Shown here piece after piece: positions 1 through 64,000 of a stretch of 64,000 nt of DNA. Every line of letters starts with the position of its first letter. Positions within the stretch are counted from its first letter, which is position 1. The translations under genes were made by a program, and so were the position numbers. A model generated the notes under the pieces. That model saw nothing but the letters and a program-made list of their open reading frames with translations. It was not told where the DNA came from and made no database searches. Source of the DNA: Halopenitus persicus (GTDB lineage: Archaea; Halobacteriota; Halobacteria; Halobacteriales; Haloferacaceae); the NCBI RefSeq assembly GCF_002355635.1, contig NZ_AP017559.1, forward strand, positions 62,001 through 126,000. The letters run 5' to 3'.

Positions 1-401
1 AGGGTTTCCGAATCAAGACGTCGACGAAGACGACTTGCAGCACGCGGTGCTGGAGAATCTCCCGTTAAGAGGACGATCGACGGGTCATAGTAGGTAAGCC
101 AGTCGTCCAGCAGTGATGGCTCAGCCCGCTCGACGAACTGTGGAGATGCACACGCGATACGAGTGGTAGCAGGCGTCGACATTTCTGGAGGGAGAGTGTG
201 CTCATCGGTACGGCGGCCACCGTCTTGAGTGTCCGGTTCCGTGAGCTGTTTTGGAGTCGCCGTGGCCGCAAAGATACGATGTGCCTCCGCTGTTTCCGAT
301 GGAGTGGTTGCCGGAGCAAGATATCGCGCGGAGGAATGACTGCTTCGTCTTCGAACTGTCTATCGAAGGTGGGTGGACCGTCGCGACGAGGGCTATCAGT
401 C
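1..401 (-). pseudogene. partial, probably frameshifted gene of unknown function
   Basis: On the minus strand an acidic reading frame begins with ATG at 401 (MTDSPRRDGPPTF...). Near position 330 the coding-like signal moves to another frame, which stays open to the window edge and reads as ...QFVERAEPSLLDDWLTYYD... The first frame becomes arginine-rich after that point, which is typical of a shifted frame. I infer one gene with a single-base indel, running off the window. I do not recognise a family. It lies 75 bp downstream of the DUF6788-like gene on the same strand and may share its transcript. Confidence 0.35.
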
Positions 402-476
402 ATAGTTCTCCAAAATATATCTTTCTCTGAACAAAGAAAATGTATAGTCATCTGTGTAAAGCGGGAGTGAAGTAGT

Positions 477-824
477 TCACGTATCTTCTTCCGAGATCGG
501 ACCGTGATACTTCCACTTGAGGCTATCTCCCCGTCGACGAACGGTGTACTTGTAAGGACCATGCAGTTCGCCTGACTGGCATTTGCAACTGTCTTTGCCA
601 CAGCTGACTTTCTTGATCACGACCGTCCCGTCGCTCGAGTCTTCAACTGCTTCGATTGATTCATTCTCGTCGACGTCGATGTCGTCGGCGTCGACGTCTT
701 GGCGGTACGCGAGAAGATCGTCGATCCACGCTTGGAGCTCGTGGAGAGTCGGATCGTCCTGTTTGGGAACTCCCTCGGCGAGATACTTCGGGAGCGAATC
801 AGGGGCAGGTGGTTGGGTCGACAT
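477..824 (-). CDS. DUF6788-like small cysteine-motif protein
   Basis: Small acidic haloarchaeal protein of about 115 residues. The C-terminal part has the motif KVSCGKDSCKCQSGELHGPY, with three cysteines, followed by an aromatic and basic strand (YKYTVRR...LKWKYHGP). This is the pattern I know from DUF6788-type plasmid proteins; their function is unknown. I chose the ATG at 824 (MSTQPPAPDS...) over the ones at 827 and 839, because 839 lies inside the palindrome at 829-869. That palindrome sits directly upstream, as it does for the related gene at 23295. The protein may be a small nucleic-acid-binding factor, but this is only inference. Confidence 0.6.
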   Translation of the reverse strand: MSTQPPAPDSLPKYLAEGVPKQDDPTLHELQAWIDDLLAYRQDVDADDIDVDENESIEAVEDSSDGTVVIKKVSCGKDSCKCQSGELHGPYKYTVRRRGDSLKWKYHGPISEEDT

Positions 825-828
825 CATC

Positions 829-869
829 TTACCAAACAATAGACGTGGTAATAATTAAAAATTAGGTAA
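829..869. promoter_or_regulatory. 41-bp palindrome, copy G (half-site TTACCAAACA)
   Basis: TTACCAAACA at 829-838 faces AATTAGGTAA at 860-869. The half-sites start 31 bp apart, exactly as in the better copies at 16673, 23633 and 28221. It lies immediately upstream of the DUF6788-like start codon and probably acts as its operator. Confidence 0.45.
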
Positions 870-884
870 GATTGAAACAGTACC

Positions 885-1543
885 CCCTCCGTCGTTTCCG
901 GAGCTATACCAATTGAGACGGCTCATATCGCGGGTTATACAACTATTAGATTTCTTCGGATACAGTGGTAAATCGGTGGGGTTATCTCGTCAGACTTTCC
1001 GAAAATGTCCTCGAAAGACTACTGTACACTCCACCGTTTCCGAAGCTTTGTACGAGCTGTATCTCCAAACGATGTGCGGGAAGAAGAACGGCTGAGACGA
1101 GTTGAGTTCTTCCTTGGACAGTGACGTAGGATTTCGTACGAGACGCTGACGATGTTTCCGTGACGATCGGAATGTTCTCGACCTGACGTCTTAGTAACCC
1201 TCCACCGTTTCCTAAGCTATTATCGACGACGGATGACGAAGACCCTCACTCCACTGTTTCCTAAGCTATCGTTTAGAGAAAGAGGATGCGTACGTAGGAT
1301 ACAGAAGATATTGCCGGGGAACGTCGAATCGTCTCTGATCCTAATATAATAAAATAAATATATTGTATTTATTACTATTCTTTTCTAAGGTACTGCGGAT
1401 ACTGTTTCTAGCATAGTGTCTTAATACTTTCTCTTAATAAATGAGTTCGTTAGAGGGGGTGGGGTACGTTTCAACAATAGCTTAGGAAACAGTGGAGTGA
1501 GTGTGTTATAAAAAGAAAGGCAGCTTAGGAAACAGTGGTGGGG
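885..1543. repeat. origin 1, left array of origin recognition boxes plus AT-rich stretch
   Basis: Six copies of a box with consensus CTCCACCGTTTCCGAAGCT. Forward copies lie at 885-905, 1028-1047, 1198-1218 and 1248-1267; reverse copies at 1479-1498 and 1522-1543. Between the two orientations (about 1340-1445) is a very AT-rich stretch suited to unwinding. Convergent boxes around an AT-rich core, directly upstream of orc1/cdc6, are the usual layout of a haloarchaeal replication origin. No convincing gene lies between 840 and 1630. Confidence 0.8.
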
Positions 1544-1630
1544 TATTTGTTTATATACTACAGAGCTTGGGACGCTTCGGAAACTAAGGAAGCGGTGGCT
1601 TTATTGTATCGTGGTGTGAGGGCACGTTTT

Positions 1631-2866
1631 ATGGGGATGTTTCAGCGAGATCGTCATGTGTTTGCGGATGCTGAACCCCTTGACGACTCCTACGAGCCGG
1701 AAGACATCCGTGAACGCGACGAGGAACTCAAGAAGTACAAGCGTGCCCTCCAACCGATCATCGACAATCGCCCGACGTCGAACATCTTTCTCTACGGTAA
1801 GACGGGGACGGGAAAGACCGTCGCGACGAAGTTTATGCTCTCCCACCTCGAGGATGATGCGACCGAGTATGACGACGTCGAGCTCTCGACCGTCTGGGTC
1901 AGCTGTGAGAACCTCTCATCATCCTACCAGGTAGCGGTTACTCTCGTTAATGAACTCCGAGGGAGCAAGGACAAAGACCGCATCAGTACAACGGGGTACT
2001 CCCAACAACGAGTCTTCGATATTCTATACGAAGAACTCGATGAATTCGGTGGAACTGTCGTGATCGTCCTCGATGAGATCGACAATATCGGTCACTCCGA
2101 CGATATCCTCTATGGCCTCCCTCGAGCACGATCGAACGGCTACGTCGAGGATGTCCGACCGGTGATCGTTGGGATTAGCAACGACTTCCAGTTCCGAGAA
2201 AATCTTTCACCGAAGGTCAAGGACACGCTGGCTGAAAAAGAGATTCTCTTTCCCCCGTATGACGCGAACCAACTCCGATCGATCCTTAATCCGCGTGCTG
2301 AGAAAGCCTTTCACGACGATGTCCTCAATGACGACGTCGTCCCACTTTGTGCGGCATTTGCTGCACAGGATACGGGTTCGGCACGCCAAGCGATCCGGCT
2401 TCTTCGCGAAGCCGGCGAGCTAGCCCAGGCGGACGATACGGAAGCCGTTACTGAGGATCACGTCCGGGACGCCCAGGACGAGCTCGAAAAGAACCAACTC
2501 TACGAGGGGATGCAGGAACTCACGACGCAAGGCCATGCAGTGCTTTGTGCGCTCGCATACCATCAGGCGATTGGTGAGGTTCCAGTGCGATCTCGTGACC
2601 TGTACCAACGATATGTGAAAATCTGTGAACGTCTCGACGCTGATAACGTCAGTGAACGCCGTGTTCGCGATCACCTCTCCGATATGAATATGCTCGGGCT
2701 CATCAGCGTGTACGAACGGAACGAAGGACTTTCCGCTGGTCGGTATCATGAATACGAGCTCAACGTTCCGTTGAAGGCTGTTCTCGAGGTTCTTCTTTCA
2801 ACAAACCGCTTTGAAGAACCCGCGAACATCATCCAGTCGGCGGCTGATGATAACAACCTCTTGTAG
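1631..2866 (+). CDS. cdc6: Orc1/Cdc6 replication initiator 1
   Basis: AAA+ initiator that binds origin boxes and starts replication. The P-loop is GKTGTGKT (residues about 56-63), Walker B is VIVLDEID (about 143-150), sensor 1 lies in GISND (about 180), and the C-terminal third fits the winged-helix DNA-binding domain. The length, 411 residues, is normal. The frame is open upstream to a GTG at 1535, but that stretch contains the origin box at 1522-1543, so I take the ATG at 1631 (MGMFQRDRHVF). Boxes of the same family flank both sides, which suggests this protein recognises them. It resembles initiator 2 (12244-13608) more than initiator 3. Confidence 0.9.
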   Translation: MGMFQRDRHVFADAEPLDDSYEPEDIRERDEELKKYKRALQPIIDNRPTSNIFLYGKTGTGKTVATKFMLSHLEDDATEYDDVELSTVWVSCENLSSSYQVAVTLVNELRGSKDKDRISTTGYSQQRVFDILYEELDEFGGTVVIVLDEIDNIGHSDDILYGLPRARSNGYVEDVRPVIVGISNDFQFRENLSPKVKDTLAEKEILFPPYDANQLRSILNPRAEKAFHDDVLNDDVVPLCAAFAAQDTGSARQAIRLLREAGELAQADDTEAVTEDHVRDAQDELEKNQLYEGMQELTTQGHAVLCALAYHQAIGEVPVRSRDLYQRYVKICERLDADNVSERRVRDHLSDMNMLGLISVYERNEGLSAGRYHEYELNVPLKAVLEVLLSTNRFEEPANIIQSAADDNNLL

Positions 2867-2952
2867 ACCGATATCTCCGATTATTGAATCTCATTTACAG
2901 ATTAATGATGTAGTTGAGATAACAATTTTAATTGATTGTTTGAACTGGAAAA

Positions 2953-3423
2953 AGCTCCGGAAACGGTGGAGGGGGTTGGTTCTCGTGAAGCTTCGGAAAC
3001 AGTGGAGGGAATGGATGTTGTGACTCGAAGAGCTACCTCAGCTGGTGATCTCAGTCTGCGATTGAGTCGAACAAAGCTCCGGAAATGGTGGAGTGGTCCA
3101 ACCTCCGAAAGCTCAGGAAACAGTGCTGTAGTTCGGTGGAGCAAATCGTACGGATGAACGAATATCGACTTACGATTTCTGAGTGCCACCACACCACTCC
3201 GTCAAGTGAAAACCGGATTGAGGGCTTCTCTACCAGTCGATATCTGATTCAAATCACAAAAAATATGATCGGTTCTTATCTAACAAAACTAATCGAATAA
3301 CCAGGCAGTTGTTTGGTAAGAAAATCCCTTCAGAGACGTTGTAATCTTGGCTCTCTGTGGTATCACGAATACCCGGGTCCTCCGATAATCATATAGCGAA
3401 AAGCTCCGGAAACAGTGGAGGGT
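2953..3423 (-). repeat. origin 1, right array of origin boxes
   Basis: Reverse-orientation copies of the origin 1 box (AGCTCCGGAAACAGTGGAGG type) lie at 2953-2976, 2989-3009, 3075-3096, about 3110-3126 (weaker) and 3402-3423. They point toward the orc1/cdc6 gene and complete the origin module. I see no gene between 2867 and 3557. Confidence 0.7.
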
Positions 3424-3557
3424 GTCTACAGGCGAAGCAGGTCGAGTGCCTCGGGCCTTGACCCCGAGAGTGAAGGCCGTAAACTCGGTTGAGCATTCAC
3501 TTTCACCGTGGGTGGCCGATATTCAAGAGAGATGGACTACGGTATTGAATTAGAGGA

Positions 3558-4025
3558 ATGGCCTCAGAGCAGCCTCTCGTGAAGACGCTGGATTTCCAAC
3601 TCGACATCCAGAGTGACAACGAGAGTCTGCTGCGTGACGCTTGCCTCGAATCGCGCTCAGTGTACAACAAAACGATCCGCCTCGCCAAGCAAGGCGTGGA
3701 TTGGGACACGATTCCCGGCCGTATGGCCGACAACGCTACCCTCGTGAAAAACACGACACAGCGCATCGTTGCCAAAGCACTTGGTGCGATGGAGAACTAC
3801 TACGAGTACGAGGACTTCGGCCAGCCAAGCCACACAAAGGACGGCGCGTACCCGCTTCGTGCGAACTACGAGGAAGGGTACAATATGTCACTCACTGACG
3901 GCGGCGAGGTGGCGTTCCGAATCAGCGCGAAGCCGTACAACCACGTCAAGGGTACTCTCGAAGGTCTTGTCGGAAGACGATATCGTCCGGAACTACAGAG
4001 AAGTCAGGACAGATTAGAAGTCTAG
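3558..4025 (+). pseudogene. tnpB: TnpB (IS200/IS605 family) N-terminal fragment
   Basis: The first ~140 residues match the N-terminal part of haloarchaeal TnpB, the RNA-guided nuclease of IS200/IS605 elements. Landmarks are LVKTLDFQLDIQSDNE, RSVYNKTIRLAKQGVDWD and an ending HVKGTLEG. The RuvC-like nuclease core and the zinc finger are absent. After GTLEG the frame runs into unrelated sequence and stops at 4025. The upstream stretch 3424-3557 looks like the left end of such an element and carries no gene. A separate TnpB C-terminal piece lies at 13672-13916; the middle of the protein is missing from both. Confidence 0.75.
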
Positions 4026-4325
4026 AGCGGTTTCCTCACTATCATCCGAGGGAAATAGGACATCGAATGCAGGATGCTTGTAGAGTATCTCGCGGCACCC
4101 ACGGCATCGTGTGAATAAGGATTGGTCAGCATCCCAAAAATCAGAACGCATTACGACCGCAGAATCACGTGATCCGTAATGTCCGCCAGATACTGAAAAA
4201 TGGTTGAACTCAAGTCCTCCACACTCCGGACAGGGGTCATTCATATTTTCCCAGTCTTCCCGCTTGACGCCGGAAATTGTCTGTTCGTTCCCGTCTTGAT
4301 CGATAACTTGTATCGAGAGTCTCAT
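4014..4325 (-). CDS. small zinc-ribbon protein
   Basis: A 103-residue acidic protein with two cysteine pairs, CPEC (residues 33-36) and CRGC (about 74-77), spaced as in a zinc ribbon. It has no signal peptide or membrane segment. The C-terminus is acidic (FPSDDSEETALDF). The 3' end overlaps the tail of the TnpB fragment by 12 bp on the other strand. The first IS630-type copy begins 62 bp upstream of the start, so its own promoter may be partly displaced. Function unknown. Confidence 0.65.
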   Translation of the reverse strand: MRLSIQVIDQDGNEQTISGVKREDWENMNDPCPECGGLEFNHFSVSGGHYGSRDSAVVMRSDFWDADQSLFTRCRGCREILYKHPAFDVLFPSDDSEETALDF

Positions 4326-4387
4326 TGAAACTCGCCTCCGCCCATAGCGAGGCGAAATAAAATGACCGTGTCAGTCGACCGTGGCTA

Positions 4388-5442
4388 TAGTAGACATTAG
4401 AAATAATTGCTCACTTTTGGGAGCGACAGCTGGTCAAGAGCGGTATCGATCGCCGTCGTGAGTTCATCGAGCGAGTCAAAGAATCGGTTGCTCAGAGCGT
4501 CCTGGAGTTGTCGCCAGCACTCTTCGACAGGATTGAGTTCCGGCGAATACGCAGGTAACGTGACGAAGGCGAGGTCGTCACGGGCCGCCAGGTCCGTGAC
4601 GGCCGACGCCTGGAAGTACGACGCCCCATCTAGCACGACGATCAAGTCTTCTTCAAATTCTTTGCATAACGCGAGAATGAAATGTTTTGCGTGGTCGGCG
4701 GTGACGTACTCGGTGAACCGCGAGAAAAAGCAGTCACCGTTTTCGGTGACTGCGCCGAGTAGACACGTCCAGTCACGTTGGCCAGAGAGTTCGACGCTCG
4801 GCCGCGTGCCGCGCGGAAACCACGCGGCACGCGGCTCGACCTGGACAGATTTTTTCGTCTGATCGATACAGACTACTGTGGCGTCCATCTCCGCTCGCTT
4901 TTTTTGATCTCGTCGTGGAACTCTTCTTGGTCGGATTCTTCAGATTCAGCGGCTGTACGTCGAGGTTTTTGATAGCTGAGTCCAGCTTCTTTCAGCAACC
5001 GCCGACAACTCGGGGCAGAGTACTCGACGCCGTAGGTTTCTTCGAGAAATTCCTGAACGAGCGCCGGCGTCCACGCCGGCGCGTCGATCCCAACTTCCTC
5101 GGGCGGTTCATGAACAGTTCGTTCGAACTCTTTTTGCTGTGATTCTGAGAGCTTTCGTTTTCTCCCAGATCGATGAGCATCAGACACAGCTTGCTCAAAC
5201 GGTTCGTCCGTATCAAGTCGCATTAACCAGCTGTAGATCGTTCTTCGCCCGGTATCGTGCCACTCTGCAAGTTCGGTCTGCGTTACACCGTTTTTGTACG
5301 CAATCGCCGCTAACAACCGTTGAGTCGGCTTGTTTCCGTCAACATTGTCGAGGGCGTCTTGGAGTTCTTCGACGGAGATCTCGTCGAGATGATCCATTGA
5401 GTATAGCAACAGTCTTTGAGCGGAAAGTTCTAACGATTACTA
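4388..5442 (-). mobile_element. IS630-type element, copy 1 (1055 bp)
   Basis: Ends are imperfect inverted repeats (TAGTAGACATTAGAA and TAGTAATCGTTAGAA as read inward), flanked by TA on both sides (4386-4387, 5443-5444). TA duplication is typical of IS630/Tc1-mariner elements. Three further copies of exactly the same length lie at 5788, 9728 and 51219. The encoded proteins of copy 1 and copy 4 look identical. Confidence 0.92.
4397..5397 (-). CDS. IS630-type transposase, two frames (copy 1)
   Basis: The upstream frame (ATG at 5397) encodes ~174 residues with a helix-turn-helix (GVTQTELAEWHDTGRRTIYS). The downstream frame (4397-4888) encodes 163 residues with the DDE catalytic core: CIDQTKK, VVLDGASYF and SPELNPVEECW. 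They overlap in the -1 frame at an A7G run near the start of the second frame. A -1 ribosomal or transcriptional slip there would give a ~340-residue fused transposase, the normal length for the family. A separate product from the internal ATG is also possible. Nothing is visibly broken, so the copy is probably active. Confidence 0.88.
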
Positions 5443-5588
5443 TAGCACACGGACGTCTGAAGCTGAGTGTCGCTCCCCTGGTTACGATCACCGTGCTCGC
5501 AAAGGAATTCATCGGCGATCTGATCAGCAGGGCCTTCGAGTACCTCAATTAATACTGATGCAGCGAGGAGGGGCGTATTCATACTCAT
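5443..5588 (-). CDS. small ORF ended by IS copy 1
   Basis: The ATG at 5588 follows directly after the TGA of the upstream DUF7344-like fragment. About 48 residues (MSMNTPLLAASVLIEVLEG...) run to the IS boundary. Removing the IS and one TA would place a TAG stop exactly at the junction, so the insertion hit the stop codon and only swaps a few residues. Possible translationally coupled small protein of unknown function; too short to be sure it is real. Confidence 0.35.
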
Positions 5589-5787
5589 TCACCGATTTGG
5601 AGGTATAATTCGAGCAATCGCAATCAGGAGCACATACTCCTCAATACGCGGAGTGACTGTTACGACTTTCGCGCGGTCGTCGTATTCAATAATACCGTAT
5701 TTGGCAAGCTTTGGCAAGTGGTTCTGAATTAACCCATTATATACTGATTCATAATCTTCGGTAGTGACTTCTCGTGGTGAAATCCTA
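5589..5787 (-). pseudogene. DUF7344-like winged-helix protein, C-terminal fragment
   Basis: The minus-strand frame reads ...TEDYESVYNGLIQNHLPK LAKYGIIEYDDRAKVVTVTP... and stops at 5589. The 'HLPKL...G(I/V)IEYDDR' pattern is that of the short haloarchaeal winged-helix domain DUF7344, usually found in small transcription regulators. The N-terminal half is missing because IS copy 2 begins at 5788, and the sequence beyond that IS belongs to an unrelated aldehyde dehydrogenase on the other strand. Confidence 0.55.
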
Positions 5788-6842
5788 TAGTAATCGTTAG
5801 AACTTTCCGCTCAGAAATTGTTGCTATACTCAATGGATCATCTCGACGAGATCTCCGTCGAAGAACTCCAAGACGCCCTCGACAATGTTGACGGAAACAA
5901 GCCGACTCAACGGTTGTTAGCCGCGATCGCGTACAAGAACGGTGTAACGCAGACCGAACTTGCAGAGTGGCACGACACTGGGCGAAGAACGATCTACAGC
6001 TGGTTGATGCGACTTGATACAGACGAACCGTTTGAGCACGCTGTTTCTGATGCTCATCGATCTGGGAGAAAACGAAAGCTCTCAGAATCACAGCAACAAG
6101 AGTTCGAACGAACTGTTCACGAACCCCCCGAGGAAGTCGGGATCGACGCGCCGGCGTGGACGCCGGCGCTCGTCCAAGATTTTCTCGAAGAAACCTACGG
6201 CGTTGAGTACTCTTACCCGAGTTGTCGGCGGTTGCTGAAAGAAGCTGGACTCAGCTATCAAAAACCTCGACGTACAGCCGCTGAATCTGAGGAATCCGAC
6301 CAAGAGGAGTTCCACGACGAAATTAAAAAAAGCGAGCGGAGATGGACGCCACAGTAGTCTGTATCGATCAGACCAAGAAATCCGTCCAGGTCGAGCCGCG
6401 TGCCGCGTGGTTTCCGCGCGGCACGCGGCCGAGCGTCGAACTCTCTGGCCAACGTGACTGGACGTGTCTACTCGGCGCAGTCACCGAAAACGGTGACTGC
6501 TTTTTCTCACGGTTCACCGAGTACGTTACCGCCGACCACGCGAAACATTTCATTCTCGCGTTATGCAAAGAATTTGAAGAAGATTTGATCGTTGTGCTAG
6601 ACGGAGCGCCGTACTTCCAGGCGTCGGCCGTCACGGAGCTGGCGGCCCGTGACGACCTCGCCTTCGTCACGTTGCCTGCGTATTCGCCGGAACTCAATCC
6701 TGTCGAAGAGTGCTGGCGACAACTCCAGGACGCTCTGAGCAACCGATTCTTTGACTCGCTCGATGAACTCACGACGGCGATCGATACCGCTCTTGACCAG
6801 CTGTCGCTTCCAAACGTGAGCAATTATTTCTAATGTCTACTA
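5788..6842 (+). mobile_element. IS630-type element, copy 2 (1055 bp)
   Basis: Same ends and length as copy 1 in opposite orientation, with TA at 5786-5787 and 6843-6844. The left neighbour is a gene fragment cut at its 5' side and the right neighbour is an aldehyde dehydrogenase also cut at its 5' side. The two flanks are therefore not halves of one gene, which points to a deletion or recombination at this copy. Confidence 0.92.
5833..6833 (+). CDS. IS630-type transposase, two frames (copy 2)
   Basis: Helix-turn-helix frame from ATG 5833 to 6357, and DDE frame 6342-6833 (CIDQTKK, VVLDGAPYF, SPELNPVEECW). They are joined by the same -1 shift at an A7 run near 6330. A few substitutions separate it from copies 1 and 4 (for example EHAVSD for EQAVSD and YSYPSC for YSAPSC). 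The reading frames are intact. Confidence 0.88.
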
Positions 6843-8029
6843 TAGCTACTATTGAGAGTCATGATCAGGGAAAACCGTTCACACAGGCTCGCAGCGATAT
6901 TGAAGATGCAGCTCGATATTTCGAGTATTATGCGGGGGCCGCCGATAAACTCGAAGGCGAAAGTATTCCGGTCGGAAAGAAGAGTCTCAACCTGACCACA
7001 CGAGAACCATACGGAGTAAGTGGGCAGATTATCCCCTGGAACTTCCCACTGAGTATTACCGCCCGCGGAGTTGCACCGGCACTGGTAGCAGGAAATACGG
7101 TTGTTGTAAAACCAGCACCGACAACGCCACTCTCTGCGCTCCGCTTAGCCGATATCTGTTCGGATGCTGGCGTCCCTGACGGGGTCGTCAACATCGTCAC
7201 GGGCGGAGCAGAACCGGGTGTCGCACTTTCTTCGCACACCAGCGTTGACCAACTCACGTTTACTGGGAGCGTGTCCACCGGAGAAGCGGTGATGCAATCT
7301 GCAGCTGAAACGATAACTCCAGTCACGCTCGAGTTGGGCGGAAAGAATCCCGCTATCGTGATGTCTGATGCTGATCTCGATGACGCTTCGTTCTGGATCG
7401 CGAAAGGAATTTTCACGAACGCTGGTCAAATTTGTTCGGCAGCTGATAGAGCAGTTGTTCACGAATCGATTTACGACGAATTTGTCGACCGGATCGTTGC
7501 CCGGGCAGAATCGTACACACTCGGCCCCGGCAAAGAGGATCCGGATATGGGTCCGCTCAACCATGCCGAGCACTTCGAGTCTGTCTTGGATTACGTTGAG
7601 ATCGGCATAAATGAGGGAGCAACGCTCGAAACAGGTGGCGAACCACTTGATCGTGATGGATATTTCCTCCCCCCGACGGTATTTTCTGATGTTGATAACG
7701 ACATGCGAATTGCGCAGGAGGAGATCTTTGGTCCTGTCCTTACAGTGATCCCGTTTTCCGACCGTGAGGAAGCGATTGAGATCGCAAACGGTGTCGAATT
7801 TGGCCTTACTGGCGGTGTATTCTCTCGGGACATTACACAAGCGTTGAACGTCGCCAGAAATATCGAAGCGGGCAGCGTCTATGTAAACGAATGGTTCGGC
7901 GGGTCCATCGAAACACCGTTCGGTGGAACGAAAAAGAGTGGAATTGGTCGTGAGAAAGGGTTCGAAGCACTCGATTCGTATCTTCAAACGAAGAGCATCT
8001 CCGTAAACCTCGATAAGAGAAATCGGTAA
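6833..8029 (+). pseudogene. aldehyde dehydrogenase, 5' truncated by IS copy 2
   Basis: NAD(P)-dependent aldehyde dehydrogenase that lacks roughly the first 90-100 residues of the usual ~490. Visible landmarks are the NAD-binding PWNFPL, the general-base glutamate in TLELGGKNPA, the catalytic cysteine in NAGQICSA, the EEIFGPV segment and the C-terminal IETPFGGTKKSG. Native sequence starts after the TA at 6843-6844. The final bases of the IS supply an in-frame ATG (6833), so a shortened protein could still be made. With part of the cofactor domain gone it is unlikely to be active. Substrate cannot be inferred from the neighbours. Confidence 0.85.
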
Positions 8030-8111
8030 GCACTCGTCTTAGGTAAAATAATCGGTCTTCTGATAGCCTTGGAAAACTTGCTTCGATAGCTGTACCATCT
8101 GTATTGACCGT

Positions 8112-8931
8112 TCAGAGTGACCAGTCTACATTATGAACGAGACAGGCGATAGTGAGTTCACGGAACTGTTTCCACCAACGCCGTGAGCGAACAAACGCAC
8201 CGTACTTCCGCTTGAGCGTCGAGTTTACACTCTCAGATTGACTCCGTTGGCCGTAGAGATCAGCGTCTAAGCGAGCGTTCCATGCCTTGTGGAGCGCTGT
8301 GAACTCACGGTGCTTAATCAGTGGGCGAACCCCGTGGTGGCGGGCAAGTCGTCTGATTTTCTGGTCGTCATAGCCTTTGTCACCGAGCAGGATGTCAATA
8401 TGCTCGGGATTGCGCTCGATCAACGACGGGGCGATCTGGCTATCGTGTTTTCGTGTCGTCGTTATGTGTAGATCGAGAATTGCGTTCACCTTCGTATCTA
8501 CCAACAGCGTTTACTTTGAGCTGCTGAATCGTGAGCTCAGCCCGTTTCGTGTAGTGTTTTGAGGCGTGACTCCGGTCGAACCCTGACGCATCAACTCCAA
8601 CGATTCCACTCGTCGGAAGGAGCGTCGCTGAGAGAGTCAATATGACACAGACAGCCATGTCAAGCCGGTTAAACGCCTTACAGAGCGTTGATGGCGTAGG
8701 CAGTTCAACTAATCCAAGAGCGCGACGGATGCGTGACATCTCGATCAGTTCGTCAAGCAGGCCACGGTAAGTCGTGTTCTTCCGAACTTTGAGACACAGT
8801 AGAACAACGTGCTGCGGGAGTGTATAGCGGTGTTTTGAGAATTTCGAGGAGTATCGAGAGACGGCCCGGCGTGCCAGATGGATCGCCTTCTCAGTAAACC
8901 GGAGAATCTGCGACTTCGGGAGGGACTTCAT
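8112..8931 (-). pseudogene. IS5-family transposase with one frameshift (type A)
   Basis: The N-terminal frame (8440-8931, MKSLPKSQILRFTEKAIHL...) and C-terminal frame (8112-8504, ...LLGDKGYDDQKIRRLARHHG...) together give a full IS5-type DDE transposase (GVDASGFDR, GDKGYDD, LYGQRSQSESVNSTLKRKYG). One extra base near 8505 in the KVN/LVDT stretch breaks the frame. One terminus is recognisable at about 8963-8980, reading inward as GGCTCTGTTGAAATCCT; the other is unclear, near 8102. Decayed relatives lie at 40021 and 58110-59840. Confidence 0.8.
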
Positions 8932-8995
8932 CTCGTGGAATTACAGGCCGAATATGTAACTCTCTAAGGATTTCAACAGAGCCCATCATATCTCA

Positions 8996-9724
8996 CTACG
9001 TCCTTAGTCGACTGTAGATCTCAAAAACTCGAAGTATCACTCGTGTCCCCCAATTCAAATCCTCTGGGCTTGGATTGAGTACATTCAGGTCTGACTCTTT
9101 TTTCAATCGCCTTCCTACTCCGGGATGATGACCTTCTCCGAGAACAACGACAGCTTGATCGTGTTTCTCACTTCTGTTTGTGATCTCTTCTGCCATAGTC
9201 TCCTCGCGTGCATAGTTTGCGACTGTGAGGAGAGCAATGAGAAGAATATAGCCGCTTAGGAGCAACACGGTACCGTATTGGATTGCGTTCCACACGGTTA
9301 ACGGAGAAGGCCAAATGAGTACCGTAATCCCAACCAGAGAACCCCAGTTGAGAATTCCCCATACTATTCGGTTGGTGTGGATGTATTGGCTGAGCGGCTC
9401 TTCGTCGATCTCGTGCCACTCAACGTTATGACGAGAAGTTAGGTTTTGAACGAGTTCTACATCTCTTCCCGTCTCCCCGCCGCTGATTTTCGACTTTATT
9501 CTTCCGTGTATTTCAACGGTGATGTAGATGTGGAAGGTGATGGCAGCAGCCAGTAGTGGTGCAATTGGTACGATATCAAGGATAGAAATGATCTGCTCTC
9601 GGGAGGTTGATTTCTTAGCCCCCTCAGCAAAAACGATATCTAGATTGTCGAGCTGTTCTTCAATTCGTTTTTCACGCTCAGCAATGCTGTCAACGTGGGT
9701 TCCTGAAGAAATCCAGATATCCAT
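8996..9724 (-). CDS. membrane protein, probably 5' truncated at IS copy 3
   Basis: A 242-residue protein with hydrophobic segments at about residues 46-70 (ISILDIVPIAPLLAAAITF) and two more at about 118-165 (WGSLVGITVLIW, TVLLLSGYILLIALLTV). The cytoplasmic-looking C-terminal tail has VVVLGEGHHPGVGRRLK, which faintly recalls the closing motif of TraB/GumN-type proteins. The ATG at 9724 lies only 3 bp from the IS copy 3 boundary, so a longer original N-terminus has probably been lost. Function unknown. Confidence 0.55.
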   Translation of the reverse strand: MDIWISSGTHVDSIAEREKRIEEQLDNLDIVFAEGAKKSTSREQIISILDIVPIAPLLAAAITFHIYITVEIHGRIKSKISGGETGRDVELVQNLTSRHNVEWHEIDEEPLSQYIHTNRIVWGILNWGSLVGITVLIWPSPLTVWNAIQYGTVLLLSGYILLIALLTVANYAREETMAEEITNRSEKHDQAVVVLGEGHHPGVGRRLKKESDLNVLNPSPEDLNWGTRVILRVFEIYSRLRT

Positions 9725-9727
9725 ATA

Positions 9728-10782
9728 TAGTAAACATTAGAAATAATTGCTCACGTTTGGAAGCGACAGTTGATCAAGAGCAGTATCGATCGCCGTCGTG
9801 AGTTCATCGAGCGAGTCAAAGAATCGGTTGCTCAGAGCATCCTGGAGTTGTCGCCAGCACTCTTCGACAGGATTGAGTTCCGGCGAATACGCAGGCAACG
9901 TGACGAAGGCAAGGTCGTCACGGGCCGCCAGATCCGTGACGGCCGACGCCTGGAAGTACGGCGCTCCGTCTAGCACAACGATCAAGTCTTCTTCAAATTC
10001 TTTGCATAACGCGAGAATGAAATGTTTTGCGTGCTCGGCGGTGACGTACTCGGTGAACCGTGAGAAAAAGCAGTCACCGTTTTCCGTGACTGCGCCGAGT
10101 AGACACGTCCAGTCACGTTGGCCAGAGAGTTCGACGCTCGGCCGCGTGCCGCGCGGAAACCACGCGGCACGCGGCTCAACCTGGACAGATTTTTTCGTCT
10201 GATCGATACAGACTACTGTGGCGTCCATCTCCGCTCGCTTTTTTTGATCTCGTCGTGGAACTCCTCTTGGTCGGATTCCTCAGATTCAGCGGCTGTACGT
10301 CGAGGTTTTTGATAGCTGAGTCCAGCTTCTTTCAGCAACCGCCGACAACTCGGAGAAGAGTACTCGACGCCGTAGGTTTCTTCGAGAAATTCCTGAACGA
10401 GCGCCGGCGTCCACGCCGGCGCGTCGATCCCAACTTCCTCGGGCGGTTCGTGAACAGTTCGTTCGAACTCTTTTTGCTGTGATTCTGAGAGCTTTCGTTT
10501 TCTCCCAGATCGATGAGCATCAGACACAGCTTGCTCAAGCGGTTCGTCCGTATCAAGTCGCATCAACCAGCTGTAGATCGTTCTTCGCCCGGTGTCATGC
10601 CACTCTGCAAGTTCGGTCTGCGTGACACCGTCCTTGTACGCGATCGCAGCTAACAACCGTTGAGTCGGCTTGTTTCCGTCAACATTGTTGAGGGCGTCTT
10701 GGAGTTCTTCGACGGAGATCTCGTCGAGATGATCCATTGAGTATAGTAACAATCTTTGAGCGGAAAGTTCTAACGATTACTA
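9728..10782 (-). mobile_element. IS630-type element, copy 3 (1055 bp)
   Basis: Same length and ends as the other copies, with TA at 9726-9727 and 10783-10784. The left end differs slightly (TAGTAAACATTAGAA). It abuts the start of the membrane-protein gene. Confidence 0.92.
9737..10737 (-). CDS. IS630-type transposase, two frames (copy 3)
   Basis: HTH frame from ATG 10737 and DDE frame 9737-10228, joined by a -1 shift at the A7 run. Intact catalytic residues are in CIDQTKK, VVLDGAPYF and SPELNPVEECW. It differs from the other copies by scattered substitutions only (for example DALNNVDGN). Confidence 0.88.
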
Positions 10783-11101
10783 TAGTTTGATATGGGTTAT
10801 TCTGTGTTATCACTGTATTGCCCCCCGGCCGTTGACTGGTTCATTCTGCTTGACTAAGCTGAAACTATGTGTGACATACGCAGTTTCGTTCTATTTGATA
10901 GTTCGGCTAAATAAGGATGAAAACAACATCTTGTAACGTGCGCTATGACACCTCGGTAGATCCACTGTATCGGCCGATTTTCGGAAGGACGAGACAGGTG
11001 TGGCGACTGTTCCACGACATCCTGAATTCCCGCTATCTTCGTTGTCTTCGATACGATCTGGCACAAGCTGTTTACTAACCGCGGGGAAGAAACGATTACC
11101 T
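10783..11101. other. intergenic stretch with one possible short ORF
   Basis: No confident gene. A 53-residue plus-strand frame with a plausible ribosome site (AGGATGA) runs 10917-11078 (MKTTSCNVRYDTSVDPLYRP...). It has no recognised relative, and I cannot tell whether it is a small gene or a leftover. Confidence 0.25.
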
Positions 11102-11677
11102 ATGGATCAGACTCCCGACGCATTCGCTGCTGCGCTGTCCTCGAGTGATACCGACCGCGTGAATCGAGCCATCGACACCGTCGAGGATCTGTCGGTCGAG
11201 AAGCGAGCGGCCCTGTTCAATGACTGTCTTGAGCGGTGTCGCGAGTGCTACGAGAGTAACGATGGCTATCAACGCCAATCCGCTGTACGCTTTATCGCCT
11301 CGTTGTATCCACGGCTCGCGTTTCGTACGGTCGGAGCTGAGTCTCCCGACGAGGCATTGCCGGACGGCTGGACGCTCGATGAGGCCGCAATTCATCGCCA
11401 ACAACTTTGCGAGTTCTATCTGACGGCTCTCGTCGACGACGACGGACGAGTACGACGGACCGCAGCCAAGGCCCTCAAACAACTGGCAGTAGCCGCAGAG
11501 CTGATCGGCGCCGACGACGAACTCCAAACGATACTGACCGAGTTGGAAACGATGGCCGAGGATATCAACGACGAGGAGGTGAAGAAACACGTCGATCAGG
11601 CGTACGGGAACGTCGCGTTCCACGCGGAGAAACCAGGATCGTTGCTTCCCGAAGGGCTCCGCGGCTCGATCGAGTAG
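11102..11677 (+). CDS. HEAT-repeat-like protein
   Basis: A 191-residue acidic, mostly helical protein. Segments such as YQRQSAVRFIASLYPRLAF and DDDGRVRRTAAKALKQLA have the paired-helix, basic-turn pattern of HEAT repeats, which mediate protein contacts. The ATG at 11102 follows a short leader, and the long upstream extension from 11000 is not coding-like. It stands alone between IS copy 3 and origin 2. Partner and role are unknown. Confidence 0.7.
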   Translation: MDQTPDAFAAALSSSDTDRVNRAIDTVEDLSVEKRAALFNDCLERCRECYESNDGYQRQSAVRFIASLYPRLAFRTVGAESPDEALPDGWTLDEAAIHRQQLCEFYLTALVDDDGRVRRTAAKALKQLAVAAELIGADDELQTILTELETMAEDINDEEVKKHVDQAYGNVAFHAEKPGSLLPEGLRGSIE

Positions 11678-11817
11678 CGGTCTCCAGATTGAGGACGGGA
11701 TGTCCCAGCTTCCCACCGTATCCGGATTTCCAGTTCGTCGCTACCGTGAGTGAGCGTTACTGGCCGAGGTCGCCTGGTGATACGTGTACATCATTGTTAC
11801 CAATCAGAATTCTGTTT

Positions 11818-12212
11818 CCCCCACCCCCGGGGTTGTCCGCAATTCCACGCTAGTAGTGTGTTGGAACCCAAACGGGAGTAGATCTCTTATATTTAAACGC
11901 ATTTAGAAATATCTGTTAATCGCCTTAATACTGCTTCTACCTACTACTTACTACTATATATAGAAAAATTTATATTATATATTACCGAAAGATCACCGAA
12001 TTATGCTGGAGTGGCGAGTTTAGTGAAATTCGCGACGACGACATCTGCTTTCCCCACCCCCTCTATTTTCTCAGATAATTGCGGACGCCCCCGGGCCCCC
12101 AGGTGGAAATATTCCCGGTGAACCCCGAACGAGGGGTGGATCATCCACCACGATCTATTCCGGACATAACGGGGGGATACTCGGACGAATAGGACATTAC
12201 GGACACGGGGGT
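11818..12212. repeat. origin 2, left boxes and AT-rich core
   Basis: A G-rich box ending GTCCGCAATT occurs forward at 11818-11844 (CCCCGGGGTTGTCCGCAATT core) and reverse at 12077-12100. Shorter related boxes, rich in GGACA and a G-run, lie at 12159-12177 and 12196-12212. Between them, 11876-12003 is almost purely A/T. The layout matches a haloarchaeal origin upstream of its initiator gene. No gene is visible between 11678 and 12243. Confidence 0.7.
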
Positions 12213-12243
12213 TTATGTGGATAGCGTACACGGGGTATGGATA

Positions 12244-13608
12244 ATGGACTCGTCCCCGTACTCGACGACTTCAGAAATCTTTGCGGTCGGCGGTGAGGGC
12301 TACCTCAAAGAGGGACATACTCCAACGACACTCCCGGAGCGACAGGACGAGATTCTGAAACTCCGTCGATCGTTGAAGCCTGCAGCTCGTGGTGCCGGCG
12401 CCGAGAATACGTTCCTGTCAGGCAAAGCGGGGCAAGGGAAGACAGCGACAGCGAAAGCAGAACTCGCAGAGTTAGAGGCGTTTGCCGACAACCAAGATCT
12501 CGATCTGACAACTGTATTCTTCTCCTGTGAAGGTATCTCCTCAAGCTATACGCTTGCGTGTGGGCTCTGTGAGGAACTCGGTGGTGAGAATCCCAACGGT
12601 CACTCGATGCAGAAGGTACTCGAGCACCTCTGGGACGCGATGAACGAGATCGGTGGAACCATCATCATTGTCCTCGACGAGATCGACAATCTCGGCACGG
12701 ACGACAAGATCCTCTACTCTCTCCCCCGAGCACGGGATAAGGACTACGTCAACGACGACGTCTACCCGTCGATCATCGGAATTAGTAACGATCTCCAGTG
12801 GCGCGATAATCTGGACCCTGCCGCGAAGGACAGTCTCTACGACGACTCGATCTTCTTTGCACCGTATGATGCGAATGAACTCCGCGACATTCTCTCTCGG
12901 CGTGCGAGCAAGGCGTTTCGGGACACATCATTAGTATACGAGACACCTGCCGGCGAAGAGATCGAGATCGGTGTCAACCTCGACGACGGTGACGGATCGC
13001 TGGTCGAAAGCTTCGAGACAATTGACGCCGATCGGACCGAGTGTACGCTCTTGCGTATTGACTCTGACGTGTTGTCGGGCGATGTGATCCCACTCTGTGC
13101 CGCGTACGCCGCACAGGACAAAGGGAGCGCTCGCCAGGCGATCAAATATCTCCGGAAGGCTGCTGCGATCGCTGAATCCGAGGGCGAGACACACGTCGAG
13201 GAAACGCACGTCCGAACCGCCAAGGGCGAAGCCGAGCGAGAGCTCGTTATCGAGGGGATGGAACAGCTCACGACACAGGGACACCTTGCGCTGGCAGCGG
13301 TGACGATTCTCGAACTTGGAGGCCACACCGGGATCCGGACTCGAGACGTCTACGAGGTCTACAAGTCGATTTCAGATCACATCAACGCCGATCAACTGGC
13401 TCAGCGACGGATGCGAGATCACCTCATCGAACTCGATATGCTGAGCATCATCCGCGCACGCAAATCCGCATCCGGGTCCGTCGGTGGCAAGGCGTACACG
13501 TTCGAACTCCGTGTCGAGCCGGCGACGGCCATCGACGTCCTCGAAGCCGTCTCCCGATTTGACTCACTTAACTTCGATGGGCTATCAAAAAACTGGCTGA
13601 ACAAGTAG
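12244..13608 (+). CDS. cdc6: Orc1/Cdc6 replication initiator 2
   Basis: AAA+ origin-binding initiator of ~454 residues: P-loop GKAGQGKT (about 60-67), Walker B IIVLDEID (about 141-148), GISND (about 179), and a C-terminal winged-helix region with LTTQGHLALAAVTILE. I start at the ATG at 12244 because the upstream GTG at 12217 overlaps the last origin box. Compared with initiator 1 it carries an extra ~48 residues (about 230-278, ...TPAGEEIEIGVNLDDGDG...) between KAFRD and DVIPLCAAYAAQD. It is flanked by its own box family. Confidence 0.9.
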   Translation: MDSSPYSTTSEIFAVGGEGYLKEGHTPTTLPERQDEILKLRRSLKPAARGAGAENTFLSGKAGQGKTATAKAELAELEAFADNQDLDLTTVFFSCEGISSSYTLACGLCEELGGENPNGHSMQKVLEHLWDAMNEIGGTIIIVLDEIDNLGTDDKILYSLPRARDKDYVNDDVYPSIIGISNDLQWRDNLDPAAKDSLYDDSIFFAPYDANELRDILSRRASKAFRDTSLVYETPAGEEIEIGVNLDDGDGSLVESFETIDADRTECTLLRIDSDVLSGDVIPLCAAYAAQDKGSARQAIKYLRKAAAIAESEGETHVEETHVRTAKGEAERELVIEGMEQLTTQGHLALAAVTILELGGHTGIRTRDVYEVYKSISDHINADQLAQRRMRDHLIELDMLSIIRARKSASGSVGGKAYTFELRVEPATAIDVLEAVSRFDSLNFDGLSKNWLNK

Positions 13609-13626
13609 CGGACGTTGAGGTAGCGA

Positions 13627-13669
13627 CATCCGGATTGTCGGGGGTCTCCCCCCGGGGGTGTCCGCAATT
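13627..13669. repeat. origin 2, right boxes
   Basis: A short box (CATCCGGATTGTCGGGGG) is followed by the long box at 13646-13669 (GGGTGTCCGCAATT end). It mirrors the left boxes across the initiator gene. The TnpB fragment begins immediately after it. Confidence 0.65.
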
Positions 13670-13671
13670 GC

Positions 13672-13916
13672 TGAACAAGGAGTGCAACGACTGTGGATAC
13701 GAACTCGACGGTGACTACAACGCGGCGAAGAACATCGGAAAGCGACTGCTAACTGTACCGGAGGGCAAACGCCCCTCCGGGTTGGGCGACGGTCAACTCG
13801 CCCTCAAGTCCGGGACGGTGAACGGGAACGGGGAGTACACCCCCGACGACCCATTCGAGTCGACAGACCGGGAATCCACGGGCAAGCCCCACCCTCAAAG
13901 CGCCGAAAGCGCTTAG
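13672..13916 (+). pseudogene. tnpB: TnpB C-terminal fragment with right-end hairpin
   Basis: Begins at NKECNDCGYELDGDYNAAKN, the second half of the TnpB zinc ribbon plus the final catalytic aspartate region, and runs through the variable acidic tail to a TAG at 13914-13916. The rest of the protein is absent. The stop codon lies inside a strong hairpin (13887-13923, CCCCACCCT...AGGGTGGGG with an inner AAGCGC/GCGCTT stem). In IS200/IS605 elements this position is the right end and the source of the guide RNA scaffold. It is a remnant fused to the edge of origin 2. Confidence 0.75.
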
Positions 13917-13923
13917 GGTGGGG
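13887..13923 (+). ncRNA. possible remnant of IS605-type right-end / guide-RNA hairpin
   Basis: A two-tier stem-loop overlaps the end of the tnpB fragment: a 9-bp outer stem and a 6-bp inner stem. In intact elements the 3' part of tnpB and the right end are transcribed as the guide RNA. Whether anything is made here is unknown. Confidence 0.35.
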
Positions 13924-13960
13924 TAGTTGACCTCATCGCGTAGACAGCAGGAAAACTAAA

Positions 13961-13981
13961 TATGTGTATATCCTACACATA
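13961..13981. promoter_or_regulatory. perfect 8-bp inverted repeat, probable toxin-antitoxin operator
   Basis: TATGTGTA (13961-13968) and TACACATA (13974-13981) are separated by 5 bp. The repeat ends 3 bp before the antitoxin ATG, as expected for autoregulation by an RHH-type antitoxin. Confidence 0.65.
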
Positions 13982-13984
13982 GAT

Positions 13985-14380
13985 ATGGCCGAAGAGAAAA
14001 CCCGGGTCGATTTCAACGCCCCGAAGTCCCTCGTCGAGCGGGCCGACAGCGTCGTCGAGATCCTCGATATCTCTCGAACTCGCCTGCTCATCGATGCTCT
14101 TGAGGACGAACTCGAAGACCTCGCTAACGATGAGGAGTTCCGGCGACGGCTGAGCGACGCCTATTATGGCGGTCGCGTTGACTATGACACGGTCGAGGCA
14201 ATCCTTGGTCGCGAGGAGGCAATGCGAATGAAACTCCTCCGGGCATCGATCGACCGGACACCCGCTGTGCCCCAGCTCGAGGACGATCTCCCGAGTGACG
14301 ATACCTACTACGACGGCGAGATATCCGAATGGGCGGACTCGGATTCGTCTCAATCCGACGATGAGTCCCACGCCCGATGA
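13985..14380 (+). CDS. RHH-type antitoxin-like protein
   Basis: A 131-residue acidic protein. Residues ~5-45 (KTRVDFNAPKSLVERADSVVEILD...TRLLIDALEDELEDL) have the beta-strand plus two-helix pattern of ribbon-helix-helix repressors. The rest is an acidic tail that could wrap a toxin. I start at MAEEKTRV (13985), because the in-frame start at 13964 lies inside the palindrome. It overlaps the PIN gene by 4 bp (ATGA), so the two are translationally coupled. It probably represses its own promoter through the palindrome at 13961-13981. Confidence 0.75.
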   Translation: MAEEKTRVDFNAPKSLVERADSVVEILDISRTRLLIDALEDELEDLANDEEFRRRLSDAYYGGRVDYDTVEAILGREEAMRMKLLRASIDRTPAVPQLEDDLPSDDTYYDGEISEWADSDSSQSDDESHAR

Positions 14381-14940
14381 TGGCGGAGAAAGCCGTTGTC
14401 GTCGTTGACACCAACGTCCTGTTGAACCTCGCTACCCCCGTCGTCGACGGCCGTTCGAAAGCTCCCTCCGGTTCGGATCCACTCAAGGCACTGCTCACCA
14501 CGTACGAGGTCCACGTCCCCACCAGCCTGCTTGGGGAACTCACCGACACAACTGGGAGCGACGATCTACTGTCCGCAGCTGCCGACCTCGTGCTGCAGGC
14601 AGCAGATCAGCTGGCGACACACGAAATCGACGCCCAGACCGATGAACCTCTCGACTATGGGCTCGATCGCGGGGAATCCGAATGTATCTGGCTGGCGAAC
14701 GAGTTAGCAGCGGACCTCTTCATCACAGACGAATTCAATACAACCAACTACCTGTTTGTCAATCTCGCACTCGACGATCGGAATATCCTGTTCACGACAC
14801 CGCACATCCTCTGTACGCTCGCAACCTATGAGATTCTTCCTCGAGAATACGTTTCGGCTGCACTGACGTACTACGTCGAAACGAAGAACTGGGATGTCCA
14901 GTACGTCGCCCAGCTTCGACAGGACCAGCTCCAAGATTAA
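14377..14940 (+). CDS. PIN-domain ribonuclease (toxin-like)
   Basis: A 187-residue protein with the PIN acidic residues: VVVDTNVLL at the N-terminus, GESECIW in the middle (about residue 105) and ITDEFNT (about 120). PIN toxins cleave RNA with Mg2+ or Mn2+. It is longer than most VapC proteins; the extra C-terminal helices (EYVSAALTYYVETKNW) are common in haloarchaeal members. The gene overlaps the RHH-type antitoxin gene. The pair probably stabilises the plasmid. Confidence 0.75.
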   Translation: MMAEKAVVVVDTNVLLNLATPVVDGRSKAPSGSDPLKALLTTYEVHVPTSLLGELTDTTGSDDLLSAAADLVLQAADQLATHEIDAQTDEPLDYGLDRGESECIWLANELAADLFITDEFNTTNYLFVNLALDDRNILFTTPHILCTLATYEILPREYVSAALTYYVETKNWDVQYVAQLRQDQLQD

Positions 14941-15025
14941 CATCCTCCCCGCGTTTGAAGCGCACGCCTACGGGTGCACAACCCGACTCCGGTAGGGATT
15001 TGACAGCCGAGATGGAGGTCCCTGT

Positions 15026-15757
15026 ATGGCACTCCGTGCCGAGTACGAGATCGGCTGCGACGTCCTCCCGCTCGTGAACGTAGCCGAGGCGGTCCCCGAC
15101 GCGGGGATCGACCTGGCGATCAACCCGGGAATGAACGAGCGACCGCGCTTCACTGCCCGTGTCACCGGGACCGATGAGACTGTCGTGGCGGTCGAGGCCG
15201 AGTTCGAACGGACGCCGTTCGTCGATGAGTACACGCTCGTTGAACACACGGATGACGCGAGCCGGTACACGATCCTGCCGGGTACGAGCCTCGAAGAGCA
15301 ACTCGGCGACCACCTCGACGACCTGGCGGACCTGCGAGCGCTGTACGAAGTGCCGATCCACGTCGAACGTATCCACGCCACACCGGCAGGGTGGATCCAA
15401 CGCGCGCGTTTCGCGGACCGCGCCGCGTTCGACGATCTTCGCGAGTTCTGGCAGCGCAACGTTTCGTTTCGACTTCACCGGCTCACCCACATCGGCGGCG
15501 ACGCCGACGAACGCTTCGGTGACGATTCGGGCAACGATCTCACCGACGCCCAGCTGGCCGCCGTCCGGACCGCCTACGAACTCGGCTACTTCGAGATCCC
15601 GCGCCGTGCGTCGCTGAAAGACGTAGCCAATGAACTCGACATTTCGGCCTCCTCCTGCTCGGAGCGACTCCGCCGAGCTCAGACCCACCTCTTCGAGATC
15701 CACGTCGAGGGGACCAACCGGCAACGGCAATCCCTACTTAAAACGCCGCACGACTGA
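15026..15757 (+). CDS. Bat-type HTH transcription regulator
   Basis: A 243-residue haloarchaeal regulator. The N-terminal ~170 residues form the sensor-like domain of bacterio-opsin-activator relatives (LVEHTDDASRYTILPGTS...). The C-terminal ~55 residues are the characteristic helix-turn-helix (LTDAQLAAVRTAYELGYFEIPRRASLKDVA...ISASSCSERLRRAQ). Members regulate nearby metabolic genes; the ligand is unknown. It lies 41 bp before an alpha/beta hydrolase gene on the same strand and may control it. Confidence 0.85.
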   Translation: MALRAEYEIGCDVLPLVNVAEAVPDAGIDLAINPGMNERPRFTARVTGTDETVVAVEAEFERTPFVDEYTLVEHTDDASRYTILPGTSLEEQLGDHLDDLADLRALYEVPIHVERIHATPAGWIQRARFADRAAFDDLREFWQRNVSFRLHRLTHIGGDADERFGDDSGNDLTDAQLAAVRTAYELGYFEIPRRASLKDVANELDISASSCSERLRRAQTHLFEIHVEGTNRQRQSLLKTPHD

Positions 15758-15797
15758 GAGTCAGAGATAGCCGCATCACCCGACTACAGGAACACCT

Positions 15798-16622
15798 ATG
15801 CCGACGACACCGACCACATCGGCTGCGGACGGTATCGAAATCGCGTACGAATGCCACGGTGACGGCCAGCCACTGATCTGTCTCCACGGTGGGATGGCTC
15901 CCCGACAGTACTGGCAGCCCGTGCTGCCACTTCTCGACGACTTCGCCGCCGTCGTCCCCCAGCGCCCTGGATTCGGCACCTGTCTCGACGACCCCGACGA
16001 GACCGGGCCAGACGAAGTACTGGAACGGGAGGTCACGTACGTCCGTGCGCTCGTGGACGAGCTCGACGGCACACCGGTCCTGCTGGGCCACTCCTTTGGC
16101 GCGCTCACCGCCATCGAGACGGCCCGAACTCTCACCGCCGACGGCGAATCCGACGTTATCGAGGCCGTCGTCGCCTACGAACCGGCGATCCTACCGGAGG
16201 CGTTCGCCGAGCACGCCGACCTAGCCGACCGTATGCAGGACCGTCTCGACAACGGCGATCGTGAAGGCGCACTGAAACTGTACGTCGAGCAGGTCGTACT
16301 CGGAGGTGGGGTTGACGACCTGGATGCCTGGCTTACCGAGTGGCCCGTTTGGCCAGACTGTGTCGATCTCGTTGAGGAAGTGATTCGGATGAACCACGCC
16401 GTTGAGCGCTACGAACTACCCGAGACGCTCGACGTTGCCGTGCCCGTGCTTGTGCTCACGGGTACCGAAGGTCCCGAGTTCCTCCGCGAGAGCGCTCGCG
16501 ACGTGGATGAAGCACTCTCGGACAGTCGGCTGGTTGATTTCGACGGCGTCAGCCACGCCGGCCCGAGCGAGGCGCCCGACCAAACCGTCAAAGAACTTCG
16601 ATCATTCCTTCGAGGGGTGTAA
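15798..16622 (+). CDS. alpha/beta hydrolase
   Basis: A 274-residue alpha/beta-hydrolase fold enzyme. The oxyanion-hole region is LICLHGGMAP, the nucleophile elbow is GHSFG (serine at about residue 98), a late acid lies near LVLTGTEGPEF, and the catalytic histidine is in DGVSHAGPSEAPD. It has no signal peptide, so it is cytoplasmic. Substrate cannot be told from sequence; esterase or haloperoxidase-like activity is possible. It follows the Bat-type regulator closely and the two may form a regulatory pair. Confidence 0.85.
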   Translation: MPTTPTTSAADGIEIAYECHGDGQPLICLHGGMAPRQYWQPVLPLLDDFAAVVPQRPGFGTCLDDPDETGPDEVLEREVTYVRALVDELDGTPVLLGHSFGALTAIETARTLTADGESDVIEAVVAYEPAILPEAFAEHADLADRMQDRLDNGDREGALKLYVEQVVLGGGVDDLDAWLTEWPVWPDCVDLVEEVIRMNHAVERYELPETLDVAVPVLVLTGTEGPEFLRESARDVDEALSDSRLVDFDGVSHAGPSEAPDQTVKELRSFLRGV

Positions 16623-16672
16623 CTCCGAGACGGGTTATAATAGGCAGATATGCGACGAGTTCGAATCGTAGT

Positions 16673-16715
16673 CCTAACCAACAAATAGTGCTAATACCCG
16701 AAGTTGTTGGTTAGG
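16673..16715. promoter_or_regulatory. palindrome copy A, upstream of the polymerase
   Basis: Perfect 12-bp inverted repeat CCTAACCAACAA (16673-16684) / TTGTTGGTTAGG (16704-16715), half-sites 31 bp apart. A second copy (19042-19083) overlaps the stop of the same polymerase gene. The 16716-16882 stretch holds a likely TATA box (CTTATTAG, about 16836-16843) and no gene. Confidence 0.7.
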
Positions 16716-16882
16716 TGTTGCCAGTGATCCCGGAAATCATCCCGGAAGAGAAAGAGGACGCACAAACGACACAAAATAGAGTGTTAGAGAGGCTTTGACG
16801 CCATTCCGTTGAGGTTCGGAAACGACACGCATCGGCTTATTAGACACGCAATCGTCCAGTTTGGTAGAGGCGTGAGTCACAG

Positions 16883-19045
16883 ATGCCGTTCACTATTGAC
16901 TTCTTCGACGACGGGCACGTCCTCGAGTGGGAAGCTACCGCCGACGGCGCCGTCGCGACCGAGCGCGATGACTACTCCCCACGCTTCTACGTGGCCCCTC
17001 GTGACCCTGACGCCGACCTCGATCTCACGAGACTCCAGTCGGTGTACGACCAGCACCCGGACGTCGTTGCGACCGGGACGGTTGCACGACGACCCGGTTT
17101 CCGACGTGACGAGGAGGCCGTCCTCGCCGTCGACGTCGATCACATCAACCGCGTCACGCCACTCGCCCGGCAGGCACGTCAGCTAAACGCGTATCCAGTC
17201 GGGGACCTGGCGTGCTTCAACGTCGATTTCTCGCGAGAGTTTCGCTACTGTCTCGAGGAAGACGTCGATCCGACGCCAACAAGCGAGCTGTCGACGCTCC
17301 GACTCAGCGTCCCCGTGGTCGAAACGAGCAACGACACCTATGCCGAGCTGTCAGTCGCCGGCGACACCGTCACCGGCTCGCCCACGGATATCCTGACGGC
17401 AGTCCAGGCAGCACTCGATGATCAGAATCCGGATATCCTGGTCTGCTCGACAAGCGGGATCATCCCGACCCTGTACGAGATGGCCGCGGCCGCCGGCATC
17501 GACGAGTTCACGCTGAGTCGGTGGCCGGACGTCGACTACCAGCAGCTCGCGAGCCGGTCGACGTACTCGAGCTACGGCCGCGTCGGCCACTCGCCAGCAC
17601 GGTACAACGTCCCCGGGCGGGCGATCATCGACGAGTCGAACACGTTCTTTTACGGGGAGACGAACCTCGACGGCGTCCTCGACCTCGTGTCGCGCTCGAA
17701 AAAGCCAGTCCAGGAGCTCGCCTGGGCGTCGATCGGGAACGTCCTCACCGCCATCCAGATCTGCGAGGCCCACGACCGCGGCGTGCTCGTGCCGTGGAAC
17801 TCCTGGCGCCACGAGTTTTACAAGCCGATGGGGACGCTCCACGACGCCGACCGCGGCGGCTTCATCTTCGCGCCCGAGGTCGGCCTGCACGAGAACGTCC
17901 ACGAACTCGATTTTTCGAGCCTGTATCCGAACATCATCTGTACCCGGAACATCTCACCGGACGTCATCCGGTGTGATTGCCATCGCGACCGTGACGACGT
18001 CCACAGTCTCGGATACTCGATCTGCGACGACCGCGGATACCTCGTCGACGTACTGCAACCGATCATCGACGCTCGCGACGAGATCAAGGCGGCCATTCGT
18101 CGTGAGAAGGAACGGGACGACCCCGACGAGGACCGACTGGCGGAACTCGAGGGGCGGTCGGGAGCGCTGAAGTGGATACTTGTCGCCTGTTTCGGATATC
18201 AAGGGTTCAGCAACGCGAAGTTCGGCCGAATCGAATGTCACGAGGCGATCAACGCGTTCGCTCGCGAGATTTTGTTGACGGCAAAGCAACGACTAGAAGC
18301 CGGTGGGTGGCGGGTTGTTCACGGCATCGTCGACTCCATCTGGGTGACCCCGGACCCCGACGTCGACGATAACCGCGAGGACCTCGAGACGCTCGCGACG
18401 GAGATCACCGAACGCGTCGAGATTCGGCTCGAACACGAAGCCCGCTATGACTGGGTGGCGTTCGTTCCGCAGCGCGAGAGTGATGCCGGCGCGTTGACGA
18501 AGTACTTCGGGAAAGTCGCTGGTGCCGACGAGTTCAAAGTAAGAGGTATCGAAGCGCGGCAGCGCTCGACGCCACCGTTTATCGAGAAGTTCCAGCGGGA
18601 GTGCCTCGAGCGATTTGATGCGACCCGGTCACCGAAAGCAGTCCTCAATTCGCTCCGAGACGCAATCGACCGTCTGCACGCCGGCGAGGTCCCGATCGAG
18701 GATCTCGTCGAACGAAATCGTGTCTCCAAGCCGCTGGAAGGGTACACGCAGAACACCCAGAACGTGGCGGCGCTGAAGCGGGCTCGCGACCAGGATCTCG
18801 CTATGCATCCCGGACAGGATATCGAATACGTGGTCGTCGATGACGAGAAGACCTCGCGAGAACGGGTCGTGTTGGCCCACGAAGGGGTTGAGTCGTATGA
18901 TGCGTCATACTACGAGACGCAACTCGTTCGGGCGATCGAGAGTCTTCTGTCGCCGTTGGGCTGGAATCGCTCGAAAATCCGTCGAGAGCTCGCAGAGACA
19001 CGGGTGCCGGAGTTAACGGCGTTCGCGAACACGGAGAATGATTAA
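16883..19045 (+). CDS. polB: family B DNA polymerase, PolB2-like with altered motifs
   Basis: A 720-residue type B polymerase. Motif A, DFSSLYPNII (about residue 342), is intact, and motif B is recognisable (KWILVACFGYQGFSNAKFG, about 430). Motif C, normally YGDTDS, reads HGIVDS (about 480), so the first catalytic aspartate is missing. I find no clear exonuclease DxE motif in the N-terminal half. These losses are known for the archaeal PolB2 (Dpo2) group, long thought inactive and later linked to DNA damage tolerance. Its GC is higher than much of the window. It sits alone between two copies of the TTAACCAACA palindrome, which suggests joint regulation or transfer as a unit. Confidence 0.82.
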   Translation: MPFTIDFFDDGHVLEWEATADGAVATERDDYSPRFYVAPRDPDADLDLTRLQSVYDQHPDVVATGTVARRPGFRRDEEAVLAVDVDHINRVTPLARQARQLNAYPVGDLACFNVDFSREFRYCLEEDVDPTPTSELSTLRLSVPVVETSNDTYAELSVAGDTVTGSPTDILTAVQAALDDQNPDILVCSTSGIIPTLYEMAAAAGIDEFTLSRWPDVDYQQLASRSTYSSYGRVGHSPARYNVPGRAIIDESNTFFYGETNLDGVLDLVSRSKKPVQELAWASIGNVLTAIQICEAHDRGVLVPWNSWRHEFYKPMGTLHDADRGGFIFAPEVGLHENVHELDFSSLYPNIICTRNISPDVIRCDCHRDRDDVHSLGYSICDDRGYLVDVLQPIIDARDEIKAAIRREKERDDPDEDRLAELEGRSGALKWILVACFGYQGFSNAKFGRIECHEAINAFAREILLTAKQRLEAGGWRVVHGIVDSIWVTPDPDVDDNREDLETLATEITERVEIRLEHEARYDWVAFVPQRESDAGALTKYFGKVAGADEFKVRGIEARQRSTPPFIEKFQRECLERFDATRSPKAVLNSLRDAIDRLHAGEVPIEDLVERNRVSKPLEGYTQNTQNVAALKRARDQDLAMHPGQDIEYVVVDDEKTSRERVVLAHEGVESYDASYYETQLVRAIESLLSPLGWNRSKIRRELAETRVPELTAFANTEND

Positions 19046-19083
19046 CCAACACGAGGATCGTTTAGAGTGGATCTGTTGGTTAA
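19042..19083. promoter_or_regulatory. palindrome copy B, at the polymerase stop codon
   Basis: TTAACCAACA (19042-19051) and TGTTGGTTAA (19074-19083), half-sites 32 bp apart. The first half contains the TAA stop of the polymerase gene. Confidence 0.7.
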
Positions 19084-19311
19084 CCACAGTACCTAATTAC
19101 GAGGTAGAGCTCGTTCTAGCTGACGAAAGCGCACTTTCTCCCCCTTTGAGTGGGAAGTCATTCAACGCGAGACGGTATACGTGGGACGGTACCATAGATT
19201 ATAGAGATCTCAAGAAGTATCTACTTGTATCTCCCCGAGAATCACCGATTTATGTCGATCTTCGGTGGGTATCCTTGCAAAGATTTCTACTATAGATGTG
19301 ACGAACCCTCT

Positions 19312-19757
19312 CCCCCCTTTTTCGAGTTGTAAACTCGTGATGAAGGGGAGGGGGTAAACCCTAGAAAACATAGAACAACGGGTGATTATGGCAGATTCAC
19401 GTAATAGACGGACCTGAGCGTCTTATTCTACAACCTGTATCTATAAATGCGAAACTTTATGTTATATGTTTACTTACCACAACCGTAATAGAGCATAAGA
19501 AACAGATTATCCAGCTAAACTAGATAATTAACATCTCAGAGGATCCACGTCCTTCAGATCTAGTCTACGATTTCTTCTCCGTGTATTACGCCGGTTTAGC
19601 AGCTCTCTATAGGGTTTTGGTAATTGGTCTCTCTCTTCTCAGTGTCTTAGGTGGTCCATCTCCCGTGACTTACAACTCGAAAAAGGGGGGTGGGGGTAGC
19701 TATTCGAGAACTTCTTTAGCAAACACCGCCAATGCTTACTACTCGAAAACGGGGTGT
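19312..19757. repeat. origin 3, left boxes and AT-rich stretch
   Basis: Box consensus TTACAACTCGAAAACGGGG. A reverse copy lies at 19312-19332 and forward copies at 19669-19697 and 19735-19757. Between them, 19430-19560 is AT-rich. I see no convincing gene from 19084 to 19892. Confidence 0.7.
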
Positions 19758-20029
19758 GTGAGACGAACCGTTTTCTCCACACCATCATTCGAAAATTCCG
19801 AACTATGTGGCTCTGCTGAAACCCTTCGAGACAGACGACACTGGCGTACCGTACGCGTGTCTTTTAGAAAACCCGTCAACGTCTTCAACAAACTACTTGG
19901 ATAAATCGGCATAGAGTCGAGTCGCTCCACACTCCGGACAGAGGAACGCATAGAGCGGGGTTTGATGCCCAACACCGAGACGAACAAGTACACCACTGTC
20001 TCTCTCAGTTTCAACATAAAGGTCTCCGA

Positions 20030-20961
20030 TGCTCTATTGAAAATGCGGTAAGGAAGCGGGATCATAGTGTTTTGGCGAGCTTCTTGAGGTTGTTGAGCGC
20101 GAACGAGAGAATGATCTCACGGAACTGCCGGTACCAGAACTGCGAACGCAGGGCGGAGTCTTGCGTTCGCTTGACTGTTGAGTAGCTTGTTTCTGACATC
20201 CATCGCTGTGTGTAACCTTTTGCTCGGATGAGCGCGTTGTTGGCAACTGCTTTCGGAGTTGATCCACGGTAGTGAACGAGGTACTCAACGTCTAATGCGG
20301 CGATCTCGTATTCGGAGTACCAATCTTGGAACCCATTGTCGGCGGCAACGGCCCGCAGGTCGTCCGCGTTCCGGCGGACGACCCGCGGGCCAGCCTTGGT
20401 GTCGTGCTCACGCCCGATACAGCAGTGAACGTCCAATACTGCCAGCGACTCTGTATCGGTCAATGTCGTCGCTTTCACCGTCTTGATCGTCTGGCCTCGC
20501 CGCTGGCAATAGTACTGTGAGGCGTGGGATCGCTCGAAGAACGTGCTGTCGAGTGCGACGTGGCCAGATTGCGGGTGTTGCTGCGCAGAAACGCGCAGCA
20601 ACGCCCGCCAGATGTACATCTCGTATCGGTCAAACGAGTGGTAGAACGTGGTTGGATCGGGTGGAGCATCCGAGCTGATCCCAAGTCGGTCACACACGTC
20701 CGGCATGAGGCTGAGCCGATCTACAAGTTCGGCGTAGCTGTGGCCCTCTTCCTTCCGAATACAGTGTGCGGCGATGTGAGCCTCGCGGGCAAGCCCGCCC
20801 GAGTCGGGCTTGCCCGCTCGATTCTCCAACGCTTGTTTAGCTACACGTAGTGCTGTCTCAACGAGGTCGAGTAAAACGACGCCCATAATCGCCTTCTCGA
20901 CCTCATTTCCTCAAACCGTTACGGAAGGATCCCGTCGCTGTCTTCCATTTTCAATAGAGCA
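20030..20961 (-). mobile_element. IS5-family element (932 bp) with 8-bp target duplication
   Basis: Perfect 16-bp terminal inverted repeats TGCTCTATTGAAAATG / CATTTTCAATAGAGCA. The target GTCTCCGA is duplicated at 20022-20029 and 20962-20969. One intact transposase gene fills it. Confidence 0.92.
20062..20886 (-). CDS. IS5-family transposase
   Basis: A 274-residue DDE transposase with no visible defect. Catalytic landmarks are VALDSTFFERSHASQYY (first D), AVAADNGFQD (second D) and the KGYTQRWMSETSYSTVKR region with the final E. The N-terminal helical domain is QALENRAGKPDSGGLAREAH. The interrupted element at 45461-47505 encodes a close relative. It is probably mobile. Confidence 0.9.
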   Translation of the reverse strand: MGVVLLDLVETALRVAKQALENRAGKPDSGGLAREAHIAAHCIRKEEGHSYAELVDRLSLMPDVCDRLGISSDAPPDPTTFYHSFDRYEMYIWRALLRVSAQQHPQSGHVALDSTFFERSHASQYYCQRRGQTIKTVKATTLTDTESLAVLDVHCCIGREHDTKAGPRVVRRNADDLRAVAADNGFQDWYSEYEIAALDVEYLVHYRGSTPKAVANNALIRAKGYTQRWMSETSYSTVKRTQDSALRSQFWYRQFREIILSFALNNLKKLAKTL

Positions 20962-21111
20962 GTCTCCGACACCTTCTGCTGTTACGTTTGTCTTCTCCAT
21001 TTGGACATCACAGTCCGGACAATTGCGTTCACTCATTGTTTCACGCTCGTTGTTGTCAGTGAACCAGCGCACCATTTCATACGCGGAAGCTCGATACAGA
21101 TCCATCTTGTA

Positions 21112-21359
21112 CTTACAACTTGAAAATAGAGAGGGAAAGAGTCGCACTTGGTGCGTTACCGTTCCTCAACGTCTTACAACTCGAAAATGGGGAGCCCGAG
21201 TTCAGCCAGAATTGCGGCGATGAAGATCCTCGAGGATCCGTTACAACTCGATAACGGAGGGAGATAGATTCCGAAGACGGTATTTAGATTATTTCGAGAA
21301 TACGGGCCTATCGTCCTTAGATAGCCATTTTTCGCCCGGTTACAACTCCACAAGGGTCC
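21112..21359 (+). repeat. origin 3, boxes just upstream of initiator 3
   Basis: Four forward boxes, partly degenerate: 21112-21135, 21174-21194, 21240-21262 and 21339-21359. They all keep TTACAACT and a G-run. The last lies ~35 bp before the initiator start, beside a TATA-like ATATTTTTATA. Confidence 0.7.
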
Positions 21360-21393
21360 ATATTTTTATACCCGGAGTTCGAGGGGATTCATA

Positions 21394-22893
21394 ATGGGAC
21401 GAGAGGGACGTGGAGCGGGATCGAATCATCCAGAAGATGATGGAGATCGTCAATCCTCCGTTGCTGATACTGAAAATTCTGAGTCAACAGGTGAGGATGT
21501 AGATTCGCCCGATACGTCACAAACGACGTTCGAGAACGACTCGGATCCCGCCGATTCGTCGCACGAAGTAGCTAACGGCGACGGTGGCGGCATTTCAATT
21601 CGTGATCGGCTACAAACAGAGTCGTCCGGTGGCGTCTTCGTGAACAAAGACCTCGTCCGGTCAGATACCATCATTGATGAGGATCGTATCGTCGGTCGTG
21701 ACGACCAGCTGGGTCGTGTCGTCGACAATCTGAAACCAGTCCTCCAGAATGAAGGCATCCCTGATATGCTCCTGAGTGGGCCGTCTGGAACCGGGAAATC
21801 GCTCATCATTCATGCAGTCTGCAAACAGATTGTCGAGCTGTGTGAATCTCAAGACAAGACATTCGGAGTTATCTCAATCAACTGCGAGGGGCCAAAGACT
21901 GCAGATCGGGCTGTTTATCGGTTAGTTAAAGCTGCTGCGGACGATCTTGGTGTCGAACCCGGTGTTCCTCAAACTGGTGTCTCAACGGACCAGAAACTTG
22001 AGCGACTGTACGAGCTGATGCGTGAGTACTACGGCGGTGTCATCTTCATTCTTGATGAAATTGATATGCTTGAGGGTCCCTATCAGGAGGCAGAGTACAA
22101 CTCCCTCATCTACCAGCTTTCACGGGCGCGAAAACTCGCCGATTTTGATGGCCCGATCTCACTCACGGCCATCACGAATTATGCCGATTTTATGAGGGAT
22201 CTCAACAGCCGCGCACAGAGCTCCTATAATCCTGATGATATTTTCTTCGACGATTACGATGCGACGCAGCTCCGTAGTATCCTCAAAAATAGACGAGATG
22301 CCTTCGAGCCAGAATCACTTGCAGATGACGTCATTCCGCTTGTTGCCGCGTTCGGGTCCCAAACGCACGGAGATGCGCGAAAAGCGATTGATCTCCTCAG
22401 ATGGGCTGGCGAATTAGCCGAGCGTCGTGGGGCTGACAGGGTTACCGAGACCGACGTCCGTGAAGCCCAAGAAAAATACACCGAAAATCGCAAACTCCGC
22501 CATATCAGCGGGACTTCGACTCAAAAGAAACTGTCCATCTACGCCGTGGCGGCGACTGCCAGCTGCGCAAGGGAACATCCTGAGTGGATCCCTGCTGGTC
22601 CTGCGTTCAAAGCGTACCAATTCATTGCTGATACGATGGACACGGAACAGTACAGTCGCGAGACGTTTGTAAATCACGTCACTGAGCAGAGTACGTACGG
22701 CGTGTTGGACTTCGAACGTCGAGGCAAAGGTCGAGGCAGAGGAGTGCATATGTATTTCTCCCTCTCCGAAGATCCGGAAACAATTATGGAGACGATTCGT
22801 GAGGATTCGCGATTCGAAGATCTAGCTCACGAAGAGGCGACTATCAGCGCGGTTGTTCGTGAACGGCTGAAGCAGTTCCGGAGCAAGAACTGA
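21394..22893 (+). CDS. cdc6: Orc1/Cdc6 replication initiator 3
   Basis: A 499-residue AAA+ initiator. The first ~85 residues are an acidic, low-complexity extension (SVADTENSESTGEDVDSPDT). The AAA+ core follows: GPSGTGKS (about 129-136), Walker B IFILDEID (about 217-224), ITNYADFM near sensor 1, and FGSQTHGDARKAIDLLRWAGE in the lid. The C-terminal winged helix starts near STQKKLSIYAVAA. It is clearly a different lineage from initiators 1 and 2. Boxes of a third family flank it on both sides. Its ATG follows a TATA-like element by ~25 bp, so the transcript may be leaderless. Confidence 0.9.
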   Translation: MGREGRGAGSNHPEDDGDRQSSVADTENSESTGEDVDSPDTSQTTFENDSDPADSSHEVANGDGGGISIRDRLQTESSGGVFVNKDLVRSDTIIDEDRIVGRDDQLGRVVDNLKPVLQNEGIPDMLLSGPSGTGKSLIIHAVCKQIVELCESQDKTFGVISINCEGPKTADRAVYRLVKAAADDLGVEPGVPQTGVSTDQKLERLYELMREYYGGVIFILDEIDMLEGPYQEAEYNSLIYQLSRARKLADFDGPISLTAITNYADFMRDLNSRAQSSYNPDDIFFDDYDATQLRSILKNRRDAFEPESLADDVIPLVAAFGSQTHGDARKAIDLLRWAGELAERRGADRVTETDVREAQEKYTENRKLRHISGTSTQKKLSIYAVAATASCAREHPEWIPAGPAFKAYQFIADTMDTEQYSRETFVNHVTEQSTYGVLDFERRGKGRGRGVHMYFSLSEDPETIMETIREDSRFEDLAHEEATISAVVRERLKQFRSKN

Positions 22894-22913
22894 TCTCAAA
22901 GCTTCCTCCCCAT

Positions 22914-23023
22914 ACTTACTACTCGAAAACGGGGAGTGTTCACGTTCTGGACGATGTGTTACAACTCGAAAACGGGGGGTGCTATCCGGTGAGGTTGCTT
23001 GTTACAACTCGAAAACGGGGGGT
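22914..23023 (+). repeat. origin 3, right boxes
   Basis: Three nearly perfect boxes at 22914-22937, 22958-22980 and 23001-23023 (TTACAACTCGAAAACGGGG core, spacing ~43 bp). They begin 20 bp after the initiator stop. An isolated relative occurs at 45062-45080. Confidence 0.75.
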
Positions 23024-23149
23024 GTGTCCCCCGATTTTCTTATGATTCGTGCCATCGTGGAGAAACGACAGTAACTTGGGATGTGGTCGTCTTGGTTGCA
23101 ATTCTTCCTCATCTGCTGACCGCTGGATACGATGGAAACGTGGGGTAGG

Positions 23150-23311
23150 TGAGGTCTGCCCGACATAATCTTACTTGCCGATACACCCCGTCATCGAAGT
23201 GTAAATACGCTCAAACGGATTGCATTAGCGGCTGATACCCAGATTCCTATTGAAACTGCGCCGGTCAGATCTGTCGCAATACTCGGTGAACCTGCTATTC
23301 GTCCGGGTTGA
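23150..23311 (+). pseudogene. orphan C-terminal gene fragment
   Basis: A coding-like frame ending at TGA 23309-23311 reads PDIILLADTPRHRSVNTLKR, then IALAADTQIPIETAPVRSVA. A short stretch in another frame upstream (DVVVLVAILPHLLTAGYDGN) may belong to the same decayed gene. I do not recognise the family. It overlaps the end of the DUF6788-like gene on the other strand. Confidence 0.3.
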
Positions 23312-23615
23312 CCGGGCTCTTATACTTAGAGCGGATTTTTTCGCCATCTCGCCACTGCCAGTAGTAATAGCGATTGCCGTCGATCTCTTTGATCGTAATC
23401 GTCGCTTTGGTAGGAACGTCGTCCGGAAGGTCATCTGGTCGCTCCTCGACTTCTTCCTGATCTGCCGACTTCTCGAGACGGGCCTCACGTTCCTTGTGCT
23501 CAGCTAGCGCTTCGGCGTATGTAGCAATGTCTCGAAGCTGCTCCGGAGTCGACTCGTTGAGCGTGTTGACGATCTCCGTCGGGAGTTTCGCCGGTGGGGT
23601 CGGGGGGTCGTAGGA
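23295..23615 (-). CDS. DUF6788-like small protein, second member
   Basis: About 106 residues from MSYDPPTPPAKL (ATG 23615). An N-terminal helix (LPTEIVNTLNESTPEQLRDI) is followed by a charged linker (LEKSADQEEVEERPDD) and a C-terminal strand module KATITIKEIDGNRYYYWQWR. It matches the architecture of the 477-824 protein but lacks its cysteine motif. The frame is open to 23645, which lies inside the palindrome, so I prefer 23615. Two decayed copies of its start region lie beside the same palindrome at 28190 and 40700. Confidence 0.6.
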   Translation of the reverse strand, partial: SYDPPTPPAKLPTEIVNTLNESTPEQLRDIATYAEALAEHKEREARLEKSADQEEVEERPDDLPDDVPTKATITIKEIDGNRYYYWQWRDGEKIRSKYKSPVNPDE

Positions 23616-23632
23616 CATCGGCTGCTCTCGTG

Positions 23633-23673
23633 TTAACCAACACAACCTGCTAATCCATAGATTTGTTGGTTAA
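23633..23673. promoter_or_regulatory. palindrome copy C, divergent promoter region
   Basis: TTAACCAACA (23633-23642) / TGTTGGTTAA (23664-23673), 31 bp apart, 18 bp upstream of the DUF6788-like start. The following ~60 bp, including CTGTAACA and a TATA box near 23721-23735, closely resemble those after copy D (28221), so the conserved unit is longer than the palindrome. Confidence 0.75.
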
Positions 23674-23829
23674 GTCGGTAATGTCGGTTGGCACTCGCTA
23701 CCTGTAACATTACCCGCAACTTCTTTATAAATAAATCCACGACACGTAGATATACACCCTCAGTAATTATACATTACGAGCTACTAAATCGCCACGAACC
23801 CACTAAACTCCACGGAACACATACGAGGG

Positions 23830-26800
23830 ATGTTTATCTTACATGCGGTCACGGACGATTGCGGGAAAATATACCTCTGGGCAGAGGATTCGACACTTCC
23901 TCCTTTGCGACCAAAGGAACAGAACTCGGCAGTAGACCCGAAAGGTGGAGAGAAGCATCCGTTTGCCGTTGATAAGCAGACTCTCAACGATCTTCTATCA
24001 TATGCGGGGTATGGAAACGCAAATACGGAGCTGACCACTCTCACAGTCTATTTACCGTCAGGCCGAGCTAATCCTCAGCCATCTCCATCAATTCGGGAAG
24101 AAGACGGACAAGAGACTACGACATCACTCACTCCGTGGCTCATTCCAGCAGTGGAAGTTGATATGAGAGATGCTCCATCGATCCTCTCGTATCTTTCGCA
24201 GTCATCTTCAACCGATGAGGAGACGAGTAGTTACGGAGAAAATCCGATCAAATCGGGACAGACGGTCAACTACTGGTCTGCTGTTTGCTCTGTAGCAGAG
24301 TCGTATGTTGAAGCCGGGCGGGTTGCACCACACCTCGCAGAAAAGGATGGATCCGTTACCGGTGTTTGGCGCGCGTTTCCCTCTAGGGAAGCGGATATTG
24401 ATCGGCTTATGGAGCTGATGGAAGCGATGCCACCGCTCGCACGGACATCCGTAGAGGTCGGATCGAATCCCACCCTCGACCGTGGATCCCCCAATGACTC
24501 AATCGGTCGTTCCTCAAGAGACGTCTTGACGCGCGCACTGGACCAGATGGTTAATGCGCTGTCGAAAGAACACTTGTCCGCGACTGAGACGGACTTGACC
24601 ACGGACGACTTGGAAGCGATCCATCAACAGTGGATCCGCACGCTTCAAAAGAACGGGGAGCCGATCGATGCTGCTCCCGAGGCGATTGATGAACTTCGAG
24701 AGCAACTCGACGAGTGGACACGACCTCCCGTGACGGGGGATGAGCAAGAAGTCAGGCTCTGTTTCCAACTGAAAGAGCCGGCAGTGGACACTGGGGCGGT
24801 GGTCTCGGAGACGAAGACCGAACCGATCGTACCTGACGGCTGGACACTCGAACTGCTCCTGCAATCCGAGAACGATCCGAGCCTCGTTGTCGAGGCAAAC
24901 GAGTTGTGGGGCTCGGATCGCTCGACGGAGAAAATACTCGCACGCCATCTCGACCAACCCACTGAGATACTGAAAAACGAACTGGAGCGCGCGTCCGCGC
25001 TATATCCGCGACTCAAGGAGGCACTCGACCAATCGAATCCGACCGCGATCGAGTTATCGAACAGCGATGCCGACGAATTCCTACAGGAATATGCAGAAGT
25101 TCTCCGGCAAGCAGGATTTGGGGTGATTCTTCCAAGCTGGTGGGGGGATCCGCCGCAACGACTTGGTGCTCGGCTGGTTGTCTCTGACGCCGCCGACGAG
25201 TTTGAGACTACCGGTAGCGGTCTGGGAATTGAACAGCTGTGTGAGTTCGACTGGGAGATCGTTCTCGGGGAGAACAGTCTCTCCAAAGAAGAGTTGGAAG
25301 AATTATCCACGCTCAAACAATCGCTCGTACACTTCCAGGGAAAGTGGGTCTCAGTACAGGACGATGACGCCAAATCGGCGAGAGACCTCCTCCATCGTGA
25401 AGAAGAACGTACTCTTGAGGAAGCGCTTCAAGCGGATACTGAGATTAGCGACGACGGGGTTAGCCTCCCGGTCGTCGAAAAGAGATTAGAGGGAACGTTC
25501 AAAAAGTTGTTCGAGCAGGATTTTGAGATATGGGTCGAGGAAATAGACACCCCGTCTGGGTTTGACGGGGAGTTGCGCTCGTATCAGAAAACGGGCCTAG
25601 GCTGGATCTCGTATCTGGAAGATCACGGCTTTGGTGGCTGTCTGGCGGACGATATGGGTCTTGGAAAGACGATTCAGATACTCGCTCGTCTCGTTCAGGA
25701 ACGTTCGGTTGATCCCTTAGTTGGCACGACACTTGTAGTGTGTCCGTTGTCTGTGGTGTACAACTGGAAAAGCGAAGCGAACGAGTTCACACCAGAACTG
25801 ACGGTACATATTCACCACGGCCAAGGTCGAATGTCGGGAGATGACCTTGCCAACGCCATAGAACACCACGACGTAATCATTACTACGTACGGGACGGCGA
25901 GAAGCGATATCGAACAACTACGAGACATTCAATTCCATAGGATCGTTCTCGATGAGGCACAGAAAATCAAAAACACGTCAGCCGGTCGTACACAAGCGAT
26001 TAGGTCGCTGTCGGGCCATCATCGGTTGGCGTTAACTGGAACTCCTGTCGAGAATCGGTTGAGTGAACTGTGGTCCATTATGGAGTTCTGTAACCCCGGA
26101 CTGCTCGGCTCCGAGAGACAGTTCAGAAACGCCTTTTCTCGGCCTATTGAGGAACGGGGGGACATCGAAAAGACGGAACAGCTCAGACAACTCATACGCC
26201 CCTTCGTGTTGCGGCGTGAGAAAACGGATGACTCGATAATCGACGACCTTCCAGAGAAATCAGAGAAAAAGGAATACTGCAGACTCACTGAAGAACAAGC
26301 AACTCTATACAAGGCAGTAGCTGATGAAATCTTTGGGCAAATTGAGCAGTCCCGGGATATCGAACGAAGGGGGCAGATTCTGAAGCTGATTGGCAATCTA
26401 AAATCGATTTGTAACCACCCACGTCAGTATCTTAACGACGATCAGCGTATCAGTGGTCGGTCGGGTAAGCTTGACGTCCTTGATGACATTGTCCAGAAGA
26501 TAGCAGCTAATGGCGAGAAGGGACTGATATTCACCCAATACACCCAGATGGCGGAGCTGCTGTTAGAACACTTACGAGGTCAAGGCTATCGCGTGTTCTA
26601 CCTCTATGGGGAGACAGCGAAGGAGGAACGGGAAGAGATGATTGACGAATTTGAGAACGCTGAGGGATCCTGTTTCTTCTTGTTATCACTGCATGCTGGT
26701 GGCACCGGGATCAATCTCACACCGGCTAACTACGTTATCCACTATGACCGGTGGTGGAATCCTGCCGTCGAAAAGCAAGCAACTGACCGAGCGTATCGGA

Positions 26801-26994
26801 TTGGGCAGGACAATAACGTACAGGTATACAAACTGATTTGTCGAGGAACGATCGAAGAATCGATTGACCAAATTATTGAGAGCAAGCGTGACTTAGCAGA
26901 ACAGGTACTGGTTGATAGCGACGAGTGGATGACTGAACTATCGGATGAAGAGCTTCGCAACCTCGTTTCGTTATCAGTAGACTCTCTAGTATGA
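23830..26994 (+). CDS. SNF2-family helicase (HepA/SWIM-associated type)
   Basis: A 1054-residue ATP-driven DNA translocase. Residues ~1-580 are the long N-terminal region of the bacterial and archaeal SWIM-associated SNF2 group. The motor follows: DDMGLGKT (about 605-612), motif II DEAQ (about 707), LTGTPVENRLSELWS, then RecA-like domain 2 with LHAGGTGINLTPANYVIHYD and QATDRAYRIGQ. No nuclease domain is visible. Such proteins remodel protein-DNA complexes and often occur with a SWIM zinc-finger partner. Here the next gene, overlapping by 4 bp, has only a SWIM-partner-like tail plus HhH repeats. Its promoter region is next to palindrome C. Confidence 0.92.
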   Translation: MFILHAVTDDCGKIYLWAEDSTLPPLRPKEQNSAVDPKGGEKHPFAVDKQTLNDLLSYAGYGNANTELTTLTVYLPSGRANPQPSPSIREEDGQETTTSLTPWLIPAVEVDMRDAPSILSYLSQSSSTDEETSSYGENPIKSGQTVNYWSAVCSVAESYVEAGRVAPHLAEKDGSVTGVWRAFPSREADIDRLMELMEAMPPLARTSVEVGSNPTLDRGSPNDSIGRSSRDVLTRALDQMVNALSKEHLSATETDLTTDDLEAIHQQWIRTLQKNGEPIDAAPEAIDELREQLDEWTRPPVTGDEQEVRLCFQLKEPAVDTGAVVSETKTEPIVPDGWTLELLLQSENDPSLVVEANELWGSDRSTEKILARHLDQPTEILKNELERASALYPRLKEALDQSNPTAIELSNSDADEFLQEYAEVLRQAGFGVILPSWWGDPPQRLGARLVVSDAADEFETTGSGLGIEQLCEFDWEIVLGENSLSKEELEELSTLKQSLVHFQGKWVSVQDDDAKSARDLLHREEERTLEEALQADTEISDDGVSLPVVEKRLEGTFKKLFEQDFEIWVEEIDTPSGFDGELRSYQKTGLGWISYLEDHGFGGCLADDMGLGKTIQILARLVQERSVDPLVGTTLVVCPLSVVYNWKSEANEFTPELTVHIHHGQGRMSGDDLANAIEHHDVIITTYGTARSDIEQLRDIQFHRIVLDEAQKIKNTSAGRTQAIRSLSGHHRLALTGTPVENRLSELWSIMEFCNPGLLGSERQFRNAFSRPIEERGDIEKTEQLRQLIRPFVLRREKTDDSIIDDLPEKSEKKEYCRLTEEQATLYKAVADEIFGQIEQSRDIERRGQILKLIGNLKSICNHPRQYLNDDQRISGRSGKLDVLDDIVQKIAANGEKGLIFTQYTQMAELLLEHLRGQGYRVFYLYGETAKEEREEMIDEFENAEGSCFFLLSLHAGGTGINLTPANYVIHYDRWWNPAVEKQATDRAYRIGQDNNVQVYKLICRGTIEESIDQIIESKRDLAEQVLVDSDEWMTELSDEELRNLVSLSVDSLV

Positions 26995-27980
26995 CCCGAT
27001 CTAATAGACATATCGTCGACAGTGAGGAGACCAATCAGGACTCACGAAAGCTGAGTGTGATGTGGTGGAGATATCGATTTTCCGCCACAAACGCATCAGT
27101 TGAGGGTGTGAATGATTCGTTCGAAGAACCTCTTGACGAATTCTGGACTGGGCTACCTGAGAAGTATGAGGTCCCTTCAGTGGATGCTGAAGAGGATGAA
27201 CAGACGAAATTAGCATCACTCGGTGCTCCACCAGAGGGATTCAGTCGGGCTTTTGAGATGGCAAATCGGCTCCACGAGAAAATCCAAGAGCCACAGAGAT
27301 ATCAGACTCAATTCACACCGGAAACGTCTATCAGCACCGTAGTGGACGAGATTCCACGTGCAGGACCGATTATCGTAACGAATCTGGAAAACGAGGGTTA
27401 CGAGACACTCGGTGATCTGGAGAGAATTACCAATAGCGAATTAATGAGCGTGAACCGAGTTGGAACGGAAACGGCAGAGCGGTTGATTGAGTTCACCCAG
27501 AATCAGATACCGAGGGATCGAGATTGGAATCGGGCAAGCGACCGATCAGCTATCTCGGACGATGTTGCACTCCACAAGATTTCGGATCAGATCCCCGGAT
27601 TCGGAGACATCAGTCGAAAGAAGATCGAAAAAGCAGGATATGAGACTGTAGGAGACGTACGTGCTGCAACGGCTAATGAACTAACTGACATTAAACAGAT
27701 TGGCGAAGGGACTATTTCGAAACTTTTGGACTACATAGAAAATCACTCAGGGAAACCTACTTCAATAGCAGATAAACAGATACCAGACGATACTCCGATA
27801 GAAGATTTCGCGGCAGATGTTCCGAGAGTGGGACGGGTGTTGATCTCTAAATTGACTCAGGAAGGGTATGAGACGGTAGGTGATCTTCGTACTGCGACCA
27901 TTAAGGACCTGACCAACGTCGAGAATATCGGTGAAAAGAAGGCAGAATCTCTTTTGGAACACGCTAATTTGAGGGGGTAG
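26991..27980 (+). CDS. triple helix-hairpin-helix protein with SWIM-partner-like N-terminus
   Basis: A 329-residue protein translationally coupled to the SNF2 gene (ATGA overlap). Residues ~111-165, 193-248 and 270-326 are three related HhH units, each with a pattern like GYETVGDLRTAT...L..V..IG...A..LL, and should bind DNA backbone non-specifically. Residues ~40-95 (EPLDEFWTGLPEKYE...LASLGAPPEGF) resemble the segment that follows the zinc finger in SWIM proteins found beside SNF2 helicases. The CxC...CxH finger itself is absent. It probably acts as the DNA-binding partner of the helicase. Confidence 0.75.
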   Translation: MTRSNRHIVDSEETNQDSRKLSVMWWRYRFSATNASVEGVNDSFEEPLDEFWTGLPEKYEVPSVDAEEDEQTKLASLGAPPEGFSRAFEMANRLHEKIQEPQRYQTQFTPETSISTVVDEIPRAGPIIVTNLENEGYETLGDLERITNSELMSVNRVGTETAERLIEFTQNQIPRDRDWNRASDRSAISDDVALHKISDQIPGFGDISRKKIEKAGYETVGDVRAATANELTDIKQIGEGTISKLLDYIENHSGKPTSIADKQIPDDTPIEDFAADVPRVGRVLISKLTQEGYETVGDLRTATIKDLTNVENIGEKKAESLLEHANLRG

Positions 27981-28024
27981 ACCGTGAGTACGGGTTTGAG
28001 GAACTTACAGTCCCACAAACTTGA

Positions 28025-28128
28025 CTTGCCACCGGAGTCGAACCGGCAATTAGGTCCGGAGAGTACAGTTTAGATTACCTAATACTATCCGTCGAGACTG
28101 CTATCCAACCGAGCGTTGCGCGTGTGTC
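28025..28128 (-). other. tRNA-like remnant
   Basis: On the minus strand, a T-arm (GCCGG TTCGACT CCGGT) and a D-arm-like CTCGGTTGGATAGC lie ~70 bp apart, but the acceptor strands do not pair and no clean anticodon arm forms. It looks like a decayed or recombined tRNA gene, the sort of place where integrative elements attach. Confidence 0.35.
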
Positions 28129-28175
28129 AAGTTATCGAATAGTTGGTGGCGAATGCGACCGGAGACTCAAATGAT

Positions 28176-28219
28176 ACTCACAGTATAGAGGGGGTCCGTA
28201 GGACATCGACTTCTCCCGT
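28176..28219 (-). pseudogene. remnant of a DUF6788-like gene start
   Basis: On the minus strand, ATGTCCTACGGACCC (MSYGP) lies at the same distance from palindrome D as the start of the 23295-23615 gene from palindrome C. The rest of the gene is gone. Confidence 0.4.
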
Positions 28220-28220
28220 G

Positions 28221-28261
28221 TTAACCAACACTACCCACGAAACAATAGTTTTGTTGGTTAA
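28221..28261. promoter_or_regulatory. palindrome copy D
   Basis: TTAACCAACA (28221-28230) / TGTTGGTTAA (28252-28261), 31 bp apart. It is followed by CTGTAACA and a TATA box (about 28312-28325) that fits leaderless transcription of the regulator from its GTG at 28345. Confidence 0.75.
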
Positions 28262-28344
28262 GACGATGGTGGCAGTTCTCGCGACCGCTGTCTGTAACAC
28301 TACTCGAAACTTTTTTATATAGTAGTTTCGTACTATGTTACATC

Positions 28345-29268
28345 GTGCTCCGGCGCATCGAACTCGAGGCCCTCGCCATCGTCGACCGCGGCGACACGAT
28401 CTCCGATCTCGCAACGAAGCTCGACCACAGCGAGAGCTACCTCTCCCGTGCCGTCGGCGACCTCGTCGAGAAGGGGCTCGTCTACACGGAACGCGACGGC
28501 CGCCGAAAACGAGTCGTTCCGTCGGATGCTCGCGCCGTCGAACTCTATCAGGACCTCGTCCGCCAGCACTCCCACATCGACTTCCCCGAGCTGCTGACCG
28601 GCAAGGCACTCGAGGTGCTGTACTACCTCGACCACCCGCGGACCGTCTCCGAAATCGCCGACCGGAGTGACAACTATCGCAACACGGTCAACCGCGCCCT
28701 CAAGCGGTTTCGCGACCGGGGTCTCGTCAGGACGGACGACGGCTGCTATGACTTCAACGCCGACTTCGACCGCCTTCACGAGTTCGCACGTGAACTCGCA
28801 CACCATCTGCATCGCCAACGCCTCGAAGCCGTCGCCCCGAAGGGCACGATTCTCTGGGAGGACTACGACGACTTCCTTGCCCAGGCCGAGACGGAGATCG
28901 ATGCGGAGGGGTTCTACGAAACGGGTCTCGCTCGATTCACAGCCTTCGACCTCCAGTTCCTGCTCACGGGCCACCGCTACTACTTCTACTCCGAGGGACT
29001 CGACGCAATCTCGCCGGCGAAACTCTGCTGTCACACCCTCTTGATCGACGACGGCAGCCGCTACCGCTCGTACTGTCTCCTCCTGCTCAGCCACGTCGAT
29101 GTCGACGAAGAGGTTCTCCGAGAGCAGGCGGTGAAGTATGGCCTCGAAGACGAAATCGACGCCTTGCTCCGCTACCTCGAGACGCAGGGGGAGGTCGACG
29201 ATGATCGGCTCCGGGAGTGGGACGAGTTCCAGAAGCTGGCGGCTGACTACGGGGTGCGACTATCCTGA
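28345..29268 (+). CDS. winged-helix regulator with large C-terminal domain
   Basis: A 307-residue protein. Residues ~1-65 are a winged helix (TISDLATKLDHSESYLSRAV, GLVYTERDGRRKRVVP), and a second winged-helix-like unit follows (ALEVLYYLDHPRTVSEIADR). The remaining ~170 residues (FTAFDLQFLLTGHRYYFYSE...) are not a family I can name; they recall antitoxin-type regulators such as AbiEi only loosely. I use the GTG at 28345 because a TATA box lies ~25 bp upstream. A broken partial duplicate lies at 32506-32645. The PIN/AbrB pair on the opposite strand follows directly. Confidence 0.7.
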   Translation: MLRRIELEALAIVDRGDTISDLATKLDHSESYLSRAVGDLVEKGLVYTERDGRRKRVVPSDARAVELYQDLVRQHSHIDFPELLTGKALEVLYYLDHPRTVSEIADRSDNYRNTVNRALKRFRDRGLVRTDDGCYDFNADFDRLHEFARELAHHLHRQRLEAVAPKGTILWEDYDDFLAQAETEIDAEGFYETGLARFTAFDLQFLLTGHRYYFYSEGLDAISPAKLCCHTLLIDDGSRYRSYCLLLLSHVDVDEEVLREQAVKYGLEDEIDALLRYLETQGEVDDDRLREWDEFQKLAADYGVRLS

Positions 29269-29305
29269 GACCGAACTTCGCCGTCAGCTGTGGCGTCAGC
29301 CAGCG

Positions 29306-29740
29306 TTAGTTCGGATCGTAGGGATCCGTTGCTGTATCGAGTCGATAGACATCCTCGACAGCGTCAAAATCGTCGTCAAACGCATACAGGTACCCGAGCC
29401 CCTCGGTTTGCATATACGCGACAATGCAGGCATCGACGAAGGAGAGGGGTTCGTGTTGCCGAAAGAGGGCCTTCCCCGTCGCGAGAGCGTCGGTGGTGAG
29501 TGAGTCAATGTGGAAGCGGGCGTTTTCTTCGATTCGATCGAGGAGATCGACGGCTGCGTCGTGGCCGGCGTGGGTCGTGAGGCCGTTGAGTGTTTCCGCG
29601 AGAACGTAGTCGAGGACGACCGCCTCCGGGAGCGTTCCATTGTCGATGCCTTGGAGTATGGGAAGCGCGGCATCGTGAGATCCATCCTGCCGGTATGCGG
29701 CGGCAAAAAGGACTGTCGTATCGATGAGTGCACGTGGCAT
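29306..29740 (-). CDS. PIN-domain toxin (VapC-like)
   Basis: A 144-residue PIN ribonuclease. Acidic residues are in ALIDTTVLF (residue ~6), the ETLNGL glutamate and LSFVDACIVAYM, ending with YLYAFDDDFD. It starts with ATG directly after the TAA of the AbrB-type gene, so the two are one operon. The toxin would cut RNA when the unstable antitoxin is lost. Confidence 0.8.
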   Translation of the reverse strand: MPRALIDTTVLFAAAYRQDGSHDAALPILQGIDNGTLPEAVVLDYVLAETLNGLTTHAGHDAAVDLLDRIEENARFHIDSLTTDALATGKALFRQHEPLSFVDACIVAYMQTEGLGYLYAFDDDFDAVEDVYRLDTATDPYDPN

Positions 29741-29992
29741 TTACTCGACGTCGACGCCCCAGGCGTCGTGGTCGCTCGTCACATCGGTCGGCTCTTCACC
29801 AGCGTAGCCGTCGAAGTCGGCGAACGTGCCTGTTTGCTGTTGGATAACTTGGACCCGGATACTCCCGTCATCTTCGAGATGCCAGCGGAGCTGATCACCG
29901 TCGTCGATATCGAGTTCACGTCGAATCCGGGCAGGAATGTTTGCTTGGTTTCCCGACACCTTGCTTTCGGCGTCGATTCTGTCGCTGCTCAT
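29741..29992 (-). CDS. AbrB-family antitoxin
   Basis: An 83-residue protein with the swapped-hairpin AbrB/SpoVT fold signature SKVSGNQANIPARIRRELDI followed by DGDQLRWHLEDDGSIRVQVI, and an acidic tail that would bind the toxin. I start at 29992 (MSSDRIDAESK), because the upstream extension to 30040 is not coding-like. It neutralises the PIN protein and probably represses the operon. Confidence 0.78.
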   Translation of the reverse strand: MSSDRIDAESKVSGNQANIPARIRRELDIDDGDQLRWHLEDDGSIRVQVIQQQTGTFADFDGYAGEEPTDVTSDHDAWGVDVE

Positions 29993-30079
29993 ATCACCCG
30001 GTAGGTAACCCGCCGTGAAAAATCTAGTGTGCTGCCACACTACTTAGTGCTACAAGAGAAATATTCCAGAAGAGGACGT

Positions 30080-30290
30080 GAATCTATTCTAAGATGTGGG
30101 GAGGCGGCCGTCTGGTCGGGAACGCGGCCTCGTTTGATCTCGTGGTCGACGCGGCGCAGATGTTTGCAGCCGCCTTCGGGTGAGCGTTGCTGCCAGTCGG
30201 GACAGGTACACGATGAGTTCCTCTGCCCTCCGACTTATTCAGTGGCATAGCCGTGACGCGCCACGCCGTGCTCATCGTATCGTCCATTCA
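30080..30290 (-). pseudogene. SWIM zinc-finger gene remnant
   Basis: On the minus strand, with a stop and a frame change, one reads NGRYDEHGVARHGYATE, then SSCTCPDWQQRSPEGGCKHL, RR. This is the CxCPxW...GCKH core of the small SWIM zinc-finger proteins common on haloarchaeal plasmids. A stop codon before the motif and lost termini make it a pseudogene. It is notable because a SWIM partner is missing beside the SNF2 gene. Confidence 0.55.
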
Positions 30291-30390
30291 GGTACGTACA
30301 GTCGATGTAGACGATAAATTCTTGGTCAGGTTACCACTTTACCGGTGTACTCAGGTATTTCTCCCCAGATAATTTCCGGGCAAGTAGGCA

Positions 30391-32289
30391 ATGCCGGTCT
30401 TCCACGAGTATTCTGATTCGTATCATAAATCGGGCTACTACATCAACGTTAATTGGAGCGCCCCCCATCCATATCCACTCCAAACACCAGCGCTAACCGA
30501 ACAGATCTACAAGTCACTCGGCTTCCAGCCAGGTGACCGCGTTCCGAATGAGCTCACATCACGCCTTTTTAACGCCGGACTCCACTGGACCGAGGGGAAT
30601 GGCACTGGTGACCCTGCAAAACAAACTGGTCTCCACCCAATCGATGACACCGATATCCCGGACCTCAACTCAGAAAGTTTAGACCGTGTCTATTCCATCC
30701 TGGACGAAGCCGCTGGCCACGCGGAGATCGACGACTTCAACCCTAGCGCTGTCGACGACCTGAAATCCGAGCTCAACTCCCTCCTGCCCAATACGAACCA
30801 CGGGCCAGATCCCCTCCCTAAACGAACGGTAACAGCGCTCGGAGACCTCTTCGATGAACAATCAGTCGACCGTGAGCGAGCAGAACAACTTCGCGCCGAC
30901 TGTAGTCACCCAGCTACGTTCGATTCCGATGTCTACGAATTCGTTCGCAACCACCCAATCACACCACGATCCTTCGAAGTCAACGACCACGGCTCTCCCT
31001 CCTTCCAATTCAGTACAGCCGGCGTTACCTGGAAGCTCGCAGACTGCCGTCCGGATTCACTGGATTTCGACTGGCCAGTGACCATCGCTCCAGGAACAGA
31101 CCACGAATTCGGCCTTCGAATCACGACTGGCGAACTCCTACGCGTCGTTCATAACAACGAGCAGCTCTCGACGCAGCAAGCGATTGATCTGCTTTCTGTT
31201 CTACCCTGTCTGCTCTGGACACTCCACCTTGTCGATAGTTACTCACTCTCGAATCGGTGGACAATTACTAACGTCAAAACAGAAATTCCGGAACCGCAAC
31301 GAGAGTGGCTAGCTGGCCAAACGCAGGCCGTCCTAACGGCTCTCGGCCAAGAACCAAGACTGACTGAAGGAATTATCCTTGATCTGCCAGATCAATATCT
31401 CGGTCGAATCAGAACCCCCGATAAGAGCACCGTCTGTATGGCGGTTCACGCACTCCCCGATGGCGCAGAGGTTGGCGATATGGTCTCATTCGACGTGACC
31501 CACCGCTACGACACCTATTACGCCACCAACATCGTGCTCTCTGAGAAATCCCCAAACACCGGACGAGAAATCGAAATTTCCATAGCTGACCACACACACT
31601 CATTCCGCCTGCCGTCATCAACTACACCAGAGCCAAAACGAAAACTCGCCACCACACTTGCAACAGTACTTGATACCGTTGGCCCAACAGCGGGACTCAA
31701 ACCCGACGTTTTCCAGAAATTCATCACAGAAATCGAGATCAACGACCCAGACATTCGCCACCAACTCATCCAGTCTCTCCTCGCAGAAACCCCACTTGAC
31801 CCACAGACGTTCCCCGAACTGGTTGCAAACCTCAATGATCACCATCGCCTGCCAAATATGCCGCTCTCGTTCCACATCCTTCCTCTTGCCGCCTGCACAG
31901 CCGTCTTCTACGATGCTGTCGACACACAAGCCGTCCTCAACGAGTGCGACAACCAAGGCGACACGACCATTCTCTACCACCGCGACGGGAACGCGCTCCT
32001 TGTTGGAAACGAACACCTCTGGCACGGCATCGGGAACGCCCTCCAAACCATCCCAGACCCCCTCAAAACAGCCATTGGAGCCGAATCCCTCCATCACGCA
32101 CGATTCGTCCCTCGAGCAATCGCCGCGCTCAGCGAACAACAATTCTACCGAACTATCTCTCAACCATTCGTCCGAGACGTCCTGCAAGCCGGTCTCCAAA
32201 AAACCGGGCTAAACGTACTCTATCTCCCCGACACCAAACCCGCGAAATCAAGCGATATTCTAGACACCACCGACCAGAGCCTTCTTTAA
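30391..32289 (+). CDS. large protein of unknown function (632 residues)
   Basis: No family recognised. It has no signal peptide or membrane helix, so it is probably cytoplasmic. Composition is less GC-rich at third positions than flanking haloarchaeal genes, with frequent CCA and ACA codons, suggesting transfer from a different background. A segment around residues 347-385 (TVCMAVHALPDGAEVGDMVS followed by FDVTHRYDTYYATNIVL) resembles a TRAM or OB-like RNA-binding strand pattern. The N-terminus mixes aromatic residues (HEYSDSYHKSGYYINVNW). It stands alone after a TATA-containing gap (30300-30390) among toxin-antitoxin and SWIM remnants. A defence or RNA-related role is only a guess. Confidence 0.75.
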   Translation: MPVFHEYSDSYHKSGYYINVNWSAPHPYPLQTPALTEQIYKSLGFQPGDRVPNELTSRLFNAGLHWTEGNGTGDPAKQTGLHPIDDTDIPDLNSESLDRVYSILDEAAGHAEIDDFNPSAVDDLKSELNSLLPNTNHGPDPLPKRTVTALGDLFDEQSVDRERAEQLRADCSHPATFDSDVYEFVRNHPITPRSFEVNDHGSPSFQFSTAGVTWKLADCRPDSLDFDWPVTIAPGTDHEFGLRITTGELLRVVHNNEQLSTQQAIDLLSVLPCLLWTLHLVDSYSLSNRWTITNVKTEIPEPQREWLAGQTQAVLTALGQEPRLTEGIILDLPDQYLGRIRTPDKSTVCMAVHALPDGAEVGDMVSFDVTHRYDTYYATNIVLSEKSPNTGREIEISIADHTHSFRLPSSTTPEPKRKLATTLATVLDTVGPTAGLKPDVFQKFITEIEINDPDIRHQLIQSLLAETPLDPQTFPELVANLNDHHRLPNMPLSFHILPLAACTAVFYDAVDTQAVLNECDNQGDTTILYHRDGNALLVGNEHLWHGIGNALQTIPDPLKTAIGAESLHHARFVPRAIAALSEQQFYRTISQPFVRDVLQAGLQKTGLNVLYLPDTKPAKSSDILDTTDQSLL

Positions 32290-32335
32290 GAGCACAACTG
32301 AACGAGATCACTCAATGATCCATCAATCGGTCCGT

Positions 32336-32500
32336 TCAGATCCGAGTGATTTCAGAGTCAACGTTCTGGTCGCACATAACACGGAGTAACGTCGCTATGT
32401 CATCTTGCTCAATGTATTCTCGACCAGCCTCACCGAGTTCCCCGTAATCGTTTGCTTGGCAAGAGAACCTAACCTGCTGTAAATAACTCACCCACCGCAT
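32336..32500 (-). CDS. possible small ORF (54 residues)
   Basis: Runs from ATG 32500 to TGA 32336 (MRWVSYLQQVRFSC...GEAGREYIEQDDIATLLRVM...). The second half has the look of a regulatory helix region. It could equally be the tail of a lost gene. Confidence 0.3.
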   Translation of the reverse strand: MRWVSYLQQVRFSCQANDYGELGEAGREYIEQDDIATLLRVMCDQNVDSEITRI

Positions 32501-32505
32501 AATCA

Positions 32506-32645
32506 GATTATGATTTTAACGCCGACTTCGACCGCCTCCATAAGTTCACGCGTGAACTCACATACCTCTGAGAGGACTACGACGAATTCTTTTCGCAGGC
32601 AGGGACCGCGATCGACGCGGCCGAGTTCCACGAAATTTCAGACAA
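32506..32645 (+). pseudogene. fragment of the winged-helix regulator gene
   Basis: The plus strand reads YDFNADFDRLHKFTRELTYL, stop, EDYDEFFSQAGTAIDAAEFH. This matches the middle of the intact regulator at 28345-29268 with a short internal deletion and a stop. It marks a partial duplication across the 632-residue gene. Confidence 0.6.
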
Positions 32646-32648
32646 GAT

Positions 32649-33302
32649 CTATACATCGCCGGAGTTACAGAGCTCACGGAGTCGTGCGCGTAAGACGTCG
32701 CGTTTTTCGAACGTTTCATTGGCGCGTTCGAGCGGTTGTCCGGAATGGCAGGCGTATCCGAGACAGTACATCCCAGCCTCCTTCGCGGCCGTTACCCCAT
32801 GCTCGGAGTCCTCAACGGTGACACACGCATCTGTTGGTACTCCGAGGCGGGACGCCGTGTGTTCATAAATCGTCGGATCCGGTTTGCTTGGTCCGGAAAG
32901 ATCGTCCCCGGCGACAACGATATCGAGGTATGTCTCGAAACCGAACCGGTCCAGCACCATCTCAACGCGTCTCCGGGGTGATGCAGAGACGAGCCCGACC
33001 GAGATCCCGTTCTCGGTCGCGTCTCTGAGTATCGTCTCGAACTTGGGAAAAATCGTGACATACTCGCGATACACCGTCTCAGCGTACTCGTCGATCAGTG
33101 AAACGTAGGCAGCCTTCGGAAGCGGTAGCTCGTGGTTTTTTGCGAGATACTCGTATTCATCTTCTGCATTCATGCCTACGAGTTCCGAAATGGAAACATC
33201 GTTGACACTGAGTTTTTCGGTGATGATTTCCGCTCGGATCTCGTTCCAGTACCCCACGGAGTCGACCACGATGCCATCCATATCGAAGAGTAGTGTGTTC
33301 AT
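32649..33302 (-). CDS. HAD-superfamily phosphatase / phosphoglucomutase-like
   Basis: A 217-residue HAD hydrolase from ATG 33302 (MNTLLFDMDG). Motif I is DMDGIVVDS with the nucleophile aspartate, motif II VGLVSASPRRR, motif III the lysine in GPSKPDP, motif IV VEDSEHG. The small helical cap (SELVGMNAEDEYEYLAKN) is of the beta-phosphoglucomutase/phosphatase type. It is divergent from the ABC importer operon, sharing a 170-bp control region with TATA-like ATTATAAACC. With the metallophosphoesterase at the other end of the cluster, it suggests that the imported compound is a phosphate ester or sugar phosphate. Confidence 0.85.
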   Translation of the reverse strand: MNTLLFDMDGIVVDSVGYWNEIRAEIITEKLSVNDVSISELVGMNAEDEYEYLAKNHELPLPKAAYVSLIDEYAETVYREYVTIFPKFETILRDATENGISVGLVSASPRRRVEMVLDRFGFETYLDIVVAGDDLSGPSKPDPTIYEHTASRLGVPTDACVTVEDSEHGVTAAKEAGMYCLGYACHSGQPLERANETFEKRDVLRARLRELCNSGDV

Positions 33303-33471
33303 CTCTCGTGTCGTCAATTCGATAAAGAAACATAATTCTATGGAAGTCAGTCTAAATACATTACATACTGGTACGATCCGATCCTACACTACATACTGTT
33401 CTAGATCTATCCTCGAGTATTGATAGAACAATTATAAACCACCTTTACACTAGTCAGATTTTCTTGAGGTG

Positions 33472-34551
33472 ATGCCCAACGGCTCGAAGCAGGTCTCTGA
33501 TTCGGTATCGCGGCGTAAATACCTTTTATCGGCTGGAGTCGCAAGTTCCATCGGTTTGGCCGGCTGTAGTTCGGTTGATGGAGGTGGAAACGATGACGTC
33601 GCCAACGAGGTCATTATTACTGGACCGCTCGATGGCTGGGCGAACTATGGACAGCTCCGGGAGAGCTTTATGGAGAAACACCCCAATATCGAGTGGCCGG
33701 AGGGGACGAAAAACAGCGGCCAGTCGCTGAACGCGTTGCGAAACGAGGCGAACAACCCGAACCACGACGTGGCACATCACGGGATCACCGACGGACTCAA
33801 AGCCGCTGATGAGGAGTTGCTACAGCCCTACGAACCGGCTAACGTTGGGGGAGTTCCGGATGGGCTAGTCGACGATCAAAACCGATGGACAACCGCATAC
33901 TTCGGCACGATTGCGATAGCGGTCAACACGGAACTAGTTGACTCGGTCCCCTCTGGATTCGAGGATCTACTGGATGGGGCCTACAACGATACCATTTCGT
34001 TCTACAATCCAACCTCCGCATTCAATGGATTTGTCGCCTTCACAAATATGAACCTCGCTATGGGCGGCTCTCTCGATAACTACGATCCTGGTATCGAGTA
34101 CCTCAACGAACTCTACGAAATGGGTAACATCGCTGGCGTCCCGGATCAGGGGCTACAGACGAGTTTCCTTCAAGGACAGTTCCCGATCTACATCGCCTAC
34201 GATTTCAATATGTATCAGGCGAAGTACCAGTCGGATATGGATCCCGAACAGGTCGAGATCGTCATCCCGTCCGAGCTCTCGATTCAAGTTCCGTACGTCG
34301 TCGGGTTGGTGAACGACGCGCCCCGGCCGGAAGCCGGCAAACTGCTGATCGATCACCATCTGAGCGACGAGGGACAGACACTGTTCGCGGAGGCGTTCGT
34401 CAATCCCTCCCGGCCGATCGAGTATCCTGACGAAATCGCCGAACAACGGCTTCCTGATAGCGCCTACGAGTCATCGGAGGCGATCGATTACCAACAGCTC
34501 GTCGAGGTACAGAACGCGGCGCGCGAACGGTACGTCAACGAAGTCGCCTGA
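33472..34551 (+). CDS. ABC transporter solute-binding lipoprotein
   Basis: A ~360-residue extracellular binding protein. The N-terminus has a twin-arginine signal and lipobox (SRRKYLLSAGVASSIGLAGC, cysteine at residue 32), so it is exported folded and anchored by lipid. The fold is of the spermidine/putrescine, iron or phosphonate binding class (family 1). ATG 33472 follows a GAGGTG ribosome site; a GTG lies one codon earlier. It is the first gene of a four-gene import operon. The substrate is not evident. Confidence 0.88.
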   Translation: MPNGSKQVSDSVSRRKYLLSAGVASSIGLAGCSSVDGGGNDDVANEVIITGPLDGWANYGQLRESFMEKHPNIEWPEGTKNSGQSLNALRNEANNPNHDVAHHGITDGLKAADEELLQPYEPANVGGVPDGLVDDQNRWTTAYFGTIAIAVNTELVDSVPSGFEDLLDGAYNDTISFYNPTSAFNGFVAFTNMNLAMGGSLDNYDPGIEYLNELYEMGNIAGVPDQGLQTSFLQGQFPIYIAYDFNMYQAKYQSDMDPEQVEIVIPSELSIQVPYVVGLVNDAPRPEAGKLLIDHHLSDEGQTLFAEAFVNPSRPIEYPDEIAEQRLPDSAYESSEAIDYQQLVEVQNAARERYVNEVA

Positions 34552-34560
34552 CACGGACTG

Positions 34561-35442
34561 ATGGTCGCGCAAACCCTCCGAGACAGAGCGGTGGAATCCC
34601 TTCGCCAGCATCGACTCGAAGATGTCGAGTCATATCTCCCGTTTGCGTTGTCGGTGCCCGTCGGGCTGTTGTATGTGTTGTTTCTGGGTCTCCCGCTCGC
34701 GACAATCGTTCACTTGAGTGTACAGGGCGAAACACTATGGAGCAATTATCTGACGGTGCTCACGAATCCTGGCTATCGGGGTTCGATCCTGATCAGCCTG
34801 CAAATCGCGGTGACGGTCACGGCTATTACTACAGTGCTTGGATTGCTCATCTCGTATTTCCTCGCCAGGAATGACTTTCGGGGTAAACGGATCGTTATTG
34901 CCATCATCAACTTCCCTACGAGTCTTCCCGGGATCCTCATCGCATGGGGAATCATTGTCCTTGTCGGACGACAGGGCATCTTCAGTCTCCTTGGAAGCGC
35001 CATCACTGGTGCTCGATCCGGCGAGTTCGCCTTCGCGCTCGGTTTCTGGGGTCTCCTCGCTGGATACACCTACTTTACGCTCCCTCGCGTCACGATGACG
35101 CTTCTCTCGTCGCTCGAAAATCTGGACCGAGAGCTGGAGGAATCGGCCTACAGCCTTGGAGCCTCTCGGTTCCAAACGTTTCGGCACGTGGTACTGCCAG
35201 AAATCGCTCCTGGGGTTGCGAGTGGCATCGTCCTCGCGTTCAGCATCAATATGGTCGCATTCGGAACAGCGCTCCTACTCGCGGCCGGAGAGGTTGCCGT
35301 CCTGCCGTTGAAGATCTACTCCGTAATTCTCGGATTCGGTGACTATAACACTGCGTCGGCGCTCGCCGTTGTATTGACGGTGATTACGCTCGGCGTGATT
35401 ATGGCCTACGGTTACCTGTTCGGAGGCAGCGTCTATGAGTAA
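34561..35442 (+). CDS. ABC transporter permease 1
   Basis: A 293-residue integral membrane protein with about six helices. The inner-membrane component signature EESAYSLGASRFQTFRHVVLPEIAPGVASG contacts the ATPase. It is 9 bp after the binding-protein gene and overlaps permease 2 by 8 bp, so one transcript is likely. It pairs with the second permease to form the channel. Confidence 0.88.
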   Translation: MVAQTLRDRAVESLRQHRLEDVESYLPFALSVPVGLLYVLFLGLPLATIVHLSVQGETLWSNYLTVLTNPGYRGSILISLQIAVTVTAITTVLGLLISYFLARNDFRGKRIVIAIINFPTSLPGILIAWGIIVLVGRQGIFSLLGSAITGARSGEFAFALGFWGLLAGYTYFTLPRVTMTLLSSLENLDRELEESAYSLGASRFQTFRHVVLPEIAPGVASGIVLAFSINMVAFGTALLLAAGEVAVLPLKIYSVILGFGDYNTASALAVVLTVITLGVIMAYGYLFGGSVYE

Positions 35443-36274
35443 CCGCGTCTCGCGGCTCTCGATCTCATTCCCGGATCGAATCGTCGTCCTATTCTTTTAT
35501 TCCGTCATCGCCGCAACCGTCCTGTTCATCGTGCTCCCGATCCTCGTGATCTTGCTGTACTCGTTCGTCGGATCGATATCGGGGGATCTAGTCGGGTCAT
35601 TCACCCTCGAATATTACGGTGAAGTGTTCGCATCCGGGTTGGATCCCTTGGTGCTTAGCTTCCAGTTGGCGATCGCGACGACGGTGCTTGATGTCCTACT
35701 CGGAGTGCCCGCCGCGTACACGCTTGATCGGTACGACTTCGCTTTTTCGGACCGACTCCGTGATGTTACGATCCTACCGATGGCGATACCGGGAATCGTA
35801 CTCGGTATCGCGCTCGTTCGGACATGGGGCGTTCCCCGGTTCGGTGTCGACCTTTCGGGGATGTTGTATCTGTTATTGATCGCACACGTACTCTTCACGG
35901 TCCCGTTTATGATCCAGACAACCACATCTGCGCTCCAATCTGTCGATTATCAGGCTCTTGAGGAAACCGCTGAAAGTCTGGGCGCGAATTGGCCACAGCG
36001 GTTCCTGTTCGTCGTTGTCCCCAACGTTTACAACGGAATTCTTAGCGGTGCAATCCTCACGTTTGCCCTTTCGATGGGTGAATTCAACATCACACTTTTT
36101 GTCTACGATCCGACCAATAAGACACTCCCGATCGAGATGTTCGGCGGCTTCACGACGTCGGCGGTCGGACAGGCCAGCGCACTGTCCGTCGTGTTCGTCG
36201 CAATCATCGTCGTCTCGCTGTGGCTCCTACAGTACGTCGGCGATGGGGACACGCACAGCGTGACCAACGTGTAA
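35435..36274 (+). CDS. ABC transporter permease 2
   Basis: A 279-residue membrane protein with the coupling motif EETAESLGANWPQRFLFVVVPNVYNGILSG and about six hydrophobic segments. Two separate permeases plus one ATPase match the organisation of polyamine or 2-aminoethylphosphonate (PhnSTUV) importers. A 92-bp gap precedes the ATPase gene. Confidence 0.88.
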   Translation: MSNRVSRLSISFPDRIVVLFFYSVIAATVLFIVLPILVILLYSFVGSISGDLVGSFTLEYYGEVFASGLDPLVLSFQLAIATTVLDVLLGVPAAYTLDRYDFAFSDRLRDVTILPMAIPGIVLGIALVRTWGVPRFGVDLSGMLYLLLIAHVLFTVPFMIQTTTSALQSVDYQALEETAESLGANWPQRFLFVVVPNVYNGILSGAILTFALSMGEFNITLFVYDPTNKTLPIEMFGGFTTSAVGQASALSVVFVAIIVVSLWLLQYVGDGDTHSVTNV

Positions 36275-36366
36275 TTCAAGTATAATAACTATACGATGCT
36301 GATAGAACGCGAGCGAACCGGAACCGAGCACAGGAACGAAGCGAACTGCTGCGAACGATTCCAACG

Positions 36367-37503
36367 ATGAATATACAACTGACAGACATCACGAAACGCT
36401 ACGGTGAGACCGAGGCAGCAAAATCCGTCTCACTCACGGTTGAAGACGGTGAGACGTTTGGGCTGATCGGCCCGTCCGGCTGCGGGAAATCGACGATACT
36501 GCGGACGATCGCTGGATTCGAAACCCCGACGGAAGGGAATATCGAATTCGACAGCCGGTCCGTACTCGACGTCAAACCGAAGGATAGAGACGTCGGCTTG
36601 GTGTTCCAATCGATCGCCCTGTTCAACAATATGAGTGTCATCGAAAACGTCTCTTTCGGGCCGCGAATGCGAGGAACTCCCAAGCAGGCGAGGCGAGACG
36701 ACGCTCGAGAGATCCTCGAAATGTTGGATATACCGGAGCTTGCGGATCGAGATCCAAGCAACCTCTCCGGGGGGCAAAAACAGCGCGTCGCGCTCGGACG
36801 CGCGCTCGCTATCGAACCGCAGGTACTCCTACTGGACGAACCGATGACGGGCTTGGACGCGAAGCTCAAGCGACGACTGCAAACGGAGATGGTTGAGTTG
36901 TTTGACGAGCTCGATATCACGGTTATCCACGTGACCCACGACCAAGCGGAAGCGATGGTTATGTGCGATCGAATAGCTGTCCTGAACGAGGGCTGTATCG
37001 AACAGATCGGGACGCCCGCTGAACTGTATGAGTTGCCAGAAAACGAATTTGTTGCTAACTTCATCGGCACGTCGAATCTATTGAATGCTACCGCATCTAA
37101 CAGGGCACTTGATCTCGGCTTCGCCGAACTGCCGGTGGACACCGATCGGCGGGGAGAGGTGGTCGTGGTAGCGAGACCGGAGCATATCTCCGTAGGGGAC
37201 GGACAGTTGAATGCGGCCGTAACGAATCAGCTTTATCTCGGCGAGAAGATTCGAAATGTCGCTAGGCTCCCCAACGGAAAAGAAATTGTTTTCGATACGG
37301 ATCGACGAACGGTTGTTCCCGGCGAGGATGTCTCTCTCTCAATGGATCCCGAACGGATCCACGTTATTCCGAGTGAAAAATCGAACGCGGGTGGAAGTGA
37401 GCGGACGGTCTCATCTCCATCTGTGGGTGACCAGTCAGGAATCCCTCAGCGAATCGAAACGGATGGGATCGGCCAAGCAACCGAGAATGAACGAAGGATC
37501 TAG
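36367..37503 (+). CDS. ABC transporter ATPase with TOBE domain
   Basis: A 378-residue ATPase: Walker A GPSGCGKS (about 35-42), Q-loop near VFQSIALF, signature LSGGQKQR (about 133-140), Walker B LLLDEPM, and switch histidine in VIHVTHDQAEAM. The C-terminal ~130 residues form the TOBE-type regulatory domain of the MalK/PotA class (VVVARPEHISVGDGQ). The final ~35 residues are a low-complexity tail. It powers the importer. Confidence 0.9.
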   Translation: MNIQLTDITKRYGETEAAKSVSLTVEDGETFGLIGPSGCGKSTILRTIAGFETPTEGNIEFDSRSVLDVKPKDRDVGLVFQSIALFNNMSVIENVSFGPRMRGTPKQARRDDAREILEMLDIPELADRDPSNLSGGQKQRVALGRALAIEPQVLLLDEPMTGLDAKLKRRLQTEMVELFDELDITVIHVTHDQAEAMVMCDRIAVLNEGCIEQIGTPAELYELPENEFVANFIGTSNLLNATASNRALDLGFAELPVDTDRRGEVVVVARPEHISVGDGQLNAAVTNQLYLGEKIRNVARLPNGKEIVFDTDRRTVVPGEDVSLSMDPERIHVIPSEKSNAGGSERTVSSPSVGDQSGIPQRIETDGIGQATENERRI

Positions 37504-37566
37504 AGAAGCCGTGAATACGTACGGCAACACGGCACTCGCCGTAGCTGCTTCCGCGAGGCGAATCAT

Positions 37567-38319
37567 ATGACTACGGTCGCGATTATCACAGATATCCATA
37601 TGCGAGGCGCGTACCGAAACGATATTCTCTGTACGCTTGAGGACGTTCAATCGAGAATTATTGAGGAGCACGATCCCGAACACACGTTCGTACTCGGTGA
37701 TTTGATTCAGGATGTGGGACGCGAGACGGATCGTCGCCATCTGCGGACCGTCGCATCTGTCTTGGAATCCGGACACGCTCCTGTAACGTATCTGCTCGGC
37801 AATCACGACACGGGATCGCTTTCCCGTGAAGAGGTCTCGGATATTCTCGGGCAAGATAGCTTCTACGGACGAGTGACTGTCGGCAACTACTCGTTCGTAT
37901 ATCTCAATTCATCGCAAGAACGATATGGGGTCCGAGGGGTACTCGGACCTGAGCAGCGGTCGTGGTTTCGTGGGGCAATTCCTGGACAGAGCATCGTGCT
38001 CTCGCATCACCCGATCGGTCCGTTTTCGCTCGCGAATAACGTCTGGTTTCAAGACTTCCCCGAACGGGCCCTCCTCTGGGATCGCAAGGAACTCTTGGAG
38101 ATCCTAGATGAGGACACCATTGCGACTCTCAGCGGACATATCCACCAGACGGAACGAACCACGTTTCGTGGCCTGTCGCATATTTCGATCAACGCATTCA
38201 GCAAAGAGCACCCTGACAACCCGATTAGTGGCACGTACGCGGTGCTTTCGCTCGAAGACCCGCTACAGCTAACGGTATATCGGGAGGATATGAGGATTTG
38301 TTCGTATCGGCTGCAGTAA
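37567..38319 (+). CDS. calcineurin-like metallophosphoesterase
   Basis: A 250-residue metal-dependent phosphoesterase with all metal-binding blocks: DIHMRG, GDLIQD, GNHDTG, SHHPIG and GHIHQTE. It has no signal peptide, so it acts in the cytoplasm. It follows the ATPase by 63 bp on the same strand and probably belongs to the import operon, where it could hydrolyse an incoming phosphodiester. Together with the HAD enzyme this gives two successive phosphate-releasing steps, but the substrate remains unproven. Confidence 0.87.
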   Translation: MTTVAIITDIHMRGAYRNDILCTLEDVQSRIIEEHDPEHTFVLGDLIQDVGRETDRRHLRTVASVLESGHAPVTYLLGNHDTGSLSREEVSDILGQDSFYGRVTVGNYSFVYLNSSQERYGVRGVLGPEQRSWFRGAIPGQSIVLSHHPIGPFSLANNVWFQDFPERALLWDRKELLEILDEDTIATLSGHIHQTERTTFRGLSHISINAFSKEHPDNPISGTYAVLSLEDPLQLTVYREDMRICSYRLQ

Positions 38320-38696
38320 GTGAAATATGGAACAAGATTATGAACCGTTCACGTTGTGCTTCTCGTCGACATCATACAGGAATTGAGTATTCTCACCGAC
38401 TGGTTGCTGCCGCCTCCCGGGACACGCCAGAATGTATTCTGGGGAGACCCTCTGGCTATATTGTTCCGCGTTCGAGGTGCCTGAATCCTACGATTCGTTG
38501 GAGGCAACACGAGCGAAGTATCGATGTCTTCGATCGAGATGATCTAGTAGTCCGCACCGGCGAGTTATGAGAGAAGCCGACTCTCTCGAGTCGAAAGGAC
38601 TAGTCTATGGAATTCATACTACGTTTTAATATAGAGTATATACACATTCCTATATTTAGTTTTGTGATTGTGTCAGTTTACATAGAGCGAAAATAG
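38320..38696. other. intergenic, no gene recognised
   Basis: A 90-residue frame can be read (38298-38570) but its composition is not convincing. The right part (38600-38696) is AT-rich. No IS end or repeat is seen before palindrome E. Confidence 0.4.
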
Positions 38697-38735
38697 TTAA
38701 CCAACAAATGATGGTTAGGGGTGAATGTTGGTCAA
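38697..38735. promoter_or_regulatory. palindrome copy E
   Basis: TTAACCAACA (38697-38706) / TGTTGGTCAA (38726-38735), half-sites 29 bp apart with one mismatch. It lies 4 bp beyond the stop of an ArdC-like fragment, much as copy B sits at the polymerase stop. Confidence 0.55.
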
Positions 38736-38739
38736 CAAC

Positions 38740-38985
38740 TTATGGTCTGATTCCGAGAACGTCGATGAGTTCCTCTGCCGTCCGACTGATCCGTCCGAGG
38801 CCGCTCGCGAACAACCTCGGAATCGTCTGTCTCCAGGCTACAAGGTAGAGCACCGAACCGCTAGTGTCGAGCCCGCAGCACCGTCCGACGACGTACGCAA
38901 CGGCTTCGGCCTCGACTTCGCGTTTCGCCCGCTCGGTGTCGTCGTTGACGTCGACCTTGACACGTCTTCGACAGCGTGAGATAGC
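38740..38985 (-). pseudogene. ArdC-like antirestriction protein, C-terminal fragment
   Basis: The minus-strand frame ends at TAA 38740-38742 and reads KVDVNDDTERAKREVEAEAV, then AYVVGRCCGLDTSGSVLYLV, AW...LGRISRTAEELIDVL. This is the C-terminal part of the haloarchaeal ArdC-like ssDNA-binding/metallopeptidase proteins typical of conjugative plasmids. The N-terminal ~200 residues are absent. Confidence 0.6.
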
Positions 38986-39112
38986 TGAGTCATAATATGC
39001 TTATTATCATCTCGATTAAAAGTTAGAATTAATTACTCTGTTGAATTTTCTTGATCAGACATAAAATTGGATGAGACTGCCGGGGGGACTGCGAGTCTAT
39101 TGATGGTATACT

Positions 39113-39946
39113 CTACTGGTTTCCATCAATAGCGTCGAAGACATTTTCAGATGAGGGGAATACTTCACTTTGAACATCATCTACATAAGACTCGACTGCA
39201 TCTTGGATAACTGAATTTAGGTCGGCATATTGTTTTGAGAGCGTATATAATTCGTTACTCAGTCCCAGTACGTCGGTGATGACAAGTACTTGTCCGTTTA
39301 CGTATCGACCTGCACCAATTCCTATAGTTGGAACATCTACTGCTTCAGTAACCTGTTTTCCGGTCTCTTCTGTGACGGCCTCAAGTATAATTGAGAAGGC
39401 TCCAGCGTCTTCCAATTCTTCCGCTGTCTCCACCAACGCTTCAACTGTGGTTGAGCTTCCATCACCCCGTCCCTGTACGTAGCCACCACCAATCTGATTC
39501 ATACGCTGAGGGGTCAATCCGATATGACCCACAACGGGTATTCCCAGTTCCGTGAGACGGGAAACGATTTCGATGGTGATTTTTCCGTAGGGTGCCGTCT
39601 CCAATTTTACAGCGTCAGCTCCTGCTTCCTTCATAAATCGGCCTGCATTCTTGACCGATTTTTCAAGAGAGGTACCATACGATAGAAACGGCAAATCACC
39701 AATCACCATTGCATCCTCTACAGCTCTGTCTACAGCCGCAGTATTTGATAATGCTTCGTCAAGCGTAACCGGTACCGTGTCGTCATATCCTAAGTGATTG
39801 TCGCCAGCACTATCTCCGACCAGAATCATATCGACACCGCCCTTATCTATTTGTCGGGCTATCGGAGCATCATATGCAGTCAGCATCGTAACTGGTTCTC
39901 CGTTTTTATACTTTTCATGGATGTCCGGGATCGACATACGTCCCAT
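39113..39946 (-). CDS. panB: 3-methyl-2-oxobutanoate hydroxymethyltransferase
   Basis: PanB makes ketopantoate from 2-oxoisovalerate and methylene-tetrahydrofolate, or its archaeal equivalent, for coenzyme A synthesis. It is ~277 residues, normal for the family. Landmarks are TMLTAYDAP, ILVGDSAGDNHLGYDDT, VKLETAPYG, PVVGHIGLTPQ and IGIGAGRYVNGQVLV, with the magnesium-binding D and E residues present. Start chosen at ATG 39946 (MGRMSIPDIHEKY); 39937 is possible. It stands alone, so on this replicon it may be a second copy or part of the CoA-related gene set further right. Confidence 0.9.
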   Translation of the reverse strand: MGRMSIPDIHEKYKNGEPVTMLTAYDAPIARQIDKGGVDMILVGDSAGDNHLGYDDTVPVTLDEALSNTAAVDRAVEDAMVIGDLPFLSYGTSLEKSVKNAGRFMKEAGADAVKLETAPYGKITIEIVSRLTELGIPVVGHIGLTPQRMNQIGGGYVQGRGDGSSTTVEALVETAEELEDAGAFSIILEAVTEETGKQVTEAVDVPTIGIGAGRYVNGQVLVITDVLGLSNELYTLSKQYADLNSVIQDAVESYVDDVQSEVFPSSENVFDAIDGNQ

Positions 39947-40020
39947 ACAGAGATAATCCCTCACACGGAAGTATAAAATTCGTTATCTCCTACGCCTATA
40001 TTGAACGCCCAAATTGATCG

Positions 40021-40625
40021 GTCTACGTTATGAATAAGGCAGGCGATAGTGGGTTCACGGAATTGTTTCACCAGCGCCGTGAGCGGACGAACGCAGTATT
40101 TCTGCTTGGGTGTTGAGTTGACGGTCTTAGATTGACTCCGCTGGCCGTAGAGATCAGCGTCTAAGTATTCTTTCTGTCTTGTGGAGGGATATGAACTCCA
40201 GTGCTTGAACAGTGGGCGAATCTCGTGTTAACGAGCAGGTCATCTGGTTTTCTGATCGTCGTAGCCTTTGTTACCAAGCGGAATATCAAATCTCTCGGGA
40301 TTGCGTTTGATCAACGACGCAGCAATCTGGCTATCGTGTTTTCGTGTTGTCGTCACGTGGAGTCGAGTATCGCGTTCACACTGGTGTCGACCAGCAGTGT
40401 CACTTTGAGCTGCTGAATCGTAAGTTCAGCCCGTTCATATAGTGTTTCGAGGCGTGACTGCGATCGAACCCTGACGAATCGACACCAGCGATTCCGCTCG
40501 TCGGGAGTGGCGTCGCTGAGAGGATCAATATTAAACGCCACACGGTTATTTTAAGCTGGTTGAATGTCTTATAGAACGTTGATGGCGTAGGAAGTCTAGC
40601 TAATTTGAGGGCGTGACGAATCTGA
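40021..40625 (-). pseudogene. IS5-family transposase remnant (type A, decayed)
   Basis: The minus strand aligns by eye with the type A transposase at 8112-8931. Its end (GTCTACGTTATGAATAAGGC), DTSVNAILD, LYERAELTIQQLKVT and RNRWCRFVRVRSQ remain but are broken by many frame changes, and most of the N-terminal half is gone. Confidence 0.7.
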
Positions 40626-40699
40626 GTTAAGCCACCAACGATAGGGATGTCGGGAAGAAACGACGGAAACGCGGAGTGAGTGTTCCCCTTATCAGTTAA

Positions 40700-40775
40700 C
40701 TACTCTGAAGAGTGCCCGTTAAGCGTATCGACGATGCCTGTCGAGAGTTCCGCCAGCGACATCGGTGGTTCGTAG
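40700..40775 (-). pseudogene. DUF6788-like gene remnant
   Basis: The minus strand reads ISYEPPMSLAELSTGIVDTL, NGHSSE, stop. This parallels MSYDPPTPPAKLPTEIVNTL of the 23295-23615 gene, with ATG changed to ATA, and lies next to palindrome F. Confidence 0.55.
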
Positions 40776-40796
40776 GATATTAGCAGTCGCCTTGTA

Positions 40797-40836
40797 TTAA
40801 CCAACACCAGAAATGGAGAAAGGATTCGTAGGTTAA
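40797..40836. promoter_or_regulatory. palindrome copy F (degenerate)
   Basis: TTAACCAACA (40797-40806) / CGTAGGTTAA (40827-40836), half-sites 30 bp apart. The right half is mutated. It keeps its place upstream of a DUF6788-like remnant. Confidence 0.5.
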
Positions 40837-40839
40837 GAC

Positions 40840-41577
40840 AGCGATCGAACGAAATAGTCAGGAAATAATAGGGATGTCGGATTCAACTGGATCATAGTCC
40901 GAACGCAGGTCCAAATACCAGATCGGAATTAGATTCAATTGTTAGCTCTGATGGCCGACTAAAACGTGTTCCATACCATCCTGCAAGTGTTTCTCCGGGG
41001 TTTGTGCTGTTCCGACGGCGGGGTAGCCGCAGGACGGCGGGACATACAACTTTGTGAGTGCTCTGATTAATATCTCTCCACAGGAGCACCACCTTACAAG
41101 TGTTCTTCACCTTCAGATTGGTTGGAGTTCGATACTAATACATAATATTATTGTAGCTGTCCTTATTGCTGATTTATTAGTGTATGTAGTATTACGATAT
41201 ATTGCGTATTCTGAGAATTCCAATTTAGATCACGAGATATATACAGCTGGTTTTCAGTACCCATAAATCTGCAGACCCTCTCCTCTTTCTAGCCGGGGAG
41301 AACACTTGCAGGGTGGTGTGTGTCAGTACCCGTGAATCCTTGTGATACAGTAGTTTCTACGACGTCGTGAGATCGTGTTACTCTTTCGTTGTTCGATTTT
41401 ATATATGACTATGTGGGATGAAAATTGGTTGAGGGTTCCAGTTCCCTCAAGAGTTCCATACTCACATATTGCTCACGTATTGATTGGTACTCGTGATGCT
41501 GAAATGTAGTTCAGGAGGGAGAGGACTAGAAATATTCGTTCGAGAGCAGATAATGTATATGTGATTATCGATGGGCT
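40840..41577. other. intergenic, AT-rich, nothing recognised
   Basis: I find no convincing gene, IS end or repeat array. A 70-residue hydrophobic frame (41054-41266) is probably chance in AT-rich DNA. Confidence 0.4.
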
Positions 41578-42345
41578 CTATTCTTCGTATTCTAATCTAA
41601 GTTCCAGTTCGTTTACTGTTCCTTTTAGTTCTGTTCCCATCTTTTCTCTCAGCTCTGATTCGGTAAATCTGTTCGCTGGGACGCCTATCGTAATCGCCCC
41701 GTGAATCACATCATCAGTAACTATCGAACAACCAATTCCTTGAAGTCCCTTCACTGTCTCCTCATTGTTAAACGCGATACCACTCTGACGTATACTCTTG
41801 AGCTCTTGTTTCAAAGTTTCCAAATCTGTAATCGTGTTTTCCGTTTGGGCAGATAGACCGTATTCGTCGACAATTTGCTTTACTTCGGCCATAGGTAGGT
41901 GAGCCATCATCGCTTTTCCAGCAGCGGTCGAATGCAGCGGTAAGCCCTTACCGACTGCAGCACCAGTCTCAACGCCGCGGTCTCCCTGTTTCATTCCGAT
42001 GATGACGGCCTTGCTATTTTCCATAACGGATATTCGGACGATCTCTCCAGTTTCCTCTGCTAATCGTTCGACTACTGGTTTCGCAATATCATAAATAACT
42101 TTATCATCTCTTGCTGACATTCCTAGTCTTAAAAATTCCAGTGAAAGAGAGTATTTAATACCATCTTTGACGACATATCCCATCTCTTCTAGCGTTACCA
42201 AGTGATCATGTGAAGTGCTTCGAGCGAGATCCATTTCTTCGGCGACGTCTGTAACACTCGCCTCACCCTCATAGAGATATTCGATAATTCCGAATAGTGT
42301 ATCAGCCGTTTTTACAGTTCGTTTTGGTTTGGTTGATCTTCCCAT
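41578..42345 (-). CDS. IclR-family transcription regulator
   Basis: A 255-residue regulator. The N-terminal winged helix (TADTLFGIIEYLYEGEASVTD, DLARSTSHDHLVTLEEMGYV) is followed by the IclR ligand-binding domain (LPLHSTAAGKAMMAHLP, SGIAFNNEETVKGLQGIGCS, AITIGVPANRFTE). IclR proteins sense small organic acids or aromatics and control catabolic operons. Its neighbours on the right (solute-binding protein, CoA-transferase, mutase, dehydratases, ETF) make it the likely regulator of that island. Codon use is AT-richer than on the left half of the window. Confidence 0.9.
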   Translation of the reverse strand: MGRSTKPKRTVKTADTLFGIIEYLYEGEASVTDVAEEMDLARSTSHDHLVTLEEMGYVVKDGIKYSLSLEFLRLGMSARDDKVIYDIAKPVVERLAEETGEIVRISVMENSKAVIIGMKQGDRGVETGAAVGKGLPLHSTAAGKAMMAHLPMAEVKQIVDEYGLSAQTENTITDLETLKQELKSIRQSGIAFNNEETVKGLQGIGCSIVTDDVIHGAITIGVPANRFTESELREKMGTELKGTVNELELRLEYEE

Positions 42346-42622
42346 ATCTCTATCTTAGTATGCACATAAATAAAACTGATGCTTGTTGTGGTGGGTTTAA
42401 CATTTAGAATAATAGTCGGTTCGGAAATATCGAATCGTTAGTGAGATGGTCGAGATATATATCACAAATATAGGTTTGTAATGTCTTTTTGAATATCATT
42501 CGAAATTACCGAAGTCTATATCCATACGATGGTTATCTCTCCAATGGAGAGTTTATCATATTAAATAATTAAATATACAGTGCTGGTTTGGAGTCAGGTA
42601 CCTGTAACTCGAGACCGTATGA

Positions 42623-43060
42623 GGGTGTCAAGGTTAGAGCGTGGTCTTATGAAGAGTGTGAAGACCATGAGCTGCGAGCTGGTTGAGCTAGTTGTGCTGT
42701 AGAAGGAAAATCAAAAATAAAATGTCCTTGGTATTTGAAGAGGGGATATTGCTAACTTAGCGAAAGAGATGGGCAGATCTGCTCCTACTGGTGCTGACCA
42801 AATGAATCTCGACGGTGACGAGCACTCCGTCTGGGTGGCAGTCGATTGTGACTTGCTCGAAGTTGTTCACACAAGGTCTCTCCCGACCGATCAAATCTCG
42901 ACTCGGTACTGTTTTGAAAGATGTTCTCGAACGATGCTGCGGTCGGTCCGCACCACCGGACGGCCGGGGGCCGTATACGACTGGCCACTCACACCGTATC
43001 TCCGATCGTTTCAGATCTGCAGTGAAGTGGGAGGGAAGCGCTCAAAACTACCCTTGTAAC
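42623..43060 (+). pseudogene. IS6-like transposase remnant with one terminal repeat
   Basis: The terminal repeat GGGTGTCAAGGTTAGAG (42623-42639) matches the one at 60482-60498. Downstream, broken frames read DGDEHSVWVAVDCDLLEVVH, then LERCCGRS and VYDWPL. These are the catalytic-core pieces of the haloarchaeal IS6-like transposase also seen at 60482-61020. Elsewhere in 42346-43199 I see no gene. Confidence 0.55.
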
Positions 43061-43199
43061 TGTACGGTGACTCACCAACAATCTACACCACAACGATAAA
43101 CCAACTTACCTTGCTCGGCTGGACTTCCTTCACGCTAGGGCCGAAAATTTTTTATAATCCAATAGATTTAATATGATAGTCCGAATGGGAGGAATTGCT

Positions 43200-45008
43200 A
43201 TGGTAGATGAAACCAGTGGTCATAGTAGTGTCACGCGAAGAACTTTACTTGCGGGCGTATCAGCTGCAGGGGCTGCCGCATTTGCAGGTTGTCAGGGTAG
43301 CCCGGATGGAAACTCGTCTAATAGTGACGACCCACAGGGCGGAAACCAAAGCGGATCCCATGGAGAGCGAGTGCCCCAGTTAGAAATCGCGTATATGACC
43401 GGTGTGGGGGATTCGACTACGATTATGGAGAACTCCCTTCCAACAATCCAGCAAAACGTCCAAGACGCGCTGGGAATTCAAGTTAATTCTTTTGGGCTAG
43501 ATATCTCTACGTATCTTTCGGAAAACTATGATGATTGGCGAGGCGCCCACATCTCGTTCCATACCATCGGAAACTCCCTGAAACGTCTTGATCCGAACGT
43601 CCTCTTGACCCAGTTCCACGCCGAAAATGCCGGGGCGAACGGCCGCCCAAATTATCTTCAATACGTAAACTGCGAGTACTCTGATCTGGCAAACCAGCAG
43701 TCTAACGCATCGAATCCAGAAGAACGCCGCGACATTGTGTATGATGCGTTGGGCATTATGTCAGACGATGTTGGACCGATTAATCTCTTCGACCGGAACA
43801 TTTACGGTGCGATACGAACCGATCAAATATCTCTTGAGAATGCTGGTCCAGCGGGAGTCACGAAATACAATCCGGAGGCTATACTTAGCATACAACCTTT
43901 ACAAAGTGATACCCGGTTGTCGATGAACGTGGGTGGTGGCGCGGTGACGTCTCTTAACCACTTGACGATCAATAATACCGGCCCAGAGGCTCTCTGGAAT
44001 CAGTTAATCTACTCGTCGCTGGTTCGATGGAACAAGAATTACGAAATCGAGAATTCTCTTGCGAGCGATTACACAATCGAAGATGATTTCCGAAAAATTA
44101 CTTTCTCTCTCAAAGATGCCACATTCCATAATGGGGAGCCGATTACGTCAGAGGATGTCAAGTGGACACTCGAATTCATCACTGGGAATCAATCCACATT
44201 CCCCCGAGCAAGAGAATGGCCAATCGATTCGATTAATGCAATTGACGATTCCACTGTTGAGTTCACCTTCTCCGAGCCTTCTCCCTCCTTCCTCAACACT
44301 GCTGCAGCAACGTGGGGTATTCTACCAAAAGATCATTGGGTCGATGCAGGTGCAGAAGAGAATCCGACAGATCCCAACTTGAATGAGGTTATCGGTTCTG
44401 GGCCGTATCAAATTGCGAACTTCGAGCCGGGACAAATATTGCAACTCGAGCCGTATAACGACCACTGGAACACACCGGACGCCCCGCTCGATCTCAAGTT
44501 ATTCCAAAGTGCTACCAGTGCTTTCAACGCGTTTCAGGAAGGAACCCTGAACATTAACAATGGAGTCCCTCCAGGAATTGCAAACGAAATCAAGGAGATG
44601 GACAATGCGAGAACGGTTCTTCAGCAAGGATTCACCGGCGGATACCTGCTAGCCCCACAGATGAGTTTCGGCCCCGGGAAGTTCCGAGAATTCCGGATGG
44701 CGTTATCTCAATCACTGAATCGAAACGAACTTGTCCAGGTTGCATATTACGGCGATTCAGATCCACTCCTCCACTCTTGCATCTATGGTCCGAGACACCC
44801 GTTCTACCCTGACGATGATGAAGGACTTACAAAAATAGCAGAGAGTCCCGAAGCTAATCCAGAACGCGCGAAACAGATTCTCAGGGACAATGGATGGACC
44901 TTTGACAGTCAGGGTCGGTTGCACTATCCTGCTGACGCCGATCTTTCACCGGTTTGGCCCGAGGGTGAGACCCCGAGCACCGACGAGTTCCCCTGTATAG
45001 AGAACTGA
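43200..45008 (+). CDS. solute-binding lipoprotein of a peptide-type ABC importer
   Basis: A ~602-residue binding protein of family 5 (peptide, nickel, organic-solute class). The twin-arginine lipoprotein signal is TRRTLLAGVSAAGAAAFAGC (cysteine at residue 31). Family landmarks are SLKDATFHNGEPITSEDVKW and NEVIGSGPYQIANFEPGQ. The ATG at 43200 follows GGAGG by 8 bp, so I prefer it over 43173. No permease or ATPase genes follow; the next 2.5 kb is IS debris. It is either orphaned by those insertions or works with a transporter elsewhere. It probably supplied the substrate of the adjacent acyl-CoA pathway. Confidence 0.88.
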   Translation: MVDETSGHSSVTRRTLLAGVSAAGAAAFAGCQGSPDGNSSNSDDPQGGNQSGSHGERVPQLEIAYMTGVGDSTTIMENSLPTIQQNVQDALGIQVNSFGLDISTYLSENYDDWRGAHISFHTIGNSLKRLDPNVLLTQFHAENAGANGRPNYLQYVNCEYSDLANQQSNASNPEERRDIVYDALGIMSDDVGPINLFDRNIYGAIRTDQISLENAGPAGVTKYNPEAILSIQPLQSDTRLSMNVGGGAVTSLNHLTINNTGPEALWNQLIYSSLVRWNKNYEIENSLASDYTIEDDFRKITFSLKDATFHNGEPITSEDVKWTLEFITGNQSTFPRAREWPIDSINAIDDSTVEFTFSEPSPSFLNTAAATWGILPKDHWVDAGAEENPTDPNLNEVIGSGPYQIANFEPGQILQLEPYNDHWNTPDAPLDLKLFQSATSAFNAFQEGTLNINNGVPPGIANEIKEMDNARTVLQQGFTGGYLLAPQMSFGPGKFREFRMALSQSLNRNELVQVAYYGDSDPLLHSCIYGPRHPFYPDDDEGLTKIAESPEANPERAKQILRDNGWTFDSQGRLHYPADADLSPVWPEGETPSTDEFPCIEN

Positions 45009-45061
45009 TTTATATACCCTCGTTGCGGATCTATCGTTTCCAAATATGGCTTTACTCTTAA

Positions 45062-45460
45062 AGTCAACTCGAAAACGGGGCTTCGCTAGCTCTGTGTTCT
45101 AATCTCTTTCCCCTTCGGTTGATGTCAAGAACCGGTCCTACTGATATCCGTCTCAAGGATATCCTTACAGCACCTGTAACTGTAATTTCTGCTGTATTGA
45201 TGATTGATCCAATCAGCGGATACGGATATAGAAGGTGATCCCAAGGTAACTGAGTCTGGTGCTTTGTTGAATCCGCTGATGGCACAGGGGTCACCGTTTG
45301 AGTGTTTGTCGAGTGCTGCACCCACTGGCACAGCAGCACGATCTATTTGAACGCACTGCTATCGACGCCACATTTTACGACCGCTCACCAGGGAGTTGCT
45401 ACTACTGCCAGCGGATCAGCTACCGCGTTTAGAAGCTGAAGGTCACGAAAGTCGTTGATA
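45062..45460. other. debris: origin-3-like box and IS5 fragments
   Basis: It contains one box resembling origin 3 (CAACTCGAAAACGGGG, 45065-45080) and an IS5-type terminus (GCTTTGTTGAATCC, about 45270). A transposase scrap on the plus strand reads ERTAIDATFYDRSPGSCYYC then QRISYRV, stop, KLKVTKVVDT. No intact gene. Confidence 0.55.
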
Positions 45461-45837
45461 CTGCTGTGTTGAATAGCGATCTGATCGGCCGCTATCGCTG
45501 GTTTAGAAGGGTGAAGGCGGGAAAACCGATTCGTTCCTATGGAAGTCGATCTCCTCGCCTTCGTTGAGCAGAGTCGTCACCTAGCCAAACAAGCGTTGGG
45601 AAAGCATGCGGGCGAGCCCGCCAGCGGCGGGTTCGCCCGCTGGAAGCACGTCGTTATACACTGTCTTCGGCTCGAAGAAGACCACAGCTACCGTGAAACA
45701 CCGAATCGGCTGAAGTATATGGCCGAGATCCGTGACGTACTCGGCTTAGATCGGGACGATCTCCCCGATCACACGACGCTCTACAAATCGTTTGATCGGC
45801 TGAAAATGTGGGTGTGGCGGGCGCTGCTGCGCGGAGA

Positions 45838-46938
45838 GTGATCAGCGTAACTTTTGAACATCTGGAAGGAATGTCCCGATCCAGTCGGTAGCGAAGCTCA
45901 GTCGATGGCTCAACCGTAGAAATGTCTCGGTGAGAAACTCCCGAAAGTGATCTTTGTCCTCGAAAATCTCTGGCGAGATTTCTCGTTTGAGGTCTTTCCA
46001 CAGTGGTTCGATGGCGTTTAGCGTCGGTGAGTATGGTGGGATGAAGACGAACTCGATGCCGAGTTCGTCGGCCCGTTCTTGTGTGAGCTTCGCGTGATGA
46101 GAGCCATAGTTGTCGGCCACGAGCAGAATCCGCAGGGCCGGATTCTGCTCGCGGATCTCCTCCAGTGCTTCGACGATCGTCTCCTTGACTAACCGCTCTT
46201 TGTACGTAATCACACTCTGGCCAGTCAGCGCGTAGAAGCCGATCGACCGCCACGGAACCGTCACTAGCGGTTTCTCTATCTGGACGGTCCGGTCGAATGA
46301 CCACAGCCGTTGAGAGTTCTCGAACGGTTGTGGCCACGCTTCATCGAAAAAAGCCGAGGATCACCGGGTCATCCTCGTCAGTTTCGTCATCATCCTCGCC
46401 GAGCGCCTCTCCCAGGCGCTCGGCGAGAATATCGTCTGCAACGGCAGGACTACGTGGATCCATCGGGCGAGGCTTCGCGTAATTCATCCCTGCTTGACGG
46501 AGCTTCCGGCTGAGATGTGCTGGGTGGTACGTAACGCCGTAACGGTCTTCGATGAGCGCATGAATCTGCTGTGGTGTCTATGGTTGTCCCTCCTCAAGGA
46601 GTTCACAGAGTTCGTCAAATTGTGTCTGGGAGGGCTTCGGCGGCCTGCCGCCGCCGAAGCCGGGACGGAGTCCCTCGATACCACCATCATTCCACGCGTG
46701 TGCCCATCGACGCGTCGTGGATCGGGAGATCCCGACGCGTCGACCTGCTTCTTTGCGCGTATCGCCTGCGTAGAGATTCTTCACATAGCACAGTCGTCGG
46801 ACGAGACGGGTCTCGTCCGCCTTCTGAGCCTCTGCAATCGCTTGATCAAGCTCTGAATCGGACAAATGCTTCACCAACAGACCGCGTTGACTGCTGTTCA
46901 TTGCCACCTAGTCGCTTCCAGAGGGGTCAACTCTTTCG
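45838..46938 (-). mobile_element. IS630-family element (second type), nested
   Basis: About 1.1 kb with ends reading inward GAGTGATCAGCG and GAGTGATCTGCG. It is unrelated in detail to the four 1055-bp copies. It interrupts the IS5-family transposase gene. Confidence 0.75.
45842..46907 (-). pseudogene. IS630-family transposase with stop and frameshift
   Basis: The N-terminal HTH part starts at ATG 46907 (MAMNSSQRGLLVKHL...). A TAG replaces the expected tryptophan codon after LLEEGQP (about 46579). The frame then continues TPQQIHALIEDRYGV to a GGCTTTTTTC run near 46355, where one extra T shifts the frame. The DDE part 45842-46264 (LLVADNYGSHHAKL, IPPYSPTLNAIEPLW) is intact. Two independent lesions make this copy dead unless supplied in trans. 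Confidence 0.82.
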
Positions 46939-47649
46939 CAGATCACTCAACGCGCAGCAGCACCCGCAGTCTGGCCACGCTGCGCTCGACAGTACGTTTT
47001 TTGACCACCGACGTGCGTCATCGTATTTTCCTCAGCGGGCAGGACGGACGATACAGACGCTGAAAGTGACCACATTGACTGATGTGGAATCACTTGCTGT
47101 TCGCGACGTTCACATCACAGCACGGTGGAAGCACGATACGAAGACTGGACTGCAGGTCGTCCGCAGAAACGCGGACGACCTACAGTCCGTCGCCGCTGAC
47201 AACGGCTTCCAAGACTGGCATACTGAGTACGAAATCGCCGCACATAACGTTGAGTACCTTGTTCACTACCGCGGCTCGTCAGCGAAAGCAGCTGCGAACA
47301 ACGCGCTCAATCGAGCAAATGGCTACTCTCAGCGGTGGATGGCCGAGACGTCCTACTCAACAACGAAGCGCTCGCTCGGCGATGCCGTGCGAGCGCTGAG
47401 CTGGTATCGGCAGTTCCGTGAAATTGTCCTGATGTTCGCCATCAGCAACATAGAACCGCTGTGTGAACCGCTGTAACCGTGACTCAGCATCTATTCAACA
47501 CAGCAGTTTGATTAGGTTTGAAAGACCTAGTCGATAGAGTTGATAGCCAGATCGTAGTATTCGATGTCACCTGTGTTAGAGGATAGAAAATATATATTAT
47601 CTATCATTAGACCGTACCTCTATTAACCTGCACTGAATAACCATTCCAT

Positions 47650-48837
47650 ATGGAGCAGAAATTGCTCGAAAATATAACCGTTGTTGAAGTTGCAAGCTTC
47701 CTTACAGCACCTTTCGCTACATCAATGATGGGTGATCTCGGCGCAGACGTTATTAAGGTGGAGTCACCCGCTGGTGATATTACACGTGGAGTCGGGCCAA
47801 AGGTTGGCGGTATGAGTGCCTATTTTGCATCCATCAACCGGAACAAACGTCCTGTAACATTGAACCTCAAATCCGACGAAGGGAAAGCCGTTTTTCGAGA
47901 TATCGTGGAGCAGGCAGATGTTCTAGTTGAGAATTTGAAAGCAGGAACGATGGACCGTTTCGGGTTAGGATACGACGATATGTCCGAAATTAATAATAAT
48001 CTGGTGTACTGCTCTATCAAAGGTTTCCATAGTGATTCCCAGTACGGTGATATGCCAGCGATGGATCTGATGATGCAAGGTATGAGTGGGACAATGAGTG
48101 TGACTGGTGAGGAAGATGGACCTCCAGTTAACAGTTGGGTCCCAATCGGCGATTTTGCTCCATCGATGTATGCTTGCCAATCGATTCTAGCAGCGTTATA
48201 TGCACGTGATGTCGGTAACAATGGTGGAAAATATATAGAAGTTCCAATGCTTGACACCCTGATTTCTTGGACAAGTGCGCGGATGGCGTACTCGTTCGCC
48301 ACCGAGAAACCCTATCCCAGAGGTAAATTCCATACCGGAATGGCACCCTTTGGTACGCTTGAAACAGCCGACTCTTACATCGTCATAACCGTCTCGTCAG
48401 ATGCGTTATGGCCCAGACTCTGTCGCGCAATCGATCGGGAGGATTTGATTGATGACGAGAGATTCAAGAACAATATGAATCGTGTTGAAAATTCGGATGA
48501 GTTATATTCCATACTCGGGAATGAACTAGAGGCCAAAACGACTGAAGAGTGGTTCGAACTTATGCGCGAATACGAAGTTCCAGCTGCACCAGTGTATGAT
48601 ACACTCGATATGTGGGATGACCCCTACATCCAAGAACGGGATTTACGTGCCCGAGTTCCACGTGAAGACGAAGATGAACAACTCGATATACTCGAATCAC
48701 CAGTTGAGTTTGATGGTGAACGACCGTCGATTCGGATTCCTCCGAAGAATCACGGTGCAGATACGGAGCAAATCCTTTCTGAATATGGATATTCACAAGA
48801 TAAGATCAGGGAGCTCAAAGAGAATGACGTAATCTGA
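47650..48837 (+). CDS. class III (CaiB/BaiF) acyl-CoA transferase
   Basis: A 395-residue enzyme that moves CoA from one acyl group to another acid. Landmarks are VVEVASFLTAPFATSMMGDL, ADVIKVESPAGD, VTLNLKSDEGK, ADVLVENLKAGTMDRFGLGY, and the catalytic aspartate in PAMDLMMQGMSG (about residue 138). The length is normal. Family members include succinyl-CoA:mesaconate and formyl-CoA transferases; the exact substrate is open. Beside mutase, dehydratase and ETF genes it probably activates an imported carboxylic acid. Expression may use the TATA-like stretch near 47590-47600. Confidence 0.9.
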   Translation: MEQKLLENITVVEVASFLTAPFATSMMGDLGADVIKVESPAGDITRGVGPKVGGMSAYFASINRNKRPVTLNLKSDEGKAVFRDIVEQADVLVENLKAGTMDRFGLGYDDMSEINNNLVYCSIKGFHSDSQYGDMPAMDLMMQGMSGTMSVTGEEDGPPVNSWVPIGDFAPSMYACQSILAALYARDVGNNGGKYIEVPMLDTLISWTSARMAYSFATEKPYPRGKFHTGMAPFGTLETADSYIVITVSSDALWPRLCRAIDREDLIDDERFKNNMNRVENSDELYSILGNELEAKTTEEWFELMREYEVPAAPVYDTLDMWDDPYIQERDLRARVPREDEDEQLDILESPVEFDGERPSIRIPPKNHGADTEQILSEYGYSQDKIRELKENDVI

Positions 48838-49087
48838 CGTGATATAATCGGAACACTGAGTCTGAAAGTCACAGATGGGTGACGAGATAGCGCAGTAGTA
48901 CGCGAAGAACTGATTGTTGTGAGATGCTTCACCATCGGTCGATTGATGTGAGGGTCATCGACGGTGTAGAGTCGCTGTGAGTTACCCCACAGTTGTGGAT
49001 GTGATGCGTCGTGAAATCTAAGGATAGTTCACCGTTCGTCCGGATTTCATCGTCAACAATCCACCTTCCCTCGTCGTCTCCGTCGGT
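48838..49087 (-). pseudogene. IS630-family transposase fragment
   Basis: The minus strand reads, in two frames, DDDEGRWIVDDEIRTNGEL and SHPQLWGNSQRLYTVDDPHI. This corresponds to the middle of the nested IS630-type transposase (PQPFENSQRLWSFDRTVQIE). It is a short scrap only. Confidence 0.5.
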
Positions 49088-49414
49088 TTGTTGGGCGGTA
49101 TATCCTTAGACACCTCGTCGAATGCGTTGGCGAGGCGTTCGACGCTTCGACATTTTCTGAACATAAAGACCCTAACAGGAGATGGTGCCTATAGTGTTCA
49201 ACCAATTGTTAGAGATCCATTTGTTGCTGAGGCCGATGCGGAGGCATTCGAGGCTTTGGGTCGTACTTGGAGGAATTCTACGATTGGTATCAGGATGTGG
49301 GCCAAGGAGCCGCGATGGAGTCACCAGAGCTCCTCAACCTGCTTCGAGATGTTTGGGATCGGTTCTCCAGAAACCGTTGACGAAAAGTTGGTCAATCTGT
49401 TCTATGGACTAAAT

Positions 49415-50351
49415 GGCTCTGGTGAATCGCTAGAAGGCGTTTGATTTCACTGTTTCACGGCTCGCTTGATGTTGTAGACCGCACACATCAGGACGATTTC
49501 ACGGAATTCGCGGTACCACGCTCGGGCACGCAGCGCGTGGCCGAGCGTTCGCTTAATCGTCGAGAAGACGGTCTCAGACAGTGCTCTTTGGCCGTACAGA
49601 GACCCATCGATGCGCGCGTTATGCGCGCAATCGATGGGTCGGAACTCACGGTGCTTGATCAGCGGTCTCACACCTTTTTCGCGCAATTTCTCGCGTAATT
49701 GCTGCCAATCGTAGCCTTTGTCGGCGGCGAGGCTGGCAATCTCGCCCGCGTTGCGGAGGGCGAGTTGCCAGCCGATCTGCGTGTCGTGACGTTTCTCGGT
49801 CGTACAGTGAACGTCGAGCACAGCTTGCGTTTTTGTATCGACGAGCGCGGTCGTTTTCAGCGTTTGAACGCGATAGTTCGTCCGGCGGCAGTAGTGCTTG
49901 CTGGCGGTTTCACGGTCGAAGAACGTCGCGTCGATTGCGGCGTGATCAGCGGTGTCGTGCAGCTGCGCCGAGAGACGCAGCAGCACTCGCCAGACTTTCA
50001 TCTCGAACCTATCAAACGCCTTTACCAGTGTCGAGTGATCTGGGAGATCGCCTGCTTCGAGGCCGATCTCGGCCAAGATTTGTGGCATCTCGCTCAGCAG
50101 ATCGAGGGCGTTGCGGTACGACTCATCGAGGTAAATTCGGAGACCGTGTAGCGAGACAAGAGCGTAATCGGCGAAGCCGCCACCCCCTTCGGGGGCGGTG
50201 ACTTCGCCTCGGCCACCAACAACATTTTTAGCTAACGTGACCGCCTTCGTTGTGATGCGGGAGATCTTCGACATAACCACCGCGGGTTTCCCGCTTCACT
50301 TCCTTTGATTTGACGACCTATCCCGTCGCCTTACAGCGATTCACCAGAGCC
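49415..50351 (-). mobile_element. IS5-family element (937 bp) with 8-bp target duplication
   Basis: Inverted repeats start GGCTCTGGTGAATCGCT at both ends. The target GACTAAAT is duplicated at 49407-49414 and 50352-50359. It has one intact transposase gene. Confidence 0.92.
49447..50280 (-). CDS. IS5-family transposase (type B)
   Basis: A 277-residue DDE transposase without visible damage: AAIDATFFDRETASKHYC (first D), SLAADKGYDWQQ (second D), and GSLYGQRALSETVFSTIKRT with the last E. It ends ...REIVLMCAVYNIKRAVKQ. The related element at 58675-59609 is dead. It is probably a functional mobile copy. Confidence 0.9.
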   Translation of the reverse strand: MVMSKISRITTKAVTLAKNVVGGRGEVTAPEGGGGFADYALVSLHGLRIYLDESYRNALDLLSEMPQILAEIGLEAGDLPDHSTLVKAFDRFEMKVWRVLLRLSAQLHDTADHAAIDATFFDRETASKHYCRRTNYRVQTLKTTALVDTKTQAVLDVHCTTEKRHDTQIGWQLALRNAGEIASLAADKGYDWQQLREKLREKGVRPLIKHREFRPIDCAHNARIDGSLYGQRALSETVFSTIKRTLGHALRARAWYREFREIVLMCAVYNIKRAVKQ

Positions 50352-50423
50352 GACTAAATGTCACTGAGTCTTCTGACGAATCTCGATTGGGAAATTTAGC
50401 ATATTCCTAACACGAGAACGACG

Positions 50424-51110
50424 CTATTTACTGGTGTGGAGGTCGAGCTCGAACGTCCTGCTAGTGTCTGGTTGATTTATTAAGTGATAACAGGTATCTG
50501 CCGCCGCTTCAGGTGAAATGTACCTCTTTTCATCCACGTCTGTCCCCTCGTCGTATACATCCGGATTTAGAAGTGCCCCATCTATCACGATATGAGAAAT
50601 GTGGATCCCTTCGGAAGAGTATTGTTCATTGAGTGAGCGAGCGAGCCCCCTGGCCGCTGCCTTCCCACTCTTATACGCAAAGTCACCTGCCTCCGGGGCG
50701 CTACCGAAGAACAGCATTGTCCCCCTGTTCTCGCGAAGGTCATCAAGCGCCTCGCGGAAGCACAGGAGACCACCATACGCGTAAAGTTGCCACAGTCGTT
50801 CGAAGCGGTCGGGTTCAAGCTCTCTACCAGCACTTGTGGTCTCTGTACTTGCTGTGTAGGCGACAGTCTCGACGTGACCAATTTCTTTACGTAACCGGTT
50901 AAACCCCTCCGAGACCTCAGCAGAGTCCGTGACGTCCGTCGGAACCGCGAGAGCATCGTATCCAGAATCCGTGAGCTCAGACTCGAACCTGGAAAGGTAG
51001 TCACTGCTACGAGAAAACAACCCGATTGTATATCCCTCCTTAGCCAACTTCCATGCTAACTCTTCACTAAATCCTGGACCTAGCCCCGCGATTACGGCCA
51101 CTTTTGTCAT
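50424..51110 (-). CDS. short-chain dehydrogenase/reductase
   Basis: A 228-residue SDR. The nucleotide-binding turn is GLGPGFSEELAWKLA, followed by FSRSSDYL, which is typical where NADP is preferred. The catalytic serine region is MLFFGSAPEAG and the active-site pair is FAYKSGK (Tyr and Lys). It is cytoplasmic. The gene is convergent with the broken unknown gene and opposite in strand to the CoA-transferase. It may reduce a ketone or oxidise a hydroxyacyl intermediate of the same pathway, but no substrate is evident. Confidence 0.87.
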   Translation of the reverse strand: MTKVAVIAGLGPGFSEELAWKLAKEGYTIGLFSRSSDYLSRFESELTDSGYDALAVPTDVTDSAEVSEGFNRLRKEIGHVETVAYTASTETTSAGRELEPDRFERLWQLYAYGGLLCFREALDDLRENRGTMLFFGSAPEAGDFAYKSGKAAARGLARSLNEQYSSEGIHISHIVIDGALLNPDVYDEGTDVDEKRYISPEAAADTCYHLINQPDTSRTFELDLHTSK

Positions 51111-51218
51111 TATCTATTTATTCTGGTGCACTAAGAAAATACTATCTATAGTTTCTACGGCACTGCTAACTTAGTGAAAGGGATGTGGATGCCATAGAAC
51201 TCTTCTCACACTGTGATA

Positions 51219-52273
51219 TAGTAATCGTTAGAACTTTCCGCTCAAAGACTGTTGCTATACTCAATGGATCATCTCGACGAGATCTCCGTCGAAGAACTCC
51301 AAGACGCCCTCGACAATGTTGACGGAAACAAGCCGACTCAACGGTTGTTAGCGGCGATTGCGTACAAAAACGGTGTAACGCAGACCGAACTTGCAGAGTG
51401 GCACGATACCGGGCGAAGAACGATCTACAGCTGGTTAATGCGACTTGATACGGACGAACCGTTTGAGCAAGCTGTGTCTGATGCTCATCGATCTGGGAGA
51501 AAACGAAAGCTCTCAGAATCACAGCAAAAAGAGTTCGAACGAACTGTTCATGAACCGCCCGAGGAAGTTGGGATCGACGCGCCGGCGTGGACGCCGGCGC
51601 TCGTTCAGGAATTTCTCGAAGAAACCTACGGCGTCGAGTACTCTGCCCCGAGTTGTCGGCGGTTGCTGAAAGAAGCTGGACTCAGCTATCAAAAACCTCG
51701 ACGTACAGCCGCTGAATCTGAAGAATCCGACCAAGAAGAGTTCCACGACGAGATCAAAAAAAGCGAGCGGAGATGGACGCCACAGTAGTCTGTATCGATC
51801 AGACGAAAAAATCTGTCCAGGTCGAGCCGCGTGCCGCGTGGTTTCCGCGCGGCACGCGGCCGAGCGTCGAACTCTCTGGCCAACGTGACTGGACGTGTCT
51901 ACTCGGCGCAGTCACCGAAAACGGTGACTGCTTTTTCTCGCGGTTCACCGAGTACGTCACCGCCGACCACGCAAAACATTTCATTCTCGCGTTATGCAAA
52001 GAATTTGAAGAAGACTTGATCGTCGTGCTAGATGGGGCGTCGTACTTCCAGGCGTCGGCCGTCACGGACCTGGCGGCCCGTGACGACCTCGCCTTCGTCA
52101 CGTTACCTGCGTATTCGCCGGAACTCAATCCTGTCGAAGAGTGCTGGCGACAACTCCAGGACGCTCTGAGCAACCGATTCTTTGACTCGCTCGATGAACT
52201 CACGACGGCGATCGATACCGCTCTTGACCAGCTGTCGCTCCCAAAAGTGAGCAATTATTTCTAATGTCTACTA
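51219..52273 (+). mobile_element. IS630-type element, copy 4 (1055 bp)
   Basis: Same ends and length as copies 1-3, with TA at 51217-51218 and 52274-52275. Its encoded proteins look identical to those of copy 1, over 45 kb away, which suggests recent transposition. It has landed at the 3' end of an older, dead transposase gene. Confidence 0.92.
51264..52264 (+). CDS. IS630-type transposase, two frames (copy 4)
   Basis: HTH frame from ATG 51264 to 51788 and DDE frame 51773-52264. The A7G slip site is at 51756-51763. In the first frame the codons are AAA AAA AGC; a -1 slip gives AAA AAG and enters the DDE frame. The catalytic set CIDQTKK, VVLDGASYF, SPELNPVEECW is complete. Confidence 0.88.
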
Positions 52274-52279
52274 TAATAG

Positions 52280-53200
52280 TGCTTCTCGGATTGTCTCCGC
52301 GTTCGTAGATGGTGATACCGACGACAAGGTGAAGGCACAGGACAATACATAATACCCGAGACCGCGTGCACGCGCGCGCGAGTGTGTGTTCGACCGAGGG
52401 CGCAGTCGTTTACTGATTCGTTGGTTCGGTTCAACTCCAGTACGCCAGTTGTACGTCTCATCCGACGTGGACTGCTTCAGCTGGACATTCTCGCTGTGTT
52501 GTTTGATGTGGTCTTCGACCCGTGCTTGATGTCTTTCGGATCATCAGCATTCCGTGCGTTGTATGGATCAACTGGTACGATTCCTGCGGCGTCGTGCCAG
52601 TCGAGGGTACCGTAGGTTCTGTCACCGACCAGCCATACCCTCTCCTCTGAGGCTTGCTTACTCTCTGTGAACTCTGTCACAATCGGGATCTTTTGCTCGG
52701 TCAAGACAGATTGTATAGCTGTAGCTGTAGTAGTACTCGTCCTCGGTTGAATCGTAGCCCTTCAACGTGTCTTGATCGGCAGGCATCGCCCTCACGTCAG
52801 TTGAATCGATGCAGTAGGTCAAGTCGACGATGTGTTTGAGTCCGGTGAGAAAGCGATCGCCCGTGTCTCTCGACGGCGGTCGGTCGACGCCATAGCTCAG
52901 CCAGACCACCGTGTTCCGAATCTCTCGTTCAACGGGGCGAATCCCGTAGATGTGGTGGTAGTAGCAATGGAGGAACCACGCGTCAGCTTTGGTGCTTCGT
53001 GCTCTCGTGTTCGTCCCGTCTCCGTCGCGGCAAGCACATCGAATTCGTCGAGAAACTTGAAGGAGGGATACTCAAACAACGCTAACGTCTCGGTCTACGC
53101 GACGTTGAAGAACGACTCTACCAAAGGATCATCTTGTAGGATCGCTGAGTCCCTACCACCTCAGCATTCACCGTGCTCTTTGGTGTGGTAACCGTTCTAT
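52280..53200 (-). pseudogene. IS4-like transposase, heavily frameshifted
   Basis: The minus strand contains, in successive frames, HIVDLTYCIDSTDVRAMPAD, DEYYYSYSYT, KIPIVTEFTESKQASEERVW, LVGDRTYGTLDWHDAAGIVP, VDPYNARNADDPKDIKHGSK and, near 52380-52450, DCALGRTHTRARVHA. This is the typical order of a haloarchaeal IS4-like DDE transposase. Several frame changes kill it, and IS630 copy 4 sits at its 3' end. Confidence 0.72.
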
Positions 53201-53286
53201 GACACCCTCCTTTACTCCGTAACTTCTAGTTCAGAATTAGTTCTTACGAGGTCCAGTATAGAGTAGCCGAATATAGAGCCGAAACG

Positions 53287-53952
53287 CTACCCTGTGGTAA
53301 TTGCGATCTCTTGTTTTATTGCCTGTTCGGAGGTGTCTCCAATTATACGGGAGTCAGTAACTCCATCTTTGAAAAATATGACTGTTGGTGCAACACCGAC
53401 ACCATATTGTTCTTTCAATGTCTCTGCCCAATTTGGCCCATAGACTGCTCCGAATCCGATATCATCAGGAATATGTTCATTTTGACATATGTTCTCCAGT
53501 CGGTCACGGACCTGTTCACAAGGCTGACAATCGTCCTTCCAAAAGTACACAATCGAGGTAGAATACTGACTGGTGAACGACTCAAGGTCCGAGCCACGTA
53601 ATGGTATAAATCCTTCCGGAAGACCAGATGTCTCGGGAGGATTGTCGAGGACTTCCAATGATAGTGCCCCCACAATTGCTTCTTCAAAAGAAACTGCATC
53701 GACCAACTTCTGGATTAACATCGTATCAATCAGATTCTGGTCGGTGATCTCTTCGGATGATAGGTTGGTTGAGTCAAGAAATTGGTTGTGAAGCTCTTCG
53801 TATTCTGCGGATTCTACATCTGGAAACGACTTTCGCTGTCGTCTTCGTTTATTTTTGAACGTATCTGTTAAACTCAACTGACCATCCTGCGTCTCCTTGA
53901 GGATCCCCGTTGAACAAAATCGTTCTATGAGATCGTCGTATTCGGACTCCAT
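53287..53952 (-). CDS. thioredoxin-domain protein
   Basis: A 221-residue protein. The C-terminal ~100 residues are a thioredoxin fold with the active site WKDDCQPCEQVRDRL (CxxC) and a cis-proline region GVAPTVIFFKDG. The N-terminal ~115 residues are helical and acidic with no known domain. It has no signal peptide, so it probably works in cytoplasmic thiol exchange. It is a single gene flanked by IS debris on one side and an empty stretch on the other. Confidence 0.82.
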   Translation of the reverse strand: MESEYDDLIERFCSTGILKETQDGQLSLTDTFKNKRRRQRKSFPDVESAEYEELHNQFLDSTNLSSEEITDQNLIDTMLIQKLVDAVSFEEAIVGALSLEVLDNPPETSGLPEGFIPLRGSDLESFTSQYSTSIVYFWKDDCQPCEQVRDRLENICQNEHIPDDIGFGAVYGPNWAETLKEQYGVGVAPTVIFFKDGVTDSRIIGDTSEQAIKQEIAITTG

Positions 53953-54460
53953 CCTACTAGTTGTTGAAGTTGTGCATTAATAAAGTAACGCCTCTTATGT
54001 CCAGATATTGTCTGGATCAGCTGAGTGAAGCAGACAGTGAACGCTTGCAACTACATTTCTGCTGTGTTCGGACCGGTATGTCTGAAGTAGTTAGCAATGG
54101 CTTAGGTTCTTGTTGCCCTGCGGGCTGTTGATCAACTTTTCGAATTCAGTTGTAAACAGTGGGTTAACACAGATTGACAACCCAGGTTAGAGAGGACTGC
54201 GACAGTATTCGACAGCGATATTCCCGCCAAGTGGAGTTGGATACCAGCTTCATCGTAGACTCGGGTGTCGACTCTCGCTTCACAAAACTCATAGTAGTAT
54301 CCAGAAGTGTTTACTCACATCCCTCGGAGCGATCGCGGACATCGTTAAATATCACTTGATTCGATCCGTTGTTGCCAGAAAGACTTCCCGATTTTACTTT
54401 GGACAGCGTCGATTTCGAACATTTACCCGTCCATCATATATAAATATATTCTGAATTCTA
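53953..54460. other. intergenic, nothing recognised
   Basis: No gene, repeat or IS end that I can support. The last ~60 bp before the mutase stop are AT-rich. Confidence 0.4.
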
Positions 54461-56143
54461 TTAAATTGTATTCTTAGGATGGTATTCTCCAAATTCATTA
54501 CGGAAAACATTACAAATTTCGCCGACGGTAGCGTATTTCTTCACCGCGTCGATAATGTAAGGAAGCAGGTTCTCCTCACCTTGGGCAGCCTCCCGCAAGG
54601 CTTCGAGCGTTGTGTCGACGGCCTCGTCGTCTCGTTTCTTCCGCATCGACTCGAGTCGATCGATCTGACGCTGCTGATCACGCTCGGTAACCTCTTGAAC
54701 GTCCATCTTGGGCTCTTCGTCGACTTCGAACTTATTCACTCCGACAATGATCCGCTCACCCGTCTCGATCTCCCTCTGGCGATCGAAGGCAGTATCCTGG
54801 ATTTGTCTCTGAACCCACTGTTGCTCGACAGCGGAAAGCATTCCACCGCGCTCGTCGACGTCCTCAAGGATAGCGTAGGCTTCCTGCTCGACTTCGTCAG
54901 TGAGGCTCTCGACATAGTAACTGCCGGCCAGCGGGTCGATAGTGTCGGCGGCGCCGGACTCGTGGGCGAGGATCTGTTGGGTACGCAGGGCGGTCTGGAC
55001 AGACTCCTCGCTCGGCAGGGAGAGCGCCTCGTCTTTTCCGTTGGTGTGCAGCGACTGGGTCCCGCCGAGCACCGCCGCCAGCGCCTGGTAGGCGACTCGA
55101 ACGACATTGTTCTCAATTTGCTGGGCAGTTAGCATCGACCCAGCGGTCTGGGTGTGGAATTTGAGTTGCTTTGATTTGGGGTTCTGGACATCGAAACGCT
55201 CCTCCATAATGTCGTGCCACATTCGCCGGGCCGCACGGAACTTGGCGACCTCTTCGAAGATGTTGTTGTGGCTGTTGAAAAAAAAGGATAGCTGGGGAGC
55301 AAATTCGTCGACGTTCAACCCCGCATCCAAGGCGGATTCGACGTACTCGATACCGTTACCCAACGTGAAGGCCAGTTCCTGGGCAGCCGTTGATCCGGCC
55401 TCGCGGATATGGTAGCCTGAGATGGAGATCGTGTTGAACCTCGGCGTCTCCTCAGCGCAGAATTCAAAGATGTCAGTGATAATCCGCATCGAGGGTTCAG
55501 GCGGGTAGATGTAGGTGTTGCGGGCGATGTACTCCTTGAGGAGGTCGTTCTGGATTGTCCCCCGAAGTTCGGTGCGATCGACGCCCTGCTGGTCACCTAC
55601 TGCGATGTACATCGCTAGCAGTACAGAGGCGGGCGCGTTGATCGTCATTGAGGTTGAAACCTCGTCCAGCGGAATGTCGTCAAAGACTACCTCCATATCT
55701 GCGAGTGAATCGATTGCGACGCCGGCTTTCCCAATCTCGCCGGCAGACATCGCGTCGTTGGAGTCGTAGCCCATTTGCGTAGGCAAGTCGAACGCCATCG
55801 ATAGTCCCGTCTGGCCCTGGTCGAGCAGGTAGTGGTAGCGCTCGTTGGTATCCTCCGGCGTCGAGAAGCCGGCGTACTGACGCATCGTCCAGAGTCGTCC
55901 CCGATAGCCTGTCGAGTAGACCCCACGTGTGTACGGTGATTCTCCCGGATAGCCGAGATCTTCCTTGTAGTCCTGATCGGCGACGTCAGCGGGCGTGTAG
56001 AGTCGATCAACCTCTTGGCCACCCGTGTCCGCTGTGAATCTATCTTTCCGTTCGCCGAAGCGGTCGACAAGGGGTTCGACCGATTCATCGTGCCACTCTT
56101 CGTATCCAGAACGGATCTCTTCGAGTTCGTCGGGATCGAACAT
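54461..56143 (-). CDS. mcmA: methylmalonyl-CoA mutase, large (catalytic) subunit
   Basis: Adenosylcobalamin-dependent mutase interconverting methylmalonyl-CoA and succinyl-CoA. It is ~560 residues, the usual archaeal size without the B12-binding domain, which is a separate small subunit and is not in this window. RQYAGFST keeps the tyrosine and [11 protein letters not shown] the arginine that grip the methylmalonyl carboxylate; isobutyryl- and hydroxyisobutyryl-CoA mutases differ there, so methylmalonyl-CoA is the likely substrate. Start at ATG 56143 ([17 protein letters not shown]), as in relatives. GC is higher than its neighbours. Confidence 0.92.
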
Positions 56144-56725
56144 AAATGGGGCCAAAGCAGTGAGTGGACTTGAATCTTGGTAAGCCATCAAGAGTCGTAT
56201 TGAGTTTCTTGACTTCACACCTAGATGAACACTCCGTCAATCCGGTGTATTAAACGTCGATGAGGTTTGGGCTGTTGAGTGTCCACGCCAAGAGATTCTG
56301 ACCGCTTTCACGGAAGGACCGCTTGAGTATCGTTTTATGAGTGAACTCGCGTACGCGCGAATAGTTCAATATCTGATACGAACTCTTCGGAACAGTAGAG
56401 CATATCGAAGAGAAAGGTGTCCGCCAAGGCACCTCGCGCGATGAGTTCGTCACGGTGTCGTCGATGATGACAACACCGTCATTGCTTCACCTCGTGTCAC
56501 GGTCTGTTGGAGCAGCGCGAGTTGTTCTATGTTGAACTGATCTTCACCCTAGTCGGCTCAGTAAGAAGCTTGTTTAGGGCACTCTGACAAACCGATGTAA
56601 GGAGACTTGATAGCCAATTAAATCAAAGGAATTGAAGCGGGAAATTGGTGGTACTTGATGCCGAAGATTTCCCGCTTTACGAGCAAAGCGTGTCGTTAGC
56701 TAAAAGTGCTGTTGGTGGTCGAAGA
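56144..56725. other. intergenic with possible transposase scrap
   Basis: On the minus strand around 56440-56490 one reads NDGVVIIDDTVTN, which resembles the first catalytic aspartate region of IS4-like transposases. Nearby frames (ALADTFLFDMLYCSEEFVSD) are broken. No intact gene. Confidence 0.3.
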
Positions 56726-57023
56726 GGGTGTCAACCTTAGAGTACGGTAATTTTACCGTAAGACGCTCAAGACACCGATCCACACCGCCAGATGGGTATA
56801 CGGCGGTCACAATTTCCGATGAAACAGCCGCCAAGCTTGCAGAACTCGTGGTGACTCACGATCTTGGGAGTGTGGCTGAAGCGATCGACTTTGCAGCTGA
56901 TGCTGCTCGTGATTCGGAGACACTCTCAGAAGCCGAGTTAGCTCGTCCTCTCCACCGAAAACTCGCAGATTGAAGCTAGTAACAGTAACTATACCGTAAT
57001 CGTCCCAGCTAGGGTTGACACCC
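56726..57023. mobile_element. 298-bp MITE-like element carrying a small ORF
   Basis: Ends GGGTGTCAACC (56726-56736) / GGTTGACACCC (57013-57023), with further similarity inward (ACGGTAA...). An end of the same type stands alone at 63737-63754. The ends resemble those of the IS6-like elements (GTCAAGGTTAGAG), which may mobilise it. Confidence 0.5.
56728..56973 (+). CDS. small antitoxin-like protein
   Basis: An 81-residue frame. From residue ~24 (GYTAVTISDETAAKLAELVV, then SVAEAIDFAADAARDSETLS) it resembles short haloarchaeal RHH-type or antitoxin-like proteins. The first ~22 residues come from the inverted repeat and are basic, so a later start or a truncated gene is likely. No partner toxin follows. 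Confidence 0.45.
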   Translation: MSTLEYGNFTVRRSRHRSTPPDGYTAVTISDETAAKLAELVVTHDLGSVAEAIDFAADAARDSETLSEAELARPLHRKLAD

Positions 57024-57077
57024 TTACGTGGATCAGGCAAAAAATTTATAACTCCTGGTGGTACAATATGTTATACT

Positions 57078-57575
57078 ATGCCAAACAAACCACTTTCTGA
57101 CTTGAAGGCTCAGATTGGCGATAGCTACAAGACCGTTAAAAACCTACGAATCGAGCCTGGAAAGGTTTCTGAATTCGCCTCCGCAATTCAAGACGATAAT
57201 CCGATATTCCATTCCAGGGAGGCTGCTAATAAAAACGGATACGAGAATATTCCTGCACCGCTGACATTTACGAGAACTTCGTACTTCCCCCGCTACAGGC
57301 CCGAAGGTATAGACGAAGACTTAGGTTTTGACCTCGATCTAAATTATGACAATGTTCTCCATGGAGAACAAGAGTACGAATACGAACGCCCGGTTGTCGT
57401 TGGTGATACACTCACTGGAACCACAACATTGGTTGATGTCTATCAAAAAGAGGGAGTTCGTGCCGGAACAATGACCTTCTGTATTTACGAAACTGAGTAC
57501 TATGACGAAGATGATAAATTAGTCGTTACTGAACGGATCTCTCGTATCGAAATCGAGGATGGAGACGCTAAATAA
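57078..57575 (+). CDS. HadA-like (MaoC/FAS1-type) dehydratase subunit
   Basis: A 165-residue hot-dog-fold protein of the N-terminal MaoC dehydratase type (HSREAANKNGYENIPAPLTF, YFPRYRPEGIDEDLG, VLHGEQEYEYERPVVVGDTL). It lacks the hydratase Asp/His motif, as expected for the non-catalytic partner in HadAB-type heterodimers. Start at ATG 57078 (MPNKPLSDLKAQ), just after TATA-like ATGTTATAC. It overlaps its partner by one base, so the two are co-translated. Hydrates enoyl-CoA together with the next gene product. Confidence 0.83.
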   Translation: MPNKPLSDLKAQIGDSYKTVKNLRIEPGKVSEFASAIQDDNPIFHSREAANKNGYENIPAPLTFTRTSYFPRYRPEGIDEDLGFDLDLNYDNVLHGEQEYEYERPVVVGDTLTGTTTLVDVYQKEGVRAGTMTFCIYETEYYDEDDKLVVTERISRIEIEDGDAK

Positions 57576-58015
57576 TGCCTGATAGCAGAGAGTACTCACT
57601 TCGAATAGGTGACGTCGAGGTTGGCGACGAAGGATCAGAATTCATTGTGGAAAACCTCAATCGGGTCGATTTCGTCAAGTACGGAGGTGCGAGTGGTGAT
57701 TTCCACCGGATTCACTTCGATGAACCTTACGCCAAAGACGCAGGATACGAGAGCGTCTTCGGATATGGAATGTTAACTGCTGGATACATATCTAAATTGA
57801 TAACTGACTGGTTCGGACTTGCCCATATCCGTAAATTCTCAGTCCGGTTCGAAAACCGAACCTGGCCTGGGGATACAATCAGGGTCGCAGGCACGATCGT
57901 CGAAAAGTTGGAGCGGGATAATGAGATCGAAGTATTAGCAATGGTCGAAGCTATCAATCAAGACAATGTGATGGTTGCGACAAGCAGAGTTACGGCAGTT
58001 TTCACACGTCAATAA
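57575..58015 (+). CDS. HadB-like (MaoC) enoyl-CoA hydratase subunit
   Basis: A 146-residue hot-dog protein with the (R)-hydratase catalytic motif ASGDFHRIHFDEPYA (Asp and His) and FGYGMLTAGYISKLI. It forms the catalytic half of a heterodimer with the preceding product. The pair would hydrate a 2-enoyl-CoA formed by the acyl-CoA dehydrogenase encoded further right. Related pairs act in unusual fatty-acid, steroid side-chain and branched acid breakdown. Confidence 0.87.
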   Translation: MPDSREYSLRIGDVEVGDEGSEFIVENLNRVDFVKYGGASGDFHRIHFDEPYAKDAGYESVFGYGMLTAGYISKLITDWFGLAHIRKFSVRFENRTWPGDTIRVAGTIVEKLERDNEIEVLAMVEAINQDNVMVATSRVTAVFTRQ

Positions 58016-58109
58016 AACTTCTCTGTTGAATAGCGATCTAATCATCCGGCCTCACGAGTTTGGAAGAAGAGAGCCGGGGACATCTAGCTTGGTATAGAGT
58101 TAGATATGT

Positions 58110-59840
58110 TCGGCTCTGTTGAAATCCTCAGAGACTTATATGTTCGTCCTGTAATTCTATGAGATGAACCCTCCCGAAGTCGCAGATCCTCTGGTTTACT
58201 GAGAAGGCAATCCATCTGGCACGCCGGGCCGTCTCTCGATACTGCTTGATGTTCTCTAAACACCGCTATACGCTCCCACAGCTCGTTGTTCTGCTGTGTC
58301 TCAAAGTTTGGAAGAACATAACCTATCGTGGTTTGTTTGACGAACTGATCGAGATACCCCGCATTGCGCCCTCGGATTAGCTGAACTGCTACGCCATCAA
58401 CGCTCTGAAAGGCGTTCAACCGGCTTGATAAGGCTGTATGGCGTTTAATATTGACTCTCTCAACGATGTTACTTCCGACGAGCGGAATCGCTGGTGTCGA
58501 TTCGTCAGGGTTCGATCGCAGTCACGCCTCGAAACACTATATGAACGGGCTGAACTTACGATTCAGCAGCTCAAAGTGACACTGCTGGTCGACACCAGTG
58601 TGAACGCGATACTCGACTCCACGTGACGACAACACGAAAACACGATAGCCAGATTGCTGCGTCGTTGATCAAACTGCTTTGTTGAATCCGATGATGGCGT
58701 CGGGATCACTGTTTGAGAGCCTGTTCGAGGTTGTAGACTGCGGCGGTCAGCACGAGCTCGCGGAATTCGCGGTACCACGCGCAAGGGTGGACAGCGGAAG
58801 TCGAACCGACGCTGGATGGCCGAGACTGCCTTTTCGGCCATCCAGCGCTGGTCGTATAATTCGCTGTCCAACCGTGCGTTGTGTGCGTGATCGTAAACAG
58901 CGAACAGCCGGTGACGCGGCAAGGGCCGGCCGCCCTCTGAACGGAGGGCGTCCCGGAGAGATTGGTCGTTATATCCCTTGTCGCCGGCTATACTCTCGAT
59001 CTTCGCGGTGTTACAAAGGGCGACTCGACGGCCAGTTTGCGTGTCGTGGGGCCAGTGTGCCGAGCAGTGAAGATCGAGAATGGCACACGAGTCTGTATCG
59101 ACGAGCGTTGTCGTTTTGAGCGTGCGTATGTGGCGATCCGAGCGGTGTTGGTAGTGTTTCGATGCTGTTTCGCGGTCGAAGAATGTGGCATCGATGGCAC
59201 TGTTGGAACCCGGATCGCAGATGGTCGGGGATTCACGAAGGAAGCCACGCCACACGGACATAGGCACCCTCTCAAACGACCGGTACAGCGTTGAGGGTGC
59301 AGGAAATGCCGTTCGAGCGAGCTGTAAAAGCCCACGAACGCGATAATCTCGCTCGCCCAATCCACGATCTCTCGATACGTCGCATCCATGTGAACCCGCA
59401 AAAAGTGGAGCGTTATATGCTTCCAGCCGGGAAATCCGTTGCTAGTCGGATCACTCACCGCCGTTTGACTGGCGGCACAGCGCTTTTGAGCCGGCGAAAC
59501 GGCTTGCTTAACGAAGCGGAAGAGTAGTTTGGTCACATTCGGCTCTTCCGCTTCGCTTCCACCTTCAGAGCGACGCTATCCCGTCGCTTTCTGCGGATTC
59601 AACAGAGCAGATCAAACGCAATCCCGAGAGAATTGATATTCTGCTTGGTGACAAAGGATACGACGACCAGAAAATTAGACGACTTGCCCGTCAACACGAG
59701 GTTCGCCCACTGATCAAGCACCGTGAGTTCACATCCCTTCACAAGGTATGGAACGCACGCTTAGACGCTGGTATCTACGGGCAACGGAGTCAATTAGAGA
59801 CGGTCAACTCAACGCTCAAGCGGAAGTACGGTGCTTGACT
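58110..59840 (+). pseudogene. IS5-family (type A) element remnant, split by another IS
   Basis: The left end GGCTCTGTTGAAATCCT (about 58112) is followed by a decayed transposase on the plus strand (58163 onward: MNPPEVADPLVY, stop...). It breaks at 58674 after ...DSQIAASLIK and resumes at 59610 with RNPERIDILLGDKGYDD...YGQRSQLETVNSTLKRKYGA. Both halves match the type A transposase at 8112-8931. Many stops and frame changes. Confidence 0.75.
58675..59609 (-). mobile_element. IS5-family (type B) element, nested, with decayed transposase
   Basis: Ends TGCTTTGTTGAATCC / GGATTCAACAGAGCA, with target GATCAAAC duplicated at 58667-58674 and 59610-59617. Its minus-strand transposase keeps SAIDATFFDRETASKHYQHR, SIAGDKGYNDQSLRDALRSE and YDQRWMAEKAVSAIQRRF. 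It is shifted near 59320 and again after RRF, so it is non-functional. Confidence 0.85.
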
Positions 59841-60481
59841 TTATTAATGTAGTTAAACGCGCGTGCGCGAGAATCGTTCCAAGAGCGCTGCTGCAGCACA
59901 GAAGTTCAGGTGGTTAGCATCAGGTGCTAGTGCCGACTGGCACCTACAGCGTGCCGTAACTCGTGGTCTCGAAAACCACGGTCCTGATTAGTGTCCTACA
60001 CATAACATATGTACAGAGAATTAGACGGTCATTGCTGGAAGGCCGAGACAGCCTTTTCGACCATCAAGCGTTGATCGGCCCGCTGTCCACTTGTTAACTC
60101 TCGGTATCGAGCATTAATTCGATTTTACCGAACATCTGTATTCGCAGTATGTAGAATAGCAGTCTGTTATTCAGATCAAATCATTACAATAGTATGTATG
60201 TAATTAAGACTCTATTCGGATGGTGGATTATGATTAAATTACGAGAATACAATTGTAATAGTTCAAGTCACGAATAAACTTGATTGGTATTCTAATGACA
60301 TTCGACATATATATAATATGTGATGTAAACTTAATTATTCATATAATAGGCTAAAATTATTATTCTAAATTCGGGATTTCCGATTTATTTTATTGAATAT
60401 TATTGTGTACTATTAATGAGATCATTTATCCTCCTCCCTTCATTTGATACCATATATAACCATTTCACCTTCATCTATCAA
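59841..60481. other. IS5 scrap and AT-rich stretch
   Basis: At 60034-60100 the minus strand reads QRADQRLMVEKAVSAFQQ, a scrap of a type B IS5 transposase. From 60100 to 60480 the DNA is very AT-rich with no gene, repeat array or hairpin that I can support. Confidence 0.5.
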
Positions 60482-61020
60482 GAGCGTCAAGGTTAGAGGA
60501 TCGCATTGTGGAACGCGGCGAAGTCTTTGATCCAGCGGTCCACTAATTTCCAGGAGCTATGGTGGGGGAACCGGTGGTAGAAGATCCTGGTTCGGTATTT
60601 GAGAAGGCCGAACCAGGCTTCGACGAGGAACCGTTTCCCCCACGTTTCACGGCGTGATTCGCAGAGATCGAGCTCATCAAGCGCCCAGTTGTACCAGGGT
60701 TCGATCCACGAGAACGACAGGATCACCGCGGCACCGCTTCAGCACTGGCCTGACGAATAGTAGTGCGTCGAGATCGTCCGGGAGAAACCTCGATGTGGAC
60801 GACTTCGAAAGTCTCCACATCGACTGTTGCCCAGACATAGACCTCGGTATCTTCGACCTTCAGCTTGGTCTCGTCAATCGCTATCGTCGAGTGGTAGTCG
60901 GGCTCCGGCTCAAACAGGTGCGCCAGTCGATGATACCACTGGCGCACAGCTTCGTATGACCGCTCGATGACTCTCTCTACGCGGCGATATGAGAGGCCAG
61001 TATGATAGAGAAATGCTGCT
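60482..61020 (-). pseudogene. IS6-like transposase, frameshifted
   Basis: The terminal repeat GAGCGTCAAGGTTAGAG (60482-60498) overlaps the 3' end. The minus strand holds HRLAHLFEPEPDYHSTIAID, ETKLKVEDTEVYVWATVDVE in one frame and LDELDLCESRRETWGKRFLV, EAWFGLLKYRTRIFYHRFPH in another. At least one indel near 60730 separates them. This is the DDE core of a haloarchaeal IS6-like family. Confidence 0.75.
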
Positions 61021-61320
61021 TCGACACGCTGATCGGTCGGCGTATCCTCACGACGTTTTTGTACATACTATCCTCTCGTACCGACTGGTCGTACCGTTCA
61101 TCGATAAGTCGTATGAGGCGATCAGACAATGTTTCCATCGGCTATACCATTTGTTCGAGCCCAACTTCCGGGATCGATGAGCACTCTGTTTGAGCAGAAA
61201 TCAAATGTGAGATATTCGATGTTGTTCTAGGCCTCCCCCGGCCGATCAAGTCTCGTTTCGGTACTGCTTTTTGACAGTGGTTCTTGAACGATGGCCCGGT
61301 CAGCCCTCACATAATTATTA
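61020..61320 (+). pseudogene. IS6-like transposase remnant, opposite strand
   Basis: The plus strand reads FVHTILSYRLVVPFIDKSYE, AIRQCFHRLYHLFEPNFRDR, then a decayed stretch that parallels 42820-42960. It meets the minus-strand copy head to head. Confidence 0.5.
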
Positions 61321-61878
61321 ATGCAACTGTTGAATGAATTCACTGAGATGTTTTTCGATCCACGAACCCACAAAATTCAGCTGTTCAGTCAACTTTGTCA
61401 AGATGTTATTGAGGTGGGGGCGGCCGAGATCCGATCATCAACGATCAGTGTCGATGATTTCCAATTGAGACTTTTTCAACCCAACTCAATTGGATTCAAA
61501 TACGATGAGTCGACCGGGAGACAGATGAGGTCAATACCAGCGATTCCGCGTACCAGAGACGCAAATCGTCCACCAATCGTAGCAGGCTTCGAGTGGAGTT
61601 CGACATCGAACTCAGTATTGATGAGGTGCTGTATCTTCTGTTTCTTCTAGGATTTACCCGTCACCCATCGCTATAAACTCGTATGCCGTTCTTGACGTCC
61701 ACTGTTTAATACACTGCCTACACGAAAGGTGGGCTGGTCGTGGAGTTACCTTTGCTACTTCGAGTAATTGAGGCTGCGATAGTCTTCTAGAGTGTCAGAT
61801 TCTGATAAAAAACACCGTATCCTATGGAATACTTCTGGATAGTAAATATTATGATGGTGAAGTTTCGATTTATAATCG
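61321..61878. other. intergenic, nothing convincing
   Basis: A 109-residue frame at 61321-61650 has no recognisable family and poor haloarchaeal composition. AT-rich DNA precedes the ETF operon, including a TATA-like ATTTATAATC just before the start. Confidence 0.4.
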
Positions 61879-62670
61879 ATGAAAGCGCTTGTAGCAGTCA
61901 AAGAAGTGATGCTTGTCGAAGATGAGTTCGAAATTGAGGGTGTCGAAATCGCGGAACAGCATCTTAGTGCGGATCTCAACGAGTGGGACGGCTACGCGAT
62001 CGAGGAGGCCGTCGAGCTGCAGGAAGATGGTATTGTGGATGAAGTCGTTACGGTTACTATTGGTCCCGAAGAGTGTGAACAGACTATCCGTCAAGCTCTC
62101 GCAAAGGGTGCCGATCGCTCCATTCGGATTTGGGACGACACTCTCGAGGGGGCAGACTTGATAGACGTTGACGCTAAGACAGAGATTCTCAGCGCCGTTA
62201 TTGAGGAGGAAAACCCCGATCTCGTTTTAACCGGTGTTCAGGCCGGCGATGACAGTTTTGCCGCGACCGGTGTTTCCGTCGCAGAGAACCTTGGATTCCA
62301 GTGGGGAGCCGTTGTTAACCACCTTGAGCACGACTTTGAAGATGGTCTCGCCTCTGTCCACCGTGAACTTGAGGGTGGAATTGAGGAGCTGACCGACCTC
62401 GAGTTACCCGCAGTACTGACAATCCAGACGGGGATCAACGAGCCGCGCTACGCCAGCCTACGCGGTATTCGCCAGGCACAGCGCAAGGAACTCGATGTCA
62501 AGACCCTCTCCGACATTGGCGTCGACGAGAGCAGGATCGCAACCGAATTCGAGCTAACCGATATGTATGAACCCGAAAGCAAGAGCGACACGACCATCTG
62601 GGAGGGGAACGCTGGTGAGACCTCCTCCAAACTGGGTGAACTGCTCCGCGACAAAGGAGTTGCACAATGA
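61879..62670 (+). CDS. etfB: electron transfer flavoprotein beta subunit
   Basis: A 263-residue EtfB. Landmarks are MKALVAVKEV, LNEWDGYAIEEAVELQE, LVLTGVQAGDDSFAATGVSV and the adenine-nucleotide-binding LPAVLTIQTGINEPRYASLR. With EtfA it takes electrons from acyl-CoA dehydrogenases and passes them to the quinone pool. It overlaps etfA by 4 bp (ATGA). Next to an acyl-CoA dehydrogenase gene it forms a complete dehydrogenation unit. Confidence 0.93.
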   Translation: MKALVAVKEVMLVEDEFEIEGVEIAEQHLSADLNEWDGYAIEEAVELQEDGIVDEVVTVTIGPEECEQTIRQALAKGADRSIRIWDDTLEGADLIDVDAKTEILSAVIEEENPDLVLTGVQAGDDSFAATGVSVAENLGFQWGAVVNHLEHDFEDGLASVHRELEGGIEELTDLELPAVLTIQTGINEPRYASLRGIRQAQRKELDVKTLSDIGVDESRIATEFELTDMYEPESKSDTTIWEGNAGETSSKLGELLRDKGVAQ

Positions 62671-63620
62671 CTGACGTCCTCGCAGTGACCGATCACCGAC
62701 GTGGCGACTTGCGCGACATCAGCTACGAACTTATCACCGCTGGTCGTGAACTCGCCGACGAGACGGGGGGAGACCTCCACCTTGTGATTATCAACGGCCC
62801 CGTTGACAGGTTCGCCCAGAAGTGTAACCGCGTCGGCGTGGACACGATCCACACTGTTTCTTACGGAGAAGAGTTCAATCACGATATCTACACACAGGTG
62901 ATCACGCAACTTTACCATAACCTTGCACCCAAGTACATACTGACGCCTAACAGCGTCAACGGGCTCGACTACGCTCCCGCGATCGCCAACAGACTTGATC
63001 TGCCAATAGTCACGGATACGATCGACCTCGAGACTGACGGCAAGTCGCTCGTCGCAACCCGAGAAATGTACGGCGGCAAGGTTGAAACAACCAACCAATA
63101 CGAGGGCAATGTGGTTGTCACGATCCGAGGGGCCGAGTGGCCCGCTGCGGAAGTCACCGGAGACGCCAAAGTGAAGCCCTTTGACGCAGAGATCGACGAG
63201 GACGCCATCGGTTCAACAGTTACCGGATTTGAAGAGGCCGTCGGCGGTAACGTTGACATCAGCGAGGCCGACTTACTCGTTTCGATTGGCCGAGGGATCG
63301 AAGAAAAAGAAAACCTCGATCTTATCCGGAACCTCGCGGACACGCTCGACGCAACGCTATCCTCCTCGCGTCCGATCGTTGATAACGGCTGGCTACCCAA
63401 GAATCGACAAGTTGGCCAATCCGGTAAGGTCGTCACGCCTGAGGTATATATCGCAATCGGTATCTCCGGCGCAGTGCAGCACGTCGCCGGTATGAAAGGA
63501 TCAGATACAATTATCGCCATCAATACAGACCCTAATGCGCCGATTATGGATATCGCCGACTACGCAATCGTCGACGATCTCTTCGACGTCGTTCCTGAAC
63601 TTATCGAGGAGTTTCAGTAA
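62667..63620 (+). CDS. etfA: electron transfer flavoprotein alpha subunit
   Basis: A 317-residue EtfA. The C-terminal FAD domain is clear: VSIGRGIEEKENLDLIRNLA, SSSRPIVDNGWLPKNRQVGQ, SGKVVTPEVYIAIGISGAVQ, HVAGM and INTDPNAPIMDIADYAIVDD. The N-terminal domain pairs with EtfB. It is translationally coupled to etfB. The dehydrogenase gene follows after 195 bp, under its own probable promoter. Confidence 0.93.
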   Translation: MTDVLAVTDHRRGDLRDISYELITAGRELADETGGDLHLVIINGPVDRFAQKCNRVGVDTIHTVSYGEEFNHDIYTQVITQLYHNLAPKYILTPNSVNGLDYAPAIANRLDLPIVTDTIDLETDGKSLVATREMYGGKVETTNQYEGNVVVTIRGAEWPAAEVTGDAKVKPFDAEIDEDAIGSTVTGFEEAVGGNVDISEADLLVSIGRGIEEKENLDLIRNLADTLDATLSSSRPIVDNGWLPKNRQVGQSGKVVTPEVYIAIGISGAVQHVAGMKGSDTIIAINTDPNAPIMDIADYAIVDDLFDVVPELIEEFQ

Positions 63621-63736
63621 TCGCATCGTAAACGGAGACACAGAATTCAGCAAGTTTGGCAGCTAATTTACCTGAGACTACATTGGCGCGTATCCATCCG
63701 GTGGCATATACACTGTTTAGTCGTCCTCCGACGGAT

Positions 63737-63754
63737 TTACCGTACTCTAAGGTT
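63737..63754. repeat. solo end of the MITE-like element
   Basis: ACCGTACTCTAAGGTTGA followed by TACTC matches the inward-read left end of the 56726 element over about 20 bp. It lies ~60 bp upstream of the acyl-CoA dehydrogenase start, close to its TATA box (TTTAAATAC, about 63792-63800). Confidence 0.5.
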
Positions 63755-63815
63755 GATACTCTTCTCTTCAGAACGAGGGGAAAGATTTAAGTTTAAATAC
63801 TGAGATAACCACAAT

Positions 63816-64000
63816 ATGGTGTTTAGCCTATCTGAAGAACAGCGGGCTGTGCGTCAGTCCGTTCGGGACTTCGCGGAAAATGAAATTGCACCAGTCGCAA
63901 AGGAAATCAATGACAAAGGCGAATTTCCAGAAGAGGTTATCAGTAAAGCAGCCGAAGTGGGATTTCTTTCAGCAAGTATTCCTGCAGAATATGGTGGATC
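63816..64000 (+). CDS. acyl-CoA dehydrogenase (3' end beyond window)
   Basis: The first 61 residues of an FAD-dependent acyl-CoA dehydrogenase: MVFSLSEEQRAVRQSVRDFA, ENEIAPVAKEINDKGEFPEE and FLSASIPAEYGG are the standard N-terminal helical domain. The TATA box ~20 bp upstream suggests a nearly leaderless transcript. It would hand electrons to the EtfBA pair just upstream and make the enoyl-CoA used by the HadAB-like hydratase. Chain or branch preference cannot be judged from this part. Confidence 0.88.
   Translation, partial: MVFSLSEEQRAVRQSVRDFAENEIAPVAKEINDKGEFPEEVISKAAEVGFLSASIPAEYGG

Follow-up and report, generated by a model that had tools for sequence, protein, structure and literature searches.

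The locus under study holds a PolB2-like polymerase gene with a copy of the same palindrome at either end, raising the question of whether the two copies delimit a cassette that is moved as a unit or whether they serve the control of genes. Throughout, the window denotes the whole stretch of DNA that was analyzed, 64,000 nucleotides, which is part of contig C2 (138 kb) in a haloarchaeal genome of 3.1 Mb. The polymerase and its surroundings comprise the following features.

16673-16715: palindrome copy A, arms CCTAACCAACAA (16673-16684) and TTGTTGGTTAGG (16704-16715) around a 19-nt loop, 168 bp 5' of the polB start
16883-19045, plus strand: polB, type B DNA polymerase (Pfam PF00136; NF004418, 1411 bits)
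19042-19083: palindrome copy B, arms TTAACCAACA (19042-19051) and TGTTGGTTAA (19074-19083), bordering a putative replication origin
19305-19758: repeats CTTACAACTCGAAAA..GGGGGG (repeat families D1, I2 and I12)
20062-20886: IS5-type transposase, between copy B and orc1
21394-22893, plus strand: Orc1/Cdc6 replication initiator gene (TIGR02928)

Direct reading of the sequence bears out the preliminary description in that copies A and B flank polB at these coordinates, that copy A, upstream of the gene, is perfect over 12 bp per arm, and that the polB stop codon TAA (19043-19045) lies within the left arm of copy B. The assignment to the family B polymerases likewise stands, the gene matching NF004418 over its full length (residues 1-715 of 720) at 1411 bits against a curated cut-off of 692. 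We take the repeats at 19305-19758 to be probable origin recognition boxes, and copy B would mark the boundary between polB and the origin.

Copies A and B represent two of six clear palindrome sites in the window, where the other copies and their neighbors are arranged as follows.

23295-23618, minus strand: unannotated gene of a 107-aa protein, proposed DNA-binding regulator reading the palindrome
23633-23673: palindrome around the 107-aa gene promoter, at the same time 5' of the SNF2 gene
23830-26994, plus strand: SNF2-family helicase, possible target
26991-27980, plus strand: helix-hairpin-helix (HHH) protein of the SNF2 operon
28221-28261: palindrome 5' of the HVO_2833-type regulator, bordered on the left by a residual 107-aa gene start (minus strand)
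28345-29268, plus strand: double winged-helix regulator (HVO_2833_C), possible target
38697-38735: palindrome with one mismatch and a spacer of 19
40797-40836: decayed palindrome with two mismatches; adjacent minus-strand remnant of a 107-aa pseudogene at about 40703-40781

The pattern ACCAACA-N10..35-TGTTGGT occurs at five places in the window (16677, 19045, 23636, 28224 and 38700) against a mean of 0.00 in 100 dinucleotide shuffles, and with up to four mismatches allowed in the 20 arm bases, the decayed copy at 40797-40836 and a doubtful one at 3276 (four mismatches) are added, the reversed window yielding 0. Genome-wide there are eight exact-core sites, six on C2 and two on contig C1 (0 in the reversed control), and the C2 site at 36971 comes after a truncated second polB. 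Elsewhere in the window, paired ORFs, about 163 and 179 aa long, recur at 4397-5409, 5818-6833, 8440-8931, 9737-10752 and 51252-52264, probably as copies of one insertion sequence.

According to the preliminary description, polB could be such a movable cassette, with the palindromes as recombination ends between which genes move or excise. Beyond the bracketing of polB itself, this is favored by a single rearrangement: relatives have the order 107-aa gene, site, HVO_2833-type gene, and the window instead has 107-aa gene, site, SNF2 and HHH genes, site, HVO_2833-type gene, the sole site-bounded case that resembles a cassette. The duplicated stretch at this segment is however longer than the palindrome, and ordinary homologous recombination is therefore enough to account for it. 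Homology breaks in the flanks were also more frequent at sites than elsewhere (0.81 versus 0.65) as long as the sites of the 107-aa and HVO_2833-type genes were included, an excess that we attribute to one conserved gene facing varied neighbors; once these were removed, the rates equaled those of other intergenic points (0.49 versus 0.48 for pairs, 0.41 versus 0.38 per flank). Matches to polB are present in 117 of 170 genomes, and among the 30 best loci, for which the flanks were inspected, an upstream site within 400 bp is present in 9, a site at the 3' end in 23 and both in only 6 (polB is miscalled in L350, where the site at 3659 likewise fits the 3' position). Thus, polB often occurs without the palindrome pair, the result named beforehand as speaking against a cassette. 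Moreover, spacers vary freely among non-orthologous sites, although a recombinase core would be conserved, and the letters of the sites go with a protein subtype. With breakpoint rates at background and polB flanks rarely paired, we rejected a site-specific recombination cassette, which we regard as highly improbable; the palindromes are better read as copies of a control site than as ends of a movable cassette.

As single sites, those at polB recur in relatives. In loci with a reliably called start, the upstream site is 162-183 bp away from it, and the copy-B-type site is in several relatives followed by about 0.8-1.2 kb of noncoding DNA with an origin-box-like motif and then orc1, while other relatives have a different gene downstream and yet retain the site.

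The consensus palindrome, TTAACCAACA-N21/22-TGTTGGTTAA, is present in the window, on the same plasmid, on the chromosome, on haloarchaeal plasmids and in some haloviruses. Sites of the pattern TAACCAACA-N16..25-TGTTGGTTA (type I) were recovered in 133 of 170 family genomes, with a maximum of 28 per genome, and the reversed-pattern control gave 0 in each genome. A scan of species genomes returned at least 119 stretches with the motif, nearly all haloarchaeal by title among the matches listed, and five bacterial loci (L071, L076, L099, L115 and L116), likely matched by chance, were excluded from the context counts. In IMG/VR, 49 of 75 motif stretches are of haloarchaeal composition, with spacers of 20-23 except for one of 13; the remaining 26, with spacers scattered from 18 to 25, probably include chance matches. 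Of 280 distinct sites, 215 have a spacer of 21 or 22 (120 and 95, respectively), the peak of the length distribution; the spacer is near random in sequence, and the arm reads TTAACCAACA, of which the inner nine letters were fixed by the search pattern and the outer T, left free, is conserved at 93-96%. A spacer of 21-22 places the half-sites about 30-31 bp apart, that is three helical turns, as expected for a protein pair on one face of the helix. Each palindrome may hence be pictured as a two-half-site operator, built of two inverted half-sites of 10 bp each, set about three turns of the helix apart, with copies A and B as two members of a dispersed operator set.

A candidate reader is suggested by the commonest neighbor of the sites, the gene of the 107-aa protein, which adjoins 41 of 286 sites, 38 of them at 4-23 bp before its ATG (14 bp in the window). 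The spacer of these self-sites is AT-rich only on the promoter-upstream side (70% AT, against 35% downstream; n=39, p=7e-8), indicating that the arms flank a TATA-like element. One arm would then lie 5' of the TATA-like spacer and the other near the transcription start, and since the self-site encloses the core promoter, binding should repress the 107-aa gene. Close orthologues (E<=1e-30) are encoded in 105 of 170 genomes, all 105 of which have sites, against 28 with type I sites among the 65 genomes without one (median number of sites 9 versus 0), a co-occurrence that is partly circular because each orthologue brings its own site. The family is found in 222 plasmid records. A moderate AlphaFold2 model (pLDDT 76, pTM 0.43) predicts helices at residues 14-22 and 25-53 and strands at 73-79, 82-91 and 94-100, giving an N-terminal part made of helices and a C-terminal sheet of three beta-strands; in alignments the C-terminal three-strand block carries YYYWQWREG..S.YK.PV. 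Searches gave no match to ParB or any solved family among PDB sequences at E<=0.01, nothing in the PDB fold search with the model at E<=0.001, no match in Pfam for the family member L153 and none in NCBIfam for the window protein. Arm-type integrase DNA-binding domains, at ranks 8 and 50 of the fold search, were set aside as too weak.

Joint change of protein and palindrome is a stronger test than co-occurrence. Diverged homologues are accompanied, at the same position, by palindromes of the same layout in other letters (TTACCCCACA, TTACCTAACA and CTAACCCACA). The letters differ by homologue, with CTAACCAACA for G162 and G159, TTACCCCACA for type II (six genomes), CTAACCCACa for G008 and TTACCTAACA for G058. 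The half-site of the family, viral members included, reads TTAnCnnACA. Type II sites, TTACCCCAC..GTGGGGTAA, occur in 20 of 170 genomes (maximum 14 per genome), including 15/15 of the genomes with the type II protein (E<=1e-39) and 5/155 of the others; per genome, type I and type II sites go with type I and type II proteins, respectively. A blind search for palindromes before the start (arms of about 10 bp, spacer of about 18-26, end within 35 bp of the start, score >=9) succeeded for 18 of 23 diverged homologues, which are not independent as several type II members are near relatives, versus 9 of 1230 control genes. No palindrome of score >=9 was present in this geometry for the other five, namely G102 (score 8, imperfect arms), G022, G010 and two copies of G017. 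Separately, the G017/G010 subfamily (L280, L282 and L292) displays an altered C-terminal block, YAYWQWRSEPD, and the arms of its TACCCCACA palindrome are separated by only about 8 nt; the palindrome geometry seems to change with the protein there.

From these sequence patterns, we infer that the 107-aa protein very probably reads the palindrome, by direct binding. Alternatively, the sites could be read by another protein, such as the HVO_2833-type double winged-helix regulator or a host factor, the 107-aa gene being merely the commonest target. The HVO_2833-type gene does often share a site divergently, and sites are present in 98 of 108 genomes with an HVO_2833 match versus 35 of 62 without. 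Its occurrence across genomes nevertheless disfavors this regulator as the binder: G006 has a close match (1.4e-175) and zero sites, there is no match at 1e-40 in G005 and G020 despite their 4 and 6 sites, respectively, and the TATA of its own gene lies between the arms of a different palindrome. Viruses that have sites yet lack the 107-aa gene would equally fit another reader. Among viral records with type I sites, only 1 of 48 encodes a homologue (E<=0.001; 1 of 30 in the subset of haloarchaeal composition), which, as do the 28 of 65 orthologue-free genomes with type I sites, counts against the 107-aa protein. The sites of these viruses may be under a plasmid-encoded regulator or may be recognized by another protein. 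However, over five operator classes and phiH1/phiCh1, the 107-aa gene was the only one seen to vary together with the palindrome, and we hold a different reader to be quite improbable. The palindrome flanking the TATA of the HVO_2833-type gene, TGTAACAcTACTCGAAACTT .. AGTTTCGTACTATGTTACA (window 28293-28342), is kept in relatives and is probably that regulator's own operator. Beside the same gene, two small minus-strand ORFs (window 29306-29992) likely represent a VapBC-like toxin-antitoxin pair, the same neighborhood of pNRC200 being annotated as AbrB-like and PIN domain.

We favor the palindrome as the operator of the 107-aa family, with self-repression, a reading that we consider probable. 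The family consists of small proteins encoded on haloarchaeal plasmids and some haloviruses, with the window member at 23295-23618, and would bring further operons under the same control from the copies between them, namely those of polB, the T4SS, SRAP/DUF262, an ArdC-linked gene and plasmid Orc/AAA genes. The context of the 286 sites, taken from our own gene finder, was tandem in 159, divergent in 49, convergent in 37, inside a gene in 23 and at an edge in 18. Without the sites of the 107-aa gene, only 2 of 167 plasmid and chromosome sites fall inside genes (versus 76% of random points), gap orientations differ little from background, and in 59 of 132 tandem cases the site begins at most 20 bp from the stop codon of the preceding gene. 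Thus, the sites are strictly intergenic, yet not all are plain promoter operators. The genes 3' of sites encode the 107-aa protein (41), HVO_2833-type regulators (13), Orc/AAA (10), DUF7342 (10), DUF6610 (9), SRAP (5) and ArdC-like proteins (5), and more rarely polB, integrases, PDDEXK and UvrD proteins. At non-self targets, a TATA-like word is found in 40 of 159 site-to-start stretches, 0 of them within the spacer, and the spacers of non-self tandem sites have no AT asymmetry. Repression at these other targets appears more likely than activation, an expectation that would extend to polB, and the earlier idea that one protein silences polB through both sites is close to the reading favored here. 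As an observation of its own, a T-rich word followed by a GC-rich hairpin (e.g. GCGCCCGCCGAGGGGCGGAGGCGC) stands 20-60 bp 3' of sites and before the next start in L238, L236, L142, L062, L244, L050 and others, possibly as a second shared promoter or leader element.

Maps of named elements illustrate this dispersal. On pJ7-1 (96 kb), the five sites are located at the stop of an ArdC-like gene, 55 bp ahead of the next gene; between a divergent HVO_2833-type/NTase pair and a 107-aa gene; 5' of a three-gene polB operon; in the DUF262/SRAP gap; and in the gap between xseB and the transfer (T4SS) operon. On pHTS96, a site precedes an operon encoding VirB4 and primase. Plasmid pNRC200 of Hbt. salinarum NRC-1 has seven exact-core sites and the 107-aa protein VNG_RS11815, whose own site (L375, 11940-12000) retains the spacer and right arm and is devoid of the left arm, probably lost through insertion; judged by its sequence, this site is a natural operator mutant. 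Viral homologues are PhiH1_250 of phiH1, PhiCh1_230 of phiCh1 and ChaoS9_240 of ChaoS9, termed 'uncharacterized' in the accessible parts of the halovirus papers PMC6471424 and PMC6210493. The ChaoS9 palindrome has the type I letters, and those of phiCh1 and phiH1 are TTATCAAACA. In phiCh1, CCTTATCAAACA..TGTTTGATAAGG ends at the ATG of the homologue, and a second copy lies 72 bp from the ParA start; in phiH1, CCTTATCAAACA..TGTTTGATAAGG precedes the start of the operon, its spacer contains GATTTAATAGG, and transcript T8 is annotated as starting in the right arm.

In all three viruses the homologue lies within a few kb of parA in the lysogeny region (L386/L387 and that of ChaoS9), which, with the second phiCh1 palindrome, hints at a partition role. 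The sites could then mainly serve partition or origin control, the protein being a ParB/KorB-like centromere-binding factor and transcription control secondary, congruent with copy B at the polB-origin edge, with the ChaoS9 site at the end of orc1 and with the many sites at gene ends, either right beside a stop codon or in the gap of a convergent gene pair. On the other hand, the mapped pJ7-1 and pHTS96 sites adjoin transfer, SRAP and polB operons, with no parA beside a site in the pieces read, the self-site encloses a promoter, and the PDB sequences offered no ParB or other solved family. We thus regard partition or origin control as the main function as unlikely.

Returning to the operator reading, we would tentatively propose that a family of archaeal master regulators of mobile elements uses a code that can be read in the DNA (TTAnCnnACA, with three letters set by subtype) and governs conjugative plasmids and tailed viruses, and that viruses with type I sites and no gene of their own are adapted to, or shut down by, a regulator that a resident plasmid encodes. 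If so, unrelated elements in one cell would share or fight over one switch. On the operator reading alone, one small unannotated family would set when polymerase, conjugation and defence-related operons are on, pointing to a hidden control system common to archaeal plasmids and viruses. The type I/type II operator pairs make specificity testable by swapping, and 'hypothetical protein' genes of model strains, such as pNRC200 VNG_RS11815 and PhiH1_250, gain a concrete hypothesis. To our knowledge, few plasmid-wide control systems have been characterized in haloarchaeal plasmids and proviruses, and in the open-licence literature we found no description of the palindrome/107-aa system, only the locus tags of homologues in the halovirus papers.

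Several known systems bear comparison. In the CUP/ArdK regulon of IncN plasmids, a repeated upstream element puts anti-restriction and related operons under one plasmid repressor; protein and operator differ from those described here, and the host is bacterial. The viral family phrog_22659, of unknown function and with no operator attached, matches G058 (E 9e-18), G162 (1.4e-4) and ChaoS9-type members (1.1e-5), and not the window protein. RepR of phiH1/phiCh1 is similarly a repressor of an archaeal extrachromosomal element from the same lysogeny region, but is a gene separate from PhiH1_250, and ChaoS9 is without RepR yet has the 107-aa homologue, as far as the accessible parts of PMC6471424 and PMC6210493 describe. 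The closest likeness is to KorB, with KorA, of the IncP-1 plasmid RK2, according to the accessible part of PMC11790492 a plasmid-encoded regulator with dispersed palindromic operators and replication and transfer targets, whose operators lie both next to promoters and at distances of 45 to >1000 bp from them. KorB belongs to the ParB-type CTPases and acts with KorA on a 16-bp operator, in contrast to a protein of about 107 aa and two 10-bp arms 21-22 bp apart, and neither Pfam (for L153), NCBIfam nor the PDB sequences (E<=0.01) place the 107-aa protein in the KorB/ParB family. The pJ7-1 and pHTS96 maps do show the KorB-type trait of dispersed sites next to replication and transfer operons, and by analogy the 107-aa system may work like KorB from outside that family.

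Follow-up and report, generated by a model that had tools for sequence, protein, structure and literature searches.

The closest described systems are two-gene loci, Bacillus YwqA/YwqB, the cyanobacterial sll1366 family and Streptomyces SCO1167/SCO6262, which we take to be pairs of a DUF3670-type SNF2 protein and a SWIM zinc-finger protein. SNF2-SWIM pairs are widespread in bacteria and archaea; little was found on their function, and the finger is the presumed working part. They share with the locus described here the SNF2 family, the domain layout and a partner gene directly downstream, often with a 4-bp overlap. The partner differs: by sequence, the head and tail of SWIM partners are kept, the finger and core are gone, and three (HhH)2 units follow the tail. 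The closest solved relative of the motor is SsoRad54 (1z63, 1z6a), named a SWIM domain-associated SWI2/SNF2 ATPase in PMC5512222; its solved chain of 500 residues is motor only and represents neither the DUF3670 front part nor the HhH partner. In a literature search that covered few subscription papers, no publication was found on DUF3670, on SNF2-HhH pairs in haloarchaea or on tail-only partners.

The 64,000-nucleotide stretch of Halopenitus persicus DNA analyzed here (the window) comes from a haloarchaeal genome of two contigs and lies on the second of them, and the locus is on a plasmid. The pair comprises the following features.

23830..26994, + strand, SNF2/DUF3670 ATPase, 1054 aa (Pfam; ORF intact)
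25036-25434, + strand, DUF3670 of the SNF2 gene (Pfam)
25582-26424, + strand, SNF2_N of the SNF2 gene (Pfam)
26467-26805, + strand, Helicase_C of the SNF2 gene (Pfam)
26991..27980, + strand, 329-aa HhH partner protein, its gene overlapping the SNF2 gene by ATGA (ORF, Pfam, homologues)
27063..27080, + strand, WWxxRF head motif, residues 25-30, common to SWIM partners (motif scan)
27120..27290, + strand, SWIM-partner tail module FW...LGxPP, residues 44-100 (alignment, profiles)
27330..27506, + strand, (HhH)2 unit 1 (Pfam HHH_5; helices in the predicted model)
27564..27746, + strand, (HhH)2 unit 2 (Pfam HHH_5; helices in the predicted model)
27792..27968, + strand, (HhH)2 unit 3, the best conserved (Pfam HHH_5; 69-73% identity between genomes)

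The SNF2 ORF contains PF12419 DUF3670 (118.6 bits), PF00176 SNF2_N (236.9 bits) and PF00271 Helicase_C (88.9 bits), all above their curated cut-offs, which assigns it to the SWIM-associated DUF3670 type. The nearest NCBIfam entry, the SCO1167/SCO6262 family helicase NF058637, scored 736 bits over residues 143-1048 against a curated cut-off of 1200 bits, and by this measure the protein is a relative of that family and not a member. NCBIfam scores for Zorya ZorD (282 of 1500 bits), Dpd DpdE (47 of 500) and DISARM DrmD (89 of 950) place it outside these families as well, with matches covering mainly the shared motor. Its nearest solved sequence is SsoRad54 (1z63). No frameshift was found in either gene, no nuclease domain in either protein in the Pfam search, no match to the SNF2 front part in the viral contigs searched and no match in the Rfam search.

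The partner gene carries three HHH_5 stretches (E 3e-21, 76 bits, above the Pfam cut-off), each corresponding to a double-hairpin (HhH)2 unit of the RadA kind, about six hairpins in total. A SWIM zinc finger was found neither as a Pfam match nor as a CxCx(n)CxH motif in the protein. The initial annotation, which had described two genes overlapping by ATGA and a partner with three HhH units in place of the finger, was borne out on these points, both ORFs being intact. The units match the RadA profile at 2e-18 and resemble the N-terminal (HhH)2 domain of RadA/Rad51 in profile and weakly in fold; unlike RadA/Rad51, the protein has three copies, no recombinase and a SWIM-partner tail joined to them. 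The nearest solved sequences are NusA repeats. DNA binding by the units is putative. The AlphaFold model of the protein was poor, worst at residues 1-106 (pLDDT 29-47), and fold claims based on it were dropped for that reason.

The whole-length SWIM-partner HMM gave E-values of 0.012-0.05 in a three-sequence search, which is too weak alone, and the tails were therefore compared separately. The tail that follows the finger in the SWIM proteins of two Halococcus species aligns with residues 44-100 of the HhH protein. Smith-Waterman comparison of residues 1-112 with these two tails gave scores of 44-67 against shuffled means near 27, a level reached by 0-12 of 2000 shuffles, and the profile-profile score was 25.6, where 60 shuffles of the columns gave at most 16.1. 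Among 259 haloarchaeal ORFs searched with tail profiles, the four HhH proteins known to us (see below) came immediately after the two true SWIM proteins, and did so too when the profile was built from actinobacteria only. The HMM E-values themselves were weak (0.002-0.3) and the pairwise likeness spans only about 60 residues, so the tail likeness is carried by rank, shuffles and context. A scan of the ORFs of all loci (678,262 aa) located the head motif WWxxRF in 25 SWIM ORFs and 10 HhH-partner entries, with no occurrence outside these two classes.

The HhH protein thus has the WWxxRF head, the FW...LGxPP tail and a gene adjoining the SNF2 gene, as SWIM partners do. With head and tail present and the finger missing, both SWIM-partner ends are, judging from these alignments, kept and the finger-bearing core removed. 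The resemblance to the post-finger part, claimed at the outset, is upheld by the shuffles, the profile-profile comparison and the ranking; the wording that only a tail was retained is incomplete, since the head is kept too. Alternatively, an unrelated HhH gene could have landed next to the SNF2 gene and taken over its translational coupling, the FW/LGxPP and WWxxRF likeness being convergent or due to chance. The short span and weak HMM E-values would allow this, but we regard it as very unlikely given that both ends occur in the right order, that the head motif is confined to these two classes, that the four proteins rank behind true SWIM proteins with the actinobacterial profile, and that 0-12 of 2000 Smith-Waterman shuffles and none of 60 profile-profile shuffles reached the observed scores.

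The SNF2 family is rare in haloarchaea: the class sample of 391 genomes yielded 4 that have it, and the full family sample added one. The search for SNF2 genes followed by HhH genes, as proposed in the initial annotation, recovered the pairing in four haloarchaeal genomes: the window organism, Halonotius aquaticus F13-13 (G163), Natronorubrum sulfidifaciens JCM 14089 (G217) and G652, a member of the same family as the window organism. The HhH-protein homologues are 58-59% identical, with a further one in the G652 locus L162. Contig C4 of G652 (201 kb) contains two identical 20-kb stretches, L162 and L163, 104 kb apart, and probably represents a plasmid of some 104 kb that entered the assembly almost two times over. 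Other haloarchaeal HhH matches (L005-L011, E 1e-13 to 1e-8) cover the HhH region only; no SNF2 neighbour was found in the short stretches around the HhH match in L005 and L010. A Halorubrum plasmid match was set aside as an annotated restriction endonuclease, and the peptide pattern of the HhH protein had no match in the genome contigs or viral contigs searched.

Halococcus thailandensis and a plasmid of H. dombrowskii encode an SNF2 gene with an ordinary SWIM partner. These are the nearest haloarchaeal SNF2 genes to the HhH-paired ones; in H. dombrowskii the SWIM gene overlaps the SNF2 gene by 4 bp, as the HhH gene of the window does, and in H. thailandensis the SWIM locus is split by a transposase-like gene. 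Among the other Halobacteriota, 24 loci were readable, and in 21 of them the SWIM gene adjoins the SNF2 gene. In the SNF2 tree, which took in three of the four HhH pairs, these form one clade (SH-aLRT 100) beside the two Halococcus SWIM loci; SWIM is the prevailing state and the HhH state needs one change. An SNF2-type SWIM partner was not found elsewhere in the window genome (G000), Halonotius or G652, and the matches of the SWIM-partner profile in Natronorubrum are partial and lie in other proteins. The usual pairing of this SNF2 type with a SWIM protein, put forward in the initial annotation, holds, and the replacement of the DNA-binding module proposed there is well supported: nearest relatives have SWIM, the ends are kept and these three genomes have no SWIM partner elsewhere. 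Three genomes of one genus (L051, L054, L069) have a DUF3670 SNF2 gene without a SWIM neighbour, followed by a phosphoesterase-like gene.

A decayed SWIM gene had also been reported downstream of the pair, at the following position.

About 30118..30285, - strand, remnant of a stand-alone haloarchaeal SWIM gene (tblastn of the intact L162 copy, E 9e-17; the match contains a stop)

The remnant is present, with the motif CTCPDW...GGCKH and its reading broken by a stop, but it was rejected as the displaced SNF2 partner. It belongs to another haloarchaeal SWIM family, its match to the SWIM profile of SNF2 partners being confined to the finger, and its intact homologue (L162 13077-13895, minus strand) lies downstream of the HhH pair in that genome.

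In actinobacteria, the SWIM gene was adjacent in 44 of 66 usable SNF2 loci. Each of the remaining 22 carries, right where the SNF2 gene stops, a small ORF that corresponds to the SWIM-partner tail alone (61-125 residues, including L131, L102 and L138), an observation new to this analysis. The hosts include Kitasatospora, Streptomyces, Streptosporangium, Planobispora and Acrocarpospora. Search E-values ranged from 3e-24 to 0.06, with 19 of the 22 at 0.0014 or better, and 12 of the 22 overlap the SNF2 gene by 4 bp. 'Hypothetical' partners on Streptomyces plasmids were rejected as tail-only because they contain SWIM-like Cys/His motifs. On the SNF2 tree the tail-only state requires at least four changes, and thus at least four independent losses. 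The predicted actinobacterial SWIM partner has an ordered core with scores mostly above 90 and a tail at 42-74 with a final helix, consistent with the tail being a separate element in the model.

The tail-only and HhH forms could be decaying remnants of SWIM partners, as the shortness of the tail-only ORFs and the recurrence of the losses might indicate. Against this, the tail-only form persists across a clade of 19 rows in the SNF2 tree, its start position is kept and third codon positions change most. dN/dS was well under 1 in the HhH gene as well: when codons were compared among the copies from the window, from Halonotius and from Natronorubrum, the pairs unsaturated at synonymous sites gave 0.26-0.31 for HhH and about 0.12 for the two corresponding SNF2 pairs. 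We consider such decay highly improbable.

Four points are demonstrated at the sequence level: the two genes are paired, the partner has kept its ends, one module has been exchanged for another, and in other genomes the tail survives by itself. From these comparisons we infer that it is the tail that links the partner protein to the SNF2 motor, the DNA-reading module being exchangeable or dispensable. The swap of finger for HhH units and the repeated reduction to the tail alone suggest that the tail is what the motor requires, and the tiny tail-only proteins of Streptomyces and relatives gain a predicted partner. More generally, with slightly better than even confidence, the constant subunit of SWIM-associated SNF2 machines would be a short docking element, FW...LGxPP, that occurs fused to a SWIM finger, fused to HhH units or by itself as a micro-subunit; the SWIM proteins of these operons would then be adaptors with interchangeable DNA readers, and zinc-finger proteins only in second place.

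For the window pair we favour, as reasonably probable in its entirety, a DNA-remodelling machine of two subunits, encoded by a mobile cassette of two genes. The large subunit would be a translocase of the SNF2 type, moving on double-stranded DNA and preceded by a DUF3670 part. The small one would descend from a SWIM zinc-finger partner by removal of the finger core and addition of three (HhH)2 units behind head and tail. Its tail would dock on the SNF2 protein, the HhH array would hold DNA independently of sequence, and ATP-driven translocation would then move or strip proteins on plasmid or invading DNA. A point against this reading is that HhH repeats can also bind proteins, as the nearest solved sequences, from NusA, illustrate.

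The surroundings of the pair bear on its mobility and include the following features.

21394..22893, + strand, orc1/cdc6 replication initiator, upstream of the pair (TIGR02928)
23603..23729, strand not assigned, left direct repeat flanking the cassette (130-bp repeat, 77.7% identical to the right copy)
28190..28319, strand not assigned, right direct repeat flanking the cassette (130-bp repeat)

Halonotius L152 matches both repeat copies at 2265-2399 with no cassette between; there, a single repeat copy is all that separates the initiator-side ORF from the downstream regulator gene, and by this alignment the site is an empty one. DNA likeness of the window to Natronorubrum (23773-27972) and to Halonotius (23779-27968) is bounded by the two genes at about 76% identity. 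Given the flanking 130-bp repeats, the empty site in Halonotius and the defence island in Natronorubrum, the SNF2-HhH pair looks like a mobile cassette. The HVO_2833-type regulator gene (window 28345-29268), 82% identical in DNA to Halonotius L152, marks the right edge of the insertion. The repeats 23603-23729 and 28190-28319 contain the inverted repeats GTTAACCAACA ... TGTTGGTTAA, adjoining the orc1/cdc6 gene, and these are possibly origin-binding sites of the replicon.

The neighbourhoods suggest a mobile DNA-handling module for which defence and plasmid upkeep are both possible, and either use would be compatible with the remodelling machine favoured above. The pair might serve as an anti-phage or anti-plasmid module of an SNF2 helicase and a DNA-sensing partner, sometimes with a methylase. 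In Natronorubrum it begins 40 bp after a DUF1156/HmaB-like methylase gene on the same strand, in an island (L018 4600-20000, L150 1-6000) that also holds a DUF499 ATPase, GmrSD and a McrB/McrC-like pair; an HNH endonuclease gene closely precedes the Halonotius pair, with UvrD/PD-DEXK genes nearby. Sporadic distribution and mobility fit the same use. On the other side, the neighbours in the window and L162 are replication genes and not defence genes, neither protein has a nuclease domain, and the PADLOC matches of the SNF2 protein reflect the shared motor. Defence is a serious candidate that we place somewhat below even. Of the described defence systems, Hma (HmaA helicase, HmaB methylase, HmaC ATPase) is only partly similar to the Natronorubrum locus, through the HmaB-like/DUF1156 methylase before the SNF2 gene and the DUF499 gene near it. 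The window SNF2 protein matches HmaA weakly and over the motor only (7.6e-19, PADLOC), and no methylase or DUF499 neighbour was found among the window genes scanned, so that an HmaA-HmaB-HmaC operon is missing there.

The second use, in which the pair, close to the orc1/cdc6 origin region, would aid the replicon in its replication, segregation or copy control, has the initiator directly upstream in the window and, from reading the translation, an orc1/cdc6-like gene likewise preceding the pair in L162. A 5-kb block with the pair and a PolB gene is common to both loci, and the cassette sits between repeat copies adjoining the initiator. Against it stand the Natronorubrum pair in its defence island and the Halonotius contig with the same initiator region and no cassette; we rate this use as less likely than not. 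The family B DNA polymerase gene (window 16883-19045) is 85% identical in DNA to its counterpart next to the L162 pair and is part of the plasmid core shared by the two. Further right in the window, a 632-residue ORF (30391-32289) stayed below the cut-off for every Pfam family and was matched by nothing in NCBIfam or PADLOC, and two adjacent small genes (29306-30040, minus strand) resemble, from their translations only, a PIN toxin and an AbrB-type antitoxin.
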